The translations under genes were made by a program, and so were the position numbers. Positions 1 through 64,000 of a stretch of DNA of 64,000 nucleotides are shown one piece after another (the stretch's first letter is position 1; every line of letters begins with the position of its first letter). Source of the DNA: Pseudomonas synxantha. GTDB taxonomy: Bacteria; Pseudomonadota; Gammaproteobacteria; Pseudomonadales; Pseudomonadaceae. The notes under the pieces were generated by a model, which was given only the letters and a program-made list of their open reading frames with translations, was not told the DNA's origin and ran no database searches. The stretch is taken from the NCBI RefSeq assembly GCF_900105675.1, contig NZ_LT629786.1, forward strand, positions 2,232,001 through 2,296,000, read 5' to 3'.

Positions 1-29
1 CGGTGCAAGTGCTTGGAGCACCGGCATGA
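1..29 (+). CDS. 3' end of an upstream gene, probably the partner response regulator (partial)
   Basis: An open frame enters from the left edge and ends at a TGA at 27-29 that overlaps the ATG of the sensor kinase in an ATGA junction. The visible tail reads VQVLGAPA. A histidine kinase translationally coupled to an upstream gene is normally preceded by its response regulator, which is the basis of this call. Eight residues are too few to identify a family. Confidence 0.3.
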
Positions 30-1333
30 AGCCTTCGCTGCATTGGCCTCGAACCCTGGTCTCGCGGCTGTCGCTGATCTTTCTGGTAGGGCTGACCCTG
101 GCGCAGGCCTTGTCCTTCGGCGTGCAGTATTACGAGCGTTACGAAACCGCGAAAAACACCATGCTCGGTAATCTGGAAACCGATGTGTCGACGTCCATTG
201 CCATCCTTGACCGCTTGCCCGCCGAGGAACGCATGGGTTGGTTGAAACAACTGGATCGACGCAATTACCGCTATTTGCTCGATGAAGGCTCGCCAGGCGC
301 CGCCCTGCGTGACACGCCAATTGCAGTGACCTCGATCAAGGAGGCCATCGGCAAGGATTACCCGATGACCGTGACAGACATTCCCGGGCCTATCAAACAC
401 TTCCAGGTGCATCTGAAACTGACCGACGGCAGCCCAGTGACCATCGACGTGCGCCCCTCAATGGTGCCGTTGTCGCCGTGGCTGCCGGTGGTTTTGCTGG
501 GCCAGTTGGCCTTGATGATTCTGTGCGCGTGGCTGGCCGTGCGCATTGCCATACGCCCGCTGACCCGCCTGGCCCAGGCCGTGGCAAACCTCGATCCCAA
601 TACTCACCCGGTGCATCTGGATGAACAAGGCCCGACCGAAGTCGCACACGCGGCCATCGCCTTCAATGCCATGCAGGCGCGCATTGCTGCCTATCTGAAA
701 GAGCGCATGCAACTGCTGGCGGCGATTTCCCACGACCTGCAAACCCCGATCACGCGTATGAAGCTGCGTGCCGAATTGATGGACGACTGCGGCGACAAAG
801 ACAAATTGTGGAATGACCTCGGCGAGATGGAGCATCTGGTGCGTGAAGGCGTTGCCTATGCCCGCAGCGTGCATGGTGCCACCGAAGAAAGCCGCCGTAC
901 CGATCTTGATTCATTCCTCGACAGCCTCGTGTTCGACTACCAGGACATGGGCAAGGACGTGCAGCTCAGCGGCAAAAGCAACGCAGTGATTCACACGCGG
1001 CCCCACGCGCTGCGCCGAGTGCTGGTAAACCTCACGGATAACGCGCTCAAATTCGCCGGAGCAGCGCAGCTGCGGGTCGAATTGAAGGACGGCGACAGCC
1101 TCTCGGTGACCGTGATGGATCGTGGTCCCGGCATCGCCGAAGAGGAGCTGGCCCGTGTGGTTGAGCCATTTTACCGCGTGGAAAATTCGCGCAACCGCAG
1201 CACCGGCGGCACGGGCCTGGGCCTGGCTATCGCCCAGCAACTGGCACAAGCCCTCGGCGGCTCCCTGACCTTGAGAAATCGCGAAGGCGGCGGACTGTGC
1301 GCAGAACTGAGATTACCGACGCGCTTATCGTAG
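26..1333 (+). CDS. Two-component sensor histidine kinase, EnvZ/OmpB-like architecture
   Basis: An inner-membrane sensor kinase of 435 residues. A first membrane helix lies at about residues 12-32, a periplasmic sensing region follows to about 150, and a second helix at about 151-174 leads into a HAMP linker. The dimerisation box reads ISHDLQTPITRMK, with the phospho-accepting histidine at about 236. The C-terminal ATPase domain has the N box (NLTDNALKF), G1 (DRGPGI) and G2 (GTGLGLAIA) motifs. The HDLQTPITR form of the H box is typical of the EnvZ-like group that pairs with OmpR-type regulators. The ATGA overlap with the preceding frame suggests a two-gene operon. The signal sensed cannot be told from sequence. 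Confidence 0.9.
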   Translation: MKPSLHWPRTLVSRLSLIFLVGLTLAQALSFGVQYYERYETAKNTMLGNLETDVSTSIAILDRLPAEERMGWLKQLDRRNYRYLLDEGSPGAALRDTPIAVTSIKEAIGKDYPMTVTDIPGPIKHFQVHLKLTDGSPVTIDVRPSMVPLSPWLPVVLLGQLALMILCAWLAVRIAIRPLTRLAQAVANLDPNTHPVHLDEQGPTEVAHAAIAFNAMQARIAAYLKERMQLLAAISHDLQTPITRMKLRAELMDDCGDKDKLWNDLGEMEHLVREGVAYARSVHGATEESRRTDLDSFLDSLVFDYQDMGKDVQLSGKSNAVIHTRPHALRRVLVNLTDNALKFAGAAQLRVELKDGDSLSVTVMDRGPGIAEEELARVVEPFYRVENSRNRSTGGTGLGLAIAQQLAQALGGSLTLRNREGGGLCAELRLPTRLS

Positions 1334-1345
1334 GAGCAGCGAATC

Positions 1346-1763
1346 ATGCAGGATACGTTCAATCTGTCCCGTTTCGTCGAGGCTCAGCGCCCGGTGTTCA
1401 GTCGAGTCATGGACGAGCTGCGCGCGGGCCGCAAGACGAGCCATTGGATGTGGTTCGTCTTCCCGCAATTGCGGGGGCTGGGTCGCTCCGATATGGCCGG
1501 ACGCTTCGCGATTTGCTCGTGCCTACCTCGAGCATGAGTTGCTGGGGCCACGACTGGAGGCGTGCGTCGCGGCCGTTTTGCAGCATCGAGGGGTGAGTGC
1601 CGAGCAGATATTCGGCTCGCCCGATGACCTGAAATTTCGCTCCTGTCTTACGCTGTTCAAGAGTGTCCCGTCCGGCCCCGCTGTGTATCAGCAGGCGCTC
1701 GATCAGTTTTATTCGGGTGAGCCGGACCGCAAGACACTGCTCTTGCTTGGGCAATCGGCGTGA
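1346..1763 (+). pseudogene. DUF1810 family gene broken by a short internal deletion
   Basis: The first frame (1346-1537) gives a DUF1810-type N-terminus, with FNLSRFVEAQ and GRKTSHWMWFVFPQLRGLG. The family then continues in another frame from about 1525 (ARAYLEHELLGPRLEAC, then SAEQIFGSPDDLKFRSCLTLF) to the TGA at 1761-1763. Between FAI and ARAYL, relatives usually have about five more residues; only one base remains here, so a loss of about 14 nt explains both the missing residues and the frame change. The family has no firmly known function. The body of the gene is otherwise well preserved, so the damage looks recent, or it could be an assembly error. Confidence 0.8.
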
Positions 1764-1906
1764 GTGCTAAACCCTGGGAGGATCCTTATCAATTGCTGAA
1801 CGTTGATGTGTATCTGGAGCGACTCAAGGAGGAGGGTGGTGAGTTGCGCCAGCTGCATCATGCTGGACCGACTCAGCTCAGCCGGGTGCGATTGAACCCG
1901 CCTTAA
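1760..1906 (+). CDS. Possible 48-residue peptide of unknown function
   Basis: A GTG at 1760 overlaps the TGA of the broken DUF1810 gene (GTGA) and opens a frame ending in TAA at 1904-1906. The product starts SAKPWEDPYQLLNVDVYLER and carries a short charged segment (LKEEGGELRQ). Overlapping stop and start is the usual form of translational coupling in this genome. I do not recognise the sequence, and in this decayed stretch it could equally be the remnant of a longer gene. Confidence 0.3.
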   Translation: MSAKPWEDPYQLLNVDVYLERLKEEGGELRQLHHAGPTQLSRVRLNPP

Positions 1907-1918
1907 AAAGGCGCGCGC

Positions 1919-2148
1919 TCAAGGCCCGCTGCGTACGCCTTTATCCTGTGCTTCCATGACGAGCCGAGTGCGGCCTTCGGGCAGCAGCATCCGCGCCGTG
2001 ACCAGTTTGTGTGCCGCTCTGCGGGCAGCCACATAGGCGTCTTTCGTCGGGTAGCGCTCTCCATGGAGGGGCGAGGATCTGCAGCCTCAAAATCGGTAAT
2101 CAACCTTGCATCCTGTAGAGCATGGTGAGGAAAGACCAGGTCGGCCAT
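1919..2148 (-). pseudogene. Small hypothetical gene with a frameshift
   Basis: On the minus strand an ATG at 2146-2148 opens MADLVFPHHALQDARLITDF, and the sensible reading then moves to another frame near 2075-2090, within a run of C residues. The second frame reads GERYPTKDAYVAARRAAHKL followed by VTARMLLPEGRTRLVMEAQ and stops at 1919-1921. The second half has the regular amphipathic, Ala/Arg-rich look of a real protein; the undisturbed first frame turns into Trp/Cys/Arg-rich sequence typical of shadow translation. One inserted or deleted base would restore a product of about 75 residues. Function unknown. Confidence 0.55.
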
Positions 2149-2237
2149 TTTTGTGGCGCATCACTGATGATCCATTTAACTGCAGATCCTTACAGAATCA
2201 TCAGGGGGCAAGTGACAGGGTTTCTTCACAACATTCA

Positions 2238-2265
2238 ATTTAACATAATATACATTATGCGAACC
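2238..2265 (-). other. dif: dif, chromosome dimer resolution site (XerC/XerD target)
   Basis: Read on the minus strand, the 28 bp consist of a XerC arm GGTTCGCATAA, a 6-bp centre TGTATA and a XerD arm TTATGTTAAAT. The centre and XerD arm are identical to the E. coli dif consensus as I know it, and the XerC arm differs from the E. coli arm (GGTGCGCATAA) at one base. XerC and XerD cut here to resolve chromosome dimers at the division septum under control of FtsK. The site lies between broken or minor genes, as expected in the terminus. A phage or integron-like site using XerCD is possible, but no element genes flank it. Confidence 0.9.
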
Positions 2266-2398
2266 AGCTGAACTGTACGTCAGGGGCTCCGGTCGGCGCA
2301 TTTCACTAAGCGACCCAGACCACCGCGCCCCAGATTCAAAAGCAGCCATCGTCGCCCTCGCTAACCTGCCTCCGTTTGACTCTTGGGCCATCGGACGT

Positions 2399-2875
2399 TT
2401 ACGGCGAGTCAGCACACCGTTCACCAACGCTGTGGTGAAATCGATAACGTTGTCCGTCATAACGCAGTACTGGGAAACAAGAGCCCGGGCCGCCGACCTC
2501 GACATCAGGCCAACCATTACTGCCTTTGCCAGGGAGAAACTCAGCGACGCCACTTTCTTTGAGCATGAGTTTCCAGTGACCGTCAGGCTGCTGACTGACT
2601 AGATAAAACCCGGTACCCGCTTGCCCATAACAGTCAGTGCTGCCTTCGGTAATCAACGCATCCGGCCGACCGTCACCGTTCAGGTCCTCAATCAACTCCA
2701 TGGTTGCCGGCGTGTAGCTACCTGTCGTCTCGATTTCGCACTCCGACGTCTCTTGGTTAAATCCAGCAGCGCGGAAAGCTTTTATCTGCTCGCTACGCGG
2801 CAGTTCATCCGCCAGCGCCGTGGCACTGGTCACGAAACATGCCGCCCATAGACCTGACGTAAGCCTTCCCCGCAT
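2399..2875 (-). CDS. Exported protein of unknown function
   Basis: The product is 158 residues from the ATG at 2873-2875, which has an AAAGGGACGG ribosome-binding region upstream. It starts MRGRLTSGLWAACFVTSATA, a signal peptide with a likely cut after ALA. The mature part has an FG-GAP/EF-hand-like acidic segment, DLNGDGRPDALITEG, around residues 63-77, and cysteines at spaced positions that could form disulfides. A periplasmic location is likely. Similar exported proteins of unknown role are common in Pseudomonas. No partner gene is evident. Confidence 0.75.
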   Translation of the reverse strand: MRGRLTSGLWAACFVTSATALADELPRSEQIKAFRAAGFNQETSECEIETTGSYTPATMELIEDLNGDGRPDALITEGSTDCYGQAGTGFYLVSQQPDGHWKLMLKESGVAEFLPGKGSNGWPDVEVGGPGSCFPVLRYDGQRYRFHHSVGERCADSP

Positions 2876-3043
2876 ATAGACCGTCCCTTTATGATGCTCA
2901 AATGTTAAGTATCGTGCATGTACCCACACTAGCGTAAAGGATGAGCTAGCTCTGCCTTGCAATATAACTAATACCTATAACTAAACTAAATGACTATTTA
3001 GTAGAGTTATATATATAAAGCTTTATCGCTCTGACAAAAAACC

Positions 3044-3727
3044 TCAATAACCATTCGCCGCCGTCATCGCCCCAGCCACAATCGCAATCCCAGAGCTGCT
3101 GCCCAAACGTGTCGCGCCGGCTTCAATCATCTTCAACGCCGTTGGATAATCGCGCACCCCACCGGATGCCTTTACCCCAACCCTGGCACCCACAGTTCTG
3201 CGCATCAGTGCCACATCTTCGACCGTAGCCCCGCTTCGGCTGAACCCGGTGGACGTCTTGACGAAGGCCACACCCAGGTCACGGCAGATCTCGCAGGCCT
3301 GGACCTTCTGCTTGTCATCAAGCAGGCAGGTTTCCAGGATGACCTTCAACGGCACGGCGCCGCAGGCCTGTTGGACCAGGGCGATGTCTTCGCGCACGGC
3401 GTCCAGCAGCCCGTCCTTCAACCAGCCGATATTGAGCACCATATCGATCTCCCCTGCCCCGGCGGCAATCGCTTGTTGGGCTTCGAAAGCCTTGGTATTA
3501 CTCAAGCCGGCGCCCAGTGGAAAGCCAACCACGGCGCAAATCACCACCCTGTTGTCGGTCAGGCACGAAGCGGCGTAAGGCACCTGTGCGGAATTGAGGC
3601 ACACCGAATAAAAGCCATGCTCGCGGGCTTCCTCGCACAAGGTGCGGATCTGTGCACGGGAGGCGTCGGGCGCCAGCAAGGTGTGATCGATGTACTTGGC
3701 CAATGCGGCGGGTGGGAGACTGTTCAT
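3044..3727 (-). CDS. deoC: Deoxyribose-phosphate aldolase
   Basis: DeoC cleaves 2-deoxy-D-ribose 5-phosphate to acetaldehyde and glyceraldehyde 3-phosphate. The 227-residue product is a full-length TIM-barrel aldolase. The Schiff-base lysine is K157 in FVKTSTGFS, the second active-site lysine is K186 in GVKASGGV, and the proton-relay aspartate is D95 in EIDMVLNIG. It is divergent from the DeoR-type regulator at 3856 and shares the 128-bp intergenic region that holds operator-like repeats. The neighbouring deoK, deoP and deoM supply its substrate from external deoxyribose. Confidence 0.97.
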
Positions 3728-3793
3728 TTAATGGGCCCTTGCCTGTATGTTGCCAATGATTGTGAGGCGCTTGTCACAGCGCTCACGTTAATT

Positions 3794-3809
3794 AGTTACA
3801 ATAATAACA
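3794..3809 (-). promoter_or_regulatory. Weaker second operator-like repeat in the deoC/deoR intergenic region
   Basis: Read on the minus strand the segment is TGTTATTATTGTAACT. It agrees with 11 of 16 positions of the perfect palindrome upstream of deoK (TGTTATTTAAATAACA), with the TGTTATT half intact. It sits 6 bp from the stronger copy at 3815-3830. Paired operators would suit a DeoR-type regulator that binds as a multimer. Confidence 0.4.
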
Positions 3810-3814
3810 AATAA

Positions 3815-3830
3815 TGTTACTTATTTAACA
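3815..3830 (+). promoter_or_regulatory. Operator-like site shared with the deoK promoter
   Basis: TGTTACTTATTTAACA matches 13 of 16 positions of the perfect palindrome TGTTATTTAAATAACA at 7986-8001. It lies between divergent deoC and the regulator gene, 26 bp before the regulator start. The same motif at both outward promoters of the locus points to the local DeoR-type protein as its ligand. The motif match is visible; the binding is inferred. Confidence 0.6.
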
Positions 3831-3855
3831 CCAACAATCAAGCCCTGGAAGACTC

Positions 3856-4614
3856 GTGGACAGTAGAAAAGCCGAGCGATTGAAGCTTATCCAACAAGCC
3901 CTGCAAGACCAGAACGCCATTCACCTGAAGGAAATGGCTGCACTGCTGGACGTTTCCGAGATGACCCTGCGCCGCGATCTCAACCACTTCAGCGATCACC
4001 TGCGGCTGCTGGGTGGCTATATCACCCGCATCGGCAATGAGAGCGGCGATTACCGAGTGGCCGAGCAGGACACCCGCCACGTCGAGGAAAAACGCCGCAT
4101 CGGCAAACTCGCCGCCTCGTTGATCCAGGCCGGTGATACGGTATTTTTCGACTGTGGCACCACCTCGCCTTTTGTCGTTGATTTCATCCCTGATGCGCTG
4201 GAATTCACTGCGGTGTGCAGCTCCTTGAACGTGCTGCTCAAACTGCAGAACAAGCCCAATTGCCACATCGTGTTGTGCGGCGGCACCTTTCACCGCAAGA
4301 ACCAGGTGTTTGAAAGCAGCGCCGAGAGCAGCATCCTGGACAGCGTGCGCCTGACGTGGGCCTTCGTGACCGCCGCCGGCGTCAGCCAGGCGTTTGGCGT
4401 AACGTGTTTCAACTTCAATGAAGTAGAGGTCAAGCAGAAGGTCATGCGCCAGGCTCAGCAACGCGTGTTGCTTGCCGATTTCAGTAAGTTCGACACGGTG
4501 CGCACCGCGCACTTCGCCGCCCTGGAAGACTTTCAGTACGTGGTCAGCGACAAGAAAATCCCCCGCAGCTATAAGGACGTCATCCAGGCCAATGGCGCGC
4601 AGTTGCTGGTTTAA
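3856..4614 (+). CDS. DeoR/GlpR-type transcriptional repressor of the deoxyribose locus
   Basis: A 252-residue DeoR-family regulator starting at GTG 3856. The N-terminal winged helix (residues 1-57) has the family recognition segment VSEMTLRRDLNHF. The C-terminal sugar-phosphate-binding domain has FDCGTTSPFVVDFIP and VLCGGTFH, typical of the family's isomerase-like fold. It lies between deoC and deoM, its last four bases overlapping the convergent deoM end. It probably represses deoC and deoKPM in the absence of deoxyribose 5-phosphate, like DeoQ of enteric bacteria. Effector identity is inferred from context. Confidence 0.88.
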   Translation: MDSRKAERLKLIQQALQDQNAIHLKEMAALLDVSEMTLRRDLNHFSDHLRLLGGYITRIGNESGDYRVAEQDTRHVEEKRRIGKLAASLIQAGDTVFFDCGTTSPFVVDFIPDALEFTAVCSSLNVLLKLQNKPNCHIVLCGGTFHRKNQVFESSAESSILDSVRLTWAFVTAAGVSQAFGVTCFNFNEVEVKQKVMRQAQQRVLLADFSKFDTVRTAHFAALEDFQYVVSDKKIPRSYKDVIQANGAQLLV

Positions 4615-5657
4615 CCCAGCAACCGTTGCCGCTCCTGCGCACTCAAATAACCGGTGCTGACACTGAACGAAGCGCTGGCTCCGGCCGCCAGCACACGTAC
4701 GTGGCCTTTGGCTTTCTCGGCGTTATAGCCCTCGGGTTCGCAGGTGGACGGCAACACGAACGCCGCCACTTGCTGATCCGGGGTGTGCAGGATCCAGCGG
4801 GCGGCGTGGGCAAATTGCTCGGGACGGTAGCGGGTGTAGAACGCCGCACCGCTGGGATGATCCAGCAGAAAGTGCGCCTGGCCCGTGGCGTCTGTACCGA
4901 CGCCGTCGAAGAAAAACACGATCTCAGGGTCGTACAAGGCCGGTTGCTCAAGGCAGGCCAATTGCGCAGGCTGCTCGGCCAGTTGCGCCATGTAGGCGCT
5001 CCAGGCTGGCGTCGGCTTGACATGGTCCGGCACGCTGGTGCGCAAACGCTGGCGCTGCGTGCCCAATGGCTCGACAAACCGCGCACCGTCCACGTACGCA
5101 TAGTTCATGTGGGCCATGTACATCAAGTCCATGGGCTTGCCGGCCAGGTTCGTTACCTGCATGTCGATATCGAACACGGCCGAATCGGCGCGCAGTGCCA
5201 CGCTGGGGCTTGCCCGGTAGCGATCGCCGAACCCTTTGGCATATTCATACGAGCCCCCCAGGCGTACAACGCCCTCGTCCACCTCCAGCCAGGCCTTGTC
5301 CATGGGCGCACAGGGCATTTCGCCGTGCAAGGCATGCGTATCATCCGGCGCCGGACAGCCGTTGCGCAGCAGGCCACTGTGAAACATGAAGCAGCCGTAG
5401 GTCTCGATGATCGTCGGGCTGGGCCGGGGTTGCTCGAACAGGTTGCTCATGGTCAAGTCGCAACCGTCGAACATGGCTGACCAGATCATCTGCCCCTGAT
5501 AAGGCAGTATCACCAATCGGCCACGGCTATTCTCCAGGCTTACGGCCAGCACACCAGACGGGTAAGTCCAGGCACTGACCTTGAAGGCCGACGATTGCAG
5601 CAGGATTTTCTCCTGCTCGCCAAACACCGCAGGGTACAACGCGATACGTGTCTTCAT
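4611..5657 (-). CDS. deoM: Aldose 1-epimerase family protein (DUF4432), probable deoxyribose mutarotase
   Basis: The product is 348 residues from the ATG at 5655-5657, which overlaps the deoP stop codon (ATGA); a longer frame upstream is unlikely. Features of the galactose-mutarotase-like beta-sandwich family are visible: GRLVILPYQGQMIWSAMFDG near residues 45-65, HSGLLRNGCP with a conserved histidine, and NLAGKPMDLMYMAHMNYAYV in the middle. Enteric deoK-deoP loci carry a third gene, DeoM (also DeoX), that interconverts deoxyribose anomers before phosphorylation, and this gene occupies that place. The family call is solid; the deoxyribose specificity rests on context. Confidence 0.8.
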   Translation of the reverse strand: MKTRIALYPAVFGEQEKILLQSSAFKVSAWTYPSGVLAVSLENSRGRLVILPYQGQMIWSAMFDGCDLTMSNLFEQPRPSPTIIETYGCFMFHSGLLRNGCPAPDDTHALHGEMPCAPMDKAWLEVDEGVVRLGGSYEYAKGFGDRYRASPSVALRADSAVFDIDMQVTNLAGKPMDLMYMAHMNYAYVDGARFVEPLGTQRQRLRTSVPDHVKPTPAWSAYMAQLAEQPAQLACLEQPALYDPEIVFFFDGVGTDATGQAHFLLDHPSGAAFYTRYRPEQFAHAARWILHTPDQQVAAFVLPSTCEPEGYNAEKAKGHVRVLAAGASASFSVSTGYLSAQERQRLLG

Positions 5658-6985
5658 GAGGCCACCGCCCCGGTCGCGCCCACCGGTAAGGCGCCGGGTT
5701 GGCGCATGCACTTGAGTGCATACATCACGATCACAATGAAGCACAGCAACGGCACGCTGTAAGCCAGTTGCATGTTGCCGCCGCTGGCGTCAGACAACAG
5801 GCCCTGGAAGATCGGGATCACTCCGCCGCCGACAATGCTCATCACCAGCAATGAACCGCCGACGCCGGTGTCTTCACCCAGGCCATCGATGGTCAGGCCG
5901 TAGATGGTGGGCCAGCAAGGACCGAGGAAAATACTCACGCCGACCGCTGCATATACCGCCGAAATGTTCGGCACCAGAATGGTGTAGGCCAGCAGCACGA
6001 TACACAGCACCCCGTAGATCGCGAGTACCTTGGCAGGGTGCAGGCGCCGCATCAACAGGTTGGCGATCAACTTGCCGACAAAGTAGGCGGCAAAGGTGGT
6101 CAGCAGAAACCATGAAGCGCTGCGTTCATTCATACCGCCCATCTGCATGGCCAGCCGGATGGTGAAGCTCCATACCCCGACCTGCGCCCCCACATAAAGA
6201 AACTGCGCCAATACGCCAAAAGTAAAGCGCGGGTTACGCCACAGCCGCCCCAGGCTTTGACGCACGCTGCCCGGCTTGCTGTCGGCAGGCTTATTGCCTT
6301 TGCACGCGGGGAACCGGGTAATCGCGACAAGGATAAACATCAGCACCAGCACCGCAATCATCCACTTATAGGGCAACAACGTGGACTGGATCATCTGCAA
6401 TTGCTGCACCGCTGCCTCGGAAGCGCTCATCTGAGCCAGTTGTTCAGTGGTGGCGTCGGTGTCCTTGAACATCACGAAACTGCCCACATACACCCCGGCC
6501 ATGGCCCCGAACGGGTGAAAGGTCTGCGAGATATTCAAGCGCCGGGTCCCGGTTTCCCGGGGCCCCATCAGTGTCGAGTAGGTATTGCAGGCGGTTTCCA
6601 GGAACGACAGGCCGGCGGCGATCACAAACAGCGCCAGCAGGAACATGCCGTACTTGGCCGTGGACGCGGCCGGGAAAAACAACAAGCAACCCAGCATGTA
6701 CAGCAGCAGCCCCACCAGAATCGTGCTCTTGTAGCTGAAACGACGGACCACCATCGCAGCCGGAATCGCCACAAAAAAGTAGCCCAGGTAAAACGCCGAC
6801 TGCACAAAGGCCGTCTGGAAATCACTCAGCAAAAACGCTTTCTTGAAGTGGGCGATCAGCACATCGTTCATGCTCGCCGCAGCAGCCCACAGTGCAAAGA
6901 TGCTGCACAGCAGGATAAAGGCGAACCAGGGCGTGCGGTTCAGGTAGAAACCATCGGGAGTCTGTTGCAGCGCAGGTTTGTTCAT
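5654..6985 (-). CDS. deoP: FucP-family sugar:proton symporter, probable deoxyribose permease
   Basis: A 443-residue major facilitator protein with about 12 membrane segments. It resembles the fucose permease FucP subgroup: FALWAAAASMNDVLIAHFKK in the first helix region, an acidic residue in GLSFLETACNTYSTLMGP, and NISQTFHPFGAMAGVYVGS. It lies in the inner membrane and imports a sugar with protons. Its position between deoK and deoM matches the DeoP permease of enteric deoxyribose operons, itself a FucP relative. The start codon is directly preceded by AACAATA within GGAGAACAATAATG, a possible Hfq/Crc site. Confidence 0.88.
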   Translation of the reverse strand: MNKPALQQTPDGFYLNRTPWFAFILLCSIFALWAAAASMNDVLIAHFKKAFLLSDFQTAFVQSAFYLGYFFVAIPAAMVVRRFSYKSTILVGLLLYMLGCLLFFPAASTAKYGMFLLALFVIAAGLSFLETACNTYSTLMGPRETGTRRLNISQTFHPFGAMAGVYVGSFVMFKDTDATTEQLAQMSASEAAVQQLQMIQSTLLPYKWMIAVLVLMFILVAITRFPACKGNKPADSKPGSVRQSLGRLWRNPRFTFGVLAQFLYVGAQVGVWSFTIRLAMQMGGMNERSASWFLLTTFAAYFVGKLIANLLMRRLHPAKVLAIYGVLCIVLLAYTILVPNISAVYAAVGVSIFLGPCWPTIYGLTIDGLGEDTGVGGSLLVMSIVGGGVIPIFQGLLSDASGGNMQLAYSVPLLCFIVIVMYALKCMRQPGALPVGATGAVAS

Positions 6986-6992
6986 TATTGTT
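6985..6992 (-). promoter_or_regulatory. Possible Hfq/Crc catabolite-repression motif at the deoP start
   Basis: The minus-strand mRNA reads GGAGAACAATAATG, so AACAATAA (fitting the AANAANAA pattern used by Hfq/Crc in Pseudomonas) lies between the Shine-Dalgarno sequence and the start codon, its last A being the A of ATG. A sugar transporter is a typical Crc target. The motif is short, so chance is possible. Confidence 0.35.
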
Positions 6993-7012
6993 CTCCGGGC
7001 TGGGTGAGGGTG

Positions 7013-7933
7013 TCAGCGCTGTTGCTTAAAGCGATCGAACGTTTCGCTGTCGGGATAGGAACTCTGCGTCCCCAGCCCCATGACCGAGCAAGCGGAATAC
7101 GCCACCGCCTGCTCCATGGCCTGACGAATATGGCGGTCGCGGTTCCAGTGGTGAATAAAGCAACCGATAAAGGCATCGCCGGCACCGGTGGTGTCGCGGG
7201 CGTCAACCCGTACCCCCGGCACCTGGAACTCCCCCTCCTCCCCCACGTACAGCGCACCGTGCTCGCCGAGGGTAACGATCACGTGACGGATACCGCTGGC
7301 CACCAGGCCGCGGGCAGCGGTTCGGGCCGATTCCGGCGAGTCCACGACTTCGCCTGTGATCAACGCCAGTTCCGATTCGTTGGGGATCAGGAAGTCAAGG
7401 TGCGCCAGGTGCTCACGGCTCAAGCCGGCCAGGGCCGGTGCGGGGTTGAGGAGCACCGCGATACCCTGTCGGTGAGCGAACTCGATGGCGTGGTAGACCG
7501 TCTCCAGATTGATCTCCAGCTGCAGCACGATCAGCGTGCAGTCACGCAGGTCGGCGGCCGCCGCCTCGATGTCCATCGGCAGCAAATGCGCATTGGCGCC
7601 CTTGACGATCAAGATACTGTTGTGGGAATCGGCCCGAACAAAAATCGGCGCGACGCCACTGGAAACACCAGGCACGCGCTGCACATAACGGGTGTCGATG
7701 CCAAAGCGCTGGAAGTTGGCCACTGTGTTGTCGGCAAACATGTCGTCGCCGACCTTGCTCAGCATCAGGACATCAGCCCCAAGCTTGGCAGCCGCCACTG
7801 CCTGGTTGGCCCCTTTGCCGCCGCAACCCATGGCAAAGCCAGGTGCTTCCAGGGTTTCGCCCTGGGCCGGCATACGGTCGATATAGGTAATCAAATCCAC
7901 CATGTTGCTGCCGATGACTGCGATCTTGCTCAT
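7013..7933 (-). CDS. deoK: Deoxyribokinase (PfkB family)
   Basis: A 306-residue PfkB sugar kinase starting at the ATG 7931-7933, behind a clear AAGGTGG ribosome-binding site. The first PfkB signature is FAMGCGGKGANQAVAAAKLG (residues 33-52) and the second, DTTGAGDAFIGCF, carries the catalytic base D253. The run IAVIGSNMVDLITY and the end MGLGTQSSYPDSE resemble enteric DeoK much more than ordinary RbsK. It phosphorylates deoxyribose at C5 to give the DeoC substrate. It is the first gene of deoK-deoP-deoM; the gap to deoP is 27 bp. Confidence 0.9.
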   Translation of the reverse strand: MSKIAVIGSNMVDLITYIDRMPAQGETLEAPGFAMGCGGKGANQAVAAAKLGADVLMLSKVGDDMFADNTVANFQRFGIDTRYVQRVPGVSSGVAPIFVRADSHNSILIVKGANAHLLPMDIEAAAADLRDCTLIVLQLEINLETVYHAIEFAHRQGIAVLLNPAPALAGLSREHLAHLDFLIPNESELALITGEVVDSPESARTAARGLVASGIRHVIVTLGEHGALYVGEEGEFQVPGVRVDARDTTGAGDAFIGCFIHHWNRDRHIRQAMEQAVAYSACSVMGLGTQSSYPDSETFDRFKQQR

Positions 7934-7985
7934 TGCTATTCCACCTTGTTGCGGCACGACCAGGCAGGTCATGCCGCTCTTGTTT

Positions 7986-8001
7986 TGTTATTTAAATAAC
8001 A
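7986..8001 (+). promoter_or_regulatory. Perfect 16-bp palindrome upstream of deoK (probable operator)
   Basis: TGTTATTTAAATAACA is a perfect palindrome 53 bp upstream of the deoK start. The related sites at 3815-3830 and 3794-3809 lie in front of deoC and the regulator gene. Presence at both divergent ends of the locus makes it the likely binding site of the local DeoR-type regulator. Confidence 0.65.
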
Positions 8002-8130
8002 TTAGGTGTGAATATTCAATCTTTTTTTTGCGAACACGATTCAATGCATCGTACGAATAGGCACGGGCAAGGGCCGGCTATAAGCGCCGGTACGCGGCCT
8101 TGAGCCGTTGTTGAAGGATGGAATTCACGC

Positions 8131-8167
8131 AAAAAAAAACCGGCCCACAAGGAGCCGGCCAAAAAAA
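8131..8167 (-). terminator. Rho-independent terminator of the chemoreceptor gene
   Basis: On the minus strand, directly after the chemoreceptor stop, the sequence reads GGCCGGCTCC, a TTGT loop, then GGGCCGG followed by a run of ten T. A matching A/T run on the other side could make it work in both directions. Confidence 0.85.
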
Positions 8168-8175
8168 CGCCTGTG

Positions 8176-9789
8176 CTAAAGGCTGAACCGATCCACGGAC
8201 TGCGACAATTTACTCGCCAAACCGGCCAATTCATCAGTGGTCGAGGCGGTTTCACCAATAACGCGGCTGTTGTTTTGCGACATGCCGGCAATCATTTCCA
8301 CCTGATGGGCGATTTCGTTGCTGGCCAGGCTCTGTTCACTGATGGTGCGCGAAATATCGTTAACCAACTCGGTGGTATTCAAGGTGGCCTGAAGAATGTC
8401 GCGGATAGCTCGCTCCACCTCAGCGGTCACGGCCATGCCTTTGTCCACCTGGGAGACGCCCTCCTCCATGCTGGTCACCGCCTCACGGGTGTTTTGCTGG
8501 ATACGCCCGACCATGCTGGCAATTTCCTGGGTCGATGCGCTGGTGCGTCCCGCCAGGCTGCGCACCTCGTCGGCCACTACGGCAAAACCGCGCCCCTGCT
8601 CACCCGCACGGGCGGCCTCGATCGCGGCGTTCAAGGCAAGCAGGTTGGTCTGGTCAGCAATGCCTTTGATCACCTGGATAATGCTGTAGATGGCCTCGGA
8701 CTCCTTATCCAGCGTGCGGATGACCTGGGCCGACTGCTGCGCTGAACGGGCGATGCCGTCCATATCCTTGACCACCTGGTGAATGACACGGCCACCGTCC
8801 TTGGCCAGGGTTTCAGCCTGGTTGGCCATGTCGAGGGCGCGCCCGGCGTGGCGAGTGATTTCCTCGATGCTGGCGGTCATCTCACTTGCGGCCGCCGCCA
8901 TGGCGCTGGCAGCGCTACTTTGTTGCTGGCTGCTGTCGGCCACTTCATGGCAACCCTGGCTCAGGCGCTCGCTCATGCCATTGACGCCATGGGCGTTGCT
9001 GCGCACCACCTCGATCATGCCGCGCAGGTCGCGCTGCATGGTAGACAGACTGCTGATCAACAAGCCGGCTTCATCCTGGCGACGCGGCTCCACAATCGGC
9101 TCGCTCAGGTTGCCCCGGGCGATGCTCGCGGCGATGCGGCTGGCGGTTTGCAGTGGTCCCATGATGCTCAGGGTCACCCAGCGTCCTTGCGCGAGCAGTA
9201 GTAGCAGGCTGGCAATCAACACCACGCCGAGGGTCCAGTCGGCGTTGCGGATGGTCTGCCGGGTGCTGGTGCTGGTGCGTTGGGTATTGGTTTCGATCAG
9301 CTCGCTCAGCGTGGCCATTTGATCTTCCAGCTGACTGAACGCGGCATTGAAGGTACCCAGCTCGCCACGAGCCGTCTCGGGATTGCTCAGGGCCAGCGCG
9401 ACGATGCGCTCGCCCGCACTTATATAGGTGTCAAGGCTGGGTTTGATTTTTTCCAGGCTTGCCCTGATGTCGTCGTCCAGCGGCAGCTTGAAATTGTCCG
9501 CCAACACTTGGCGAAAGTGCTCGGCATGCTCTTTGAGTGAGGTGTTGACCTCGGCCGGGGTGCTGTTGCTTTTACCCAGGCCCACCAGCATGGCCGACAA
9601 CACATCGGCGCGCAGGGCGTCGTGCATCATGTCCGCTTCCATGTGATTACGCAGCACGGTCATGCTGACTTCACTGTCCTCAACCGCTGCCCCCATCCGG
9701 TTATTTCCCAGGTAACCGGCCACGCTCATGACCAACGCAGTGAGCAATCCGGTCGCAATCAACAACATCAAGCGCAATTTGATCGTCAT
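8176..9789 (-). CDS. Methyl-accepting chemotaxis protein
   Basis: A 537-residue inner-membrane chemoreceptor. Helix 1 is at about residues 6-27. A four-helix-bundle-type periplasmic ligand domain runs from about 30 to 185, helix 2 is at about 187-207, and a HAMP domain at about 208-262. The cytoplasmic signalling domain has the highly conserved hairpin tip IADQTNLLALNAAIEAARAG and GRGFAVVADEVRSLAGRT. There is no C-terminal CheR-docking pentapeptide. The ligand domain looks like a helical-bundle sensor of the TarH/4HB type, so the ligand cannot be predicted. It stands alone with its own terminator. Confidence 0.95.
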   Translation of the reverse strand: MTIKLRLMLLIATGLLTALVMSVAGYLGNNRMGAAVEDSEVSMTVLRNHMEADMMHDALRADVLSAMLVGLGKSNSTPAEVNTSLKEHAEHFRQVLADNFKLPLDDDIRASLEKIKPSLDTYISAGERIVALALSNPETARGELGTFNAAFSQLEDQMATLSELIETNTQRTSTSTRQTIRNADWTLGVVLIASLLLLLAQGRWVTLSIMGPLQTASRIAASIARGNLSEPIVEPRRQDEAGLLISSLSTMQRDLRGMIEVVRSNAHGVNGMSERLSQGCHEVADSSQQQSSAASAMAAAASEMTASIEEITRHAGRALDMANQAETLAKDGGRVIHQVVKDMDGIARSAQQSAQVIRTLDKESEAIYSIIQVIKGIADQTNLLALNAAIEAARAGEQGRGFAVVADEVRSLAGRTSASTQEIASMVGRIQQNTREAVTSMEEGVSQVDKGMAVTAEVERAIRDILQATLNTTELVNDISRTISEQSLASNEIAHQVEMIAGMSQNNSRVIGETASTTDELAGLASKLSQSVDRFSL

Positions 9790-9947
9790 GCTCGTATCCC
9801 CGTACCTGGACTGCCGGTTGGGAACCCAACCGCTTGACCGCCCCTGCTACCGTTATCGGCCAGAGTCTCTGGTTAGTGAAGCCTAAGTTTGCGGATTTGC
9901 ACCGATCCCTTAAGCTAACCGACCTTTGCTGCGCCCCGGATCTACCC

Positions 9948-11159
9948 ATGTCTCGAAGTATTGCCCACCTCGCCCTGCTGCTGGGCTTGATCACCGCTGT
10001 TGGCCCGTTTGCCATCGACATCTACCTGCCTGCGCTGCCGACCCTCGGCGCCAGCCTCCAGGCCTCGCCGGCCGCCGTGCAAATGAGCCTGACGGTGTTC
10101 TTCATGATCATCGGGGTGTGCCAGCTGTTCTACGGTCCGATCAGCGATGTATTCGGGCGCAAGTTGCCGATCTATGTGGGCCTGGTGATTTTTACCATCG
10201 GCAGTATCGGCTGCGCCCTCGCGCCGACCATCGAAGTGCTGATCGGCTTTCGTGCTGTGCAAGCATTCGGTGCCTGCGCGGGAATGGTGATCCCGCGGGC
10301 GATTGTGCGCGACCTGTACACCGGCCATGAAGCCGCGCGGCTGATGGCCTTGCTGATGCTGGTGATGAGTGTTTCGCCGATCCTCGCGCCCTTGGCCGGT
10401 AGCCTGGTGATTTCGATCTGGAGCTGGCGCGAAGTGTTTGCGGTGCTGGCGGTGGTGGCCGTGCTGTGCCTGGTGATGACCATCGTGCAACTGCCGGAAA
10501 CCCATCCAGCCGAGCGTCGCCTGGGCAAGACCCTGGGCAATGCGTTTGGCAGCTACGGAGCGCTGCTGCGCGATCCGGTATTCACAGGGTTGTCGGTGGT
10601 CTGCGGTTTCGGCCTCGCTACCTTCTTCGTCTTTATCGGCAGTGCGCCCTTCGTGTACATCGAGTATTTCGGCCTGACTCCGACGCAATTCAGCCTGTGC
10701 TTTGCCCTTAACGCGGCTTCATTCTTCGCCATGAGCCAGCTGACCGCACGCCTGAGCGCACGGTTCGGCCTGGCGCCACTGATCCGTTGGTCGGTGATGG
10801 GCGTAGCCGCGATCATGGCCCTGCTGGCGGCCACCACCCTATGGGGTGACAGCCTGGTCTTGATGATGGGGCTGCTGTTTACCGGGTTTGGCTGCCTCGG
10901 CCTGCTGCTACCGGCGGCTGGGGTGCTGTCGCTGGAAGATCATGGCGCAGTGGCAGGTTCTGCATCGGCGCTGCTGGGCGCCATCCAGATGGTCACTGCC
11001 GCCGTAGCGATGACCCTGGTGGGAATATTCGCCGACCATACCCCGGCGCCGATGTTGATTGGCATCGCGCTGTGTGCGCTCGCCGCAATGCTCACCACGC
11101 TGTGGACCTTACGCCGTTTGCCGGCGCACCTGGTCTCCAGCGACCCGCCCTCCTCCTGA
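9948..11159 (+). CDS. Bcr/CflA-family multidrug efflux MFS transporter
   Basis: A 403-residue inner-membrane drug/proton antiporter with about 12 helices, starting at ATG 9948 (MSRSIAHLALLLGLIT); sequence in frame upstream lacks transporter features. The DHA1 signature is clear: AIDIYLPALPTL in helix 1, the motif A-like loop YGPISDVFGRKLPIY, and the motif C-like stretch LMLVMSVSPILAPLAGS. Relatives export bicyclomycin, chloramphenicol or sulfonamides; the actual substrate here is not predictable. It is divergent from the chemoreceptor gene. Confidence 0.9.
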   Translation: MSRSIAHLALLLGLITAVGPFAIDIYLPALPTLGASLQASPAAVQMSLTVFFMIIGVCQLFYGPISDVFGRKLPIYVGLVIFTIGSIGCALAPTIEVLIGFRAVQAFGACAGMVIPRAIVRDLYTGHEAARLMALLMLVMSVSPILAPLAGSLVISIWSWREVFAVLAVVAVLCLVMTIVQLPETHPAERRLGKTLGNAFGSYGALLRDPVFTGLSVVCGFGLATFFVFIGSAPFVYIEYFGLTPTQFSLCFALNAASFFAMSQLTARLSARFGLAPLIRWSVMGVAAIMALLAATTLWGDSLVLMMGLLFTGFGCLGLLLPAAGVLSLEDHGAVAGSASALLGAIQMVTAAVAMTLVGIFADHTPAPMLIGIALCALAAMLTTLWTLRRLPAHLVSSDPPSS

Positions 11160-11265
11160 GGCTTGACGCCAACCATTCGTCGGGCCTTGCGGGCATCCAT
11201 TACAACTATCGCCGGCCACGTAATTACTAACTCCATAGCACCTTTGGAAACCTATGGAGACTGAA

Positions 11266-12123
11266 ATGACTGACTATCCACGCCCGCCTTTCGCCCCTCA
11301 AGCCCAAGCCGTGCCGGGTTCCCAGAAAAAAATGGATCCGTACCCCGACTGTGGCGAACAGAGCTACAAGGGCTCCGGCCGCCTGGCCAATAAAATTGCC
11401 CTCATCACTGGCGCCGACAGCGGCATTGGCCGCGCCGTTGCCATTGCCTTCGCCCGCGAAGGTGCCGATGTGGCCATTGCTTACCTGGATGAGCACGACG
11501 ACGCCAAGGAAACCGCGCGCTGGGTTGAAGAAGCCGGTCGCCAATGCCTGCTGCTGCCTGGCGATATCGCGCAAAAAGCCACTTGCCAGGCATTGGTGGA
11601 CAAGACCGTCGAACAGTTTGGGCGTATCGACATCCTGGTCAATAACGCCGCCTTCCAGATGACTCACGAAACCTTCGAAGAGATCGAGGATGAAGAATGG
11701 GTCAAGACCTTCGATATCAACATCACCGCGATGTTTCGCATCTGCAAGGCGGCCCTGCCCCATATGAAGGCCGGCAGTTCGATCATCAATACCAGCTCGG
11801 TCAATTCGGACATGCCCAAGCCAACACTGCTGGCCTACGCTGCCACCAAAGGCGCGATTGCCAACTTTACCGGTGGCTTGGCGCAGTTGCTGGGTGACAA
11901 GGGCATCCGCGTCAACAGCGTGGCGCCGGGCCCGATCTGGACGCCATTGATCGTCGCGACCATGACCGATGAGGACGTGAAAAACTTCGGCGGCGAAACC
12001 CCGCTGGGACGTCCAGGGCAGCCGGTGGAAGTGGCGCCGATCTATGTGTTGCTGGCTTCGGATGAGGCCAGCTATATCTCTGGATCACGCTATGCGGTGA
12101 CTGGCGGCAAGCCGATTCTCTGA
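11266..12123 (+). CDS. Short-chain dehydrogenase/reductase, YghA/YdaD-like
   Basis: A 285-residue NAD(P)-dependent SDR of the long-N-terminus type (MTDYPRPPFAPQAQAVPGSQ, then MDPYPDCGEQSYKGSGRL), which marks the YghA/YdaD stress-associated group. The Rossmann motif is TGADSGIG, the structural motif is NNAA, and the catalytic Ser and YxxxK are visible in NTSSVNSD and YAATK. A start at ATG 11254 four codons earlier is also possible. Substrate unknown; relatives are often induced by salt or general stress. A REP hairpin directly follows the gene. Confidence 0.88.
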   Translation: MTDYPRPPFAPQAQAVPGSQKKMDPYPDCGEQSYKGSGRLANKIALITGADSGIGRAVAIAFAREGADVAIAYLDEHDDAKETARWVEEAGRQCLLLPGDIAQKATCQALVDKTVEQFGRIDILVNNAAFQMTHETFEEIEDEEWVKTFDINITAMFRICKAALPHMKAGSSIINTSSVNSDMPKPTLLAYAATKGAIANFTGGLAQLLGDKGIRVNSVAPGPIWTPLIVATMTDEDVKNFGGETPLGRPGQPVEVAPIYVLLASDEASYISGSRYAVTGGKPIL

Positions 12124-12141
12124 GCCCTCTGAAAGACCAAT

Positions 12142-12235
12142 TGTGGGAGGGGGCTTGCCCCCGATAGCGGTGTGTCAGTCAGCTTATGTGTAGCTGGTCC
12201 ATCGCTAATCGGGAGCAAGCCCCCTCCCACATTTT
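12142..12235 (+). repeat. REPIN: paired inverted REP sequences
   Basis: TGTGGGAGGGGGCTTGCCCC begins the element, and its inverted partner (GAGCAAGCCCCCTCCCACA) ends it, about 90 bp in all, with a spacer containing GTGTGTCAGTCAGC. The same arms recur at 13305-13415, 32131, 46386 and 46817. It sits between the convergent SDR and integrase genes and may also act as a transcription stop. Confidence 0.85.
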
Positions 12236-12255
12236 GATCTTCATTGATCCTGAGG

Positions 12256-13170
12256 CTACAAATCAAACCGATCCACCGCCCGCCGCCGCTCGTTGTCGTC
12301 ACGCACGTCATAGCTGGCGGTGGTCTGGATATTGGTGTGATGCGCCAACTTCTGTGCAATCGACAAATCATGCTCTTCAATCACCCGCGTGATGAACGAG
12401 CGGCGGAAGTCATGGGGCATGATCTTCACCCCCACCTGGTCGCCGCGCTGGCGAGCGATGTAGTAAATCGCATGTTTGGTGATGCGTTCGCGGGTGATAT
12501 GGCTGCCCCGGCGAATCCGGTTGAACAGGAAGCTGTCGTCCTGTTCGCCTTCCTTGAGTTGCCCGCGACGAAATTCCAGCCAGGTCCGTAGTTTGGCAAA
12601 CGCCCAATCCGGCGCGTACTTGATCAGCTCCTTGTTGCCCTTGCCGATCACGCGCAGGCTGCGTTCGTCAAAATTGATCTGTGCCAGGTCAAGGTTGACC
12701 GACTCTGACTTGCGCATGCCCGAGCCATACAGCAAGCCGATCACTGCGGCGTCCCGCAGGCCCTGGGGGCGAGGGTCGGCTGCGCAGACCTCGAGCATCT
12801 CGCGGATCAACGTGCGACGCAGGTTACGGCCCTGGCCCAGGCGTGTGCCCGGTGCGGCCTTGACCGAGCGCATCTTCAACAGGTGGTCCTGGCTGATCAA
12901 GCTCATGCGCCACGCTTCGTTCATCACGCCGCGTACGGCATTGACATATAGCGACGAGGTATTCGGCGCGTAGCCGTCCTCGCGCAACGCCGCGACCAGG
13001 GCGATCACATGCTCGGGTTGCAGCAGGTGCCAGTCGATCTCTTCGAGGTTGATGTCCTCGAAGCCCAGGCGATCGGCGGCATCCTGCAGCACATAGCGCA
13101 TGGTCAGTTGGCTGGAAGGTGCCAGGCGGGTGAGATAGAGGGTCAGTGGGTTGCGGATAGACTCAGTCAA
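12256..13170 (-). CDS. Orphan tyrosine recombinase/integrase
   Basis: A 304-residue phage-integrase-type site-specific recombinase. An N-terminal SAM-like DNA-binding domain occupies roughly residues 1-110. The catalytic domain shows the first Arg in YGSGMRKSE, a beta-hairpin Lys region (VIGKGNKEL), the H-x-x-R box PHDFRRSF, the second His in HHTNIQTTASYD, and a nucleophile Tyr in that last motif, so all active-site residues seem present. Length is close to XerC/XerD, but the sequence is distinct and no attachment site or cargo genes are seen next to it. It lies 10 kb from dif. REPINs flank it on both sides. Confidence 0.9.
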   Translation of the reverse strand: MTESIRNPLTLYLTRLAPSSQLTMRYVLQDAADRLGFEDINLEEIDWHLLQPEHVIALVAALREDGYAPNTSSLYVNAVRGVMNEAWRMSLISQDHLLKMRSVKAAPGTRLGQGRNLRRTLIREMLEVCAADPRPQGLRDAAVIGLLYGSGMRKSESVNLDLAQINFDERSLRVIGKGNKELIKYAPDWAFAKLRTWLEFRRGQLKEGEQDDSFLFNRIRRGSHITRERITKHAIYYIARQRGDQVGVKIMPHDFRRSFITRVIEEHDLSIAQKLAHHTNIQTTASYDVRDDNERRRAVDRFDL

Positions 13171-13304
13171 GGTAGATCAGCCTTTGGATTAAATAAATCG
13201 TTCAACCTATTGATTAATCGATATATTTAGTGAATTGGCGAAGGCAAAGTCTAACCCATGATCGGCATGGCTATCTACACAACTTCTGGTACGCAACTGG
13301 ACTG

Positions 13305-13415
13305 TGTGGGAGGGGGCTTGCTCCCGGTAGATACCCATGCCCCGATGAGGGCGTGTCAGTGAATGCATCTGTGGCTGACCCGCCGCCATCGGGGGCAAGC
13401 CCCCTCCCACATTTT
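13305..13415 (+). repeat. REPIN: paired inverted REP sequences
   Basis: The left arm TGTGGGAGGGGGCTTGCTCC and the right arm GGGGGCAAGCCCCCTCCCAC face each other across a spacer with GGCGTGTCAGTGAATGC. It lies in the gap between the integrase and the exported protein at 13436, so the integrase gene is bracketed by two REPINs. Confidence 0.85.
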
Positions 13416-13435
13416 GAGCGGCGAATATCAGGGTA

Positions 13436-14248
13436 TCACGGCTCCGCGGCGTCCTCCTCGCCAGAAGCCTGAGGCTGGGCCATGGACTGACTCCAGTCGG
13501 CATCCTGCTGCTGCATCAGCGCGAACCAATGTTTGCGCATGAAGGTGAGGTAGCCGTCCGGCGCCTTGGCGAAGTCTTTCTCGTCGCCATAGCAGCCTGG
13601 CAGCGGCAGTTCGGTGCCCTGCTCCTTGTATTGGCTGACCAGCGCCTGCTGGGCCGCGACGCTGCAGTCGGTGGGCAATGGCATGCCGCGCAAGGCTCCG
13701 GCGTCTTCATCCCACCAACTGGCACCCACACGGTCGAGGCCTCGCAGGCGGTACTTCTCGGACTTGCCGACGTGCATGATCAGCTTGAATTCGTTAGGGC
13801 TGACATCACTGGTGCAGGTACGCGAATAGCCGACCGTGGCCTGGGTGTTGCCGTCGCCCAGCAGGTCGGTGACCTTGGTGGCGGCGCGGTCAAAGCGCAG
13901 CCCGGCGTCGAATTCGCAGTGCTGCACGTCGTCGTACAGCATCCACACACGCTTGGGCCGGTCGCCGCCCAGCAGGTACTGCGCCGCGTAGATGAAGGCC
14001 GACTGAGTACCATCGTCGTCCCGCTCGCTGACCTGTTCGGCAAGCACCAGCAGGTTTTTGCCCTGGCGGTCATCCCAGGTGTAGGCAGCGACCTGTTTAC
14101 CGCGTACTTCCACGCCTTCCGGCACCTGCTCGATGCTGGTCAGTGCGACGCCGTCATCGGCCCGCACACTGGTGACACAGGCCACCGTCATCAACAGTCC
14201 CATCAGCGCGGGCCGCAACTGGCCGCATAAAAGTTGCACGCTATTCAT
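13436..14248 (-). CDS. Exported protein of unknown function
   Basis: The product is 270 residues with a signal peptide (LRPALMGLLMTVACVTSVRA, cut near residue 31). The mature protein has a beta-rich region with YTWDDRQGKNLLVLAE and ERDDDGTQSAFIYAAQYLLG, then CEFDAGLRFDRAATKVTDLLGDG, and a C-terminal quarter rich in acidic residues. This pattern resembles a poorly characterised family annotated in databases near surface polysaccharide genes (the M949_RS01915 type), but that label says little about function. It is divergent from the arn operon and sits where arnB would be expected. Confidence 0.75.
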   Translation of the reverse strand: MNSVQLLCGQLRPALMGLLMTVACVTSVRADDGVALTSIEQVPEGVEVRGKQVAAYTWDDRQGKNLLVLAEQVSERDDDGTQSAFIYAAQYLLGGDRPKRVWMLYDDVQHCEFDAGLRFDRAATKVTDLLGDGNTQATVGYSRTCTSDVSPNEFKLIMHVGKSEKYRLRGLDRVGASWWDEDAGALRGMPLPTDCSVAAQQALVSQYKEQGTELPLPGCYGDEKDFAKAPDGYLTFMRKHWFALMQQQDADWSQSMAQPQASGEEDAAEP

Positions 14249-14659
14249 CCGAGTACCCTGGCAAGAGATGGCTTACTTTACCGGCACTTGAGCGCCAATG
14301 CAGAGAAGATTGTTGAATAAGCCTGATCGGTCGAGCCGTCGTGCCAAAATTGAACCAAACTCCCTGTCGGGCGCTCCCATCTTGCCCACGCCGCTGTACT
14401 TGTAATGCCTTAGTTACTTAGCTGAACCCTAGCTGTCTACCTGTCAAATAAACGAGTTTTTCATCCGCCTTTCATATTCGTTGCACATTTTTGCGCTTAA
14501 CCTTGTAGGCAGTACTTCAGAGCAATCCGCGGTTTGTCGACTAACCTGTTGATTACGCTTTATCTTTAGCGCCGCCTTGTAGTCTGCGGGCTGTAGTTTT
14601 GCCCAATAATTGCTGCTGTTTTCACGCGTCAAGTTGCTCCAGCCCGAGGTCATGAAACT
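14249..14659. other. 411-bp intergenic region upstream of the arn operon
   Basis: It is AT-richer than its surroundings and holds the arn promoter by position. I see no remnant of arnB in any frame and no convincing PmrA-type direct repeat (paired YTTAA boxes 11 bp apart). CTTAGTTACTTAG at 14411-14423 is a short direct repeat with the wrong spacing for that consensus. Confidence 0.5.
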
Positions 14660-15694
14660 TTGAAACCCTACCCTATTCATTGCGTGTCGATCGTTATCCC
14701 GGTCTACAACGAACAAGAGAGCCTGCCCGAATTGCTGCGTCGTACCACCGCAGCTTGCAAGCAACTGGCCTACGAATACGAAATCATCCTGGTAGATGAC
14801 GGTAGTCGCGACGATTCGGCCCAACTGCTCGAAGACGCCGCCGCTGAAGAAGGCAGCCATGTAGTAGCGGTGATCCTCAATCGCAACTACGGCCAGCACG
14901 CCGCGATCATGGCCGGCTTCGAGCAGTGCCGTGGAGACGTGGTGATTACCCTCGACGCTGACCTGCAGAACCCGCCCGAAGAAATCCCGCGCCTGGTGGA
15001 ACAAGCCGCCCTGGGCTACGACGTGGTCGCCACCGTGCGCAACAACCGCCAGGACTCCGCCTTCCGTCGCTGGCCGTCGCGGCTGATCAACCTCGCCGTG
15101 CAACGCTCTACCGGCGTGGCCATGACCGATTACGGCTGCATGTTGCGCGCCTACCGCCGCACCATCGTCGACGCCATGCTCGCCTGCCGTGAACGCAGCA
15201 CCTTTATCCCGATCCTGGCTAACGGCTTCGCCCGCCACACCACGGAAATCCTCGTGCATCATGCCGAGCGTGAACACGGCGAATCCAAATACAGCGCCAT
15301 GCGCCTGATCAGCCTGATGTTCGACTTGCTGACCTGCATGACCACCACGCCATTGCGCCTGCTGTCCATCGTTGGTTTCAGCCTGGCGGCCCTGGGTGTG
15401 TTGTTTGCCTTCGCACTGATCATCATGCGCCTGGCTTTCGGCGCCGACTGGGCCGGTGACGGCCTGTTCGTGCTGTTCGCCGTGCTGTTTGTGTTCACCG
15501 GCGGCCAGTTCATCGGCATGGGCCTGTTGGGTGAATACCTGGGCCGCATGTACAGCGATGTACGCGCCCGCCCACGCTTCTTTATTGAAAAAGTGCTGCG
15601 CAACCAGCCGGCAGCACCGGCTCCAGTCGTCGTGGTAGACGGCCTGGTGTCTTCCCATACTTCTACTTCTCCTTCCGATCAGGTCCAGTCATGA
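14660..15694 (+). CDS. arnC: Undecaprenyl-phosphate 4-deoxy-4-formamido-L-arabinose transferase
   Basis: ArnC moves 4-formamido-4-deoxy-L-arabinose from UDP onto undecaprenyl phosphate at the cytoplasmic face of the inner membrane. The 344-residue protein has a GT2 domain ([27 protein letters not shown], and a [14 protein letters not shown] metal-binding segment) and two C-terminal helices at about 225-300 with [18 protein letters not shown]. Start is TTG 14660, since no in-frame ATG precedes the conserved [10 protein letters not shown]; an ATG nine bases upstream is out of frame. Its stop overlaps the arnA start (ATGA). It is the first gene of the operon here. Confidence 0.95.
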
Positions 15695-17694
15695 GTTCAA
15701 AAGCTGTTGTCTTCGCTTACCACGATATTGGCTGTGCAGGCATTGAAGCCCTGCTCAGTGCGGGTTACGAAATTGCTGCCGTGTTCACCCATGCCGATGA
15801 CCCCAGGGAAAACAACTTCTACGGCTCCGTCGCCCAGCTCTGCGCACGCAATGGCATCCCGGTACACGCCCCGGAAGACGCCAACCACCCCCTGTGGATC
15901 GAACGCATCGCCAAGCTGAACCCGGAGTACATCTTCTCCTTCTACTACCGCAACCTGCTCAGCGAAGCGCTGTTGGCCACCGCCGGCAAAGGCGCGTTCA
16001 ACCTGCACGGCTCGTTGCTGCCCAAATACCGTGGCCGCGCACCGGCCAACTGGGTGCTGGTCAACGGCGAGACTGAAACTGGCGTCACCCTGCACCGCAT
16101 GGTCAAGCGTGCCGATGCCGGCGCCATCCTGGCCCAGCAGAAGATCAGCATCGAACGCACCGATACCGGCCTGAGCCTGCACGCCAAGCTGCGTGATGCC
16201 GCCGCTACTCTGCTGCGCGATGCGCTGCCACAACTGGCCCAGGGCAAGCTGGCTGAAACCGCCCAGGATGAAAGCCAAGCCACCTACTTCGGCCGCCGCA
16301 CCGCCGCCGATGGCAAGCTGGACTGGAAACAACCAGCCGAAACCCTGTTCAACCTGGTTCGCGCCGTGACCCAGCCGTACCCGGGCGCCTTTTGCGCCGT
16401 CGGCGAGCACAAGCTGATCGTCTGGCAAGCCGAGGTGGTCAAGGGCAACGAAGGCCTGGCGCCAGGTCGCGTGATCAGCGTCAGCCCGCTGCGTATTGCC
16501 TGCGGCGAAGACTCCCTGGTGATCCAGTTCGGCCAGCGCAATGAAAATGGCCTGTACCTGGCCGGCCCGGCCCTGGCCGATGAGCTGGGCCTGGTGGACG
16601 GTTCCGTACTGCGCGGCGCTGAGTCCGGGCGCAAGCCACGCCGTACCCGCGTGCTGATCCTGGGGGTAAACGGTTTCATCGGTAACCACCTGTCCGAGCG
16701 CCTGCTGCGCGACGACCGTTACGAGGTCTACGGCCTGGACATCGGCTCCGACGCCATCGAGCGCCTGCGCAGCCACCCCAACTTCCACTACGTTGAAGGC
16801 GATATCAGCATCCACTCGGAGTGGATCGAGTACCACATCAAGAAATGCGACGTGGTCCTGCCCCTTGTGGCCATCGCCACCCCGATTGAATACACCCGTA
16901 ATCCGCTGCGTGTGTTCGAGCTGGACTTCGAAGAAAACCTCAAGCTGGTGCGCTACTGCGTCAAGTACAACAAGCGTGTGATCTTCCCATCGACCTCCGA
17001 AGTCTATGGCATGTGCCAGGACCAGTACTTCGACGAAGACACCTCCAACCTGGTGGTCGGTCCGGTCAACAAGCAGCGCTGGATCTACTCGGTGTCCAAG
17101 CAACTGCTGGATCGCGTGATCTGGGCCTACGGCGACAAGGGCCTGAACTTCACCCTGTTCCGTCCCTTCAACTGGATGGGCCCGCGCCTGGACCGCCTGG
17201 ACTCGGCGCGTATCGGCAGCTCGCGCGCCATCACCCAGCTGATCCTCAACCTGGTGGAAGGCACGCCGATCCGCCTGTTCGACGGTGGTGAGCAAAAACG
17301 TTGCTTCACCGACATTGCCGACGGCATCGAAGCCCTGGCCCGCATCATCGATAACGACAACGATGCCTGCAACGGCCAGATCATCAACATCGGCAACCCG
17401 GAAAACGAAGCGAGCATTCGCCAATTGGGCGAAGAGCTGCTGCGTCAGTTCGAAGCCCACCCGCTGCGCCATAACTTCCCACCGTTTGCCGGTTTCCGCG
17501 ACGTGGAAAGCAAAGCGTTCTACGGCACCGGTTACCAGGACGTGGCGCATCGCAAGCCCAGCATCGAAAACGCCAAGCGCCTGCTGAACTGGGAGCCGAC
17601 CGTGCAGATGAGCGAAACCATCGGCAACACCCTGGATTTCTTCTTACGCGAGGCCATGCTCGAAATCGCCCAGTCTATTGACGAAGCCAAATAA
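15691..17694 (+). CDS. arnA: Bifunctional UDP-glucuronate decarboxylase / UDP-L-Ara4N formyltransferase
   Basis: A 667-residue two-domain enzyme of the L-Ara4N pathway. Residues 1-300 form the N10-formyltetrahydrofolate-dependent formyltransferase, with the active-site region [19 protein letters not shown]. Residues about 315-660 form the SDR-type UDP-glucuronate decarboxylase, with [14 protein letters not shown] for NAD binding, PSTSEVYGM and the [16 protein letters not shown] catalytic Tyr/Lys. The two activities flank the ArnB transamination step. Coupled to arnC and arnD by overlapping stop and start codons. Confidence 0.97.
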
Positions 17695-18578
17695 TGAAGG
17701 CAGGTCTTCGCATCGACGTCGATACCTACCGTGGCACCCGTGAAGGTGTGCCTCGGTTGCTCGAGTCCCTGGACGAAGCTGGGGTGAAGGCGACGTTCTT
17801 CTTCAGTGTCGGGCCGGACAACATGGGGCGTCACCTGTGGCGCCTGATCCGCCCGCAATTCCTGTGGAAGATGCTGCGTTCCAATGCCGCTGGCCTGTAT
17901 GGCTGGGACATCCTGCTGGCCGGCACTGCGTGGCCAGGCAAGCCGATTGGCCGCGACCTGGGGCATTTGATGCGCCAGGCCAAGGCTGCCGGGCATGAAG
18001 TCGGCCTGCACGCCTGGGACCACCATGGCTGGCAGGCCAACGCCGGGCGCTGGAGCGAGGCGCAGCTGGTCGAGCAGATTCGCCGCGGTGTACAGACCTT
18101 GAGCGACATCCTTGGTGAGCGCGTGGATTGTTCAGCGGCCGCCGGTTGGCGTGCCGATGAGCGTGTGGTGCAAGCCAAGCAAGGGTTCAACTTTCGCTAC
18201 AACAGTGATTGCCGGGGCACCAGCCTGTTTCGCCCGACCTTGGCCGATGGCAGTGCGGGCACCCCACAAATTCCGGTAGACCTGCCGACCTTCGACGAGA
18301 TCGTTGGGCCGGTAGTGGCTGCCACAGACTTTAATAGCTTCATTCTTGATCGGTTCAACGCCTCGAAGCTCAACGTCTACACGATCCACGCAGAAGTAGA
18401 AGGGATTCTGATGGCCAATGATTTTCGCCAATTGCTCGCCCAGGCAGGGCAGCGTGGCATCGAGTTCAAACCCCTGGGTGAGTTGTTGCCTGCGGATGTG
18501 GCCACCCTGCCCCAGCAACAGCTGGTGCGCGGCGCATTGAGCGGCCGCGAGGGTTGGCTCGGAGTACAGCAAGCATGA
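17694..18578 (+). CDS. arnD: 4-deoxy-4-formamido-L-arabinose-phosphoundecaprenol deformylase
   Basis: ArnD removes the formyl group from the undecaprenyl-linked sugar, making the step to L-Ara4N irreversible. The 294-residue product is a NodB-type polysaccharide deacetylase fold: [19 protein letters not shown] carries the metal-binding Asp pair region, [12 protein letters not shown] the metal-binding histidines, and [11 protein letters not shown] a conserved Arg segment. The start overlaps the arnA stop by one base (TAATG), and its own stop overlaps arnT. Confidence 0.96.
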
Positions 18579-20230
18579 TCCGCCGCTGGGCTTTGCCCCT
18601 GCTCCTGTTGGCGTTTGCTGTGGTCTATCTGCTGCCGCTGGCCACCCATGGCCTGTGGATTCCGGATGAAACCCGTTATGCGCAGATCAGCCAGGAAATG
18701 CTGCTGACCGGCAAATGGGCGTCACCGCACTTCATGGGCATCCGCTATTTCGAAAAACCCGCCGCAGGCTATTGGATAATCGCGCTGGGTCAGGCGCTCT
18801 TCGGGCAGAACCTGTTCGGCGTACGGTTTGCCTCGGCCTTGAGCACCGCCTTGAGCATTCTGCTGGTCTACCTGGTATCTCGCCGGCTGTGGAACGACCC
18901 GCAGAAAAGCCTGGTCAGCACCGTTCTGTACATGAGTTTCGTCAGTGTCGCGGCGCTCGGCGGCTATGCCAACCTGGACCCGCAGTTCACCTTCTGGGTC
19001 AACCTGACCGGCGTGGCGTTGTGGTTCTGCTTCGACAGCAGCACGCGGCGTGGCCGACTGTGGTCCTGGGCCCTGCTGGGTTTCGCGTGCGGCATGGGTT
19101 TCATGACCAAGGGCTTCCTGGCCTGGTTGCTGCCGGTATTGGTCGCCCTGCCCTACGCCCTCTGGCAAAAACGCTTGGGTGAATTGTTCAAGTTCGGCGT
19201 TGTGGCCGTGCTGGTGGCGATTGTGGTCAGCGTGCCGTGGGCGTTGGCCGTGCACCTGCAAGAGCCGGACTACTGGCACTTCTTCTTCTGGCACGAGCAT
19301 ATCCAACGCTTCGCCGGTGAAGACGCTCAGCATGCCGAACCGTTCTGGTATTACCTGCCGCTGCTGGTAGCGTTCGCGCTGCCATGGGTTGCGCTGCTGC
19401 CGTCTACAGCCAAAGAGGCGTGGCTGCAAAAACGCGTGCCAAAGACGGCGTTCCTGCTGCTCTGGCTGCTGATGCCCCTGGCGTTTTTCAGCCTGGCCAA
19501 GGGCAAGCTGCCTTCCTACATCATGCCGTGCATGTTGCCCCTGGCGCTCCTGATGGGCTCGACCCTGAGTGACAAACTCACTCAGCGCCACGGCCGCGTC
19601 CTGCGCATCAACGGTTGGTTGAACCTGGCGATCGGTGTACTGGTGCTGCTGGCCCTCAGCTGGTTCCAGTTGAAGAAACCGGTGTACGAACCCGGCGAGG
19701 AAACCCTCAGCCTGGTCTTGGTGTTCACCTTCTTGTTCGGTTGGATCGTCGTCAATCTGCTGCAAGCGGCGCGCCCCTTGACATTGTGGGCCGCGCCCCT
19801 GATCGGCAGTGGGTTGTTGGTGGTGCTGGTGCCTGCGGCGTTGCCCCATTCGGTGGTTTATAACAAGACCCCGGACCAGTTCATCATTGATCACATCGAC
19901 GAGTTGCAGCCCACCGTCGCCCTGTTGAGCAATGACCTTGGCGCCGCCTCAGCGCTGTCATGGCGCCTGAAACGCCCCGATATCACGCTGTACAACACCT
20001 CAGGAGAGGTCAAGTACGGCCTGACTTATGCGGATACGGCCCCGCGCCTGGTGGACCGCAACGCGATTCAGGCATGGATGGAGCAAACCCGGCGTACCGG
20101 CGCTGTTGGCGTGGTGATGCGGGTCAATAGCGCCGGCGAAAAGGAAGAACTCGCGCTGCTGCCTGCCGATGGCAAGCGCTATGCACAGGGCAAGATCGTG
20201 ATCCTGATTTTCCCGCAGGTCGCGCCATGA
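18575..20230 (+). CDS. arnT: Undecaprenyl phosphate-alpha-L-Ara4N transferase
   Basis: ArnT transfers L-Ara4N to lipid A phosphates on the periplasmic face of the inner membrane, lowering binding of polymyxin and cationic peptides. The 551-residue GT-C enzyme has about 13 membrane segments, the [19 protein letters not shown] loop with the catalytic acidic residues, and [15 protein letters not shown]-terminal periplasmic domain of about 150 residues follows the last helices. Start ATG 18575 overlaps the arnD stop (ATGA). Confidence 0.96.
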
Positions 20231-20574
20231 TCACCCTGCTGCTGTTGCTCACAGCCTGCCTGCTCACCTGCATGGGCCAGGTCTCGCAAAAGTTCGCCGT
20301 AGAAAGCTGGCGTGACGTGCCGGATGGTTGGGCGTTGAAACTGCGCTCGCCGTGGTTATGGTCGGCGCTGGTGTGCCTGGGCCTGGGCCTGCTGGTGTGG
20401 CTGCTGGTGCTGCAGCGCCTGGAAGTGGGCATTGCCTACCCCATGCTCAGCTTGAATTTCGTGCTGGTCACGCTGGTGGCGCGCTTTGTGTTTCACGAAC
20501 CCATCGATGGCCGTCACTGGCTGGGTGTGGCGCTGGTGATTGTCGGTGTCGCCTTGCTGGGGCGTCAGGTATGA
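20227..20574 (+). CDS. arnE: L-Ara4N-phosphoundecaprenol flippase subunit ArnE
   Basis: A 115-residue small membrane protein of the EamA/SMR-like fold with four helices. With ArnF it forms the flippase that moves undecaprenyl-phosphate-L-Ara4N to the periplasmic face. Recognisable pieces are [18 protein letters not shown] at the start and [20 protein letters not shown]. Both ends overlap neighbours through ATGA junctions, implying tight co-translation. Confidence 0.93.
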
Positions 20575-20984
20575 GCCGCGTACGGGGTTTGGCCCTGGCC
20601 CTTGGCAGTGTCGGCCTGGTGAGTGGCGCCCAGTTGGGCATGCGCTGGGCCATGACACGCCTGCCCTTGCCCGCCGAATGGCTGGCAGCCTTCACCAGCA
20701 ACAGCATCGACCTCAGCGCCTTGGGCGTGGTGATCCTGGCGATCAGCGCCTATGCGCTGTCGATGCTCTGCTGGCTCGGCGCGCTGAAGGACTTGCCCCT
20801 TGGCCGCGCCTATTCGTTGCTCAGCATCAGCTACGCGCTGGTTTACCTGCTGGCCGCCAGCCTGCCGGTGTTCAACGAAGGTTTCTCGCTTTCAAAAACC
20901 CTGGGGGTGGCCTTGGTCATCCTCGGTGTACTGGTTATCAACTCTCGTCGTGCTAGCACCTCAAGTCCCAGGAATACCCCATGA
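20571..20984 (+). CDS. arnF: L-Ara4N-phosphoundecaprenol flippase subunit ArnF
   Basis: A 137-residue partner of ArnE with four predicted helices. Segments [17 protein letters not shown] and [18 protein letters not shown] are typical of ArnF. The start ATG 20571 overlaps the arnE stop; a longer frame open from 20328 is only read-through of the arnE coding region. The stop overlaps ugd. Confidence 0.92.
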
Positions 20985-22363
20985 AAATCAGTGTATTTGG
21001 TAGTGGTTACGTTGGTTTGGTACAGGCCACTGTACTCGCCGAAGTCGGTCACGATGTCATTTGCATGGACGTTGACAAGAGCAAGGTCGAGGCCCTGCAG
21101 AAAGGCCACGTGACCATCTTTGAACCGGGCCTGGCCGCGATGGTCAAGGACAACCTGGAAAGCGGGCGCCTGCACTTTACCTACGACGAAAAACTTGCCG
21201 TCGAGCACGGTGAAGTGCTGTTCATCGCCGTGGGCACGCCGTCCGACGAGGACGGTTCGGCAGACCTGAAATACGTGCTGTCGGTGGGTGACGCCGTGTC
21301 CCGCCACCGCGTGGAGCCGGTGATCCTGGTGGAGAAGTCCACCGTGCCCGTCGGTACAGGCGACACCCTGCGCGCCCATATCGAAAAGAACCTGCATATT
21401 GCAGGCCGTCACCTGGACTTCGATATCGTCTCCAACCCGGAATTCCTCAAGGAAGGCTCGGCCGTTGCCGATTGCCGCCGTCCGGATCGCATCATCATCG
21501 GCTGCGAACGTGAAGAAGTGCGTGAGGTGATGCGCGACCTGTATGCCCCGTTCAACCGCAACCACGACCGCATTATCTTCATGGACCTGCGCAGCGCCGA
21601 GCTGACCAAGTACGCCGCCAACTGCATGCTGGCCACCAAGATCAGCTTCATCAACCAGATCGCCGAGCTGGCCGAACACCTGGGCGCCGATATTGAAGCA
21701 GTGCGCCTGGGCATTGGTGCCGACTCGCGGATCGGCTACCACTTCATCTACCCGGGCTGCGGCTATGGCGGCTCATGTTTCCCCAAGGACATGCGCGCCT
21801 TGATCCACAGCGCCAAGCAAGCCAATTGCTCCAGCGACCTGCTCGAAGCCGTGGAAGCCATCAACCAGCGGCAGAAGAGCAAGCTCTTCGAGCGTATCAA
21901 CGCGTTCTTCAAGGGTAATCTCAAGGGCAAGACGTTCGCCTTGTGGGGCTTGGCCTTCAAACCCAATACCGATGACATGCGCGACGCCCCCAGCCGAGTG
22001 CTGATGGAAGCCCTCTGGGCTGCCGGCGCGAATGTGCGCGCCTTCGACCCGGAAGCCATGCAGGAAACCCAGCGCATCTACGGCGATGACCCGCGGCTGA
22101 TGCTGATGGGCACCCCGGAGTCCACCCTGGGCGGCGCCGACGCACTGATCGTGTGTACCGAATGGCAGCAATTCAAGGCACCGGACTTCGACCTGATTCA
22201 CCAGCGCCTGAAAACCCCGGTGATCTTCGATGGCCGCAACCTGTATGACGGTGAGCGCCTGACACGCAAAGGCTTCAAGTATTTCCCCATCGGCCGTGGC
22301 GATTCCTGCGAGTTGCCGATTCCCCAGCAAAACTGGGTGGAACAGGTCAGGGATGTCGGCTAG
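20981..22363 (+). CDS. ugd: UDP-glucose 6-dehydrogenase
   Basis: The enzyme oxidises UDP-glucose to UDP-glucuronate with two NAD+, providing the ArnA substrate. The 460-residue protein has the Rossmann start [43 protein letters not shown], and the catalytic cysteine in [13 protein letters not shown] near residue 265. The C-terminal UDP-binding domain has [19 protein letters not shown]. Its inclusion at the end of the arn operon is common in Pseudomonas (also called pmrE). Confidence 0.97.
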
Positions 22364-23986
22364 GTGAACAAGGTTTTCCCGTCCCTGCAGAGTGCAACGA
22401 TCCGCCGCCAGTCTCTGGGGCTTGGGCTGCTGGCGCTGATGCTGTTCATTGCCGGCAACTGGCACCAGGCGATCATCGGCTTCGATTCGCGCTTCGTGGT
22501 CTTTGCCCAGGAAATGCTGCGCCATGGGCCAAGCTTTTTCCCCACCACCTACGGTCAGCCCTATGCCGACTACCTGGCGACGTCGACCCTGCTGACCTGG
22601 CTGTTGTCGTTGCCCTTCGGCCAGGTCACCAGCCTGACGGCGTGGCTGCCCACCGCGCTCGCATCGGCGCTGATCGTGGTGCTGGTGTATCGCCTGATCG
22701 CGCCCTACTCGCCGCGCTGGGGCCTGCTGAGCATTGCGATGTTGCTGCTCAGCAGCACTTTTGTCAGCGAAACCCGCTCGGTCTCCCTGGACCAAATGCT
22801 CGCTGCCGTGGCCCTGGCCGTGTTTTACCTGGGGTATGCCCATGATCACTTCGCTGCCGCCAAGCGCCTGCATTGGGTGTTTCTGTTGCTGTTGCTGGGG
22901 TTTGCGATCCGTGGGCCGATTGGCCTGGTAATCCCCACTGGCGTGTTGTGCAGCTATTACCTGATCAACCGCCAATGGCGCCAGCTGTTCAGCTTCGGCC
23001 TGCTGTCACTGGCGCTGCTGGCGGCGTGTGTCGGCCTGCTGTTGCTGCTGGCCAAGCTCAGTGGCGGCGAAGACTTCATGCATGACGTAATTCGCATGCA
23101 GTTCCTTGGACGCATGGACGGCAGCGAAGGCTCCAGCGGCGTGCTGTATTACTTCACCAGCTCCATGGGCAACTACGCCATGGCCTATCCGCTGGCATTG
23201 CTGGCGCTGCTGGCCGTGGTGATTGGCGGCCGGCGCGGGCCGGACCCGGCGTTGAAGCTGGTGTGCTATTGCGCGACCGCGGCTTTGCTGGTGATGCTGG
23301 GCCTGTCGGTGCCCCAGGCCAAGAAGGCGCGTTATATCCTGCCGATGCTGCCGTTTGCAGCCATCATCGCCGCGTACCCTTTCCAGGTCTCCCAGGGCCG
23401 TCTCTTTACCTGGCTGCGTGGGCTGACACTGGGTCTCTGGACGCTGTTGCCAACGCTTTTGGCGATTGGCCTGGTGGTGGCGCGGCGGCGTTATCCAGAG
23501 CCGCTGGCCAGCCTCGAGCTGATCTTCGTCGTGCTCGGGCTGCTCCAGGTCCTGGCTTTGCTGGCACTGCTCAAGGCGCGACTACGCCACTATGGTCCCG
23601 CCTTGGCCGCCGTGCTGGCGCTCTGGACCACCTACATCATGGTGGTTGAGCCCTTGGAACGCCGGCTGTACGACACCCGCACGTTCAGCCTTGCCGTCAA
23701 GGCCAGGGTCCTGCAGCAGCCGGCCCCGCTGGTACTGCACGCCTTGGGCAAAGACGCGAAAGCCATCAAGTTCATGGTTAATTACGATTGTGACAAGGTA
23801 CCGTTATTTACCCAATTGCCTGTCGATTTGAAACCGATCCTGGCACCGGCCTGGGTCGTCATGAGCCTGGCAGACTTTGAAACGCTGGACGATCCACGTC
23901 TGCGTGCGATCACGCCGACGCTCACCGGCGAGTTCGACAAGACCCCTTATGTACTGCTGCATTTGGCAGCCACTTCGGCGCCTTGA
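22364..23986 (+). CDS. Second ArnT-like GT-C family glycosyltransferase
   Basis: A 540-residue polytopic protein with about 12 helices, starting at a GTG that follows the ugd stop codon directly. The topology and the early loop FDSRFVVFAQEMLRHGPSFF resemble ArnT and other dolichyl-phosphate-mannose-type enzymes, with SETRSVSLDQMLAAVALAVF further on. It has a smaller C-terminal periplasmic part than ArnT (about 90 residues). The acidic residue in the first loop (DSRF) is kept, but the WIPDETRYA motif of ArnT is not. It probably adds a lipid-linked sugar to an envelope acceptor; donor and acceptor are unknown. Being last in the operon ties it to lipid A modification. Confidence 0.8.
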   Translation: MNKVFPSLQSATIRRQSLGLGLLALMLFIAGNWHQAIIGFDSRFVVFAQEMLRHGPSFFPTTYGQPYADYLATSTLLTWLLSLPFGQVTSLTAWLPTALASALIVVLVYRLIAPYSPRWGLLSIAMLLLSSTFVSETRSVSLDQMLAAVALAVFYLGYAHDHFAAAKRLHWVFLLLLLGFAIRGPIGLVIPTGVLCSYYLINRQWRQLFSFGLLSLALLAACVGLLLLLAKLSGGEDFMHDVIRMQFLGRMDGSEGSSGVLYYFTSSMGNYAMAYPLALLALLAVVIGGRRGPDPALKLVCYCATAALLVMLGLSVPQAKKARYILPMLPFAAIIAAYPFQVSQGRLFTWLRGLTLGLWTLLPTLLAIGLVVARRRYPEPLASLELIFVVLGLLQVLALLALLKARLRHYGPALAAVLALWTTYIMVVEPLERRLYDTRTFSLAVKARVLQQPAPLVLHALGKDAKAIKFMVNYDCDKVPLFTQLPVDLKPILAPAWVVMSLADFETLDDPRLRAITPTLTGEFDKTPYVLLHLAATSAP

Positions 23987-24015
23987 GTGCTTTTCCCATG
24001 GCATCGTAAGAAAGA

Positions 24016-24045
24016 GCGCCCACTCTTCAGCCAGTGGGCGTCTTT
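24016..24045 (+). terminator. Rho-independent terminator of the arn operon
   Basis: Stem GCGCCCACT pairs with AGTGGGCG around an 8-nt loop, followed by TCTTTC. It lies 30 bp after the last gene of the arn operon. Confidence 0.8.
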
Positions 24046-24161
24046 CATCACAGGCACCAAGAAAACACCTACATTCCTTTGCGTAATGGCTGGTGCACTT
24101 TCCCTTCCTGCGCTTGGAACCCGACTGTAGACTCGCTGCCACGTGCACTAAATATCTACTA

Positions 24162-24195
24162 CCCGATTGTCAGGGCTCATTTGCTGACAATCGGG
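24162..24195. repeat. 12-bp perfect inverted repeat upstream of a small ORF
   Basis: CCCGATTGTCAG and CTGACAATCGGG are separated by 10 bases. No T-run follows on either strand, so a terminator is unlikely. It sits about 75 bp upstream of the small gene at 24270 and could be an operator or an RNA hairpin. Confidence 0.6.
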
Positions 24196-24269
24196 CCAAG
24201 GCACTCCATGACAACAAGGACGCTGTAGGCTGCCCACGCGATGGCTTACTTCATTGAGAGGACAATGCC

Positions 24270-24494
24270 GTGCGAGAGGAACTGTTCACTGTACCTTTAC
24301 CCAGACTGGATCGTTTAATGGAGTTGCGCGACGCGTTGGTGGCACTCAAGGGGCCGTTGGCAGACGACCCCAAGCTGCGGGAAGACCTGCAGGCGCGCCT
24401 GTTCAATGAAGAGGTAAGCATCCGTGTGCTGGGTAAGATCTGCACGGCCACGCCAACACCAGCCGGGCCGATTACCTATGGCGATGCCTTTTGA
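24270..24494 (+). CDS. Small hypothetical protein (74 residues)
   Basis: GTG start with a GAGAGGA ribosome-binding site about 8 bases upstream. The product is helical and charged (PLPRLDRLMELRDALVALKG, then LREDLQARLFNEEVSIRVLG), soluble, without a signal or membrane segment. Codon use is like that of neighbouring genes. I do not recognise the family. It is separate from the arn operon (terminator between) and may be controlled through the inverted repeat upstream. Confidence 0.6.
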   Translation: MREELFTVPLPRLDRLMELRDALVALKGPLADDPKLREDLQARLFNEEVSIRVLGKICTATPTPAGPITYGDAF

Positions 24495-24644
24495 CTGCAT
24501 CATTTTTGCATTTAAACCTCATTAATATGCAGTGGTGCCGAAGCCTCATCAGCGGCACACTGCGCAGGTTCCTCCCCCAAGTGTTGGAACTTTCAAAGGG
24601 CTGTTCCGGGAAACCAGGCAGGCCTTTTTTTTCGCCCGCTGTTT

Positions 24645-25367
24645 ATGGACCGTCTTTCAATGCTCGCTCGCTGGTTACCCGCTGCAATCAATACCCGCCC
24701 CTCCGAATGGAGCCGTGCCGCAATCGGCATGGCGCTGGGCACAATGTTCAGTGTCTGGGCCTGTGCCCAAGTGTTCGGCATGGAGGTCGCCCTGCACCTG
24801 CTCGGCCCGCTTGGGGCCTCGGCGGTGCTGCTGTTTGCCGTCTCATCCGGGGCCCTGGCCCAGCCGTGGTCGATCATGGGCAGTTATCTCTGCGCCGGCA
24901 TCGTGGCGTTGCTGGTAGCACGGGTGCTGGGGCGTACCTTGGGCAGTGCTTGCCTGGCGGCCGGCATGACGGTGATCCTGATCTGCTGGCTGCGTTGCCT
25001 GCATCCACCGGCCGGTGGCCTGGCCATGACCCTGGTATTGGCCGACCCGGCCTCTATCGCACTGGGCTGGCACGAGCTGGCGCCGGTGATGCTCGGCGCC
25101 GGCGCCCTGCTGGCCTGTGCCCTGGCCTACAACAACGCCACGCGCACGCGTTACCCCAAAGGCCCTGTCGAGCCTGCGCCGATCTTTATTACCAACGCGC
25201 CCGTGACCGATCCCGCCATTACCGCCGCCGATCTCAAGCTGGCGCTGGCCGAGATGGAGCAGTTCTTCGATGTCGAGCCCACGGAGCTGGAACAGTTGAT
25301 ACATGCCGCCGAAGTCCATGCGCGGCGACGCAGTATCGGCGAGGTGCTGGCAAGTCGTGTGGGCTGA
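24645..25367 (+). CDS. HPP family integral membrane protein
   Basis: The 240-residue product has four helices in its first 160 residues and the signature LRCLHPPAGGLAMTLVL, where His-Pro-Pro gives the family its name. HLLGPLGASAVLLFAVSSGA is the other conserved stretch. A cytoplasmic tail of about 80 residues (AADLKLALAEMEQFFDVEPT) is mostly helical. Some HPP proteins of bacteria and plastids are linked to nitrite transport; the substrate here is unknown. Single gene. Confidence 0.88.
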   Translation: MDRLSMLARWLPAAINTRPSEWSRAAIGMALGTMFSVWACAQVFGMEVALHLLGPLGASAVLLFAVSSGALAQPWSIMGSYLCAGIVALLVARVLGRTLGSACLAAGMTVILICWLRCLHPPAGGLAMTLVLADPASIALGWHELAPVMLGAGALLACALAYNNATRTRYPKGPVEPAPIFITNAPVTDPAITAADLKLALAEMEQFFDVEPTELEQLIHAAEVHARRRSIGEVLASRVG

Positions 25368-25640
25368 GGCCTTATCCGCACCACGCGACAGATGGTGCAA
25401 TGCGCCGCTTGCGACCAGGCGGCTGACGACTAGAGTCAACATAGCACTTGAAGTTGTCTGCAGTTCAAAAGATGTCTGGGCCTTGCTGTACCAGTAGCGA
25501 AGACAAGGAACGTCTGGCTTTGGATCAATAGCAGCAGCTGCCCCTATCACCTGGGTATCTGATGCCCTCCTCGTAGTTTTCCTGCCAGTGCTCCTGCTCG
25601 GGTGTTTCGAAATGCTCATTCGAAACAGGAGAGCTTTGCC

Positions 25641-27257
25641 TTGAACGACCTATTCGAACAATTACTCGGTTCGCCTCTGTTCGAGCCGCGCCAACGCCAT
25701 CACATGCCCCTGAAAAGCTACATGCATCTGACCATCAAGCGTATGCATGCGATCTTTGGCACCGGCCTGATCAATAACGAACTGTGGATGGGCCAACCAC
25801 GGCAATCGGAGTTTTCTTCGCTGTGCGAGTTGATGGGGTATGTGGGCGCCTTTGATTACGCACTCCACTCCTCGATAGTCGATCACATGATTGCCGTCGA
25901 CACATTGTTCAACCATGGCTCTGCCGCACAAGTGAATCGCTATCGAGACGAAGTGATCCACCTGCGCAAGGTCTACGCCTTCGGCTGCACGGAAGTCGCA
26001 GGGGGAACCGACGTGCGCAATGTGCGAACGACGGTGACGTACGATCGGCAAAACCATAGCCTGGTGCTCGACTCCCCTTCCCCTGAGGCCTGCAAGTGCT
26101 GGATAGGCAATGCCTTGCGCGCAGCCCAGGTGCTGATGGTACTTGCCCGCCTGATGGTCGACGGTGAGGATCAAGGCCATCATTGGTTTCGCGTGGTTAT
26201 TCGCAAGCGCGAAAACGGTCGGCTGCTCAATGGCGTGAAAATAATGGCGTGTGATCCCAAGGGTGGAATCCACGCCAACCAAGTGGCGGCAATACGTTTC
26301 TGCCAGATGAAGTTGCCCGTTGACGCGCTGCTGCAACGCCATGCGCACTTCACCGACAAGGGCACGTTCGTCAGCGACCTGCCGTTACCCCTGCGTTTTA
26401 TCGAGGCGCTGAAGACGTTTCTGCAAGAGCGATTGATCTTCATGGCAGGCATTCGCCACAGTGCCGGCCTTACCGCTCACCTGAGCTACCGTTTCGCCCA
26501 TCACCGCCTCATCCAGGCGCCCACGGGCCAAGAGGCATTGCTGAGCCAGCCGATGTTTCGTCAACGCCTTTACGCCATACAGCTCAAGGCGCTCGCGCTC
26601 AAATACCTGGAGCAGGCAGTGCGCAAGCGCTTCGAAGCCGACTGGGCACAGGAGGCAAAGCGCAAGGAACTCCACGTGCTGGCCGCCTTGTGCAAGGCAG
26701 TGGGTGCATGGCAAGGGCTCAATGTGATCGCCTTGTCTAGAGAACTGTGTGGATCCCAGGGATTTCATCATTACAACCAGATCGTCACTCAGCGCATGGA
26801 TTGCGAGGTTGCAAATACCTTTGCCGGTGACAGCTCGATCATGGCCTATCAGGTGATCAAGGACGCCCTGGCACGACAACGGTTCGTCGACAGCCCGCCC
26901 TCCAACATCGGCCAACGCGTAGAAGCGCAGATCCTCGAGCAATGCCGCAAAGCCCCCGGGTTTACCCATGCACAGGCATTGGGGCTGGCCTATGCCAAGG
27001 CACTGGACCTGGTGATTCAGGAGGCTGAAACCCTGGGGCTGCTGTCTTGCGCGACCATCGAAGACTTGATCGGTGAGTTCGCTGATCAATTGTATCCATG
27101 GGGTGTGCGCAAGCCCCAACGTGACATGGAGGTCAGCCCACCGCAGATCGAAGCGTTGGCCAAGCAGCTCAAACCGCCCCAGGTGCTGGTCAGCGCACTG
27201 ATCGATTCAACTGATTATATCCAGCAGTTCACGCGCGCACTCTATGAGGAGCAATGA
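25641..27257 (+). CDS. Acyl-CoA oxidase/dehydrogenase-like flavoprotein
   Basis: A 538-residue protein with the acyl-CoA oxidase/dehydrogenase fold. FGCTEVAGGTDVRNVRTTVTY matches the flavin/substrate-binding segment TELGHGSNVRGIETTATY of acyl-CoA oxidases in spacing and character. The helical C-terminal half includes ELCGSQGFHHYNQIVTQRMD, equivalent to the GGHGY region. Start TTG 25641 is chosen because AGGAG lies 8 bases upstream; a GTG at 25602 would add 13 residues. First gene of a tight three-gene cluster with the P450-RidA fusion 1 bp after it. Expected to desaturate an acyl chain on CoA or a carrier protein; the real substrate is unknown. Confidence 0.75.
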   Translation: MNDLFEQLLGSPLFEPRQRHHMPLKSYMHLTIKRMHAIFGTGLINNELWMGQPRQSEFSSLCELMGYVGAFDYALHSSIVDHMIAVDTLFNHGSAAQVNRYRDEVIHLRKVYAFGCTEVAGGTDVRNVRTTVTYDRQNHSLVLDSPSPEACKCWIGNALRAAQVLMVLARLMVDGEDQGHHWFRVVIRKRENGRLLNGVKIMACDPKGGIHANQVAAIRFCQMKLPVDALLQRHAHFTDKGTFVSDLPLPLRFIEALKTFLQERLIFMAGIRHSAGLTAHLSYRFAHHRLIQAPTGQEALLSQPMFRQRLYAIQLKALALKYLEQAVRKRFEADWAQEAKRKELHVLAALCKAVGAWQGLNVIALSRELCGSQGFHHYNQIVTQRMDCEVANTFAGDSSIMAYQVIKDALARQRFVDSPPSNIGQRVEAQILEQCRKAPGFTHAQALGLAYAKALDLVIQEAETLGLLSCATIEDLIGEFADQLYPWGVRKPQRDMEVSPPQIEALAKQLKPPQVLVSALIDSTDYIQQFTRALYEEQ

Positions 27258-27258
27258 C

Positions 27259-28872
27259 ATGGACCTTCAGTCACTACCCGATTTTGCCGACCCTGAAACC
27301 ATAGGTGAACCCTACGCAGCATTTGCCTACTTGCGTCATCACCACCCACTGTTTTGGTCGCAACACTACAAGGCCTGGTTGCTAACCCGGTTTGACGACG
27401 TATCCGCCGCACAGGCCGATGCCCGCCGTTACTCCTCCAATCGCATGCGCGAGCTGGTAAATGCCCAGGTGCCCGCACACCAGCGAGCGGCACTGGAACC
27501 TTTCATCGAGAAGGCTTCGCGCTGGATGTACGCCCAGGACGGCAAGGCCCATGAAGCCGGGCGCAAGGTGCTGGGCAAGACTTTTACCCCGCGTGCTATT
27601 GACGCACTGGCAGATGACATCGAGCAGATCGTCGATGACTTGCTGGCGCGATTAAGCCCCCAGCCAGAGCTGATGACAGAACTGTTCAACAAGATTCCCG
27701 CATTGATCCTGGCGCGCATGTTCGGCATACCTGCGCAGGAAGCACTGAAGGTCAGGCGTTGGACGGATGCGATCATCGTGTTCATGGTGGGCAGCACCGA
27801 TCCGGCATTCGGGCCGCGAGAGGCCTTGCAGGCGATGGAAGAGATGTACGAGTATTTTTCGCGTCTTGTCGATGAACGTCGTCAATCACCTGGCGATGAT
27901 CTGGTCAGCCAAGTGATTGCCGCTGGCGAACAGGCGATGATGACCAAAGACGACTTCCTGGCTCAGTTGGCCTTTATATTGGTAGCGGCCACGACGACCA
28001 GCGCCGATCAATTGGGCATTATCCTGTTCTATTTGCTCACCCACCCGCAGGCCTTGGCCGAACTCAAGGCCAACCCGGGGCTGATCCCCAATGCCATCGA
28101 GGAAGCGTTGCGCATTTGCCCCGCCGGGCAGCTGAGTCATCGCGTCGTCACCGAAGACGTCACGCTGCATGGCCAGACCCTGCACAAGGGTGACCTGGTA
28201 TACCTGGTCCGCGCCGCGGCCAATCGTGACCCCCGGCACTTCAACGATCCTGATCGCTTCGACATCCATCGCCAGCAGCACGACCACCTTGCGTTCGGTC
28301 GTGGCCCGCATTTTTGCATGGGCACATTGCTCTTCAAGCTCGAAGCAAAGATCGCATTTACCCGTCTGCTGCAACGCTTTCCCGATGTGCGCCTGATTGA
28401 CGAGCAACAGCCAGCATGGCGTACCAACAGTCTGCAATTTCGTGGTTTGAGTCATATTCACGTCGCGCTGCAACCGGCTGGCGCGGCCATCACGCGTTGC
28501 TTTTCCGCAGCCCCGTGGGAAAAGAACGGCGGCTACTGTCGAGCGCTACGCGCAGGAAACCTGATTGTCACCAGTGGCACGGTAGCGTTCGATGAACAAG
28601 GCAATCCCTACGCTCCCGGTGATGTATATCGCCAGACCAGACGCTGCCTGGAAATCATCGAAACCGCGCTCAAGCAGTTGGGCGTCGACAGGACCCTTGT
28701 GGTCGCCACACGCATGTACACCACCGATGTGGCCTGGTGGCCACAAATCGCCAAGGCTCATCAGGAGTTTTTCAGCCATTGTCCACCGACCACCATGCTG
28801 CTGGGCGTCAATCAATTGATCGCGCCTGCCTATCTCATAGAAATAGAGGCCCAGGCATGGACCGGCCAGTGA
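27259..28872 (+). CDS. Cytochrome P450 fused to a RidA/YjgF domain
   Basis: The single 537-residue frame encodes two enzymes. Residues 1-405 are a soluble bacterial P450: I-helix ILVAATTTSADQ (240-251), ExxR as E282-A-L-R285, PDRFDIHR, and the haem loop FGRGPHFCMG with ligand C353. Residues about 413-533 are a RidA/YjgF domain: GNLIVTSGTVAFDEQGNPYA, RCLEIIETALKQLG and LIEIEAQA. The I-helix lacks the usual acidic residue before the conserved Thr, and the RidA catalytic Arg position seems to be Thr (PPTTMLLGV). Start ATG 27259 follows GAGGAG; an ATG at 27244 overlaps the upstream stop. The junction is continuous with no frameshift signs. The reaction is not predictable. Confidence 0.85.
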   Translation: MDLQSLPDFADPETIGEPYAAFAYLRHHHPLFWSQHYKAWLLTRFDDVSAAQADARRYSSNRMRELVNAQVPAHQRAALEPFIEKASRWMYAQDGKAHEAGRKVLGKTFTPRAIDALADDIEQIVDDLLARLSPQPELMTELFNKIPALILARMFGIPAQEALKVRRWTDAIIVFMVGSTDPAFGPREALQAMEEMYEYFSRLVDERRQSPGDDLVSQVIAAGEQAMMTKDDFLAQLAFILVAATTTSADQLGIILFYLLTHPQALAELKANPGLIPNAIEEALRICPAGQLSHRVVTEDVTLHGQTLHKGDLVYLVRAAANRDPRHFNDPDRFDIHRQQHDHLAFGRGPHFCMGTLLFKLEAKIAFTRLLQRFPDVRLIDEQQPAWRTNSLQFRGLSHIHVALQPAGAAITRCFSAAPWEKNGGYCRALRAGNLIVTSGTVAFDEQGNPYAPGDVYRQTRRCLEIIETALKQLGVDRTLVVATRMYTTDVAWWPQIAKAHQEFFSHCPPTTMLLGVNQLIAPAYLIEIEAQAWTGQ

Positions 28873-29735
28873 TGACCGCCGAGAAAGTCCGCGCCGCAGT
28901 GCGTGATGCTGTGGTGATGAGCGTGCAGGACTGCTCGGTCGAGACGGCGCCGCGCTCGGTGCGTATACGCCTGTACCGGCAGTCGACAACCGCGCCTGCC
29001 CCAGTATTGCTGTATTTTCATGGCGGGGGCTGGGTAGCTGGTGACCTGGATACCCATGACAGCTTCTGTCGGATCATGTGCGAATGGGCAAGGTGCGTGG
29101 TCGTTGCAGTAGATTATGCCAGGCCACCGGAATCTCGCTTTCCCGCCGCCGTGGAAGATTGCTACGCCGTCACCGAATGGGTGGCCGCCCAAGGCATGAC
29201 TCTGGGGCTGGACAGCCACCGGATCGCAGTCGCCGGTGGAGGTTCCGGGGGTGGCCTGGCAGCGGTTATCTCCCAGATCGCCCATGAACGCCACGGTCCC
29301 ACCATTGGTTTCCAAATGCTGCTCTATCCGCTTCTCGATTGTCTGGCACGCACTCGTTCCCGGGCCGAGTTCGCGGGTAGATCCGGCCTGACCGCTGAAA
29401 TGCTCAGCTGGTATCTGGGCCAATATGTGGGCGAAGGGCAATCTTTGGACCATTCCTGGTTGTCGCCAGCGCACCGGGCTTCGTTACAGGGCTTGCCCAA
29501 AGCGCTGATTCTCACCGCCGGCTGCGATTTACTGCGTGATGAAGGCCGGGCTTATGCACACCGTTTGAAAAAAGCCGGCGTGCAGGTAAGACACACAGAG
29601 TACCCAGGCATGGACCACGGTTTTATCAACTACCCTGGTGAACACCTCGCTGCGCGCAAGGCCATCCTCCAGTGTGCGCACGCCCTGGCGGAGCATTTTG
29701 GCGGCGGGATGCCCCCAGGCCCCACCCCTGCATAA
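28857..29735 (+). CDS. Alpha/beta hydrolase of the hormone-sensitive lipase family
   Basis: A 293-residue esterase. The oxyanion-hole motif is HGGGW (H55-W59); the nucleophile is S130 in GGGSGGG, in place of the more common GDSAGG. The Asp lies in LTAGCDLLRDEG and the His in GMDHGFINYPG. No signal peptide, so cytoplasmic. Start ATG 28857 has GAGG 8 bases upstream and overlaps the end of the P450-RidA gene by 16 bases; ATG 28872 (TGATG junction) is an alternative. It probably releases or trims an ester or thioester product of the two preceding enzymes. Confidence 0.85.
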   Translation: MDRPVMTAEKVRAAVRDAVVMSVQDCSVETAPRSVRIRLYRQSTTAPAPVLLYFHGGGWVAGDLDTHDSFCRIMCEWARCVVVAVDYARPPESRFPAAVEDCYAVTEWVAAQGMTLGLDSHRIAVAGGGSGGGLAAVISQIAHERHGPTIGFQMLLYPLLDCLARTRSRAEFAGRSGLTAEMLSWYLGQYVGEGQSLDHSWLSPAHRASLQGLPKALILTAGCDLLRDEGRAYAHRLKKAGVQVRHTEYPGMDHGFINYPGEHLAARKAILQCAHALAEHFGGGMPPGPTPA

Positions 29736-29828
29736 ATGCAAAAACGACCTGCATGATTCCGGGTTGTACGGGGCAAATTTGCACTGGTACGATCACGGGA
29801 TGGTTCGTCCGCGAACATTTAGACAAAG

Positions 29829-29836
29829 AACAATAA
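29829..29836 (+). promoter_or_regulatory. Possible Hfq/Crc motif upstream of the valine arm
   Basis: AACAATAA (AANAANAA pattern) lies within AAAGAACAATAAAAGCAGGG just 5' of the ribosome-binding site of the hydrolase gene at 29853. Branched-chain amino acid catabolic genes are known Crc targets in Pseudomonas. Motif seen; function inferred. Confidence 0.4.
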
Positions 29837-29852
29837 AAGCAGGGAGTTACAC

Positions 29853-30956
29853 ATGACTGCTCAGGTTTTATCCGAAGCAAACCGCAGCGAGGGTCTTCAG
29901 GAAGATGTCTTGGCTGAAGTGCGCAACCATATTGGCCACCTCATCCTCAATCGCCCCGCCGGATTAAATGCCATCACCCTGCACATGGTGCGCCTGTTGA
30001 CCACGCAGTTGCGGGCCTGGGCCGATGATCCGCAGGTCCATGCCGTTGTATTGCGCGGCGCCGGAGAGAAAGCCTTTTGTGCCGGCGGCGACATCCGTTC
30101 CCTGTATGACAGCTTCAAGAACGGCAACACCCTGCACGAGGATTTCTTCGTCGAGGAATATGCGCTCGACCTGATCATTCACCAATACCCTAAACCCGTG
30201 CTGGCGCTGATGGACGGGTTCGTCCTCGGCGGCGGCATGGGGCTGGTACAAGGCGCAGACCTGCGAGTGGTTACCGAGCGCAGCCGCCTGGCCATGCCGG
30301 AGGTGGCCATCGGTTACTTCCCGGACGTGGGCGGCAGCTATTTCCTGTCGCGTATTCCCGGTGAACTGGGGACTTACCTGGGCGTCACCGGGGTGCAGAT
30401 CCGCGCGGCGGACGCCCTGTATTGCGGATTGGCCGACTGGTATATCGACAGCGCAACGCTCCCCGAACTGGACCAGCAGCTTGATCGTCTGCAATGGCAC
30501 GACTCGCCCCTCAAGGACCTGCAAGGCGTGCTCGCCAAACTGGCCGCGCAGCAATTGCCCGATGCGCCACTGGCGACCTTGCGGCCGGTCATCGACCATT
30601 TCTTCGCCTTGCCGGATGTGCCGAGCATTATCGAGCAGTTGCAGGCGGTTACTATCGCCGATACCCATGAATGGGCATTGACCACCGCCCACCTGATGCA
30701 GACCCGCTCGCCACTGGCCATGGCCGTGACCCTACAAATGCTCCGCCGTGGCCGCCACCTGACGCTGGAACAGTGTTTTGACCTGGAGCTGCACCTGGAC
30801 CGCCAGTGGTTCGAGCGCGGCGACCTGATCGAAGGGGTTCGTGCGCTGATCATCGACAAGGACAAGACCCCGCGCTGGAATCCGCCGAGCGTTAATGAGC
30901 TGGACGCCGCTCATGTCAAAAGCTTCTTCAGCGACTTCGTGCAGATTGAGAAATAA
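29853..30956 (+). CDS. 3-hydroxyisobutyryl-CoA hydrolase
   Basis: A 367-residue crotonase-fold enzyme of valine breakdown that frees 3-hydroxyisobutyrate from CoA. The family-specific stretches are EKAFCAGGDIRSLYD (oxyanion hole), MDGFVLGGGMGLVQG, and MPEVAIGYFPDVGGSYFLSR, where the Glu and Asp of the hydrolase subtype are kept. It is longer than simple enoyl-CoA hydratases (about 260), as expected. The next gene, 3 bp on, is an isobutyryl-CoA-type dehydrogenase, supporting the valine assignment. Confidence 0.9.
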   Translation: MTAQVLSEANRSEGLQEDVLAEVRNHIGHLILNRPAGLNAITLHMVRLLTTQLRAWADDPQVHAVVLRGAGEKAFCAGGDIRSLYDSFKNGNTLHEDFFVEEYALDLIIHQYPKPVLALMDGFVLGGGMGLVQGADLRVVTERSRLAMPEVAIGYFPDVGGSYFLSRIPGELGTYLGVTGVQIRAADALYCGLADWYIDSATLPELDQQLDRLQWHDSPLKDLQGVLAKLAAQQLPDAPLATLRPVIDHFFALPDVPSIIEQLQAVTIADTHEWALTTAHLMQTRSPLAMAVTLQMLRRGRHLTLEQCFDLELHLDRQWFERGDLIEGVRALIIDKDKTPRWNPPSVNELDAAHVKSFFSDFVQIEK

Positions 30957-30959
30957 GCC

Positions 30960-32111
30960 ATGCAAGATCTTGAATACACAGAAGAACAAGTCATGATTCG
31001 CGACATGGCGCGGGACTTTGCGCGTGGCGAAATCGCCCCCCATGCCCAGGCCTGGGAAAAAGCCGGCTGGATCGACGACGCCCTGGTCGCCAAGATGGGC
31101 GAGCTGGGTCTGCTCGGCATGGTGGTCCCGGAAGAATGGGGTGGCACCTATGTGGACTACGTGGCCTATGCCCTCGCGGTCGAGGAAATTTCCGCGGGTG
31201 ACGGCGCCACCGGCGCCCTGATGAGCATCCACAATTCAGTGGGTTGCGGGCCGATCCTCAACTACGGCACACAAGCGCAGAAACAAACCTGGCTGGCCGA
31301 ACTCGCCAGTGGCCAGGCCATCGGCTGCTTCTGCCTGACCGAACCCCAGGCTGGCTCCGAAGCCCACAACCTGCGTACCCGCGCAGAGTTGAAAGACGGT
31401 CAGTGGGTAATCAACGGCGCCAAGCAATTTGTCAGCAACGGCAAGCGCGCCAAGCTGGCCATCGTGTTTGCGGTGACCGACCCGGAGTTGGGCAAGAAAG
31501 GTATTTCAGCGTTCCTGGTGCCCACTGACACCCCAGGCTTTGCGGTCGATCGTACCGAGCACAAGATGGGCATTCGCGCATCGGACACCTGCGCCGTCAC
31601 CCTCAACCAATGCGGCGTGCCCGAGGCCAACCTGCTGGGTGAGCGCGGTAAGGGCCTGGCTATCGCTCTCTCCAACCTGGAAGGCGGGCGCATCGGCATT
31701 GCCGCCCAGGCCCTGGGCATCGCCCGCGCCGCCTTTGAAGCGGCGCTGGCCTATGCCCGTGATCGGGTGCAGTTCGACAAGGCAATCATCGAACACCAGA
31801 GCGTGGCCAACCTGCTGGCCGACATGCAGACCCAGCTGAATGCTGCGCGCCTGCTGATCCTCCACGTTGCGCGCCTGCGCACTGCCTGCAAGCCGTGCTT
31901 ATCGGAAGCCTCACAGGCCAAACTGTTTGCTTCGGAAATGGCCGAGCGCGTGTGCTCCAAGGCGATGCAGATCCATGGCGGGTATGGGTATCTGGAAGAT
32001 TACCCGGTGGAGCGCTACTACCGGGATGCGCGGATCACACAGATCTATGAAGGGACCAGCGAAATCCAGCGGATGGTGATTGCCAGGGAGCTGAAAAACT
32101 ACCAGCTCTGA
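30960..32111 (+). CDS. Acyl-CoA dehydrogenase, probable isobutyryl-CoA dehydrogenase
   Basis: A 383-residue FAD enzyme oxidising a short branched acyl-CoA and passing electrons to ETF. Signatures are [20 protein letters not shown] (FAD/substrate), [20 protein letters not shown], and [15 protein letters not shown], whose Glu is the catalytic base. Pairing with the 3-hydroxyisobutyryl-CoA hydrolase points to isobutyryl-CoA. The enoyl-CoA hydratase needed between the two steps may be the one at 32598. A REP hairpin follows the stop. Confidence 0.9.
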
Positions 32112-32130
32112 CTGAGACAGAGCATAAAAC

Positions 32131-32572
32131 TGTGGGAGGGGGCTTGCCCCGATGAGCATGGGTATCTACACAACTCTGACGTAGCGACCGTCAGTAACCA
32201 CGATGCGAAGCGAGCCGCTCTTGATCTGCTTCTGATCTTGATCTTAGGCGCCCCGTTAAACCACGCTGGCCGGAATTCGACAGGGATTTGGGGGGTAAAC
32301 CGGCAGGGATGCCGGTTTAGCCGCCCCGCGCCATGAATGGCGCGTGGCGGCGGCCCCCCAAATCCATGGCGGATTACGGGCACACCGAGCCTAAGCGAGG
32401 TGCCGAGTGGTGGGGCAAGAGCGTTTGGTTACTTTGCGCTTTTCAAAGTGACCCGCTGTAAAAGCGGAACCAATAGTGGCCGTTGCCCAAATAACGGATA
32501 TGTACTCGGTCTGATCCAACATTCTGGTCGGCTGTCAGGCCGCCATCGGGGGCAAGCCCCCTCCCACATTTG
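32131..32572 (+). repeat. Long intergenic repeat, copy A, bounded by REP arms
   Basis: About 440 bp begins with TGTGGGAGGGGGCTTGCCCC and ends with GGGGGCAAGCCCCCTCCCAC. Inside are a strong palindromic core around 32295-32360 (GGTAAACCGGCAGGGATGCC, then GGTTTAGCCGCC and GGCGGCGGCC), the stretch CACCGAGCCTAAGCGAGGTG and CGGATATGTACTCGGTCT. An inverted second copy is at 46386-46816. P. fluorescens genomes are reported to carry families of such intergenic repeats. The gap at 32112-32597 holds no gene; frames reading MARGGGPPNP are repeat-derived. Confidence 0.85.
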
Positions 32573-32597
32573 CATCTCCAGTGCGGTAGAGACGGTG

Positions 32598-33371
32598 TTA
32601 CTTGTCCTTGAACTGCGGCGCACGTTTGGCCACGAACGCTGCCATGCCTTCTTTCTGATCCTGGGTCGCAAACGCCGCATGGAACACCCGGCGCTCAAAC
32701 CGCACGCCTTCGGACAGGCTGACTTCAAAGGCGCGGTTCACGCTTTCCTTGACCATCATGCTGATCGGCACGGATTTGCCAGCGATCAGGGTAGCGACCT
32801 TCAGCGCCTCTTCAAGCAACTCATCGGCCGGCACGATACGCGCCACAATGCCGCAGCGCTCGGCTTCTACCGCGTCGATAAAGCGACCGGTCAGGCACAT
32901 TTCCATGGCCTTGGCCTTGCCCACTGCGCGGGTCAGGCGCTGGGTGCCGCCCATGCCTGGCAACACGCCAAGGTTGATTTCCGGCTGGCCGAACTTGGCA
33001 CTGTCTCCGGCCAGGATAAAGTCGCACATCAGCGCCAGTTCACAGCCGCCGCCCAAAGCAAAACCGTTTACCGCCGCGATGATCGGCTTACGGCGGTTAG
33101 CCACGCGGTCGCTGTCGCTGAACAGGTCGTCCAGGTAGATCTGCGGGTAGGTCAACTCGGCCATTTCCTTGATGTCGGCACCGGCAGCGAAGGCTTTCTT
33201 CGAGCCGGTCAGCACGATGCAGCCGATCTCGGGGTTGGCTTCCAGGCCGTCCAGCGCCTGGTTCAGCTCGCTGACCAGTTGTGCATTCAAGGCGTTCAAC
33301 GCCTGGGGGCGGTTGAGGGTGATCAGCCCGACACGGCCCTGGACGTCAAGCAAGATGGTTTCGTAACTCAT
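32598..33371 (-). CDS. Enoyl-CoA hydratase
   Basis: A 257-residue crotonase: [18 protein letters not shown] forms the oxyanion hole, [13 protein letters not shown] and [20 protein letters not shown] carry the two catalytic glutamates. It hydrates 2,3-enoyl-CoA to 3-hydroxyacyl-CoA. It is the last gene of a five-gene minus-strand operon (acyl-CoA synthetase, SDR, thiolase, dehydrogenase, hydratase; gaps of 9-18 bp), which together make a complete beta-oxidation spiral, probably for 2-methylbutyryl-CoA or a similar branched acyl group. Confidence 0.92.
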
Positions 33372-33382
33372 GTATCGGCTCC

Positions 33383-34510
33383 TTAAAGATTGCGTGAGAT
33401 GACCATGCGCTGGATATCGCTGGTGCCTTCGTAAATCTGGCAGACCCGCACATCGCGGTAGATCCGCTCCAAGGGGAAGTCGCTCAGATAACCGTAACCG
33501 CCCAGGGTTTGCAAGGCGGCCGAGCAGACTTTCTCGGCCATTTCCGAGGCGAACAGCTTGGCCATGGACGCTTCGACCAAGGCCGGCTTGCCGCTGTCGC
33601 GCAGGGCGGCGGCGTAATGCACCATTTGCCGGGCGACGGCAATCTGTGTGGCCATGTCCGCCAGGCGAAAGGCCACCGCCTGGTGTTCGATCAGCGGCTT
33701 GCCAAAGCTTTCGCGCTCACGGGCGTAATCGCGGGCCGCTTCGAAGGCCGCACGGGCCATGCCCACCGATTGCGACGCGATGCCGACGCGACCGCCTTCA
33801 AGGTTGGCCAGGGCGATCCTGTAGCCCTCGCCCTCCTCGCCCAGGCGGTTGGCCACCGGCACCTTCACGTCTTCAAACAGGATCTGGCAGGTGTCGGAGG
33901 CATGTTGCCCGAGCTTGTCTTCAACCCGTGCCACGGTATAGCCCGGTGAATCGGTGGGCACGATAAACGCACTGATGCCACGCTTGCCCGCTGCCGGGTC
34001 GGTGACCGCAAACACAATCACAACCCCGGCGTTTTGCCCGGAGGTGATGAACTGTTTGCAGCCGTTGAGTACGTAGTGATCGCCTTCAAGACGCGCACGG
34101 GTTTTCAGGCTGCTGGCATCGGAACCAGCCTGGGGCTCGGTCAACGCGAAGGCGCCGAGCATGGCACCGCTGGCCAGGGGCGTGAGGAACCGGGCTTTTT
34201 GCTGGTCATTGCCGAACTTGAGGATCGGCACGCAGCCCACCGAGTTATGCACGCTCATGATGGTCGAGCAGGCACCATCTCCCGCGGCGATTTCTTCCAG
34301 GGCCATGGCATAGGCCAGGTAGCCGGTGTCGCAACCACCCCACTGTTCCGGCACCAGCATGCCGAAAAAGCCCAGTTCGGCCATTTCAGCGATGGCTTCC
34401 TTGGGGAAGCGATGCTCGCGATCCCATTCGGCGGCGAAGGGTTTCAAACGTTCCTGGGCGAATTGCCGGGCGGCGTCGCTGATTTGCAGTTGTTCGTCAT
34501 TGGGCAGCAT
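33383..34510 (-). CDS. Acyl-CoA dehydrogenase, probable 2-methylbutyryl/short branched chain
   Basis: A 375-residue FAD-dependent dehydrogenase with [38 protein letters not shown], and the catalytic Glu in [15 protein letters not shown]. Length and motifs match short-chain enzymes. The flanking thiolase and 3-hydroxyacyl-CoA SDR suggest the isoleucine pathway, where 2-methylbutyryl-CoA becomes tiglyl-CoA. Substrate range is inferred from the operon only. Confidence 0.9.
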
Positions 34511-34519
34511 AAGCAGTCC

Positions 34520-35704
34520 TTAGTACAGGCATTCGACGGCCATGGCCGTGGCTTCACCGCCGCCGATGCAGATGGCGGCGACGCCACGCTTGAGGCCCTT
34601 CTGGCGCAGAGCTGACAATAGGGTTACCAGGATGCGTGCGCCGGAGGCGCCAATCGGATGGCCCAGGGCGCAGGCCCCGCCATGGACATTGACCTTGTCG
34701 TGGGGAATCTCCAGCTTGCTCATGGTCACCAGGCTCACAACGGCAAAGGCTTCGTTGATTTCGAACAAATCGACTTCATCGAGGTTCCAGCCGGTCTTGC
34801 TCATCAGTTTGCGGATCGCCCCCACTGGCGCCACCGGAAACAGCCCAGGCTCATCGGCAAAGGCCGCATGCCCGTGGATCACCGCCAGCGGCTTGAGCCC
34901 GCGCTTGTGGGCCTCGGATTCGCGCATCAGCAACAGCGCAGCAGCACCATCGGAGATCGAGCTGGAGTTGGCCGCCGTCACGGTGCCACCTTCACGGAAC
35001 GCCGGTTTCAGGCTGGCAATCTTGTCCAGTTTGGCTTTCGGCGGTTGTTCATCGTGAAGGATGGTTTTCTGCTCCTTGCCCACGGTGACCTGCACTGGGA
35101 CGATTTCGCTGGCGAAGCTGCCATGGGTGATGGCTTCCTGCGCACGAGTCAGGGAAGCAATGGCGAAGGCGTCCTGGGCTTCACGGGTAAAACCGTTGTG
35201 CTCGGCGCAGTCCTCGGCAAAGGTGCCCATCAGGCGGCCCTTGTCGTAGGCGTCCTCCAGGCCGTCGAGGAACATGTGGTCGAGCACCTTGCCGTGCCCC
35301 ATGCGATAGCCGCTGCGCGCGCGGTCCAGCAGGTACGGTGCATTGGACATGCTCTCCATGCCACCGGCAATCACCACGTCGACGCTGCCGGCACGCAGTG
35401 AGTCGTGGGCAAGAATCGCCGCCTCCATGCCGGAACCGCACATTTTATTGAGGGTGGTGCAGCGGGTGCCCTTGTCCAACCCGGCGCCCAGGGCGGCCTG
35501 GCGGGCTGGTGCCTGCCCGAGCCCGGCCGGCAACACGCAGCCAAACAGCACTTCGTCGACGGCATCGGTGGCGATACCGGCACGTTCGACAGCGGCACGA
35601 ATCGCGGCCGCGCCCAGCTGTGGTGCGGTCAAACTTTTGAGATCGCCCTGGAAACCACCCATGGGGGTGCGCACGGCGCTGACAATAACGATTGGGTCAT
35701 TCAT
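34520..35704 (-). CDS. Acetyl-CoA C-acyltransferase (thiolase)
   Basis: A 394-residue biosynthetic-type thiolase-fold enzyme. The acyl-accepting cysteine is in LNKMCGSGMEAAI near residue 88, the histidine in CALGHPIGASGARI near 350, and the second cysteine in AAICIGGGEATAMAVE near 380. In the isoleucine route it would cleave 2-methylacetoacetyl-CoA to acetyl-CoA and propionyl-CoA. Gaps to both neighbours are about 10 bp. Confidence 0.93.
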   Translation of the reverse strand: MNDPIVIVSAVRTPMGGFQGDLKSLTAPQLGAAAIRAAVERAGIATDAVDEVLFGCVLPAGLGQAPARQAALGAGLDKGTRCTTLNKMCGSGMEAAILAHDSLRAGSVDVVIAGGMESMSNAPYLLDRARSGYRMGHGKVLDHMFLDGLEDAYDKGRLMGTFAEDCAEHNGFTREAQDAFAIASLTRAQEAITHGSFASEIVPVQVTVGKEQKTILHDEQPPKAKLDKIASLKPAFREGGTVTAANSSSISDGAAALLLMRESEAHKRGLKPLAVIHGHAAFADEPGLFPVAPVGAIRKLMSKTGWNLDEVDLFEINEAFAVVSLVTMSKLEIPHDKVNVHGGACALGHPIGASGARILVTLLSALRQKGLKRGVAAICIGGGEATAMAVECLY

Positions 35705-35716
35705 ACAGGTGGCTCC

Positions 35717-36487
35717 TTACTTGGCGGCCATACGCAAGGCGCCGTCGAGACGGATCACCTCGCCATTGAGCATGCTGTTTTCAAGGATATGTCGCACCAG
35801 CGCGGCATATTCGGCGGGTTTGCCCAGGCGCGGCGGAAATGGCACGCCGGCAGCCAGGGAGTCGCGTACTTCCGGGGTCATGCCCGCCATCATCGGGGTT
35901 TCGAAGATGCCTGGGGCGATGGTCATCACACGGATGCCAAACCGCGCCAATTCCCGGGCGGCGGGCAAGGTCAGGCTGGCAATCGCGCCTTTGGAGGCAG
36001 CATACGCCGCCTGGCCGATCTGACCATCGAACGCCGCCACCGAGGCGGTATTGATGATCACACCGCGCTCACCATCGGCATTCGCCTCGGTTTCAGCAAT
36101 GGCCGCAGCGGCCAGGCGCAACAGGTTGAAGCTGCCGATCAGGTTGACGTTAATCACTTGGGCAAAGCTGGCCAGGCCATGGGGGCCATTCTTGCCGAGG
36201 ATCTTCTCGCCGCGCACTACACCGGCGCAGTTGATCAACCCGTGCAAACCGCCAAACGCCTCGACAGCCGCGTTAACGGCCGCTTCGGCAGCAGCTTCCT
36301 GGCTGATATCGGCTACGGCGCTACGGGCGTTGTTGCCCAGCTGGGTGGCCTTGGCCGCCACGGCGTCGGCATTCAGGTCCACCAACATCACCTTCGCGCC
36401 GGCTGCAATGAGCATTTCAGCCGTGGCCGCACCGAGGCCCGAAGCGCCGCCGCTGACCAGGAATACCTTGTTTTCAATCTGCATCAT
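35717..36487 (-). CDS. 3-hydroxyacyl-CoA dehydrogenase of the SDR family (HSD10-like)
   Basis: A 256-residue NAD-dependent SDR with [18 protein letters not shown] (cofactor), INCAGVV, and the catalytic Ser and Tyr/Lys in [22 protein letters not shown]. Such type 10-like enzymes oxidise 2-methyl-3-hydroxybutyryl-CoA in isoleucine breakdown, which fits the thiolase downstream. The start could be the first or second Met. Confidence 0.88.
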
Positions 36488-36505
36488 TGTTTCCTTTGAA
36501 AGGGA

Positions 36506-38155
36506 TCAAGCCACGGCCGCCTGGGCCTTGGCAATTTCCTGATTACGCAAAATAAAACGTTGCAACTTGCCGCTTGGGGTCTTGGGCAAGTCGCTGACAA
36601 ATTCGATTTCTCGTGGGTAAGCATGGGCAGCCAGGCGCTGGCGCACATGCAGGCGCAGTTCTTCGGCCAGTTCCGGGGTGGCGCGGTATTGCTCGCTGAT
36701 CACCACGAAGGCCTTGACCAGCTCGGTACGTTCCGGGCAAGGCTTGCCGACTACGGCGGCTTCAACCACGGCTGGGTGTTCGACCAGCGCGCTTTCCACA
36801 TCGAACGGACCGACGCGGTAACCGGACGTGGTGATCACATCATCGCTGCGCCCGACAAAACTGATGCTGCCGTCCGGGTTCAGCTCCACCGTGTCGCCAC
36901 TGAGGTAGTACTTGCCCACAAACGCCTTGGTCTTGACGCCCTCATAGCCGGCGAACCAGCACATCGGCGATTGTTCGCGGTCGATAGCGAGAATCCCGGG
37001 CTGGCCGGCGGGCAGCTCCTGATGCTGGTCATCCAGCACCACGATGCGGTGTCCGGGCGAGGCGAAGCCCGCCGAACCCACATGCACCGGGTGCGCCAGG
37101 CCATGGTGATTGCACAGCACCATGCCCAGTTCAGTCTGGCCATAGTGGTCGTGGATGGTCACGCCCAGGCTATCGGCGAACCAGCGGATCACCTCCGGGT
37201 TCAATGGCTCGCCGGCACTGCTGACGATGCGCAGCTTGCCTTTGATCGAACGGGCGAACTGCTCGCCTCCGGCAATCAGCAGGCGGTACGCCGTGGGCGA
37301 ACCGGCGAGGTTGGTGATTCCATATTTATTGATGACCCGGCAGGTGCTTTCCAGGGTGAACGGACCATCGTAGAAAGTGATCGGATGCCCCATGGCCAGC
37401 GGCCCGGTCACGCCGAAATAGATGCCGTAGGCCCAGCCCGGGTCGGCGACGTTCCAGAACGCATCTTCGGGGCGCAAGTCCACGGCGTCGCGCATGTAGC
37501 CCTGGAACGCAACAATCGCCTTGAGTGGCACCGACAGCGCCTTGGAGGGGCCGGTGGTGCCCGAGGTGAACATCAGCAGGAACGGATCGTCAGCGCCCAG
37601 CATCACCGGCTCGCAGACGTTGGCGTGGTTGGGCAGTTCGGCCCAGAAGCTGTAGTCACCGCGCACGATGCCCTCGCCCCTGGCCCCGGCCACCGTGACG
37701 ATGGTCGGGCAGCCGGCGACTTCGGCCAGCTTGGGACGGTTGACCGCGTCGGTGACCACCAGCACTGCCCCGGAGCTGTTCAGGCGATGCTCGATGGCCT
37801 TGGGACCGAAGGCAGTAAACAGCGGCTGATACACCGCGCCGATGCGCCAGGTGGCGAGCACCACCACCAGCAACTCGGCCGTGCGCGGCAACAGGCCGGC
37901 GACCTTGTCACCGCGCTTGACGCCCTGGGACAGGAGGAAGTTGGCGAAGCGTGCGGCCTGTTCCTGCAACTCGGTGAAGGTTGACGTCGCGCTGCGCCCG
38001 TCCTTGCCCTCCCAGAACAAAGCGATACGCCCGGGAAGCGCGTGGCGGTCACAGCATTCCACACAGGCATTCAACGCCTGCAGGTTGCCGGCCAGTGCGG
38101 CGTCGACGGTGTGCTGGTAATCAAACCCGGTGGTGGCAGCCAAATACTCACGCAT
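36506..38155 (-). CDS. AMP-forming acyl-CoA synthetase
   Basis: A 549-residue adenylate-forming ligase activating a short carboxylic acid. Motifs are MFTSGTTGPSKALSVP (P-loop), HDHYGQTELGM (A5), YYLSGDTVELNPDGSISFVG (A7), GRSDDVITTSGYRVGPFDVE (A8), and LPKTPSGKLQRFILR, whose final Lys closes the adenylation site. Start ATG 38153-38155 has AAGGA 9 bases upstream; a TTG three codons earlier is too close to it. It heads the five-gene operon and would admit an external branched or short acid to the pathway. Confidence 0.9.
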   Translation of the reverse strand: MREYLAATTGFDYQHTVDAALAGNLQALNACVECCDRHALPGRIALFWEGKDGRSATSTFTELQEQAARFANFLLSQGVKRGDKVAGLLPRTAELLVVVLATWRIGAVYQPLFTAFGPKAIEHRLNSSGAVLVVTDAVNRPKLAEVAGCPTIVTVAGARGEGIVRGDYSFWAELPNHANVCEPVMLGADDPFLLMFTSGTTGPSKALSVPLKAIVAFQGYMRDAVDLRPEDAFWNVADPGWAYGIYFGVTGPLAMGHPITFYDGPFTLESTCRVINKYGITNLAGSPTAYRLLIAGGEQFARSIKGKLRIVSSAGEPLNPEVIRWFADSLGVTIHDHYGQTELGMVLCNHHGLAHPVHVGSAGFASPGHRIVVLDDQHQELPAGQPGILAIDREQSPMCWFAGYEGVKTKAFVGKYYLSGDTVELNPDGSISFVGRSDDVITTSGYRVGPFDVESALVEHPAVVEAAVVGKPCPERTELVKAFVVISEQYRATPELAEELRLHVRQRLAAHAYPREIEFVSDLPKTPSGKLQRFILRNQEIAKAQAAVA

Positions 38156-38174
38156 CGTTTCCAATCCTTCTGTA

Positions 38175-38182
38175 TTTTTATT
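38175..38182 (-). promoter_or_regulatory. Possible Hfq/Crc motif before the acyl-CoA synthetase
   Basis: The mRNA leader reads GAAAATAAAAATACAGAAGGA; within it AATAAAAA fits AANAANAA and lies a few bases 5' of the ribosome-binding site. It is a third such motif in front of a catabolic operon in this window, but A-rich leaders are common. Confidence 0.3.
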
Positions 38183-38408
38183 TTCAGGACTTTTTGACTC
38201 GATAAATCAGCTGGAATAGTCGCTCCAGAGCGTTGCAGCGGCAATGGTCAAAGCCTTCAACCTGGCTGACTGGTTTGGCCAATCCGGTGTGGGGGGCGCC
38301 TGTTGAGTCCGGGGTGGCCTGGGGCCGATAGCCCTGCGGTAGATGCCGCCCAGGCATTTCACGGCTACAATGCGCGCCTCGACCGTGACAAGCCTGACTA
38401 AAAAAATT

Positions 38409-40388
38409 ATGTCCTTGCCCAAGCATCACCTGGAATTGCTCAGCCCTGCCCGCGATGTCGCCATTGCGCGCGAGGCTATCCTGCATGGCGCCGACGCCAT
38501 CTACATCGGCGGGCCGAGCTTCGGCGCTCGCCATAATGCCTGTAACGAGGTGAGTGATATCGCTCAGCTGGTGGAATTCGCCCGGCGTTACCACGCCCGC
38601 GTGTTCACCACCATCAACACCATCTTGCATGACAACGAGCTGGAACCTGCGCGCAAGCTGATCCATCAGCTCTACGATGCCGGTGTCGACGCGCTGATCG
38701 TGCAAGACCTGGGCGTGATGGAGCTGGATATCCCACCTATCGAGCTGCACGCCAGCACCCAGACCGACATCCGCACCCTGGGCCGCGCCAAGTTTCTCGA
38801 CCAGGCCGGTTTCTCGCAATTGGTATTGGCTCGCGAGCTGAACCTGCAAGAGATCCGCGCCATCGCCGACGAAACCGATGCCGCCATCGAGTTCTTTATC
38901 CATGGTGCCCTGTGCGTGGCGTTCTCCGGGCAGTGCAATATCTCCCACGCGCAAAATGGCCGCAGTGCCAACCGCGGTGACTGCTCCCAGGCGTGCCGCC
39001 TGCCGTACACCTTGAAAGATGACCAGGGCCGCGTGGTCGCGTTTGAAAAACACCTGCTGTCGATGAAGGACAACAACCAGAGCGCCAACCTGCGTGCCTT
39101 GGTCGAAGCCGGCGTGCGCTCGTTCAAGATCGAAGGTCGCTACAAGGACATGGGCTATGTGAAGAACATCACCGCCTACTACCGCCAGCGCCTCGACGAA
39201 ATCCTCGAAGACCGCCCGGACCTGGCCCGAGCTTCCAGCGGCCGTACCGCGCATTTCTTTGTGCCCGACCCGGAAAAAACCTTCCACCGCGGCAGCACCG
39301 ATTACTTCGTCACCGACCGCAAGATCGACATCGGCGCGTTCGACACCCCGACCTTCACCGGCCTGCCGGTGGGTGTGGTGGAAAAAGCCGGCAAGCGTGA
39401 CTTGCAGGTGGTCACCCAGGAGCCGCTGTCCAACGGCGATGGCCTGAATGTGCTGGTCAAGCGTGAAGTGGTGGGTTTCCGCGCCAATATCGCCGAGGCT
39501 AAAGGCGAGTTCGAAGAAGACGGTGAAAAGCGCTATCGCTATCGCGTCGAACCGAATGAAATGCCCGCCGGCCTGCATCAATTGCGCCCCAACCACCCGC
39601 TGAACCGCAACCTGGACCATAACTGGCAACAGGCGCTGTTGAAGACCTCGGCCGAGCGCCGTATCGGCCTGTCATGGGTGGCACGCCTGCGTGAAGACCA
39701 GCTGCAAGTCACCGCCACCAGCGAAGAAGGTATCAGCGCCAGCGTCACCCTGCCCGGCCCGTTTGGCGTGGCCAACAAGCCGGAACAGGCGCTCGACACG
39801 TTGCGCGACCTGCTTGGCCAGCTTGGCACCACCGAATACCACGCCACCCGCATCGAGCTGGATGCGCCGCAGGCGTTCTTCATCCCCAACTCGCAGCTCA
39901 AGGCATTGCGCCGTGAAGTGATCGAGGCGCTGACCGCTGCCCGCATCGAGGCGCACCCACGGGGCGGGCGCAAGGCTGAAACCTCGCCGCCGCCGGTCTA
40001 CCCCGAGGCGCACCTGTCGTTCCTGGCCAACGTCTACAACCAGAAAGCCCGGGACTTCTACCACCGTCACGGCGTAAAGCTGATCGACGCGGCCTTCGAA
40101 GCCCACGAAGAAACCGGCGAAGTACCGGTGATGATCACCAAGCATTGCCTGCGTTTCTCGTTCAACCTGTGCCCAAAACAGGCCAAGGGCGTGACTGGGG
40201 TGAAAACCAAGGTAGCGCCGATGCAGTTGATTCACGGCGACGAAGTGCTGACCTTGAAGTTCGACTGCAAGCCCTGCGAAATGCATGTGGTGGGCAAGAT
40301 CAAAGGGCATATCCTTGGGTTGCCGCAACCGGGCAGCGCCGTAGAGCATTTCAACCCGGAAAATCTCATCTATCAGGGCACGCACTGA
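38409..40388 (+). CDS. rlhA: 23S rRNA 5-hydroxycytidine C2501 synthase (U32 peptidase-like)
   Basis: The product is 659 residues from ATG 38409 (MSLPKHHLELLSPARD); upstream in-frame sequence is not conserved in character. It has the U32 family signature CVAFSGQCNISHAQNGRSAN followed by RGDCSQACR, with the cysteines near residues 169-195 that bind an iron-sulfur cluster in this family, and a C-terminal DUF3656-like part with further cysteines (KPCEMHVVGK). Length and layout match E. coli RlhA (YdcP), which hydroxylates C2501 of 23S rRNA. The last 23 bp overlap the convergent EamA gene. Confidence 0.88.
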   Translation: MSLPKHHLELLSPARDVAIAREAILHGADAIYIGGPSFGARHNACNEVSDIAQLVEFARRYHARVFTTINTILHDNELEPARKLIHQLYDAGVDALIVQDLGVMELDIPPIELHASTQTDIRTLGRAKFLDQAGFSQLVLARELNLQEIRAIADETDAAIEFFIHGALCVAFSGQCNISHAQNGRSANRGDCSQACRLPYTLKDDQGRVVAFEKHLLSMKDNNQSANLRALVEAGVRSFKIEGRYKDMGYVKNITAYYRQRLDEILEDRPDLARASSGRTAHFFVPDPEKTFHRGSTDYFVTDRKIDIGAFDTPTFTGLPVGVVEKAGKRDLQVVTQEPLSNGDGLNVLVKREVVGFRANIAEAKGEFEEDGEKRYRYRVEPNEMPAGLHQLRPNHPLNRNLDHNWQQALLKTSAERRIGLSWVARLREDQLQVTATSEEGISASVTLPGPFGVANKPEQALDTLRDLLGQLGTTEYHATRIELDAPQAFFIPNSQLKALRREVIEALTAARIEAHPRGGRKAETSPPPVYPEAHLSFLANVYNQKARDFYHRHGVKLIDAAFEAHEETGEVPVMITKHCLRFSFNLCPKQAKGVTGVKTKVAPMQLIHGDEVLTLKFDCKPCEMHVVGKIKGHILGLPQPGSAVEHFNPENLIYQGTH

Positions 40389-41268
40389 CCCTAGGGGAGC
40401 GGGGCCACCACCAGCCCCGCTGCAACCCTGCCGCCGCCAGCAGAATCGCCGCCACCCCCAGCCATTGCAGCCAACCCAGGCGATGCCCGAAGGCAATCCA
40501 ATCGACGAAAATCGCCGCAATCGGGTAAATGAACGACAGTGCGCCGGTGATCGCGGTCGGCAGCTTCTGGATCGCGCCATACAGCAGCACATACATCAAC
40601 CCTGTATGTACCACGCCTAACGTCACCAGTGCGGCCCAGGCATTGGTGGATGTCGGCAAGCCATTCCAGGGCACCAGCGGCGCCAGCAGTACCGCGCCAG
40701 TGACCACCTGGATCAGCGCCATCAGATGCGGCGGCACCGCCTTGAGGCGTTTGATGATCAACGCGGCTATCGCATACAAGAAGGCCGCGCCGAGGGCCAA
40801 TGCAATACCCACCAGGTAATTGCCGCCGCTCGTTTGCTCGCCGTGGGCGGTGACAATCGCCAACATGCCCAGGAAGGCTACGCTCAACCACGCCAGTTTC
40901 TGCACGGTGATTTTTTCACCGAGAAACAACGCTGCCAGCATCACCAACATGAACGGCTGCACGTTGTACACCGCCGTACTGATGGCAATCGATGCGCGCG
41001 AATAAGATTCGAACAGCAGCAGCCAGTTACCGACGATAGCCACGCCGCTGAGCACTGCCAGCCCCAGCGTCGCCCAGTTGAGCAGGTCCAGGCGCAGATA
41101 ACCCAGCCACGCACAGACCAGCAACAGTGTCAGCGCGCCGATCACGCAGCGCCAGAACACCACTTCGATCACCGACACGCCAGACACCAGCACAAACCAG
41201 CCAATGCTGCCCGAGATCAGCATGGCGGCGACCATTTCCCACGACCCGCGACGGATGGATGAATCCAT
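40366..41268 (-). CDS. EamA/DMT family transporter
   Basis: A 300-residue inner-membrane exporter with ten helices in two EamA repeats. The repeat signatures are visible as SIAISTAVYNVQPFMLVMLAALFLGE in the first half and LSFIYPIAAIFVDWIAFGHRL in the second. It is divergent from an Lrp-type regulator 108 bp away, a common arrangement for amino acid exporters, so an amino acid or related metabolite is the likely substrate. A GAGGAG ribosome-binding site precedes the ATG. The 3' end overlaps rlhA. Confidence 0.88.
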   Translation of the reverse strand: MDSSIRRGSWEMVAAMLISGSIGWFVLVSGVSVIEVVFWRCVIGALTLLLVCAWLGYLRLDLLNWATLGLAVLSGVAIVGNWLLLFESYSRASIAISTAVYNVQPFMLVMLAALFLGEKITVQKLAWLSVAFLGMLAIVTAHGEQTSGGNYLVGIALALGAAFLYAIAALIIKRLKAVPPHLMALIQVVTGAVLLAPLVPWNGLPTSTNAWAALVTLGVVHTGLMYVLLYGAIQKLPTAITGALSFIYPIAAIFVDWIAFGHRLGWLQWLGVAAILLAAAGLQRGWWWPRSPRVSACPDR

Positions 41269-41376
41269 GATTGAAACTCCTCAAGTGAGGCTCAATTATG
41301 GCAATCTGCTCGACACGGCTACAGCGACAAAAAAAGGCAGAACCCAGAAATCACCTTTCCTTATTAGGCGGATAGC

Positions 41377-41817
41377 ATGATCGACACCATCGACCAGCAA
41401 TTGATCGCGGCCTTGATGGACGACTCGCGCCTGTCCCTCAAGGCGCTGGCGGGCATCACCGGGCTGTCTTCGCCGAGCGTCAGCGAACGCCTGCGACGCT
41501 TGGAAGAACGCGGTGTGCTGACTCACTACACCGTCGTTATCGACCCCAGGCATTTCGGCTACCTGCTGCAAGCCATCGTGCGCATCCGCCCCCTGCCCGG
41601 CAAATTGCAGGAGGTGGAACGCCAGATCCAGGCGATCCCCGAGTTCACCGAATGCGACAAGGTCACCGGCGAGGATTGCTTTATCGCACGCCTGCATGTG
41701 CGCACGATGGAGCATCTGGACGTCCTGCTCGACCGGCTCAACGCCTATGCCGAAACCAACACCGCGATCGTCAAGAAAACGCCGGTGAAACGGCGTTTAC
41801 CGCCGCTGGCGGACTAG
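41377..41817 (+). CDS. Lrp/AsnC family transcriptional regulator
   Basis: A 146-residue regulator with an N-terminal winged helix (IDQQLIAALMDDSRLSLKAL, GLSSPSVSERLRRLEERGVL) and a C-terminal RAM domain (KVTGEDCFIARLHVRTMEHL), the site of amino acid binding. It is divergent from the EamA gene and probably controls it in response to an amino acid. Confidence 0.92.
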   Translation: MIDTIDQQLIAALMDDSRLSLKALAGITGLSSPSVSERLRRLEERGVLTHYTVVIDPRHFGYLLQAIVRIRPLPGKLQEVERQIQAIPEFTECDKVTGEDCFIARLHVRTMEHLDVLLDRLNAYAETNTAIVKKTPVKRRLPPLAD

Positions 41818-41956
41818 CCAGGCGTCGCGAGCCGGGTTATCACAGGGGGGTGAAATAGCCGACGGATATCGCCAAACAGTATAAAAAACTGTCAACCCTT
41901 ACAGGTTCCAGTTTGCTTGCCGGGTAATAGCCTGGTGGGGTACTGGAGGACGTCTC

Positions 41957-42213
41957 ATGTTGGTCACAAACCTGAAAGCAATCAGCGATGCAAGCTTCAA
42001 AAGCGAGGTGCTTGAAGCGGCCGGCCCCGTGTTGGTTTGCTATATGGATGACGCTTGCGCACCGCCTGCGTTCCTCGATCAATTTGCCGAGTACTACTCG
42101 GGGCGGTTGACCATCGTTACGCTGAACATGGATGAGAACCCGATTACGCCCGCGAAGTATGGCGTGGGTAAAGCCCCGATGTAGATGCTGTTCAAGGATA
42201 AAAGGAGTTTTTC
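41957..42213 (+). pseudogene. Decayed thioredoxin paralogue
   Basis: The frame reads a thioredoxin-like start (ISDASFKSEVLEAAGPVLVC, then YYSGRLTIVTLNMDENPITP) and stops at TAG 42182-42184, just where PTLMLFK should follow. After the stop the same frame continues MLFKDKRSF before a second stop at the next gene. The active-site WCGPCK is replaced by ACAPPA, so one redox cysteine is lost. It matches the intact copy 30 bp downstream in layout, pointing to a tandem duplication followed by decay. A short 75-residue product could still be made, with a ribosome-binding site GGAGG upstream. Confidence 0.75.
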
Positions 42214-42537
42214 ATGAGTGAGATAAAACACCTCAGTGATGAGTCATTTGGAACCGAGGTCCTCCAGGCCGCCCTACCTGTGCTTGTGGACTACTGGGCT
42301 GCGTGGTGTGGGCCGTGCAAGATGGTTGCGCCTATTTTGGATGAGCTTGCCGAGGAGTACTCTGGCAGATTGATCATCGTTAAGATAAATGTCGATGAGA
42401 ATCCCAACATCGCAGCTCAGTGGGGCATTCGGGGTATTCCAACCTTAAAGTTGTTCAAGAACGGCGAGATCGCAGCCACCAAGACCGGTGCACTTTCAAA
42501 GTCCCAATTAAAGGAGTTTATCGAAAGCCAGCTCTGA
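42214..42537 (+). CDS. Thioredoxin
   Basis: A 107-residue thioredoxin with the active site [10 protein letters not shown] (Cys near residues 32 and 35), the cis-proline loop [12 protein letters not shown], and [19 protein letters not shown]. It reduces protein disulfides in the cytoplasm using thioredoxin reductase. It is probably a second thioredoxin rather than the housekeeping trxA, which in Pseudomonas usually sits beside rho. A decayed copy lies immediately upstream. Confidence 0.92.
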
Positions 42538-42561
42538 CGCGTTGGGAGCCCCCTTCAAGGC

Positions 42562-43776
42562 TCACACAAGCACTCGATTAGAGCCCCGGTTCACGCCCTG
42601 GTCGCCGCCCAGCTTGGCAACAAACTGCGTGATCCGCCGACAGGCCTCGGCCAGACGGTCCTCACCCAAGGTAAACGACAGCCGGACGAACCCCTGGGCG
42701 GGCTCGCCAAAGGCCGCCGCGTCCAGCACCGACACCCCGGCCTCGCGAAACAGGCGCCAGGCAAACTCCAGGGAGCTGAGGCCTGTGCCACGCACATCCA
42801 CCAGCACAAACATGCCCGCTTGCGGCGCCTGTACCTGGATACCCGGGCAGGCACTCAGGCCAGCCACCACCAGGTCGCGTCGGCGCCGGTAGATCTCGCG
42901 CATGCCTTCAGTCACCTGGTCATGGGCCAACACCGCCGCCGTCGCCGCCTCCATCACAAAGCCCGGCAAGCCGTACAACATGCTCAACATCAGGGTTTCA
43001 GCGTGCTTCACCAGCTGCGGCGCGGCGATGAGCCAACCGATACGCCAGCCGGTCATGGCATGGGACTTTGACAAGCTGCCGATGACGATGCTGCGCTCAG
43101 CCATGCCGGGCAATGCCGCAAGGCTGTGGTACTGGCCGTCAAACACCAGGCTTTCGTAGACCTCATCCACCACCACCCACAGGTCATGGGCGATCGCAAG
43201 GTCGGCGATGGCTTGCAGTTCCTGCGGGTTGAGCACCACACCGGTGGGGTTGTTCGGGTTGGAAAAGAACATCGCCCGCGTGCGCGGGGTGATTGCAGCA
43301 GCGAGCCGTTGTGAATCCAGGCGAAAGCCGGATTGCGCACTGCATGGCACTCGCACCAAGGTCGCGCCGCTGGCCTTGAGCGTGGCCTCGTAGGTGACGT
43401 ACATCGGATCGAGCACCAACACCTCGTCGCCAGCCTGCAGCAGGCACAACGAGCTGATAAACAACGCGTTCTGCGCACCGGCCACGATGATCACGTTGTC
43501 GGCGGTCAGCGGGCGATCCAGGGTGTTGCTGTAGCGCGCCGCGACCGCCTCGCGCAGGGCCGGGCGACCGGGGATCTCGGTGTAATGGGAGTCGCCCATG
43601 TGCAGGGCGTTGACGGCGGCGTCGGTGATGAAGGATGGCGTGGCGAAATCCGGGTCGCCGACGCTGAGGATAATGATGTCTTCGCCCTGGCTGGCCGCCT
43701 GGAACGCAGCGTGGTGGATGTCCCAGGCGGCGACGCCCTGCCCTGCAATTCGTTCGACGAAAGGGGAAAACCGCAT
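42562..43776 (-). CDS. PLP-dependent class I/II aminotransferase, arginine:pyruvate transaminase-like
   Basis: A 404-residue fold-type I aminotransferase. The PLP lysine is in IGSLSKSHAMTGWRIGWL, other cofactor residues are in SNPNNPTGVVLNPQEL and VVVDEVYESLVFDG, and the substrate carboxylate Arg is in GFVRLSF near the C-terminus. The start FVERIAGQGVAAWDIHHAAF and the block ILSVGDPDFATPSFI closely recall P. aeruginosa AruH, the arginine:pyruvate transaminase. No aruI-like partner is adjacent, so another amino acid is possible. Confidence 0.88.
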   Translation of the reverse strand: MRFSPFVERIAGQGVAAWDIHHAAFQAASQGEDIIILSVGDPDFATPSFITDAAVNALHMGDSHYTEIPGRPALREAVAARYSNTLDRPLTADNVIIVAGAQNALFISSLCLLQAGDEVLVLDPMYVTYEATLKASGATLVRVPCSAQSGFRLDSQRLAAAITPRTRAMFFSNPNNPTGVVLNPQELQAIADLAIAHDLWVVVDEVYESLVFDGQYHSLAALPGMAERSIVIGSLSKSHAMTGWRIGWLIAAPQLVKHAETLMLSMLYGLPGFVMEAATAAVLAHDQVTEGMREIYRRRRDLVVAGLSACPGIQVQAPQAGMFVLVDVRGTGLSSLEFAWRLFREAGVSVLDAAAFGEPAQGFVRLSFTLGEDRLAEACRRITQFVAKLGGDQGVNRGSNRVLV

Positions 43777-43958
43777 GCCAGGGCCTATGGTTCAAAATGA
43801 AAAAGCGTGGACCCGTTGATAGGTGAACGGGAGGATGGACTCAACATAGTGCATACCCAGCACTCGTTCAACGGCTAACCCGTGGCTGTAATCACATTGA
43901 ACCTGCGTCCCTCGGCCGTCCTCAAACCTGCATAGACCACGGCCCTGGAACACGCTCG

Positions 43959-45311
43959 ATGACTTTTATTCTCTGGATGGCCGTGCTCGGCGCCGTACTG
44001 CTCACCCTCGCCCTCACCTCCTCCTACCTGCGTTGGATGCCCGTGACCACCTCGGCAGTCTGCCTGCTGCTGGGCGTCGCCATCGGCCCGTTGGGCGCGG
44101 ACCTGTTGCACTTGGATATCAAGGGCTCGGCGCGCTGGATGGAGCACTTGACCGAGGTCGCGGTGCTATTTTCGCTGTTTGTCAGCGGCTTGAAATTGCG
44201 CCTGCCACTGAGCCATCGCACCTGGCGCATTGCGTTTGGCATGGCGGGGCCGGTGATGTTGCTGACCATCCTCGGCACCTGCCTGGTGCTGCACTACCTG
44301 TTGCAACTTTCGTGGGGCGTTTCGCTGCTGGTGGGTGCCATGCTCGCGCCGACCGACCCGGTGCTGGCCGGCCTGGTGCAGGTCAACAATGCCCAGGACT
44401 ATGACGCCCTGCGCTTCGGTTTGTCCGGCGAGGCCGGCTTGAACGACGGTACAGCCTTCCCCTTTGTGATATTCGGCCTGCTGTTTATGCAACACGGCGG
44501 GTTTGACGGCGACTGGCTGGGCGGCTGGGTGCTGAAGAACCTGCTATGGGCGGTGCCGGCGGGGCTGCTGATTGGCTACTGGATGGGTCGCGGCATCGGC
44601 CGGGTCACGTTGCGCATGCGCATCACCAATGCCGACAGCACCTTGTCGCCCAATGATTACCTGACCCTGGCACTGATCGCCCTGGCTTACGTGGCAGCTG
44701 AAGCCGTCGGCGGCTACGGCTTCCTTGCCGTGTTTGCGGCGGGCCTGGGCCTGCGCCAAGCCGAGGTCAAATCCACCGGCAACGCCGATACACCGGCCGA
44801 ACACCTGGCGCAACCGGTGGTGGGTCACCTTGAGGTGGAACCTGAACAGGCCCTGCACGGCGACGTTAGCCAATTGCAGGACACACAAATCGCCGCCGGG
44901 GTGATGATGAACGACATGCTGTCGTTCGGCAGCCTGGTGGAGCGTTCCATGGAAGTGTTCCTGGTGACGCTGTTGGGCATCGTGCTGGTCAGCCACTGGG
45001 ACTGGCGCGCACTGGCGGTGGCGGCGTTGCTGTTCGGGGTGATTCGCCCGGTCAGTGTGTTTGCCATGCCTTGGGGCAGCCTGCTGGACCGTCGGCAACG
45101 CGGGCTGATGAGTTGGTTCGGGATTCGCGGAATTGGTAGCATCTACTACCTGTTCTACGCGCTCAACCATGGGCTGATCGGCACCAGCAGCACGGTGGCG
45201 GTGAACCTCACCCTGTCGGTGATCGCCCTGAGCATCGTCGTTCACGGCCTGAGTACCCAGCCGATGCTGGGCTGGTATGAACGACGTGCCGGGGCGAAGG
45301 GTCAGTCCTGA
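43959..45311 (+). CDS. Cation:proton antiporter (CPA1 family)
   Basis: A 450-residue inner-membrane antiporter with 12-13 helices. The ion-binding and exchange region has LVGAMLAPTDPVLAGLVQVN and FGLSGEAGLNDGTAFPFVIF, where the conserved Asp pairs lie; further on come WFGIRGIGSIYYLFYALNHG. A hydrophilic loop at about residues 265-315 replaces the usual short linker. It exchanges Na+ or K+ for H+ in pH and salt homeostasis. The last 10 bases overlap the convergent tiny gene at 45302. Confidence 0.9.
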   Translation: MTFILWMAVLGAVLLTLALTSSYLRWMPVTTSAVCLLLGVAIGPLGADLLHLDIKGSARWMEHLTEVAVLFSLFVSGLKLRLPLSHRTWRIAFGMAGPVMLLTILGTCLVLHYLLQLSWGVSLLVGAMLAPTDPVLAGLVQVNNAQDYDALRFGLSGEAGLNDGTAFPFVIFGLLFMQHGGFDGDWLGGWVLKNLLWAVPAGLLIGYWMGRGIGRVTLRMRITNADSTLSPNDYLTLALIALAYVAAEAVGGYGFLAVFAAGLGLRQAEVKSTGNADTPAEHLAQPVVGHLEVEPEQALHGDVSQLQDTQIAAGVMMNDMLSFGSLVERSMEVFLVTLLGIVLVSHWDWRALAVAALLFGVIRPVSVFAMPWGSLLDRRQRGLMSWFGIRGIGSIYYLFYALNHGLIGTSSTVAVNLTLSVIALSIVVHGLSTQPMLGWYERRAGAKGQS

Positions 45312-45436
45312 TTTTCGGTATTGCCGACGTCCGCCGCTTCATCCAGATCATTAAGCGGGACTTCGGCATCATCCATCAATGAACCCGGGTCTTCATTGCC
45401 CGGATCGTTGAGTTCGTCGTCGAGTTCTTTTGACAT
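45302..45436 (-). CDS. Tiny acidic protein (44 residues)
   Basis: From ATG 45434-45436, with GGAGAGG in front, the frame reads MSKELDDELNDPGNEDPGSL, then MDDAEVPLNDLDEAADVGNT, and ends at TGA 45302-45304. The product is highly acidic, lacks a membrane segment, and is likely disordered. It sits 11 bp downstream of the 70-residue protein at 45448 and is probably in the same transcript. The family is not recognised. Confidence 0.6.
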   Translation of the reverse strand: MSKELDDELNDPGNEDPGSLMDDAEVPLNDLDEAADVGNTENQD

Positions 45437-45447
45437 GAGCCTCTCCT

Positions 45448-45660
45448 CTAGCCGCCCTGGGTATCGATATCCGCATCGGTTTCAGGCTTGGGCTCGCGCT
45501 CAGGCTTGAAGTCTGGACTGTAGTCGTTTTCCTTGGCCTTGGGGTCGCTATCGGCCTTGGGGTCTTTGGGGGCATCAGCGGCGGTGCCAGGGGCCGGCTC
45601 GCCTGCGTCGATGGCTGGATCGTTGCGGTGGTCGGTTTGCGGATCTTCATTTTTCGTCAT
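45448..45660 (-). CDS. Small disordered Asp/Pro/Lys-rich protein (70 residues)
   Basis: AGAGGTG precedes the ATG at 45658-45660. The product is rich in D, P, K, E and A (AAPDAPKDPKADSDPKAKEN-like composition, with EREPKPETDADIDTQGG at the end), and has no hydrophobic core, so it is likely disordered. Such hydrophilic, low-complexity small proteins in Pseudomonas are often stress-related, but the role here is unknown. It is the first gene of a two-gene unit. Confidence 0.6.
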   Translation of the reverse strand: MTKNEDPQTDHRNDPAIDAGEPAPGTAADAPKDPKADSDPKAKENDYSPDFKPEREPKPETDADIDTQGG

Positions 45661-45743
45661 GGCGCACCTCTGACAGGGCTATGGGAATCTGTACTGCGTA
45701 AAGGTAAGGCGCCACCGCATCCAGTGAAGTTCCGTGAGATTAC

Positions 45744-46289
45744 TCAGCTCAATGGGTTGTCGACCTGGATATAGAATGCATAGATCCCCAATACCAGCCA
45801 GAACACCATGAACAACCACGGCGCACGCATGGAGAACAGCAGCGACTTGCGGTAGCCCTTGTGCGTCGACTCCATCTCGGAAAACAACGGCGATTCATCG
45901 TAGGCCATGCCCATCACCGGCTCACTGCGCAGCAACTCGCTTTGCTTGTAGTGCCAGTGGTCGATGATTTCGTAGGCGGCACGTATGCCAGGCCAGGCGT
46001 TGAGCGAGCTTAAGATACCCAGCGCGGCGAGGATCACCGGCACCACCAGGGTGAACAGCTTGCCCCACTCCGGGTTGAGGTTGCCCATGCCGGAGACAAA
46101 GGCGATGACCAGGAATGACTGCGCCGTGAGGTAGGCGTCAGTGCGGTTGGCCAGGATGGAGGTTTCGTACTGGATCTCGCGGCGATAGAAGTCGAGACGG
46201 TCCTTGGGCGAGCCGAAGATCTTCGCGTTGTGCTCGCTGTGGTCGGTCAGGGCTGCTTCGGGCGTGTCTGGAGAGATGATTCTGGGCAC
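45744..46289 (-). CDS. Three-helix membrane protein of unknown function
   Basis: The product is 181 residues from GTG 46287-46289, chosen for the GGAG 7 bases upstream; a GTG at 46358 would add 23 residues but has no ribosome-binding site. A soluble start with IFGSPKDRLDFYRREIQYET leads to two helices at about residues 55-100 (AQSFLVIAFVSGMG and LFTLVVPVILAALGILSSL). A loop with SEPVMGMAYDESPLF follows, then a third helix (WLFMVFWLVLGIYAFYI) near the end. The family is not recognised. Confidence 0.65.
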   Translation of the reverse strand: MPRIISPDTPEAALTDHSEHNAKIFGSPKDRLDFYRREIQYETSILANRTDAYLTAQSFLVIAFVSGMGNLNPEWGKLFTLVVPVILAALGILSSLNAWPGIRAAYEIIDHWHYKQSELLRSEPVMGMAYDESPLFSEMESTHKGYRKSLLFSMRAPWLFMVFWLVLGIYAFYIQVDNPLS

Positions 46290-46385
46290 GACGGGGCTCC
46301 ACGCGATGACTAATCTGGTTAGAAGACGCGGGCTTCGATGAAGTTCAAGTTTGTTCACGCCCAGGGTGGAACGAACACGCTTTGA

Positions 46386-46816
46386 ATGTGAGAGGGGCTT
46401 GCCCCCGATGGCGGCCTGTCAGCCGACCAGTATCTTGGATTAGACCGAGTACATATCCATTGCTGCGGTAACGGCCACTTAAGGTTCCGCTCTTACAGCG
46501 GGTCACTTTTGGAAAAGAGCCCCAAAAGTAACCAAAAGGCTCTTGCCCCACCACTCGGCACCTCGCTTAGGCTCGGTGTGCCCGTAATCCGACAGGGATT
46601 TGGGGGGCCGCCGCCACGCGCCATCCATGGCGCGGGGCGGCTAAACCGGCATCCCTGCCGGTTTACCCCCCAAATCCCTGTCGAATTCCGGCCAGCGTGG
46701 TTTAACGGGGCGCCTGAGATCAAAATCAAAAGCAGATCAAGATCAGGAGCGGCTCGCTGCGCATCGTGGTTACGGTCTGCTGCTACGAAGTTGTGTAGAT
46801 ACCTATGCGATCCAAA
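46386..46816 (-). repeat. Long intergenic repeat, copy B, inverted relative to copy A
   Basis: The reverse complement follows copy A (32131-32572) almost throughout: CTACACAACTTCGTAGC, CGTTAAACCACGCTGGCCGG, GGTAAACCGGCAGGGATGCC, CACCGAGCCTAAGCGAGGTG, GGATATGTACTCGGTCT, then the REP arm. The palindromic core is identical in layout; differences cluster near the ends. The gap 46290-46925 contains this repeat and the next REPIN and no gene that I can support. Confidence 0.85.
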
Positions 46817-46909
46817 TGTGGGAGGGGGCTTGCCCCCGATATCAGTGTGTCAGTCAGCACATCTGTAGCTGACCCTCCGCCATCGGGGGCAAGCCCCCTC
46901 CCACATTTT
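46817..46909 (+). repeat. REPIN next to long repeat copy B
   Basis: TGTGGGAGGGGGCTTGCCCC opens and GGGGGCAAGCCCCCTCCCAC closes a 90-bp element with the spacer GTGTGTCAGTCAGCACATCT, nearly the same as the REPIN at 12142-12235. It directly abuts copy B of the long repeat. Confidence 0.85.
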
Positions 46910-46925
46910 CACCGCCGTACGTCTG

Positions 46926-49184
46926 TCAGTTATCGATCACCCACCAACGCGGCAGCAATTGCCGTACCCGGGCTTCGCCGAAACGGTCATCGATCAACAT
47001 CACCACACCGCGATCCTGTTGACTGCGGATCACCCTGCCCGCGGCTTGTACGACCTTCTGCAGGCCGGGGTACAAGTAGGTGTAATCGTAGCCGGCGCCG
47101 AAGATCGCGCCCATGCGTGCCTTCATTTGTTCATTCACCGGGTTCAGTTGCGGCAGGCCCAGGGTCGCAATGAAGGCACCGATCAAGCGCGCACCGGGCA
47201 AGTCGATGCCCTCGCCAAACGCACCACCCAGTACCGCAAAGCCAATGCCTTGGCTGTGCTGGGTGAACTGGTCGAGAAAGGCCTGGCGCTCGGCCTCGGC
47301 CATGCCTCGAGATTGCAGCCACAGCGCAATCTGCGGGTGCCGCTCGGCCAACAACTGCGCCACCTGTTGCAGGTAATCGAAGCTGGAAAAGAACGCCAGG
47401 TAGTTACCCGGCTGCTCGACAAATTGCCGCGCAATCAGCTCGACAATAGGCGTAAGCGACGCCTGGCGATGCACGAACCGGGTGGAGATGGCATCGACGA
47501 TACGCACCTGCAATTGCTCGGCCTTGAACGGCGACTCCACATCGACCCAGGCGGTGTCCGCTGGCATGCCGAGCAAGTCGGCGTAATAGTGGCGCGGGCT
47601 CAAGGTCGCAGAAAACAGCACACTGCTGCGGGCGGCAGTCAATCGAGGCCGGATGAACTCGGCCGGCACCACATTGCGCAGGCACAGGGTTGAGCTGCTG
47701 CGCTTGCCGTTGAATTCGCGCTTGCTGATATCGAAGATGAAGTGTTCATTGAACAGCTCCGCCACTTTGGCCCATTGCAGGGCTTCAAAGTAGAAAGCTT
47801 GCAGGTCGCCGCTGAGGGCTTCGGGGTGATCGTTGAAATAGTCGCCCATGGCGCTGATGCACAGGCTCAGGGCTTGCAGCAGTTTTTCGGGCCGGGTGGC
47901 ATAGGCCTGGTACGGTGCGACTTGCTCCTTGTGCAGGGCGTTCCACTCGCGGTTCAGGCGCTGCAAGGGTTTCTTCAGCGCCTCGGGCGCCGTGTCACGC
48001 AGGGTCTTGAGGCTGTATTGGTCAAGGCTGGCGCTGTACATCGAACGGGCGCGCTCCACCAGGTTATGCGCTTCGTCCACCAGCACTGCGACGCGCCACT
48101 GGTTCAACTGGGCGAGGCCGAACAACATGGCGCCAAAATCGAAAAAGTAATTGTAGTCGGCGACCACCAGATCGCTCCAGCGCGCCATTTCCTGGCTCAG
48201 GTAATACGGGCACACCCCATGGGCCAAGGCAACGTCGCGCAGGCTGCGTTGATCGAGCAGGCGCACTTGGGACGCGGCTTGGCGCGCGGCGGGCAGACGG
48301 TCGTAAAAGCCCTTGGCCAAGGGGCAGGATTCGCCGTGGCAGGCTTTGTCCGGGTGCTCGCATGCCTTGTCGCGGGCCACCAGCTCAAGTACCCGCAGCG
48401 GCAGATCGGGGCTGCTGGCGTACAGCACCTGGGCAGCGTCCAGGGCAAGCTTGCGTCCAGGGGTCTTCGCCGTGAGAAAGAACACTTTGTCCAGTTGCTG
48501 TGGCGCCAGCGCCTTGAGCAGCGGGAAGATGGTCCCGACGGTCTTGCCGATCCCGGTGGGCGCCTGGGCCATCAGGCAACGGCCGGTACTCACGGCTTTG
48601 TAGACCGATTCAGCCAAGGCACGTTGCCCAGGACGAAACTCGGCATGGGGAAACGCCAGGGCTTGGGCGGCGCTGTTACGTGCGGTGCGGTGTTGCATTT
48701 CCTGCCGGGCCCAGTCCAGGAACAGCGCGCACTGCTGCTTGAAGAAGTGCTCCAGGTCTGGCGCGTTGAAATGTTGGTTCAGCAGGGTCTCGCCTTCGCC
48801 GACGATATCGAAGTACACCAGTGCCAGGTCGATGTCGTCGAGGCCGAGTTTCTGGCACATCAGCCAGCCATACACCTTGACCTGGGCCCAGTGCAGTTGC
48901 CGATGGTTGGCGGGCTGGGCGGCGAGATCGCCACGGTAGGTCTTGACCTCTTCCAGGCGGTTGGCGTCCGGATCGTAGCCGTCCGCCCTGCCCCGCACTT
49001 TGAGCTGCAGGTATTCTCCCTCGAGGGCGACCTCGTTCTGATAGTGCGCGCTACGCCGGGAAGCCACGGTGCGGTGACCGACGATCCCTTCCTGGGCGCT
49101 GGGCGACGGCGTAAAACGCAGGTCAAGGTCGCCGACCTTGGCGGTGAACTCACACAACGCCCGCACGGCCACGCTGTAGCTCAA
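46926..49184 (-). CDS. DinG/XPD-type ATP-dependent DNA helicase with an N-terminal Cas4/RecB-like nuclease module
   Basis: The product is 752 residues from TTG 49182-49184, which overlaps the FAN1 stop (TTGA). Residues about 60-115 look like a PD-(D/E)XK nuclease of the Cas4/RecB type: GRADGYD (D68), LEEVKTYRGD (E79, K81), and QVKVYGWLM. The helicase follows: Walker A APTGIGKT (208-215), four cysteines C275, C282, C287 and C325 in the position of the XPD/DinG iron-sulfur cluster, DEAH box at 370-373, then SVLFSATLSP and QAAGRVIRSQQDRG. It probably unwinds 5'-3' and processes damaged or branched DNA with the nuclease encoded upstream. Confidence 0.88.
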   Translation of the reverse strand: MSYSVAVRALCEFTAKVGDLDLRFTPSPSAQEGIVGHRTVASRRSAHYQNEVALEGEYLQLKVRGRADGYDPDANRLEEVKTYRGDLAAQPANHRQLHWAQVKVYGWLMCQKLGLDDIDLALVYFDIVGEGETLLNQHFNAPDLEHFFKQQCALFLDWARQEMQHRTARNSAAQALAFPHAEFRPGQRALAESVYKAVSTGRCLMAQAPTGIGKTVGTIFPLLKALAPQQLDKVFFLTAKTPGRKLALDAAQVLYASSPDLPLRVLELVARDKACEHPDKACHGESCPLAKGFYDRLPAARQAASQVRLLDQRSLRDVALAHGVCPYYLSQEMARWSDLVVADYNYFFDFGAMLFGLAQLNQWRVAVLVDEAHNLVERARSMYSASLDQYSLKTLRDTAPEALKKPLQRLNREWNALHKEQVAPYQAYATRPEKLLQALSLCISAMGDYFNDHPEALSGDLQAFYFEALQWAKVAELFNEHFIFDISKREFNGKRSSSTLCLRNVVPAEFIRPRLTAARSSVLFSATLSPRHYYADLLGMPADTAWVDVESPFKAEQLQVRIVDAISTRFVHRQASLTPIVELIARQFVEQPGNYLAFFSSFDYLQQVAQLLAERHPQIALWLQSRGMAEAERQAFLDQFTQHSQGIGFAVLGGAFGEGIDLPGARLIGAFIATLGLPQLNPVNEQMKARMGAIFGAGYDYTYLYPGLQKVVQAAGRVIRSQQDRGVVMLIDDRFGEARVRQLLPRWWVIDN

Positions 49185-50827
49185 GCGCTCTGCTCCGCCC
49201 AGCGCACGTAGCAGACGGTGACCGGCATCTGGTACTCGGCGCAGAACGCCAGCCAACGCAATTGGTTGTCTTGCAGGCGGTCGCCGGGGCCCTTGACCTC
49301 GATCATGCGGTAGGTCTTTTGTGCGGGCCAGAACTGGATCAGGTCCGGCATCCCGGCGCGGTTGGCGCGGATGTCCACCAGCAGGCGCGCAAACCAATGG
49401 CGCAGGTGTTCGGCGGGCAGGCAGGCCAGGGCTTGTTCCAGCAGCTCTTCACTGAGCAGGTTCCAAAACACGAACGGCGACTGGATGCCCCATTTGTCCG
49501 CGTAACGTTGGCGAATGGTGGCCTTGTAGCGCTCATCCTCCAGTTGCTCGAAGCAGGCAGCAAACAAGGCTTCTCGACGCTGATGGAAGTCCTCGCTGTG
49601 CAGGTCCGCCGGCCCACGCTGGAACGGGTGGAAGAACGCCCCCGGCAGCGGCGCGAAAATCGCGTCCCAACACAACAGGCCGAACAGCGAATTGATCAGG
49701 CCGTTCTCGACGTAATACACCGGTGCGTCCGGCTCGTTCAGATGCGCCTGCACGCAAAATTCCACCGACATCATCGGCTCCGGCTCCAGTGCCAGGTCCA
49801 GGCGCGCAACGGCCTGTGGCTTGGCCTTGGGCAGAGCCGGCTGGCCCAGTTTGCGCCGCAAGCGGGGCAGCACCCGTAGCAGGTGCTGGCGTTCAGCAGC
49901 ACTTTCCGGGGCTTGTTGGGCGGCGATCGCCAAGGCCATGGCCTGCGCGTAATCCTCCTGGCGCTCCAATACACGGATCAACCGCGCCCGTGCGCCGGGA
50001 TAGGTGCAGTGTCGGTAAACCTGTTCAGCCAGTGCCAACTCGCCACAGCGCTCGCCATACTGGCCGATCTGGAAGAGCAGTTTGGCGCGGCGTTTTTCCA
50101 GCCAGGGGTTATCGGTATGCAGCGTGGCGATCTGTGCCAGCACCGCATCCAGTGCCTCACCGGCTTCAAAGGCTTGCTGACATTGGTGCAGGAACAGGAA
50201 ACCCTGCACGTCTTCACGGGTGCGCAGACCACGGGACTCGGCGCAGAACGGGACTTTTTCATAGGTGTAGATGCCTAGGTCTGCCAGCACGAATTCCGAC
50301 CAGTCCTGATGCAGATTGCCGAAGAACATCAGGCGCAGGCGATCACACAACTCCATTACCGTGAGGCTATAGAGCACATCGTCTACATCGGGACACCACT
50401 GGGCAAAACTGCGCTGTTCGCTGAACTGCGCGGCCAGTGGCTCGAGCCAGGCGGCCTTGTTGGCCTTGGGCTGGTCGATCCAGGGCCTGAACGCATTCAG
50501 GATTTCGCCCTTTTGCAGCAAGGTGAACAAGGTCGCAAACGGCAGCGGGCTTTGGTCGTCCACCCAGCCCAGTTCGCGCAACGGGCCCGCCGCTGCATGG
50601 GGACAACCGATTTCCAGGTAATTGAGCTTGGCGCCGCGAAAATGCACGCCCTTGCGCATCACCATGCGCACCAATAACGCCTGGGACGCCTGGGGCAACC
50701 TGTCAAATTGCTGAATGAAATGCTCTTCGTGGGCCTCGAGCAAATCGGCATAGCGCTGCCCCAGCCAAGCCAGCACCTGGCGGAAGTTATGCAAGTAATA
50801 CAAGGGGTTTTCGAGGGTGTTGACCAT
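49181..50827 (-). CDS. fan1: FAN1-like structure-specific nuclease (VRR-NUC domain)
   Basis: The 548-residue product has the length and layout of the P. aeruginosa FAN1 homologue. An N-terminal DNA-binding region has FDRLPQASQALLVRMVMRKG. The middle is helical and repeat-like (EKRRAKLLFQIGQYGERCGE). The C-terminal VRR-NUC domain has the PD-(D/E)XK residues in GMPDLIQFW (D495) and MIEVKGPGDRLQDNQLRWL (E510, K512). FAN1 incises 5' flaps and helps unhook interstrand crosslinks. Start ATG 50825-50827; no strong ribosome-binding site. It is translationally coupled to the helicase gene. Confidence 0.88.
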   Translation of the reverse strand: MVNTLENPLYYLHNFRQVLAWLGQRYADLLEAHEEHFIQQFDRLPQASQALLVRMVMRKGVHFRGAKLNYLEIGCPHAAAGPLRELGWVDDQSPLPFATLFTLLQKGEILNAFRPWIDQPKANKAAWLEPLAAQFSEQRSFAQWCPDVDDVLYSLTVMELCDRLRLMFFGNLHQDWSEFVLADLGIYTYEKVPFCAESRGLRTREDVQGFLFLHQCQQAFEAGEALDAVLAQIATLHTDNPWLEKRRAKLLFQIGQYGERCGELALAEQVYRHCTYPGARARLIRVLERQEDYAQAMALAIAAQQAPESAAERQHLLRVLPRLRRKLGQPALPKAKPQAVARLDLALEPEPMMSVEFCVQAHLNEPDAPVYYVENGLINSLFGLLCWDAIFAPLPGAFFHPFQRGPADLHSEDFHQRREALFAACFEQLEDERYKATIRQRYADKWGIQSPFVFWNLLSEELLEQALACLPAEHLRHWFARLLVDIRANRAGMPDLIQFWPAQKTYRMIEVKGPGDRLQDNQLRWLAFCAEYQMPVTVCYVRWAEQSA

Positions 50828-51014
50828 GGCGCAAGGCAATCAAATACTGGTTATGCATACAGAGTGCCGCTGCTAAGCACTTGTTGCAATCGGTAATAGA
50901 TAAATGGTCCCTGCAACTTTTTGTAAAAAAGCGATCAGATGAGGGAGTAGATCGCGTAATATTTATCGCCCCCAGCCATGGGTGGCGGGACTTTTCAGGG
51001 TTAAGGTAAGGGTA

Positions 51015-51239
51015 ATGAACATGAAGAATTTGGGGCTTCCACTGGTTGCGCTCACTTTTCTGGTATTGGCCGGTTGCTCCACGCAAACCGTCGTGACATT
51101 GCAAAATGGTACGCAGTATTTGACCAAGGACACACCCAACGCCAAGACAGCCGACGGCTTCTATGAGTTCACCGATATTGCCGGCAAGCGCATTCGCATC
51201 AAGGCCGATGATGTGGCCACGGTGCGCAAGGAAAACTAA
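51015..51239 (+). CDS. Small lipoprotein, YgdI/YgdR-like (DUF903)
   Basis: A 74-residue lipoprotein with the lipobox LVLAGC at about residues 16-21, followed by the SH3-like DUF903 core (VVTLQNGTQYLTKDTPNAKT, GKRIRIKADDVATVRK). Lipid-anchored in the envelope; function unknown. ATG 51015 follows GTAAGGG. A second ATG two codons on is an alternative. Confidence 0.85.
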   Translation: MNMKNLGLPLVALTFLVLAGCSTQTVVTLQNGTQYLTKDTPNAKTADGFYEFTDIAGKRIRIKADDVATVRKEN

Positions 51240-51244
51240 TGATC

Positions 51245-51285
51245 AAATGTGGGAGGGAGCAACCCCCTCCCACAGTTTTCAACCG
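51245..51285. terminator. Hairpin between convergent lipoprotein and lipase genes
   Basis: TGTGGGAGGG and CCCTCCCACA pair around a short loop, flanked by TTTTC to the right and by AAAT to the left. The arms are a degenerate REP. It lies between two converging genes and is likely a bidirectional terminator. Confidence 0.6.
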
Positions 51286-51294
51286 CATTCCAAG

Positions 51295-52719
51295 TTAAGC
51301 GATAACAATCCCCTCCCCTGACACACTGCTCACTCCCACCAGCGTCACCGAGTCGGCGCCAAAGCTGATCACCGTGTCTGCGCCCACCACCTTGGTGTGC
51401 TCGCGATAATCCGTACTGCCCTGCACATCGGTGAATACCAGCTTGTCGGTTGCTTGATAGCCAATCACCCGATCATTGCCAAACTGCCCGCTGAACAAAA
51501 ATGTGTTATGCCCGCTGCTGTCGCGGATCGTGTCATTGCCCTTGCCGCCTTCGATAAAGTCCGCGCCCCGGCCGCCCTTGATCAGGTCGTTGCCATCGCT
51601 GCCGATGATGAAGGTGTTGCCCTTGTGTGCCTCGGCGTTGCGATTCAAGTCCTGCACCCAGGTGGTGGCCCGTGCCGGGTCGGACAGGTTGGCGACAATT
51701 ACCGTGGAGTCGCGGGTCATTTGCTCGTAGAAGCCGGAATCGAGGATGCGGGTCATGCCGTCGCCGTAACCGGTGGGCAAGTGTGAAACCCAGGTCGGCA
51801 GGTTGAGGATGGAAAATGGCAGCACGTTCCACAGCGTTGACGCGTAGTGGTCGTTGAAGCTGACGATATTGTCGGTGCTCGATTCGTGGGGCGTGTCGTG
51901 CACACCCAGGGACGACAGGTTGAATGACGAGCCGTCCAGGGCGCGGAACACCGGGTCGTTTTCATAGCCGACGTTCAGCACCTTGTCGCCGGCGCTCTGG
52001 GTGGGTGAAGCATACGCCACGTAGTTGGCGTCCTTATAGAACCCCGACCATTTGCCGTCGCTCAAGTCGGCCATGCTGTTGACCGCCAGGCCGCCCAGGC
52101 TGTGGCCGCTGACCACCACGTCGTTGCCGCTCAGGCCTTGGGCCGTGGCGTAGGCCGCGACGTTGCCGAGCAAGTTGCCAAAGGCTTCGCCCGTGTAGTT
52201 TTTCGCATAGTCCTTGGGACCGAACGCGGCCAGCAGGTCGCTGATCACGTCGCCGATGGCGTCTGTGACCAGGTTTTCCCGAGGTCCCGACGTACCACGA
52301 AAGCCGATGCCGATTTCCTGCAATTTACCAGCGTCATCGTACTTGCCCAGCACCTCGACCTGCGCCGTGGCGTAGGCAGGCTTTTCACCGAAGAAAGTGC
52401 CCCGGACATCAACCTTGCCGCTGTAACCCAGGGTATCGGCGCTGATGGGGGTCCAACCGGCTTTTTGTACCGCATCGAGGGCGGCTTTTTCCGCGTCGGG
52501 GTTCCAGGGGATACCAGGGATCACCCCTTGGGAGTCGCTGCTGCCAATCAGCGCGCCGATCAGTGTGGCCGGCAACCCAAGGCCGAGACCATTGTTCTGG
52601 TAGCCGACGGCAAAGCCGTGATCCAGGTTGTGGTAGGCATACACCGTGAGCGCCATGGCATCGGCGAACAACGCCTTGGAGTCCTCGGTACCGAGGTTTT
52701 TATAGTCAAAGATACCCAT
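51295..52719 (-). CDS. lipA: Extracellular RTX lipase, TliA/LipA2-type (family I.3)
   Basis: The product is 474 residues from ATG 52717-52719 (MGIFDYKNLG), behind GAGAGG. It is very close to the P. fluorescens thermostable lipase TliA along its length. The nucleophile is S207 in VVSGHSLGGLA, with IGFRGTSGPRENLVTDAIGD upstream. Glycine-rich RTX calcium repeats at about 372-395 (GSDGNDLIKGGRGADFIEGG) and the hydrophobic C-terminal end form the uncleaved type I secretion signal. Exported by AprDEF, encoded upstream in the same direction. It hydrolyses triglycerides and is a known cause of milk spoilage. Confidence 0.96.
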   Translation of the reverse strand: MGIFDYKNLGTEDSKALFADAMALTVYAYHNLDHGFAVGYQNNGLGLGLPATLIGALIGSSDSQGVIPGIPWNPDAEKAALDAVQKAGWTPISADTLGYSGKVDVRGTFFGEKPAYATAQVEVLGKYDDAGKLQEIGIGFRGTSGPRENLVTDAIGDVISDLLAAFGPKDYAKNYTGEAFGNLLGNVAAYATAQGLSGNDVVVSGHSLGGLAVNSMADLSDGKWSGFYKDANYVAYASPTQSAGDKVLNVGYENDPVFRALDGSSFNLSSLGVHDTPHESSTDNIVSFNDHYASTLWNVLPFSILNLPTWVSHLPTGYGDGMTRILDSGFYEQMTRDSTVIVANLSDPARATTWVQDLNRNAEAHKGNTFIIGSDGNDLIKGGRGADFIEGGKGNDTIRDSSGHNTFLFSGQFGNDRVIGYQATDKLVFTDVQGSTDYREHTKVVGADTVISFGADSVTLVGVSSVSGEGIVIA

Positions 52720-52772
52720 TGGTAGTGCCTCTCTGTTGTTGGATTTGTAGAGAAAGCCAAAACACCAGTAGC

Positions 52773-52803
52773 CCCCTGATGGACACCGTGGGCCCATCAG
52801 GGG
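52773..52803. repeat. 10-bp inverted repeat between the second autotransporter and lipA
   Basis: CCCCTGATGG and CCATCAGGGG are perfect complements around an 11-nt loop, between the stop of the autotransporter at 52814 and the lipA start at 52719. No long T-run follows on the minus strand (GCTACTGGTGTTTTGG). It may tune expression of the last gene of the operon or stabilise the upstream mRNA end. Confidence 0.55.
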
Positions 52804-52813
52804 AGTGACGCCT

Positions 52814-55800
52814 TTAGAACGCCCAGTCCAGGCTCAAACCGACGCCGTGCACTTTCTCCTTGCTGGCCAGCAGGCCGTTGTAGTCGAAGTTCACCCGCGC
52901 CTCCTTGCTCAACGCCAGGCTGACCCGTGCCCCGACCAGTGCGGCATCGCGCACCATCGGCGCACTTTCCACGCTGAACGAAGGGCCACCGGAGGCGAAC
53001 GCCAGGTGCTGCTCGGAATCGGTGCTGCTCAGGTTGTGCTGCCAGCCCAGGGTGCCGGACACCTCCAGTTGCTGGTGGTCGTTGACGTTGAAGGTTTTCA
53101 AGGCACGCACACCCAGGGTGCTCAACACCAGGTCGCGGCTGTCATCGCCACTTTTCAGCGCAGCGGCATCGCCCTTCTCCTTGAAGCTGTCAGTGTCCAG
53201 ATGCACGTAGGCCAGGTTGGCGAACGGCTCCAGGGCCAGCGGTTGCAGGTTGATGCGATACGCCGCCTCGGTGAACACCTGGGTGCTGTGTGCATCGACC
53301 TTGGCCTTTTGCTTGCCGCTGACGTCGCCGTATTGCAGGTCGCGCTTCACATCGGCGCGGTGCCAGCTGTAGGTTGCGCCACCGCTCAGGCGCCAGGCGC
53401 CGATTTCATGCCCGGCATAGGCCCCGAAGTGGTAGCTGTCGACCGAGGCACGGCTGTGGGTGTCGCTGCCCATGTTCAGCGACGTGTCGCTGTAGCCCGC
53501 CACCAGGCCGATGCGCGTGGCGTCGTCGAGCGCCCCATCCACCCCGGCGAGCATGCCGCCGATGGAGGTGTTATAGCCTGCCGTGTCGCTACGGCTGTCG
53601 GTCTTGCCCCAGGCGCCCAGGGCCTTGACCCACACGTTGCCGCGGGTGTCGATGGCTTGGCTGGTGGCGCCCATCTCGCCATTGCGCAGGCGCTCGCCTA
53701 CCGCTTCGCGAACGTAGCGGCTGTCATTGACCAATGCGGTTTGCAGCGCTGGGTAGACTTCACCACTCAGTTGCTGGAATGCACCCTGGGCCGAGGCGGC
53801 CGTGGGTGCCAGCAGCAAGCTTTCATACACACCATTGCCCGCGCCCAACTGCTCGGCGGCGGCGGCCACGGCGCGCTGGTTCGGCGTGGCGGCCACACTG
53901 GCGAAGCTGTTAGTGCGCGCCACATCCAGCTGCACACCGTTGGCCGCGTAGGTCAAGGTGCCGCCAACAAACAGGTAGTTGGGCAATACCGCACCAAAGC
54001 TGCCGGTCACACCACCTGCCGCTTGCAGGATGTTGTATTGGCGGCCGATCAGACTTTGGGCCTGGGTCGCGCTCAACAACGTCGGGCTGTTTTCCAGGGC
54101 CAGGGTCACGGTGCCGCCGTTAAGCGTGGCGGTACCACCGGCGACGATGCGGTCGCTGCTGGTGGGCGACAACTCCACGGCATAGGTCGAGCCCGGCTCA
54201 AAGGTGACGTTACCCGCCACGTTCAAGGTGCCGATGGAATTACCCGGCGCCACGGTGCCACCGTTTTTTGCGGTCAGCGAACCGATGCGCCCCGAGCCAC
54301 CGAGCACGCCGGCCTGGCCGACGCTGACGTCGGAAGCCAGCGAGCCGTTGATCGCCAACAAGCCCTGGTTGACCAGGGTCGGGCCGCTATAGGTGTTGGT
54401 GCCGGTCAGCACCAGGGTGCCGATGCCCTGCTTGGTCAGGCCGCCATGGCCCGAGATATCGTTGCTCCACACATCCAGCCCGCAGTGCACATCGTTGCAA
54501 ATCCGCTGGGTCGGCTTACCGGCATCTACCACTGCGCCGATCCCTGGCAGGTCCGCCACGAACTGGCCGCTGCCGTAAGCGCCATCGATACGGAACTCGG
54601 CGGGAATATCCTCTGCGGTAACAAACATCCCCGGCCCGTTGACCGCCTTGCCCAGGTTGATCATGCCCCAGCCATACAGCGAGTCGATGCCCGGCGCGCC
54701 GAGGTCGGTGGCGGTGGTCTTGAGCAGCGTGGAGATCTGGTCGCCGCTCATGTACTGGAAACGCTCCATCAGCACTGCTGCTGCACCTGCCACATGGGGC
54801 GCGGCCATGGAGGTGCCGTTTTTGTTGGCCCAGTCGGTGGTCAGGTTGTTCAGGTCGGTGCCATTGATGATCGAGCTGTAGATCTTGGTGCCGGGTGCCG
54901 ACACGCAAAAGCTCGCTGCATAGCCGCAGCGCGAGGAGAAGGTGCTGATCACATAGGGATTGGGGCTGGTGGTGTCCGGGTTCTGCTGCAACGCCGCTAC
55001 TGACAGCCAGTTCGGCGCAATCTCCGGCACAAAATAGGCCAGGCCGGAAATCGCATCCGGGTTGTTGAGGTTGTAGTCGTTACCGGCGGCAAAGATGGTC
55101 AGCACACCGCTGCGCGCCGCATCGATGGCGCCTTGATAAGCACCGCCTGCGATCGTGCCGAGGATCGGCCGGATCGTATTGAACTGCGCCTGGGCTTCAT
55201 TGACGGTGAAATTGGGGAACGCCGGATCGCGGCCGCCCTTGGCATATTGATCACCAATGCCAATGCCCCAGCTGTTGTTGATGATGCGTGCGCCACTGGC
55301 GACCAGCCCATCCCAGCCCGCTTTGTACACCGCGCCGTCGTTGCCGAGGATGATCCCGTCTTCCGGCCCCGGGTCACCGTTTTCGGCGGTAAGGATTTGC
55401 GCATTGAACGCCACACCATGCATGGGCCCGCCGTCGCGGTTACCCGCAGCAATGCCGCCGACGTGGGTGCCGTGGTTACCCAGCTTGCCGTTGGAGTCCT
55501 TGGACGGCGTGCCGTCGTAGCGGAACGCATCACCCGCCTTCACCGGAATATACGGGTCGGTGTATTGGCGGATGCCCTCGGTGACAATCGTCACCACCTT
55601 GTCGGGGCTGGCGAACTCCGGATGCTGGGCGTACACCGGCTGGTCGAAGATCCCAAGCTTGACGCCCTTGCCGGTGTAGCCGGCGGCATACGCGGTGTCG
55701 GCGTGCACGGCGCCCAGGCCCCAATCGGCCTTGAACTCATTGCTGCGCCAACTGGCGGCGTCGCCGAGTTTGCCAGTTTCTACGTAGGGTGCGGCCTGGG

Positions 55801-55921
55801 CGGTTCCCAGGCTGGCCAGGCAACACAGCAGCGCACCATATGGTACGCAGCTCAGCGCCTTGAGCGGGTAGCCCGGGCCGGTGTGGATGGCGATGGTTAA
55901 CCCTGACTTGCGTTTTTTCAC
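52814..55921 (-). CDS. prtB: Autotransporter subtilisin-like serine protease (PrtB-type)
   Basis: The product is 1035 residues from GTG 55919-55921, which follows AGGAAGG; no suitable ATG is available. An extended signal peptide of about 43 residues ends in GTAQA. The subtilase domain has Asp in LGIFDQP (about residue 93), His in GNHGTHVGG (about 150) and Ser in NGTSMAAPHVAGA (about 375). Then come an autotransporter-associated repeat (LVLTGTNTYSGPTLVNQGLL) and a beta-helix stalk. A C-terminal beta-barrel of about 280 residues ends in the outer-membrane signature WAF. It is secreted by its own barrel (type V). Confidence 0.92.
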   Translation of the reverse strand: MKKRKSGLTIAIHTGPGYPLKALSCVPYGALLCCLASLGTAQAAPYVETGKLGDAASWRSNEFKADWGLGAVHADTAYAAGYTGKGVKLGIFDQPVYAQHPEFASPDKVVTIVTEGIRQYTDPYIPVKAGDAFRYDGTPSKDSNGKLGNHGTHVGGIAAGNRDGGPMHGVAFNAQILTAENGDPGPEDGIILGNDGAVYKAGWDGLVASGARIINNSWGIGIGDQYAKGGRDPAFPNFTVNEAQAQFNTIRPILGTIAGGAYQGAIDAARSGVLTIFAAGNDYNLNNPDAISGLAYFVPEIAPNWLSVAALQQNPDTTSPNPYVISTFSSRCGYAASFCVSAPGTKIYSSIINGTDLNNLTTDWANKNGTSMAAPHVAGAAAVLMERFQYMSGDQISTLLKTTATDLGAPGIDSLYGWGMINLGKAVNGPGMFVTAEDIPAEFRIDGAYGSGQFVADLPGIGAVVDAGKPTQRICNDVHCGLDVWSNDISGHGGLTKQGIGTLVLTGTNTYSGPTLVNQGLLAINGSLASDVSVGQAGVLGGSGRIGSLTAKNGGTVAPGNSIGTLNVAGNVTFEPGSTYAVELSPTSSDRIVAGGTATLNGGTVTLALENSPTLLSATQAQSLIGRQYNILQAAGGVTGSFGAVLPNYLFVGGTLTYAANGVQLDVARTNSFASVAATPNQRAVAAAAEQLGAGNGVYESLLLAPTAASAQGAFQQLSGEVYPALQTALVNDSRYVREAVGERLRNGEMGATSQAIDTRGNVWVKALGAWGKTDSRSDTAGYNTSIGGMLAGVDGALDDATRIGLVAGYSDTSLNMGSDTHSRASVDSYHFGAYAGHEIGAWRLSGGATYSWHRADVKRDLQYGDVSGKQKAKVDAHSTQVFTEAAYRINLQPLALEPFANLAYVHLDTDSFKEKGDAAALKSGDDSRDLVLSTLGVRALKTFNVNDHQQLEVSGTLGWQHNLSSTDSEQHLAFASGGPSFSVESAPMVRDAALVGARVSLALSKEARVNFDYNGLLASKEKVHGVGLSLDWAF

Positions 55922-55988
55922 GGTGACCTTCCTTAGTTTTCTTATTGCACGTGTGTAAATCACTTTCTCCAGAACAGCGCCGATTCAA

Positions 55989-56082
55989 TGTGAGAGCTGG
56001 CTTGCCTGCGATGGCGTCCGGCCAGTCACGCCTCTGCTGGCTGACCCACCGCTATCGCAGGCAAGCCAGCTCCCACATTTTT
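55989..56082. repeat. REPIN of a second sequence class between the two autotransporter genes
   Basis: The arms TGTGAGAGCTGGCTTGCCTG and CAGGCAAGCCAGCTCCCACA differ from the GGGGGCTTGCCCCC class seen elsewhere in the window. They are separated by about 55 bp that contains GGCCAGTCACGCC. A T-run follows the right arm. It divides prtA from prtB and could attenuate transcription into the downstream genes. Confidence 0.8.
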
Positions 56083-56096
56083 TGTTCGCGGTGTCC

Positions 56097-59054
56097 TCAG
56101 AACTGCCAGTTCAGGCTCAAGCCCACGCCTTGGGTTTTCTCGCGCCCACCCAATTGGCCGTTGTAATCCAGGTTGACCCGCGTCGACGCATTCAGCGCCA
56201 GGCTGGCCTGTACGCCCACCAGGGCGGCGTCACGCAGCAACGGCGCGCTGCGCACGGCAAATGAAGGCCCGCCTGCGACAAACGCCAAATGTTCTTCCGA
56301 CTCCACCGCCGTCAGGCTGTGTTGCCAGCCCAACGAACCGGACAGTTCCAGTTGCTGGTGGTCATTGAGGGCCAGGGTTTTCAAGGCACGCACGCCGAGG
56401 GTGCTGAGCACCGCATCGCGCCGGTCACTGCCACGCTCCAGGGCGGCGGCATCGCCTTTTTCGTGGAATGACTCGCTGTCCAGATGCACGTAGGCCAGGT
56501 TGGCGAACGGTTCCAACGCCAGCGGTTGCAAGTGAATGCGGTACGCCGCTTCGGTGAACAGTTGCGCGGTGGTCGCATCCAGCTTGGTTTTTTGCTTGCC
56601 GCTGACGTCCCCCAGTTGCAGGTCGCGCTTCACATCGCCGCGGTGCCAGCTGTAGGCACCGCCGACACTCAGGCGCCAGTCGCCCAGTTCGCGCCCGGCA
56701 TATGCGCCGAAGTGGTAGCTGTCGATGGACGCCGATGAGTGCGTGCCACTGCCCATGTTCAGCGAGCTGTCGCTGTAGCCGGCGACCACACCCACGCGGG
56801 TCTGCTCATCCAGCGCGCCATCCACGCCCGCCAGCAGGCCACCGATGGAGGTGGTGGAACCCGCCGTTTCACTGCGGCTGTCGCTTTTGCCCCAGGCGCC
56901 CAGGGCCTTGAACCACAGGTTGCTTTCACCGCTCACCGGCACATGGCGCAGGCGCTCGCCCACAGCGTTGCGCAGTTGCAGGCTGTCGTTGATCAGCATC
57001 GCGCCAACCGCAGGGTAGATTTCACCGGACAGTTGCTGCAGGCCCTGTTGCGCGGTGGCAACTGATTGCGACTGCAGCAGGCTTTCATACACCGGGTTGC
57101 CAGCGCCCAGTTGCTCGGCAGCCGCCGCCACGTTGCGCTGGTTGCGGGTGGCAGCAACGCTGGCAAAACTCGCGTCGTTGCGCCCGACGTTCAGTTGTAC
57201 AGCGTTGGCGGCGTAGTCAAGGGTGCCGCCAAGGAATACATAGTTGGGCAGCACTTGCCCGAACTGACCCTGGATACCGCCCGCCGCATCCAGGATCGAG
57301 TATTGCCGGCCAATCAGGCTTTGCACCTGGCTCTGGCTGAGCAGCGTCGGGCTGTTTTCCATCGCCAGGGTGACGGTGCCGCCGCCCAATACCGCCTTGC
57401 CACCCGCAACAATGCGGTCGCTGCTGGTGGGCGTCAGTTCCACTGCATAGGTCGAGCCCGCGCCGAGGTTCACATCCCCCGCTACCTGCAAGGTGCCCAC
57501 GGAATTGCCCGGTGCCACGCGGCCGCCGCTGTTCACCGACAGCGCGGCGATGCGCCCGGAGCCGCCGAGAGTACCGCTGTTGTTCACCGTGACCGCCGAG
57601 GTCAGCGAGCCATTGACCGCCAGCAGGCCGCCGTTGACGGTGGTCGCGCCGCGATAAGTGCTGTCGCCGCTGAGCACCAGGCTGCCGGCGCCGGACTTGA
57701 TCAGGCTACCCTCGTATACGCGTTTGGCGGCGGCCTGGTCGCGGGCGTTGCCGATGGCGTAGTCAGTCTGGTCCTGCTGGCTGGCATTGGCGCCCACGCC
57801 GTTTTGCCAACCCTTGTCGATCAAGGTCTGCTGCCAGGCGGTGTGCTCGGCACGGTCCTCGGCCTGGCGCTGGAGCAAGGCCTGGTCGGAGATGCCATTG
57901 CTCCATACATCACCCTGCCCGGCTGCCAGGCTCACATCCATGACCCCGAGCAGTTGCCCCGGCCCATGCATTGCCCGGCCCAGGTCCGGCACGCCCCAGC
58001 CGACGATAGCGTTGGGCGCCTGGGTGATCGAGCCGTCGAGCTGCGTGGCGGTGGTCAACAGCACCTGCAGCGCCTGCTCATTGGTCATATAGGGATAGCG
58101 TTCCATCACCAGCGCCAACGCCCCGGTGGCATGGGGCGCCGACATCGAGGTGCCGGACTTGACCCCATAACCGCCGTCGGGAATGGTGCTGTTGATCAGT
58201 GCCCCTGGAGTGGAAATGCACCAGTATTTGGCGATGCCGCATTTGTTGTACTTCTGGTTATTGGCTTTATCCAGCCCCGACACCGCCAGCCAGTGGCCTT
58301 CCAGTTCCGGTTGGAAATACGGCAAGGCCGAGCGCACGCTGGCATTTGCGTAGCCGCTGTTGCCGGCACTGAACACATTGATCACGCCGGCCTTGGCCAC
58401 ATCCGCCGCGGCGTCCAGCCAGGTACCCTGGTTGTAATGCTGGGCATAGGCCTTGTGCAGGTCATCCAGGGTCTGGTAGCTGACGTCCTTGGGCTGGCTG
58501 CCCCAGCTGTTGTTGATAGCGCGCACGCCGGAATCCACCAGGGCGCTATACACCGTCTTGAAATACTTGGGGTCCGGGGTCGGGCCGAACAGGAAGCTGT
58601 CGTTGGCGTTGGTGTTGCCCACATAGACTTGGGCGTTGTAGGCCACCCCATGCATGCCCACGCCGTCGCGGGCGGCGCCCATGGTGCCGGTGACGTGGGT
58701 GCCGTGGGAGTCGTTGTTGGGGTTGAGCGCGCCCGTGGTGCTGAAGGCGCTGCCGTCGACATAGGTGCCGGTGGCGGTCACCCCATGGAAGCGGTCCTTG
58801 GCGGCTTCGGGGTGGTTGGGGTCGAAACCCGAGTCCAGCGCGCCGATTTTCACACCTTTGCCGCTGATCCCGGCAGCGTAGGCTTCATCGGCCTTCATCC
58901 GCCCCAGGCCCCAGTCGCTCTGGTATTCGGCCGAGCGCCAGCTGACCGGGTTACCCGGTTGGCCGGTCTCGGTGTATTGCGCTTGTGCCGCAACGGACAG
59001 CAGCAGCAAGGAGCCGGCGGTGAAGGGTTTGAAACGCGGTGAATCAGTGATCAT
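56097..59054 (-). CDS. prtA: Autotransporter subtilisin-like serine protease (PrtA-type)
   Basis: A 985-residue type V secreted protease. A signal peptide (TAGSLLLLSVAAQAQ) is cut near residue 25. The catalytic triad is Asp74 in IGALDSGFDP, His117 in DSHGTHVTG and Ser in KSGTSMSAPHATGA near 310. An autotransporter repeat (LVLSGDSTYRGATTVNGGLL) and a stalk with GTLGGSGRIAALSVNSGG come next. A C-terminal barrel ends SLNWQF. The stalk and barrel are strongly similar to those of the downstream protease while the catalytic domains differ more, suggesting tandem duplication. AAGGATGG precedes the ATG. Follows aprF by 31 bp. Confidence 0.93.
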   Translation of the reverse strand: MITDSPRFKPFTAGSLLLLSVAAQAQYTETGQPGNPVSWRSAEYQSDWGLGRMKADEAYAAGISGKGVKIGALDSGFDPNHPEAAKDRFHGVTATGTYVDGSAFSTTGALNPNNDSHGTHVTGTMGAARDGVGMHGVAYNAQVYVGNTNANDSFLFGPTPDPKYFKTVYSALVDSGVRAINNSWGSQPKDVSYQTLDDLHKAYAQHYNQGTWLDAAADVAKAGVINVFSAGNSGYANASVRSALPYFQPELEGHWLAVSGLDKANNQKYNKCGIAKYWCISTPGALINSTIPDGGYGVKSGTSMSAPHATGALALVMERYPYMTNEQALQVLLTTATQLDGSITQAPNAIVGWGVPDLGRAMHGPGQLLGVMDVSLAAGQGDVWSNGISDQALLQRQAEDRAEHTAWQQTLIDKGWQNGVGANASQQDQTDYAIGNARDQAAAKRVYEGSLIKSGAGSLVLSGDSTYRGATTVNGGLLAVNGSLTSAVTVNNSGTLGGSGRIAALSVNSGGRVAPGNSVGTLQVAGDVNLGAGSTYAVELTPTSSDRIVAGGKAVLGGGTVTLAMENSPTLLSQSQVQSLIGRQYSILDAAGGIQGQFGQVLPNYVFLGGTLDYAANAVQLNVGRNDASFASVAATRNQRNVAAAAEQLGAGNPVYESLLQSQSVATAQQGLQQLSGEIYPAVGAMLINDSLQLRNAVGERLRHVPVSGESNLWFKALGAWGKSDSRSETAGSTTSIGGLLAGVDGALDEQTRVGVVAGYSDSSLNMGSGTHSSASIDSYHFGAYAGRELGDWRLSVGGAYSWHRGDVKRDLQLGDVSGKQKTKLDATTAQLFTEAAYRIHLQPLALEPFANLAYVHLDSESFHEKGDAAALERGSDRRDAVLSTLGVRALKTLALNDHQQLELSGSLGWQHSLTAVESEEHLAFVAGGPSFAVRSAPLLRDAALVGVQASLALNASTRVNLDYNGQLGGREKTQGVGLSLNWQF

Positions 59055-59085
59055 TTAAACCATCCTTATTTGTTGTTATGGATGC

Positions 59086-60426
59086 TCATTTCACAGGGCC
59101 GAAGGCCTCGTCCACCTTGGCCAGGTCGGTGTCGCGCAAGTTGCCCGCGTAGTAGTGCAATTTGGTCCAGGCCATCAGGTAGTCATACCGCGCCTGGGCC
59201 AGGTCGCGGCGGGTGCTGTACAGCTGCTGCTCGGCATTCAGCGCATCGAGGTTGACCCGTTCGCCGCCGAGGATGCTCTGCTTGGTCGATACCACCAGGG
59301 CCTCGGCCGAAACCAGGGCTTTCTGGTAGGCGCGCAGCTTGCTCACCCCTGACAGGCAGGCACTGAACTGACGCCGCAATTCGATCAGGGTTTCGCGGGT
59401 CTTGCCTTCCAGCTCGTACTCGGCCTGCTCCATGGCGCGGCTGGCCTGGCGCGTGGAGGCCGAGATGCCGCCACCGGCATACAGCGGCATGCTCACTTCG
59501 ACGCCGATGGTGTTGGTGTCGTAGCGCTGGTTGTAGGTGTTGCCGCTGTCGGATTCCTGTTTGCGCGAAGTGGCATAGGCGGTGATTCTCGGCAAATGCC
59601 CGGCGCGGTTGCGTTCTACCTCATAGCGCGCTACTTCCAGGGATTGGCGCTGGGAGGCCAGCACCGGGTTGTTGGTGAGCGCCAGTTCATGCCAGGTGTC
59701 GTAGTTGGCCGGGGCCAGGGTGAAGGCGGCAAAGCTCTGGTTCAGCGGCGCCAGGTCGTCGATATTGACGCTTTGCACGCCAATCAACGCGCCCAGCTCG
59801 CGCAGCGAGGCGTCCTGCTCATCCAGGGCCTGGATCTCTTCGGCGGTGGCCAGTTCATAGCGCGATTCGGCTTCCAGGATGTCTGTGCGCGTGCCCTCGC
59901 CGGCCTTGAACAAGTGCTGGTTCTGCTGGAATTGCTGCTCGAAGGCCTTTTTCTTGGCGCGGGCGATGTCGATCTGGTCCTGGGCAAACAGTGCCTGGGT
60001 GTAATAGCTCAGCACCCGCACCAGCAACGCCTGGCTCTTGTCACGAAAGCTTTCGTCGGCGAACAGCGCCTGGGCCACGCCCTTGCGGTAGTTGGCATAG
60101 GCTTCGTAGTCGAACAGCGGTTGTTGCAGGCTGAAGGTGGAGCCGTAGCTGTTGTAGTTGCGATCATCGCGATAGCTGCCACCACGCCCATCGGGCAGGT
60201 GCGCCTCGGAATTGTTGCGGCCCTTGTTGTAGTTGTATGACAGCCTCGGCAGCAGCCCGGCGCGGCCGATGGTGCGGTTTTCCAGGCCGGCGTCGCGCTC
60301 CTTGATGGCGCCGAGGAACACCGGGTCGTTGCGCAGGGCCTGCTCGTACACATCGAACGGCCCCATGGCGGCCTGGGCACTGCCACACACCAGCACCAGC
60401 GAAATGAACACTGACTTCATGCTCAT
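59086..60426 (-). CDS. aprF: Type I secretion outer membrane protein, TolC family
   Basis: A 446-residue outer-membrane channel with a signal peptide (FISLVLVCGSAQA). The two TolC-type repeats are visible, with long helices such as FADESFRDKSQALLVRVLSY and DILEAESRYELATAEEIQAL, and the second-repeat block GVEVSMPLYAGGGISASTRQ. It completes the AprDEF exporter. ATG overlaps the aprE stop (ATGA), so expression is coupled to the inner-membrane components. Confidence 0.95.
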   Translation of the reverse strand: MSMKSVFISLVLVCGSAQAAMGPFDVYEQALRNDPVFLGAIKERDAGLENRTIGRAGLLPRLSYNYNKGRNNSEAHLPDGRGGSYRDDRNYNSYGSTFSLQQPLFDYEAYANYRKGVAQALFADESFRDKSQALLVRVLSYYTQALFAQDQIDIARAKKKAFEQQFQQNQHLFKAGEGTRTDILEAESRYELATAEEIQALDEQDASLRELGALIGVQSVNIDDLAPLNQSFAAFTLAPANYDTWHELALTNNPVLASQRQSLEVARYEVERNRAGHLPRITAYATSRKQESDSGNTYNQRYDTNTIGVEVSMPLYAGGGISASTRQASRAMEQAEYELEGKTRETLIELRRQFSACLSGVSKLRAYQKALVSAEALVVSTKQSILGGERVNLDALNAEQQLYSTRRDLAQARYDYLMAWTKLHYYAGNLRDTDLAKVDEAFGPVK

Positions 60427-61736
60427 TCCTCAGTCAACGCGGAGCCGGCGCGATCCAGCAGCGGCTTGAACAGGTAATTGAGCAACGACCGCTCGCCAGT
60501 GCGCACGAACATCTCGGCGGGCATGCCCGGCTTGATCACCAAGCCATGGAGTGTTTCCATCGCCGCTTCGCTGACGCTGGTACGCAGCACGTAATACGGC
60601 GCACCGGTTTTTTCATCGAGCATTTGGTCGGCGGAGATCAGGCTGACCTCTCCCGGCACGCGGGGCGTGCGGCTCTGGTTGAAGGCAGTGAAGAGGATGT
60701 CCACCGGCAAATGGGGCCCCACCTTGTCCACCAGGTGCACCGGCAGATGCCCTTCCACTTCCAGGCGCGTGCCTTGGGGCACGATCTCCAGCAGGGTTTC
60801 ACCGGCGCGCACCACGGCGCCTTCGGTGTGCACGCTGAGGTTGACTGCGATGCCGTCGGCCGGCGCGTTGATCTCGCTGTGTTGCAGGTTGAAACCGGCA
60901 GAGGTCAGTTGCTGTTCCAGGGTCAGGCTGCGCAATTGTGCATCGGCCAATTGACTACGCACCTCCTTTTGATATTCCTCGCTGTGCTGCTGCAACTTGA
61001 GGCGCGACTCGAGGATGCCCTGTTCGATGCGTCCGCTTTCCCCGGCGTTCTGCGCCAGATCCTGTTGCACCTGGGACAACTGGCGCTGGTATTCCATCAG
61101 GCGGTTGCGCGGGATATAGCCGTTGTCGGCCAAAGGTTGCAGGTTGCCGAGCTGATCGCGCAGGGATTGGGCCTGCGCAGTCAGGTCACTGCGGGCACGG
61201 CGCATGCCGCCCAACTGTGAGGTGGCACCTTCAATGCTTGCACGAATCCCGGCCTGTTCACGGGCAAACGCGTCGCGGCGGCTGCTGAACAATTGGCGCT
61301 GGCCTTCCAGTACCAACGCCAGGGCCGGGTCGGGGTTGGCGCTCAGCTCAGCGGGAAAGGTGACGCTGGCAAGATTGTCGCGCTCGCTCTGCCAACGCGC
61401 CACGCTGGCCCAGGCCATGCGGTACTGGGCTTGCAGGGATTGTACGTCAGCCTGGTTCTGGGTCTGGTCGAGACGAAACAGCGGCTGGCCTTGCTTGACC
61501 AGTTCCCCCTCCTTCACCAGGATCCGGCTGACTACGCCGGGGCTGAAGGTTTGCACGGCCTTGCGCTTGCCGGACACCACCACGGTACCTTGGACAGGAA
61601 TGCCCTGGTCCAACGGCGCGAGGCTGGCCCAGAGGAAAAACCCACCGGCACCGACAATGGTCAGCAGCCAGCCCATTTTTACGAAGAAGCCAGCGTCGTG
61701 TTCTTTAAAGCGAGGTTCAACGGTCATGCTGCTCAT
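60423..61736 (-). CDS. aprE: Type I secretion periplasmic adaptor, HlyD family
   Basis: A 437-residue membrane fusion protein. One N-terminal helix (MGWLLTIVGAGGFFLWASLA) anchors it in the inner membrane. A lipoyl-like domain begins at VVVSGKRKAVQTFSPGVVSR, followed by a long coiled coil (about 90-300) and a C-terminal beta domain with HGLVIKPGMPAEMFVRTGER. It links AprD to AprF. Both ends overlap neighbouring genes through ATGA junctions. Confidence 0.95.
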   Translation of the reverse strand: MSSMTVEPRFKEHDAGFFVKMGWLLTIVGAGGFFLWASLAPLDQGIPVQGTVVVSGKRKAVQTFSPGVVSRILVKEGELVKQGQPLFRLDQTQNQADVQSLQAQYRMAWASVARWQSERDNLASVTFPAELSANPDPALALVLEGQRQLFSSRRDAFAREQAGIRASIEGATSQLGGMRRARSDLTAQAQSLRDQLGNLQPLADNGYIPRNRLMEYQRQLSQVQQDLAQNAGESGRIEQGILESRLKLQQHSEEYQKEVRSQLADAQLRSLTLEQQLTSAGFNLQHSEINAPADGIAVNLSVHTEGAVVRAGETLLEIVPQGTRLEVEGHLPVHLVDKVGPHLPVDILFTAFNQSRTPRVPGEVSLISADQMLDEKTGAPYYVLRTSVSEAAMETLHGLVIKPGMPAEMFVRTGERSLLNYLFKPLLDRAGSALTEE

Positions 61737-63484
61737 GCGCCTGGATTCCTTCCGGCCTGGTACTGACGACTGAAACTGACACCGGTTTTTTCTTTCGGCG
61801 CTTCCTGCTGGCCGGACAATGCGCGCAGCACTTCCTGGCTGGGCCCGAACGCTTGCAAATGGCCTTCGCCGAGCACCAGCAGCTTGTCGGCCTGGGCCAG
61901 CGCCGAGGAACGGTGGGTCACCAGTACCACGCTGCTGCCCTGGGCTTTCATCTGCATGATGGCGCTGGCCAGGGCGGCTTCGCCGACGGTGTCGAGGTTG
62001 GAGTTGGGCTCATCCAGCACGATCAGGCGCGGGTTGCCGTACAGGGCGCGGGCCAGGGCTACCCGCTGTTTCTGGCCACCGGACAGGCCGCCGCCGTTGT
62101 CGCCCAGCACGGTGTCATAGCCTTGGGGCAGGCGCAGGATCAGTTCGTGTACACCGGCCTGTTGCGCGGCCTTGACCACCTGCTCCGGGTCGGCGTCGCG
62201 AAAGCGCGCGATGTTGTCAGCGATGCTGCCGCTGAACAGCTCGATGTCCTGGGGCAAATATCCGATATGCGGACCGAGGTCGTCGCGGTCCCAACGATGG
62301 ATATCCGCGCCGTCCAGGCGCACGGTGCCGGCCAGGGTCGGCCAGACGCCCACCAGCACCCGAGCCAGGGTGGACTTGCCGGAGCCCGACGCGCCCAGCA
62401 CACCGAGCACTTCCCCGGCCGCCAGGTTGAAGCTGACCTGATGCAAAGTCGCCATGCGTCGCCCCGGCGGACCGGCGCTGACCTGCTCGAAACTGACCTG
62501 GCCCTTGGGTGCCGGCAAGGCCATCTGCTCGACTTCCGGGGGGAATTCGCGCAGCAGTTCGTCGAGGCGCTGGTAGGCCAGCTTGGCCGAGCTCCATTGC
62601 TTCCACACGGCAATCAGCTGGTCGATGGGGCTGAGTACGCGGCCCATCAGGATGGAGCCTGCGATCATCATACCGGCGGTCATTTCACCCCTGATCACCA
62701 GGAAGGCGCCGAGGCCCAATACCAGGGATTGCAGGCACAGGCGCAGGGATTTACTCAGGGAGCTGATCACCGAACCGGTATCGCTGGCCTTGTTCTGGAA
62801 ACCGAGAAATTGCGCGTGCACGCCAAACCAACGCTGGCGCAGCGCGCCGAGCATGCCCATGGCCTGGATTGTCTCGGCGTTGTGCAAGTGGCTGGTGGCC
62901 AACTGGGTGGATTGCTGGGAGAAGATACTCGCTTCGCCCAACGGTTTTTTCGTCAGGTATTCATTCAGGCACGCCAGCCCAATCAACAGCACCGCACCGG
63001 CCGTGGCCAGCACGCCGAGCCACACGTTGAAGAGGAAAATCACGAACAGGTAGATCGGAAACCACGGCGCATCGAAGAATGCGAACAGCGCAGGCCCGGT
63101 GATGAATTGGCGGATAGCGGTCAGGTCGCCCAGGGACTGCCCGGCATGCCCCTGGCCGCGCTGCAGGTTGCGCTCGAACGCGGCTTTGTACACGCGCAGG
63201 TTGAAACGCCGCTCCAACTGGCTGCCAATACGAATCACGACAAAACTGCGGACCACTTCCAGCAGGCCGATAAACGCAAAGAAGCCCACGACCATCAGCG
63301 TCAACATCACCAGCGTGGTTTCATTCTGGGAAGACAACACACGGTCATACACTTGCAGCATGTAAATCGACGGTACCAGCATCAGCAGGTTAATCAGCGC
63401 CGTAAAGCAGCCGACGCTGATCAAAATACTCTTGTATTCACCCAACGCCCTGAATAAGGGCGCAACCCCATGGGACTTCGCCAT
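61733..63484 (-). CDS. aprD: Type I secretion ABC transporter (ATPase/permease)
   Basis: A 583-residue half-transporter starting at ATG 63482-63484 (MAKSHGVAPLFRALGEY) behind AAGGAAG. Six helices occupy roughly residues 20-310, without the C39 peptidase domain seen in bacteriocin exporters. The ATPase domain has Walker A GASGSGKSTLA, signature LSGGQKQRVALARALYG, and Walker B LIVLDEPNSNLD. It drives export of the RTX lipase and of AprX metalloprotease. The stop overlaps aprE. Confidence 0.96.
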   Translation of the reverse strand: MAKSHGVAPLFRALGEYKSILISVGCFTALINLLMLVPSIYMLQVYDRVLSSQNETTLVMLTLMVVGFFAFIGLLEVVRSFVVIRIGSQLERRFNLRVYKAAFERNLQRGQGHAGQSLGDLTAIRQFITGPALFAFFDAPWFPIYLFVIFLFNVWLGVLATAGAVLLIGLACLNEYLTKKPLGEASIFSQQSTQLATSHLHNAETIQAMGMLGALRQRWFGVHAQFLGFQNKASDTGSVISSLSKSLRLCLQSLVLGLGAFLVIRGEMTAGMMIAGSILMGRVLSPIDQLIAVWKQWSSAKLAYQRLDELLREFPPEVEQMALPAPKGQVSFEQVSAGPPGRRMATLHQVSFNLAAGEVLGVLGASGSGKSTLARVLVGVWPTLAGTVRLDGADIHRWDRDDLGPHIGYLPQDIELFSGSIADNIARFRDADPEQVVKAAQQAGVHELILRLPQGYDTVLGDNGGGLSGGQKQRVALARALYGNPRLIVLDEPNSNLDTVGEAALASAIMQMKAQGSSVVLVTHRSSALAQADKLLVLGEGHLQAFGPSQEVLRALSGQQEAPKEKTGVSFSRQYQAGRNPGA

Positions 63485-63585
63485 ATTATTTGATCTTCCT
63501 TGGAGCGAATGACGCGCAATAATCACCCTTGCCCCAAACAGGGCTCGGCCAACTATTAAATCTAGTTATATGCTTATAACTTGAA

Positions 63586-63954
63586 CTAAGGCATCCGTTT
63601 CAGCTCGACAACTTCCCCGGCTTTAGTGCGGGCTTGATATTCACCCTCGCTTTGACGATTCAAGTGCGTAATCCCTGAACCCTCAGCGTTAAACAGCCAA
63701 ATACCATCCGGTGTGGGCGACCAGGTCAGTGGCTTATCGCCCAGCCATTGCGCGGCACACGCGATATCGCCATCCAGGGAATTGGCCTGCTCCAGCAACT
63801 CCAGGGCACACACCTTATCCTGCTGCTTCAACTCCCAATGCCCGGCCAATTGCGCGGTGGTGGGTAAAACCAGACTGCTCGCCATTGCATGGGCTCCTGC
63901 CGACACGAACAACACCTGCGATACACAGGCGATCAAATGGGAAAAACGCGGCAT
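63586..63954 (-). CDS. aprI: Alkaline metalloprotease inhibitor, Inh/AprI family
   Basis: The product is 122 residues from the third in-frame ATG (63952-63954), which has GGAG 7 bases upstream; two earlier ATGs would add five residues. A signal peptide ends near AHAMAS. The mature beta-barrel has SSLVLPTTAQLAGHWELKQQ, the N-terminal trunk that enters the protease cleft in this family, and a cysteine pair (KVCALELL and DIACAAQW). It inhibits AprX left in the periplasm. Upstream of it, aprX should start the operon beyond the right edge. Confidence 0.92.
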   Translation of the reverse strand: MPRFSHLIACVSQVLFVSAGAHAMASSLVLPTTAQLAGHWELKQQDKVCALELLEQANSLDGDIACAAQWLGDKPLTWSPTPDGIWLFNAEGSGITHLNRQSEGEYQARTKAGEVVELKRMP

Positions 63955-64000
63955 TTCAAGCTCCATCATAGAGCGCGGCGCCGAAGCACCGCGCGCTTCA

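Follow-up and report, generated by a model that had tools for sequence, protein, structure and literature searches.

A cytochrome P450 joined in one frame to an arginine-less Rid domain, within a conserved four-function gene cluster of Pseudomonas

Covalent joining of a cytochrome P450 to a partner domain is best known from the self-sufficient P450s of the CYP102 and CYP116B types, which carry their redox partner. In Pseudomonas, P450s are also found joined to a flavoprotein; we take these fusions to be CYP221, CYP221A1 presumably being one of them. Two members of CYP221A are given in the table of PMC7998510, the available part of which does not show their architecture. For the Rid proteins, imine hydrolysis has been tied to Arg105 of RidA, and members lacking this arginine have been placed in Rid4–7 (available parts of PMC4433059 and PMC5619798). 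Arg-bearing Rid proteins display broad imine deaminase activity (PMC5619798, in part). The Arg-less Rid4–7 proteins, on the other hand, belong to PF01042 and keep the Glu and Tyr of the site; the single Rid7 protein tested gave no detected imine hydrolysis, and in 2015 the roles of these subfamilies were described as unknown (PMC4433059, in part). In the hybrid nicotine pathway of strain S33, a gene annotated as Rid6 is proposed to remove the enamine or imine arising from an oxidoreductase of the same cluster; this role is a predicted one, and the part of the paper available mentions no fusion (PMC7688666). The azaserine system (PMC10445470, in part) offers a loose analogy. Among the matches listed from the open-licence literature we found no description of a P450–Rid fusion, and PMC4921024 names Rid solely in its reference list.

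We analysed a stretch of 64,000 nucleotides from Pseudomonas synxantha (hereafter the window), in which a P450–Rid fusion gene lies between a flavoprotein gene and a hydrolase gene. The genes of this cluster adjoin or overlap, the hydrolase gene starting before the fusion gene has ended. The features are as follows.

24645..25367, forward strand: HPP membrane protein (PF04982), left flank; border of the cluster, outside it
25602..27257, forward strand: acyl-CoA-oxidase-like flavoprotein, 551 aa; PF22924 and PF02770 above cut-off
27259..28872, forward strand: P450–Rid fusion gene, 537 aa; start perhaps earlier, at 27244
27259..28446, forward strand: P450 domain, about residues 1–396; I-helix VAATTTS 242–248, ExxR 282–285, haem Cys353
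28447..28497, forward strand: linker, about residues 397–413; occupies the site of the stop-codon–start junction of split relatives
28498..28869, forward strand: Rid domain, about residues 414–537; Tyr426 and the site Glu retained, Thr512 equivalent to Arg105
28857..29735, forward strand: alpha/beta hydrolase of the hormone-sensitive-lipase type (PF07859, E = 5.3e-70); start at 28857 or 28872
29853..30956, forward strand: protein of the 3-hydroxyisobutyryl-CoA hydrolase type (HIBCH), NCBIfam subfamily NF004127 above cut-off, right flank; border of the cluster, outside it

The fusion gene translates as a single stop-free frame of 537 aa, or of 542 aa if the alternative in-frame ATG upstream (27244) is used. 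Its only domains found by Pfam are PF00067 (p450; E = 4.1e-27, above cut-off) and PF01042 (the Rid or YjgF/YER057c/UK114 family; E = 4.6e-21, residues 423–533, 75.5 bits compared with a cut-off of 27.3). A redox-partner fusion is thus ruled out: unlike the self-sufficient P450s, the protein has no reductase or ferredoxin domain found by this search. In a structure predicted from an alignment of 62 sequences, confidence is high for both domains (mean pLDDT 91.8, pTM 0.76), with weaker blocks at residues 401–430, between the two folds. A fold search of the viral library with the fusion gave matches to P450s and to YjgF-type proteins. Translation, Pfam and model therefore agree with the original prediction that one frame holds a full P450, with haem Cys353, together with an entire Rid domain.

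In the P450 domain, the haem motif FxxGxxxCxG is present as FGRGPHFCMG, which contains Cys353, and the ExxR of the K-helix as E282–R285 (EEALR from residue 281). All 50 fold matches listed from the library of solved structures are P450s. The closest by sequence and fold are bacterial soluble P450s such as PksS, EryF, BioI and CalO2, whose matched chains are P450 domains (25–32% identity in the 50 listed fold matches). The acid–alcohol pair of the I-helix is the usual P450 motif, although not a universal one; here the acid is replaced by Thr in VAATTTS, with the following Thr kept. This replacement is found in nearly all of the fused and split P450 rows, the motif reading VAATTTS in 15, VAGYTTS in five and LAGNTTS in two of the 22 fused rows. 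The P450 is 55% identical over 398 residues to that of P0050, a flavoprotein–P450 fusion. P450 families are named by a rule of more than 40% identity, and we take the window P450 to fall with CYP221 under it.

The active site of the Rid domain departs from that of the imine deaminase group (RidA, Rid1–3). Aligned with PH0854, and likewise with other Rid copies of the same genome, Thr512 occupies the Arg105 column. The 22 fused rows, the window's included, all have Thr at this position, and the 20 closest standalone Rids have Thr (12), Leu (seven) or Met (one); the arginine is thus missing in 42 of 42 sequences. Tyr426 and the Glu of the site (IEIEAQA at 527) are retained in alignment with other Rid proteins. 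Against TIGR00004 the domain scores 45 bits, with 106 required, and against RutC 34, with 169 required. The original prediction that the domain acts on an imine or enamine has therefore to be narrowed: hydrolysis in the manner of RidA is doubtful with Thr512 in place of Arg105, while the kept Tyr and Glu leave carboxylate-free substrates possible. The domain resembles the Arg-less Rid4–7 proteins in its PF01042 membership, its Glu and Tyr and its lost Arg, and differs from those in the available part of PMC4433059 in being fused to a P450. The genome has seven other Rid-family places, with the Arg kept in all five that were compared (L048 and L050 being left out). With seven further copies, protection against imines in general is probably a task of other proteins. 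By the consensus of that subfamily, the domain is probably a Rid6. More distant standalone relatives, one of them from a Gemmatimonas MAG, are about 46–57% identical to a Rid of a split cluster. In two further proteins (P0122 and P0123), a Rid domain 50–56% identical to this one is accompanied by a lumazine-binding domain of the riboflavin synthase type or by an RNase H domain.

The original prediction had left to a database search whether the two-domain order recurs. At least 21 other proteins carry it, with 63–97% identity, among the 120 matches listed of 2432 (7996 candidates scored). An organism name is attached to six of these 21, and it is Pseudomonas in every case. One JGI record (P0010) is already titled ‘cytochrome P450/enamine deaminase RidA’; the order was thus already present in databases. 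A search with the Rid part only, among proteins of 0.55–1.75 times the full length, returned 32 matches from 80 candidates: these 21 relatives with both domains again, and 11 proteins of other architectures, none with a P450. This search reaches relatives sharing short exact words, and distant fusions could escape it. Independent genome records with the fused frame come from P. libanensis, P. fluorescens PfR 37, P. pisciculturae, P. veronii and P. marginalis; P. khavaziana has a fused frame too, but with the P450 start absent, bringing the genome-record loci to six overall. None of the nine fused loci read has a stop at the junction, and this recurrence in other proteins and independent genomes bears out the joined frame, in which the original prediction had seen no sign of frameshift. 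In a draw of the genus, 10 of 398 genomes matched at E = 1e-100 or better: five with the fused frame (the window's own genome counted), three whose match is interrupted by one TGA and two in which the P450 part alone is in frame. Another genus draw, which overlapped the first and had P0023 as the query, gave 10 of 397, including one new fused locus (G532/L044), and the six matches in a draw of 293 relatives were all among those of the first genus draw. The cluster is rare, occurring in a minority of Pseudomonas. No plasmid home was found for P0023, the 107 records obtained all being below 60% identity.

The order of the cluster is conserved. The fused loci L007, L008, L010–L012 and L044 have HPP, flavoprotein, P450–Rid, alpha/beta hydrolase and HIBCH in succession. 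The split loci L022–L026 have the same order, with Rid as a standalone gene immediately after the P450; L022 has a different right-hand flank, and the hydrolase of L025 was found in L020, a short locus from the same genome. The short loci L013–L021 are consistent with this order. Such an order of flavoprotein, P450, Rid and hydrolase in fused and split relatives makes the functional link between P450 and Rid, as first suggested from the window, likely. The partner genes, the split relatives and the alternative flavoprotein–P450 fusion had no place in that first prediction. Of the 75 matching genomes, 47 have a close HPP gene (29 HPP rows at or below 54% identity were dropped, and one HIBCH row was taken for each genome), and in 42 of these HPP and HIBCH lie on one contig and strand. 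The gap between them is below 600 bases in 31 genomes, 600–3500 bases in four, 3.5–10 kb in six and 53 kb in one. HPP and HIBCH being direct neighbours in many genomes, the cluster appears as an accessory block whose position is largely fixed. Three of the six genomes with a gap of 3.5–10 kb (G000, G016 and G074) hold the cluster; in the other three (L039–L041) no cluster protein matched between HPP and HIBCH. The interval there holds other sequence and may be an insertion hot spot. At L009 of P. khavaziana (8043–9275), neither the flavoprotein gene nor the start of the P450 is present, while Rid and the hydrolase match those of the window at 100% and 96%; at this locus the cluster seems to be in decay. 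Consensus scans gave no promoter-like and two terminator-like sites, fewer than in shuffled sequences.

Elsewhere in the window, an inverted repeat of 208 bases (97% complementary) has its arms at 32219–32426 and 46535–46742, 14 kb apart, with an adjoining pair of arms of 116 bases (88%) at 32445–32560 and 46394–46509. The reverse strand at 51295–63526 carries a run of genes whose translations, inspected by eye at their starts only, resemble a lipase, a pair of large secreted proteases and a type I secretion system.

For the flavoprotein, the best PDB matches by both sequence and fold are acyl-CoA oxidases. The Glu of the FEG motif is catalytic in acyl-CoA oxidases and dehydrogenases, some dehydrogenases keeping it elsewhere. 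Ala408 of the flavoprotein aligns with this Glu of ACOX1 (‘TFAGD’ compared with ‘TFEGE’), and ‘TFAGD’ is found in all 12 aligned rows. The flavoprotein would thus lack the usual catalytic Glu, and a base at another position may serve; this absence is read from the sequence, since the predicted model is moderate (pLDDT 76.7) and falls below 50 at residues 405–408. The alpha/beta hydrolase scores 309 bits against NCBIfam LipP1, under the cut-off of 350.

In Pseudomonas at a greater distance, P450 and Rid are separate, adjoining genes, whose junctions suggest a route to the fusion. Three (L022, L023 and L024) of the five split loci that were read have the P450 codons followed by TGA, one codon and the ATG of Rid in a single frame, so that loss of a single stop is enough for fusion. 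In L025 stop and start overlap (ATGA), and in L026 Rid starts two bases past the P450 stop. The fused genes have 17–19 residues between the last P450 motif, FRG, and the Rid core. An alternative fusion occurs in the same cluster: flavoprotein and P450 are joined in P0050, P0051, P0053–P0055 and L024, the latter as one frame of 949 aa. These proteins (as compared for P0050, P0053–P0055 and L024) share the cluster, the P450 family and the flavoprotein partner with the window; Rid is separate there, whereas in the window Rid is fused and the flavoprotein is separate. A 227 aa protein, P0153, has a flavoprotein start joined directly to a P450–Rid end with most of the P450 gone, which reflects either a deletion inside the region or a faulty assembly.

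In the P450 tree, the fused P450s and the standalone P0023 and P0024 form one clade (98/94), and the remaining split P450s with the flavoprotein fusions form another (99/99); the fused rows stand alone on one side of a branch in 11% of the bootstrap trees. In the Rid tree, which leaves out P0021 (motif filter), the fused rows and the standalone P0148 form one clade (99/93). Given the standalone forms inside the fused clades, the covalent link is either dispensable or arose on two occasions; the trees are compatible with a single fusion that later came apart and with two fusions. By the Nei–Gojobori method (eight window pairs and two others reported, the truncated L009 gene excluded, synonymous sites being near saturation in distant pairs), dN/dS in window pairs is 0.06–0.15 for the P450 (seven of eight computable), 0.02–0.17 for Rid (eight of eight) and 0–0.45 for the linker (six of eight), with a linker value of 0.55 in L011/L012. 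Purifying selection acts on the P450 and Rid domains alike, and dN is lower for Rid than for the P450 in all eight window pairs.

We consider it probable that the cluster processes one small substrate stepwise, the flavoprotein, P450, Rid and esterase/lipase-type hydrolase working in succession, and that in one branch loss of the stop between the neighbouring P450 and Rid genes gave a bifunctional protein. Rid would follow the P450 and handle or shield its reactive product, for example a carbinolamine, a neutral imine/enamine or an enol; as the Arg that binds the carboxylate has been lost, this product is unlikely to be an ordinary alpha-imino acid. Trimerization of the Rid domain, a trait of the Rid family, would gather three P450 units, and the hydrolase may open or release an ester-, lactone- or amide-type group. 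Since the cluster genes include no redox partner, the electrons for the P450 must come from redox proteins encoded outside it. The conserved order, the overlapping genes and two different fusions in one cluster support a shared pathway, and our confidence is high for the functional link and low for the chemistry. Canonical residues appear to be missing from all three redox/Rid parts, which could mean weak or altered activity.

That a sequencing or assembly error deleted a stop is virtually precluded: separate adjacent P450 and Rid genes do exist in relatives, as the original prediction had foreseen for that case, but the 21 other fused proteins, the independent named genomes and the stop-free junctions of the nine fused loci rule out an error in the joined frame. 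We also regard it as improbable that the domain is an ordinary RidA deaminase for an alpha-imino acid from the P450 or the flavoprotein. Its PF01042 membership and the broad imine deaminase activity of Arg-bearing relatives would suit such a role, but Thr512 stands at the Arg105 site and the TIGR00004 and RutC scores fall far below those required.

Two serious rivals to sequential processing remain. The Rid domain may be non-catalytic, only trimerizing or stabilizing the P450 or delivering substrate to it, in keeping with the arginine missing throughout the 42 sequences and with the Rid7 protein without detected imine hydrolysis; we hold this to be rather unlikely given the retained Tyr and Glu, the low dN of Rid and the separate Rid gene that adjoins the P450 at each of the five split loci examined. 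The fusion itself could be a neutral loss of a stop codon between genes coupled in translation, bringing no functional advantage. The single TGA and codon that divide P450 from Rid in L022–L024, the standalone forms inside the fused clades and the fast-evolving linker all speak for such a neutral event, whereas the fused form has been kept in at least 22 proteins down to 63% identity, and we are inclined to doubt it; even a neutral link would leave the shared cluster standing. A more specific and still more tentative form of the stepwise pathway is an Arg-less Rid with a catalysis that has not been described, which would take a neutral short-lived product from an atypical P450 within a trimer, in a pathway shared with an esterase and a flavoprotein that lacks the Glu.

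The covalent link to a P450, in a cluster of four functions, offers a definite reaction where the role of an Arg-less Rid can be sought. The natural fused and split versions permit a direct test of the effect of the link, and the flavoprotein–P450 fusion in relatives is extra evidence for a single pathway.
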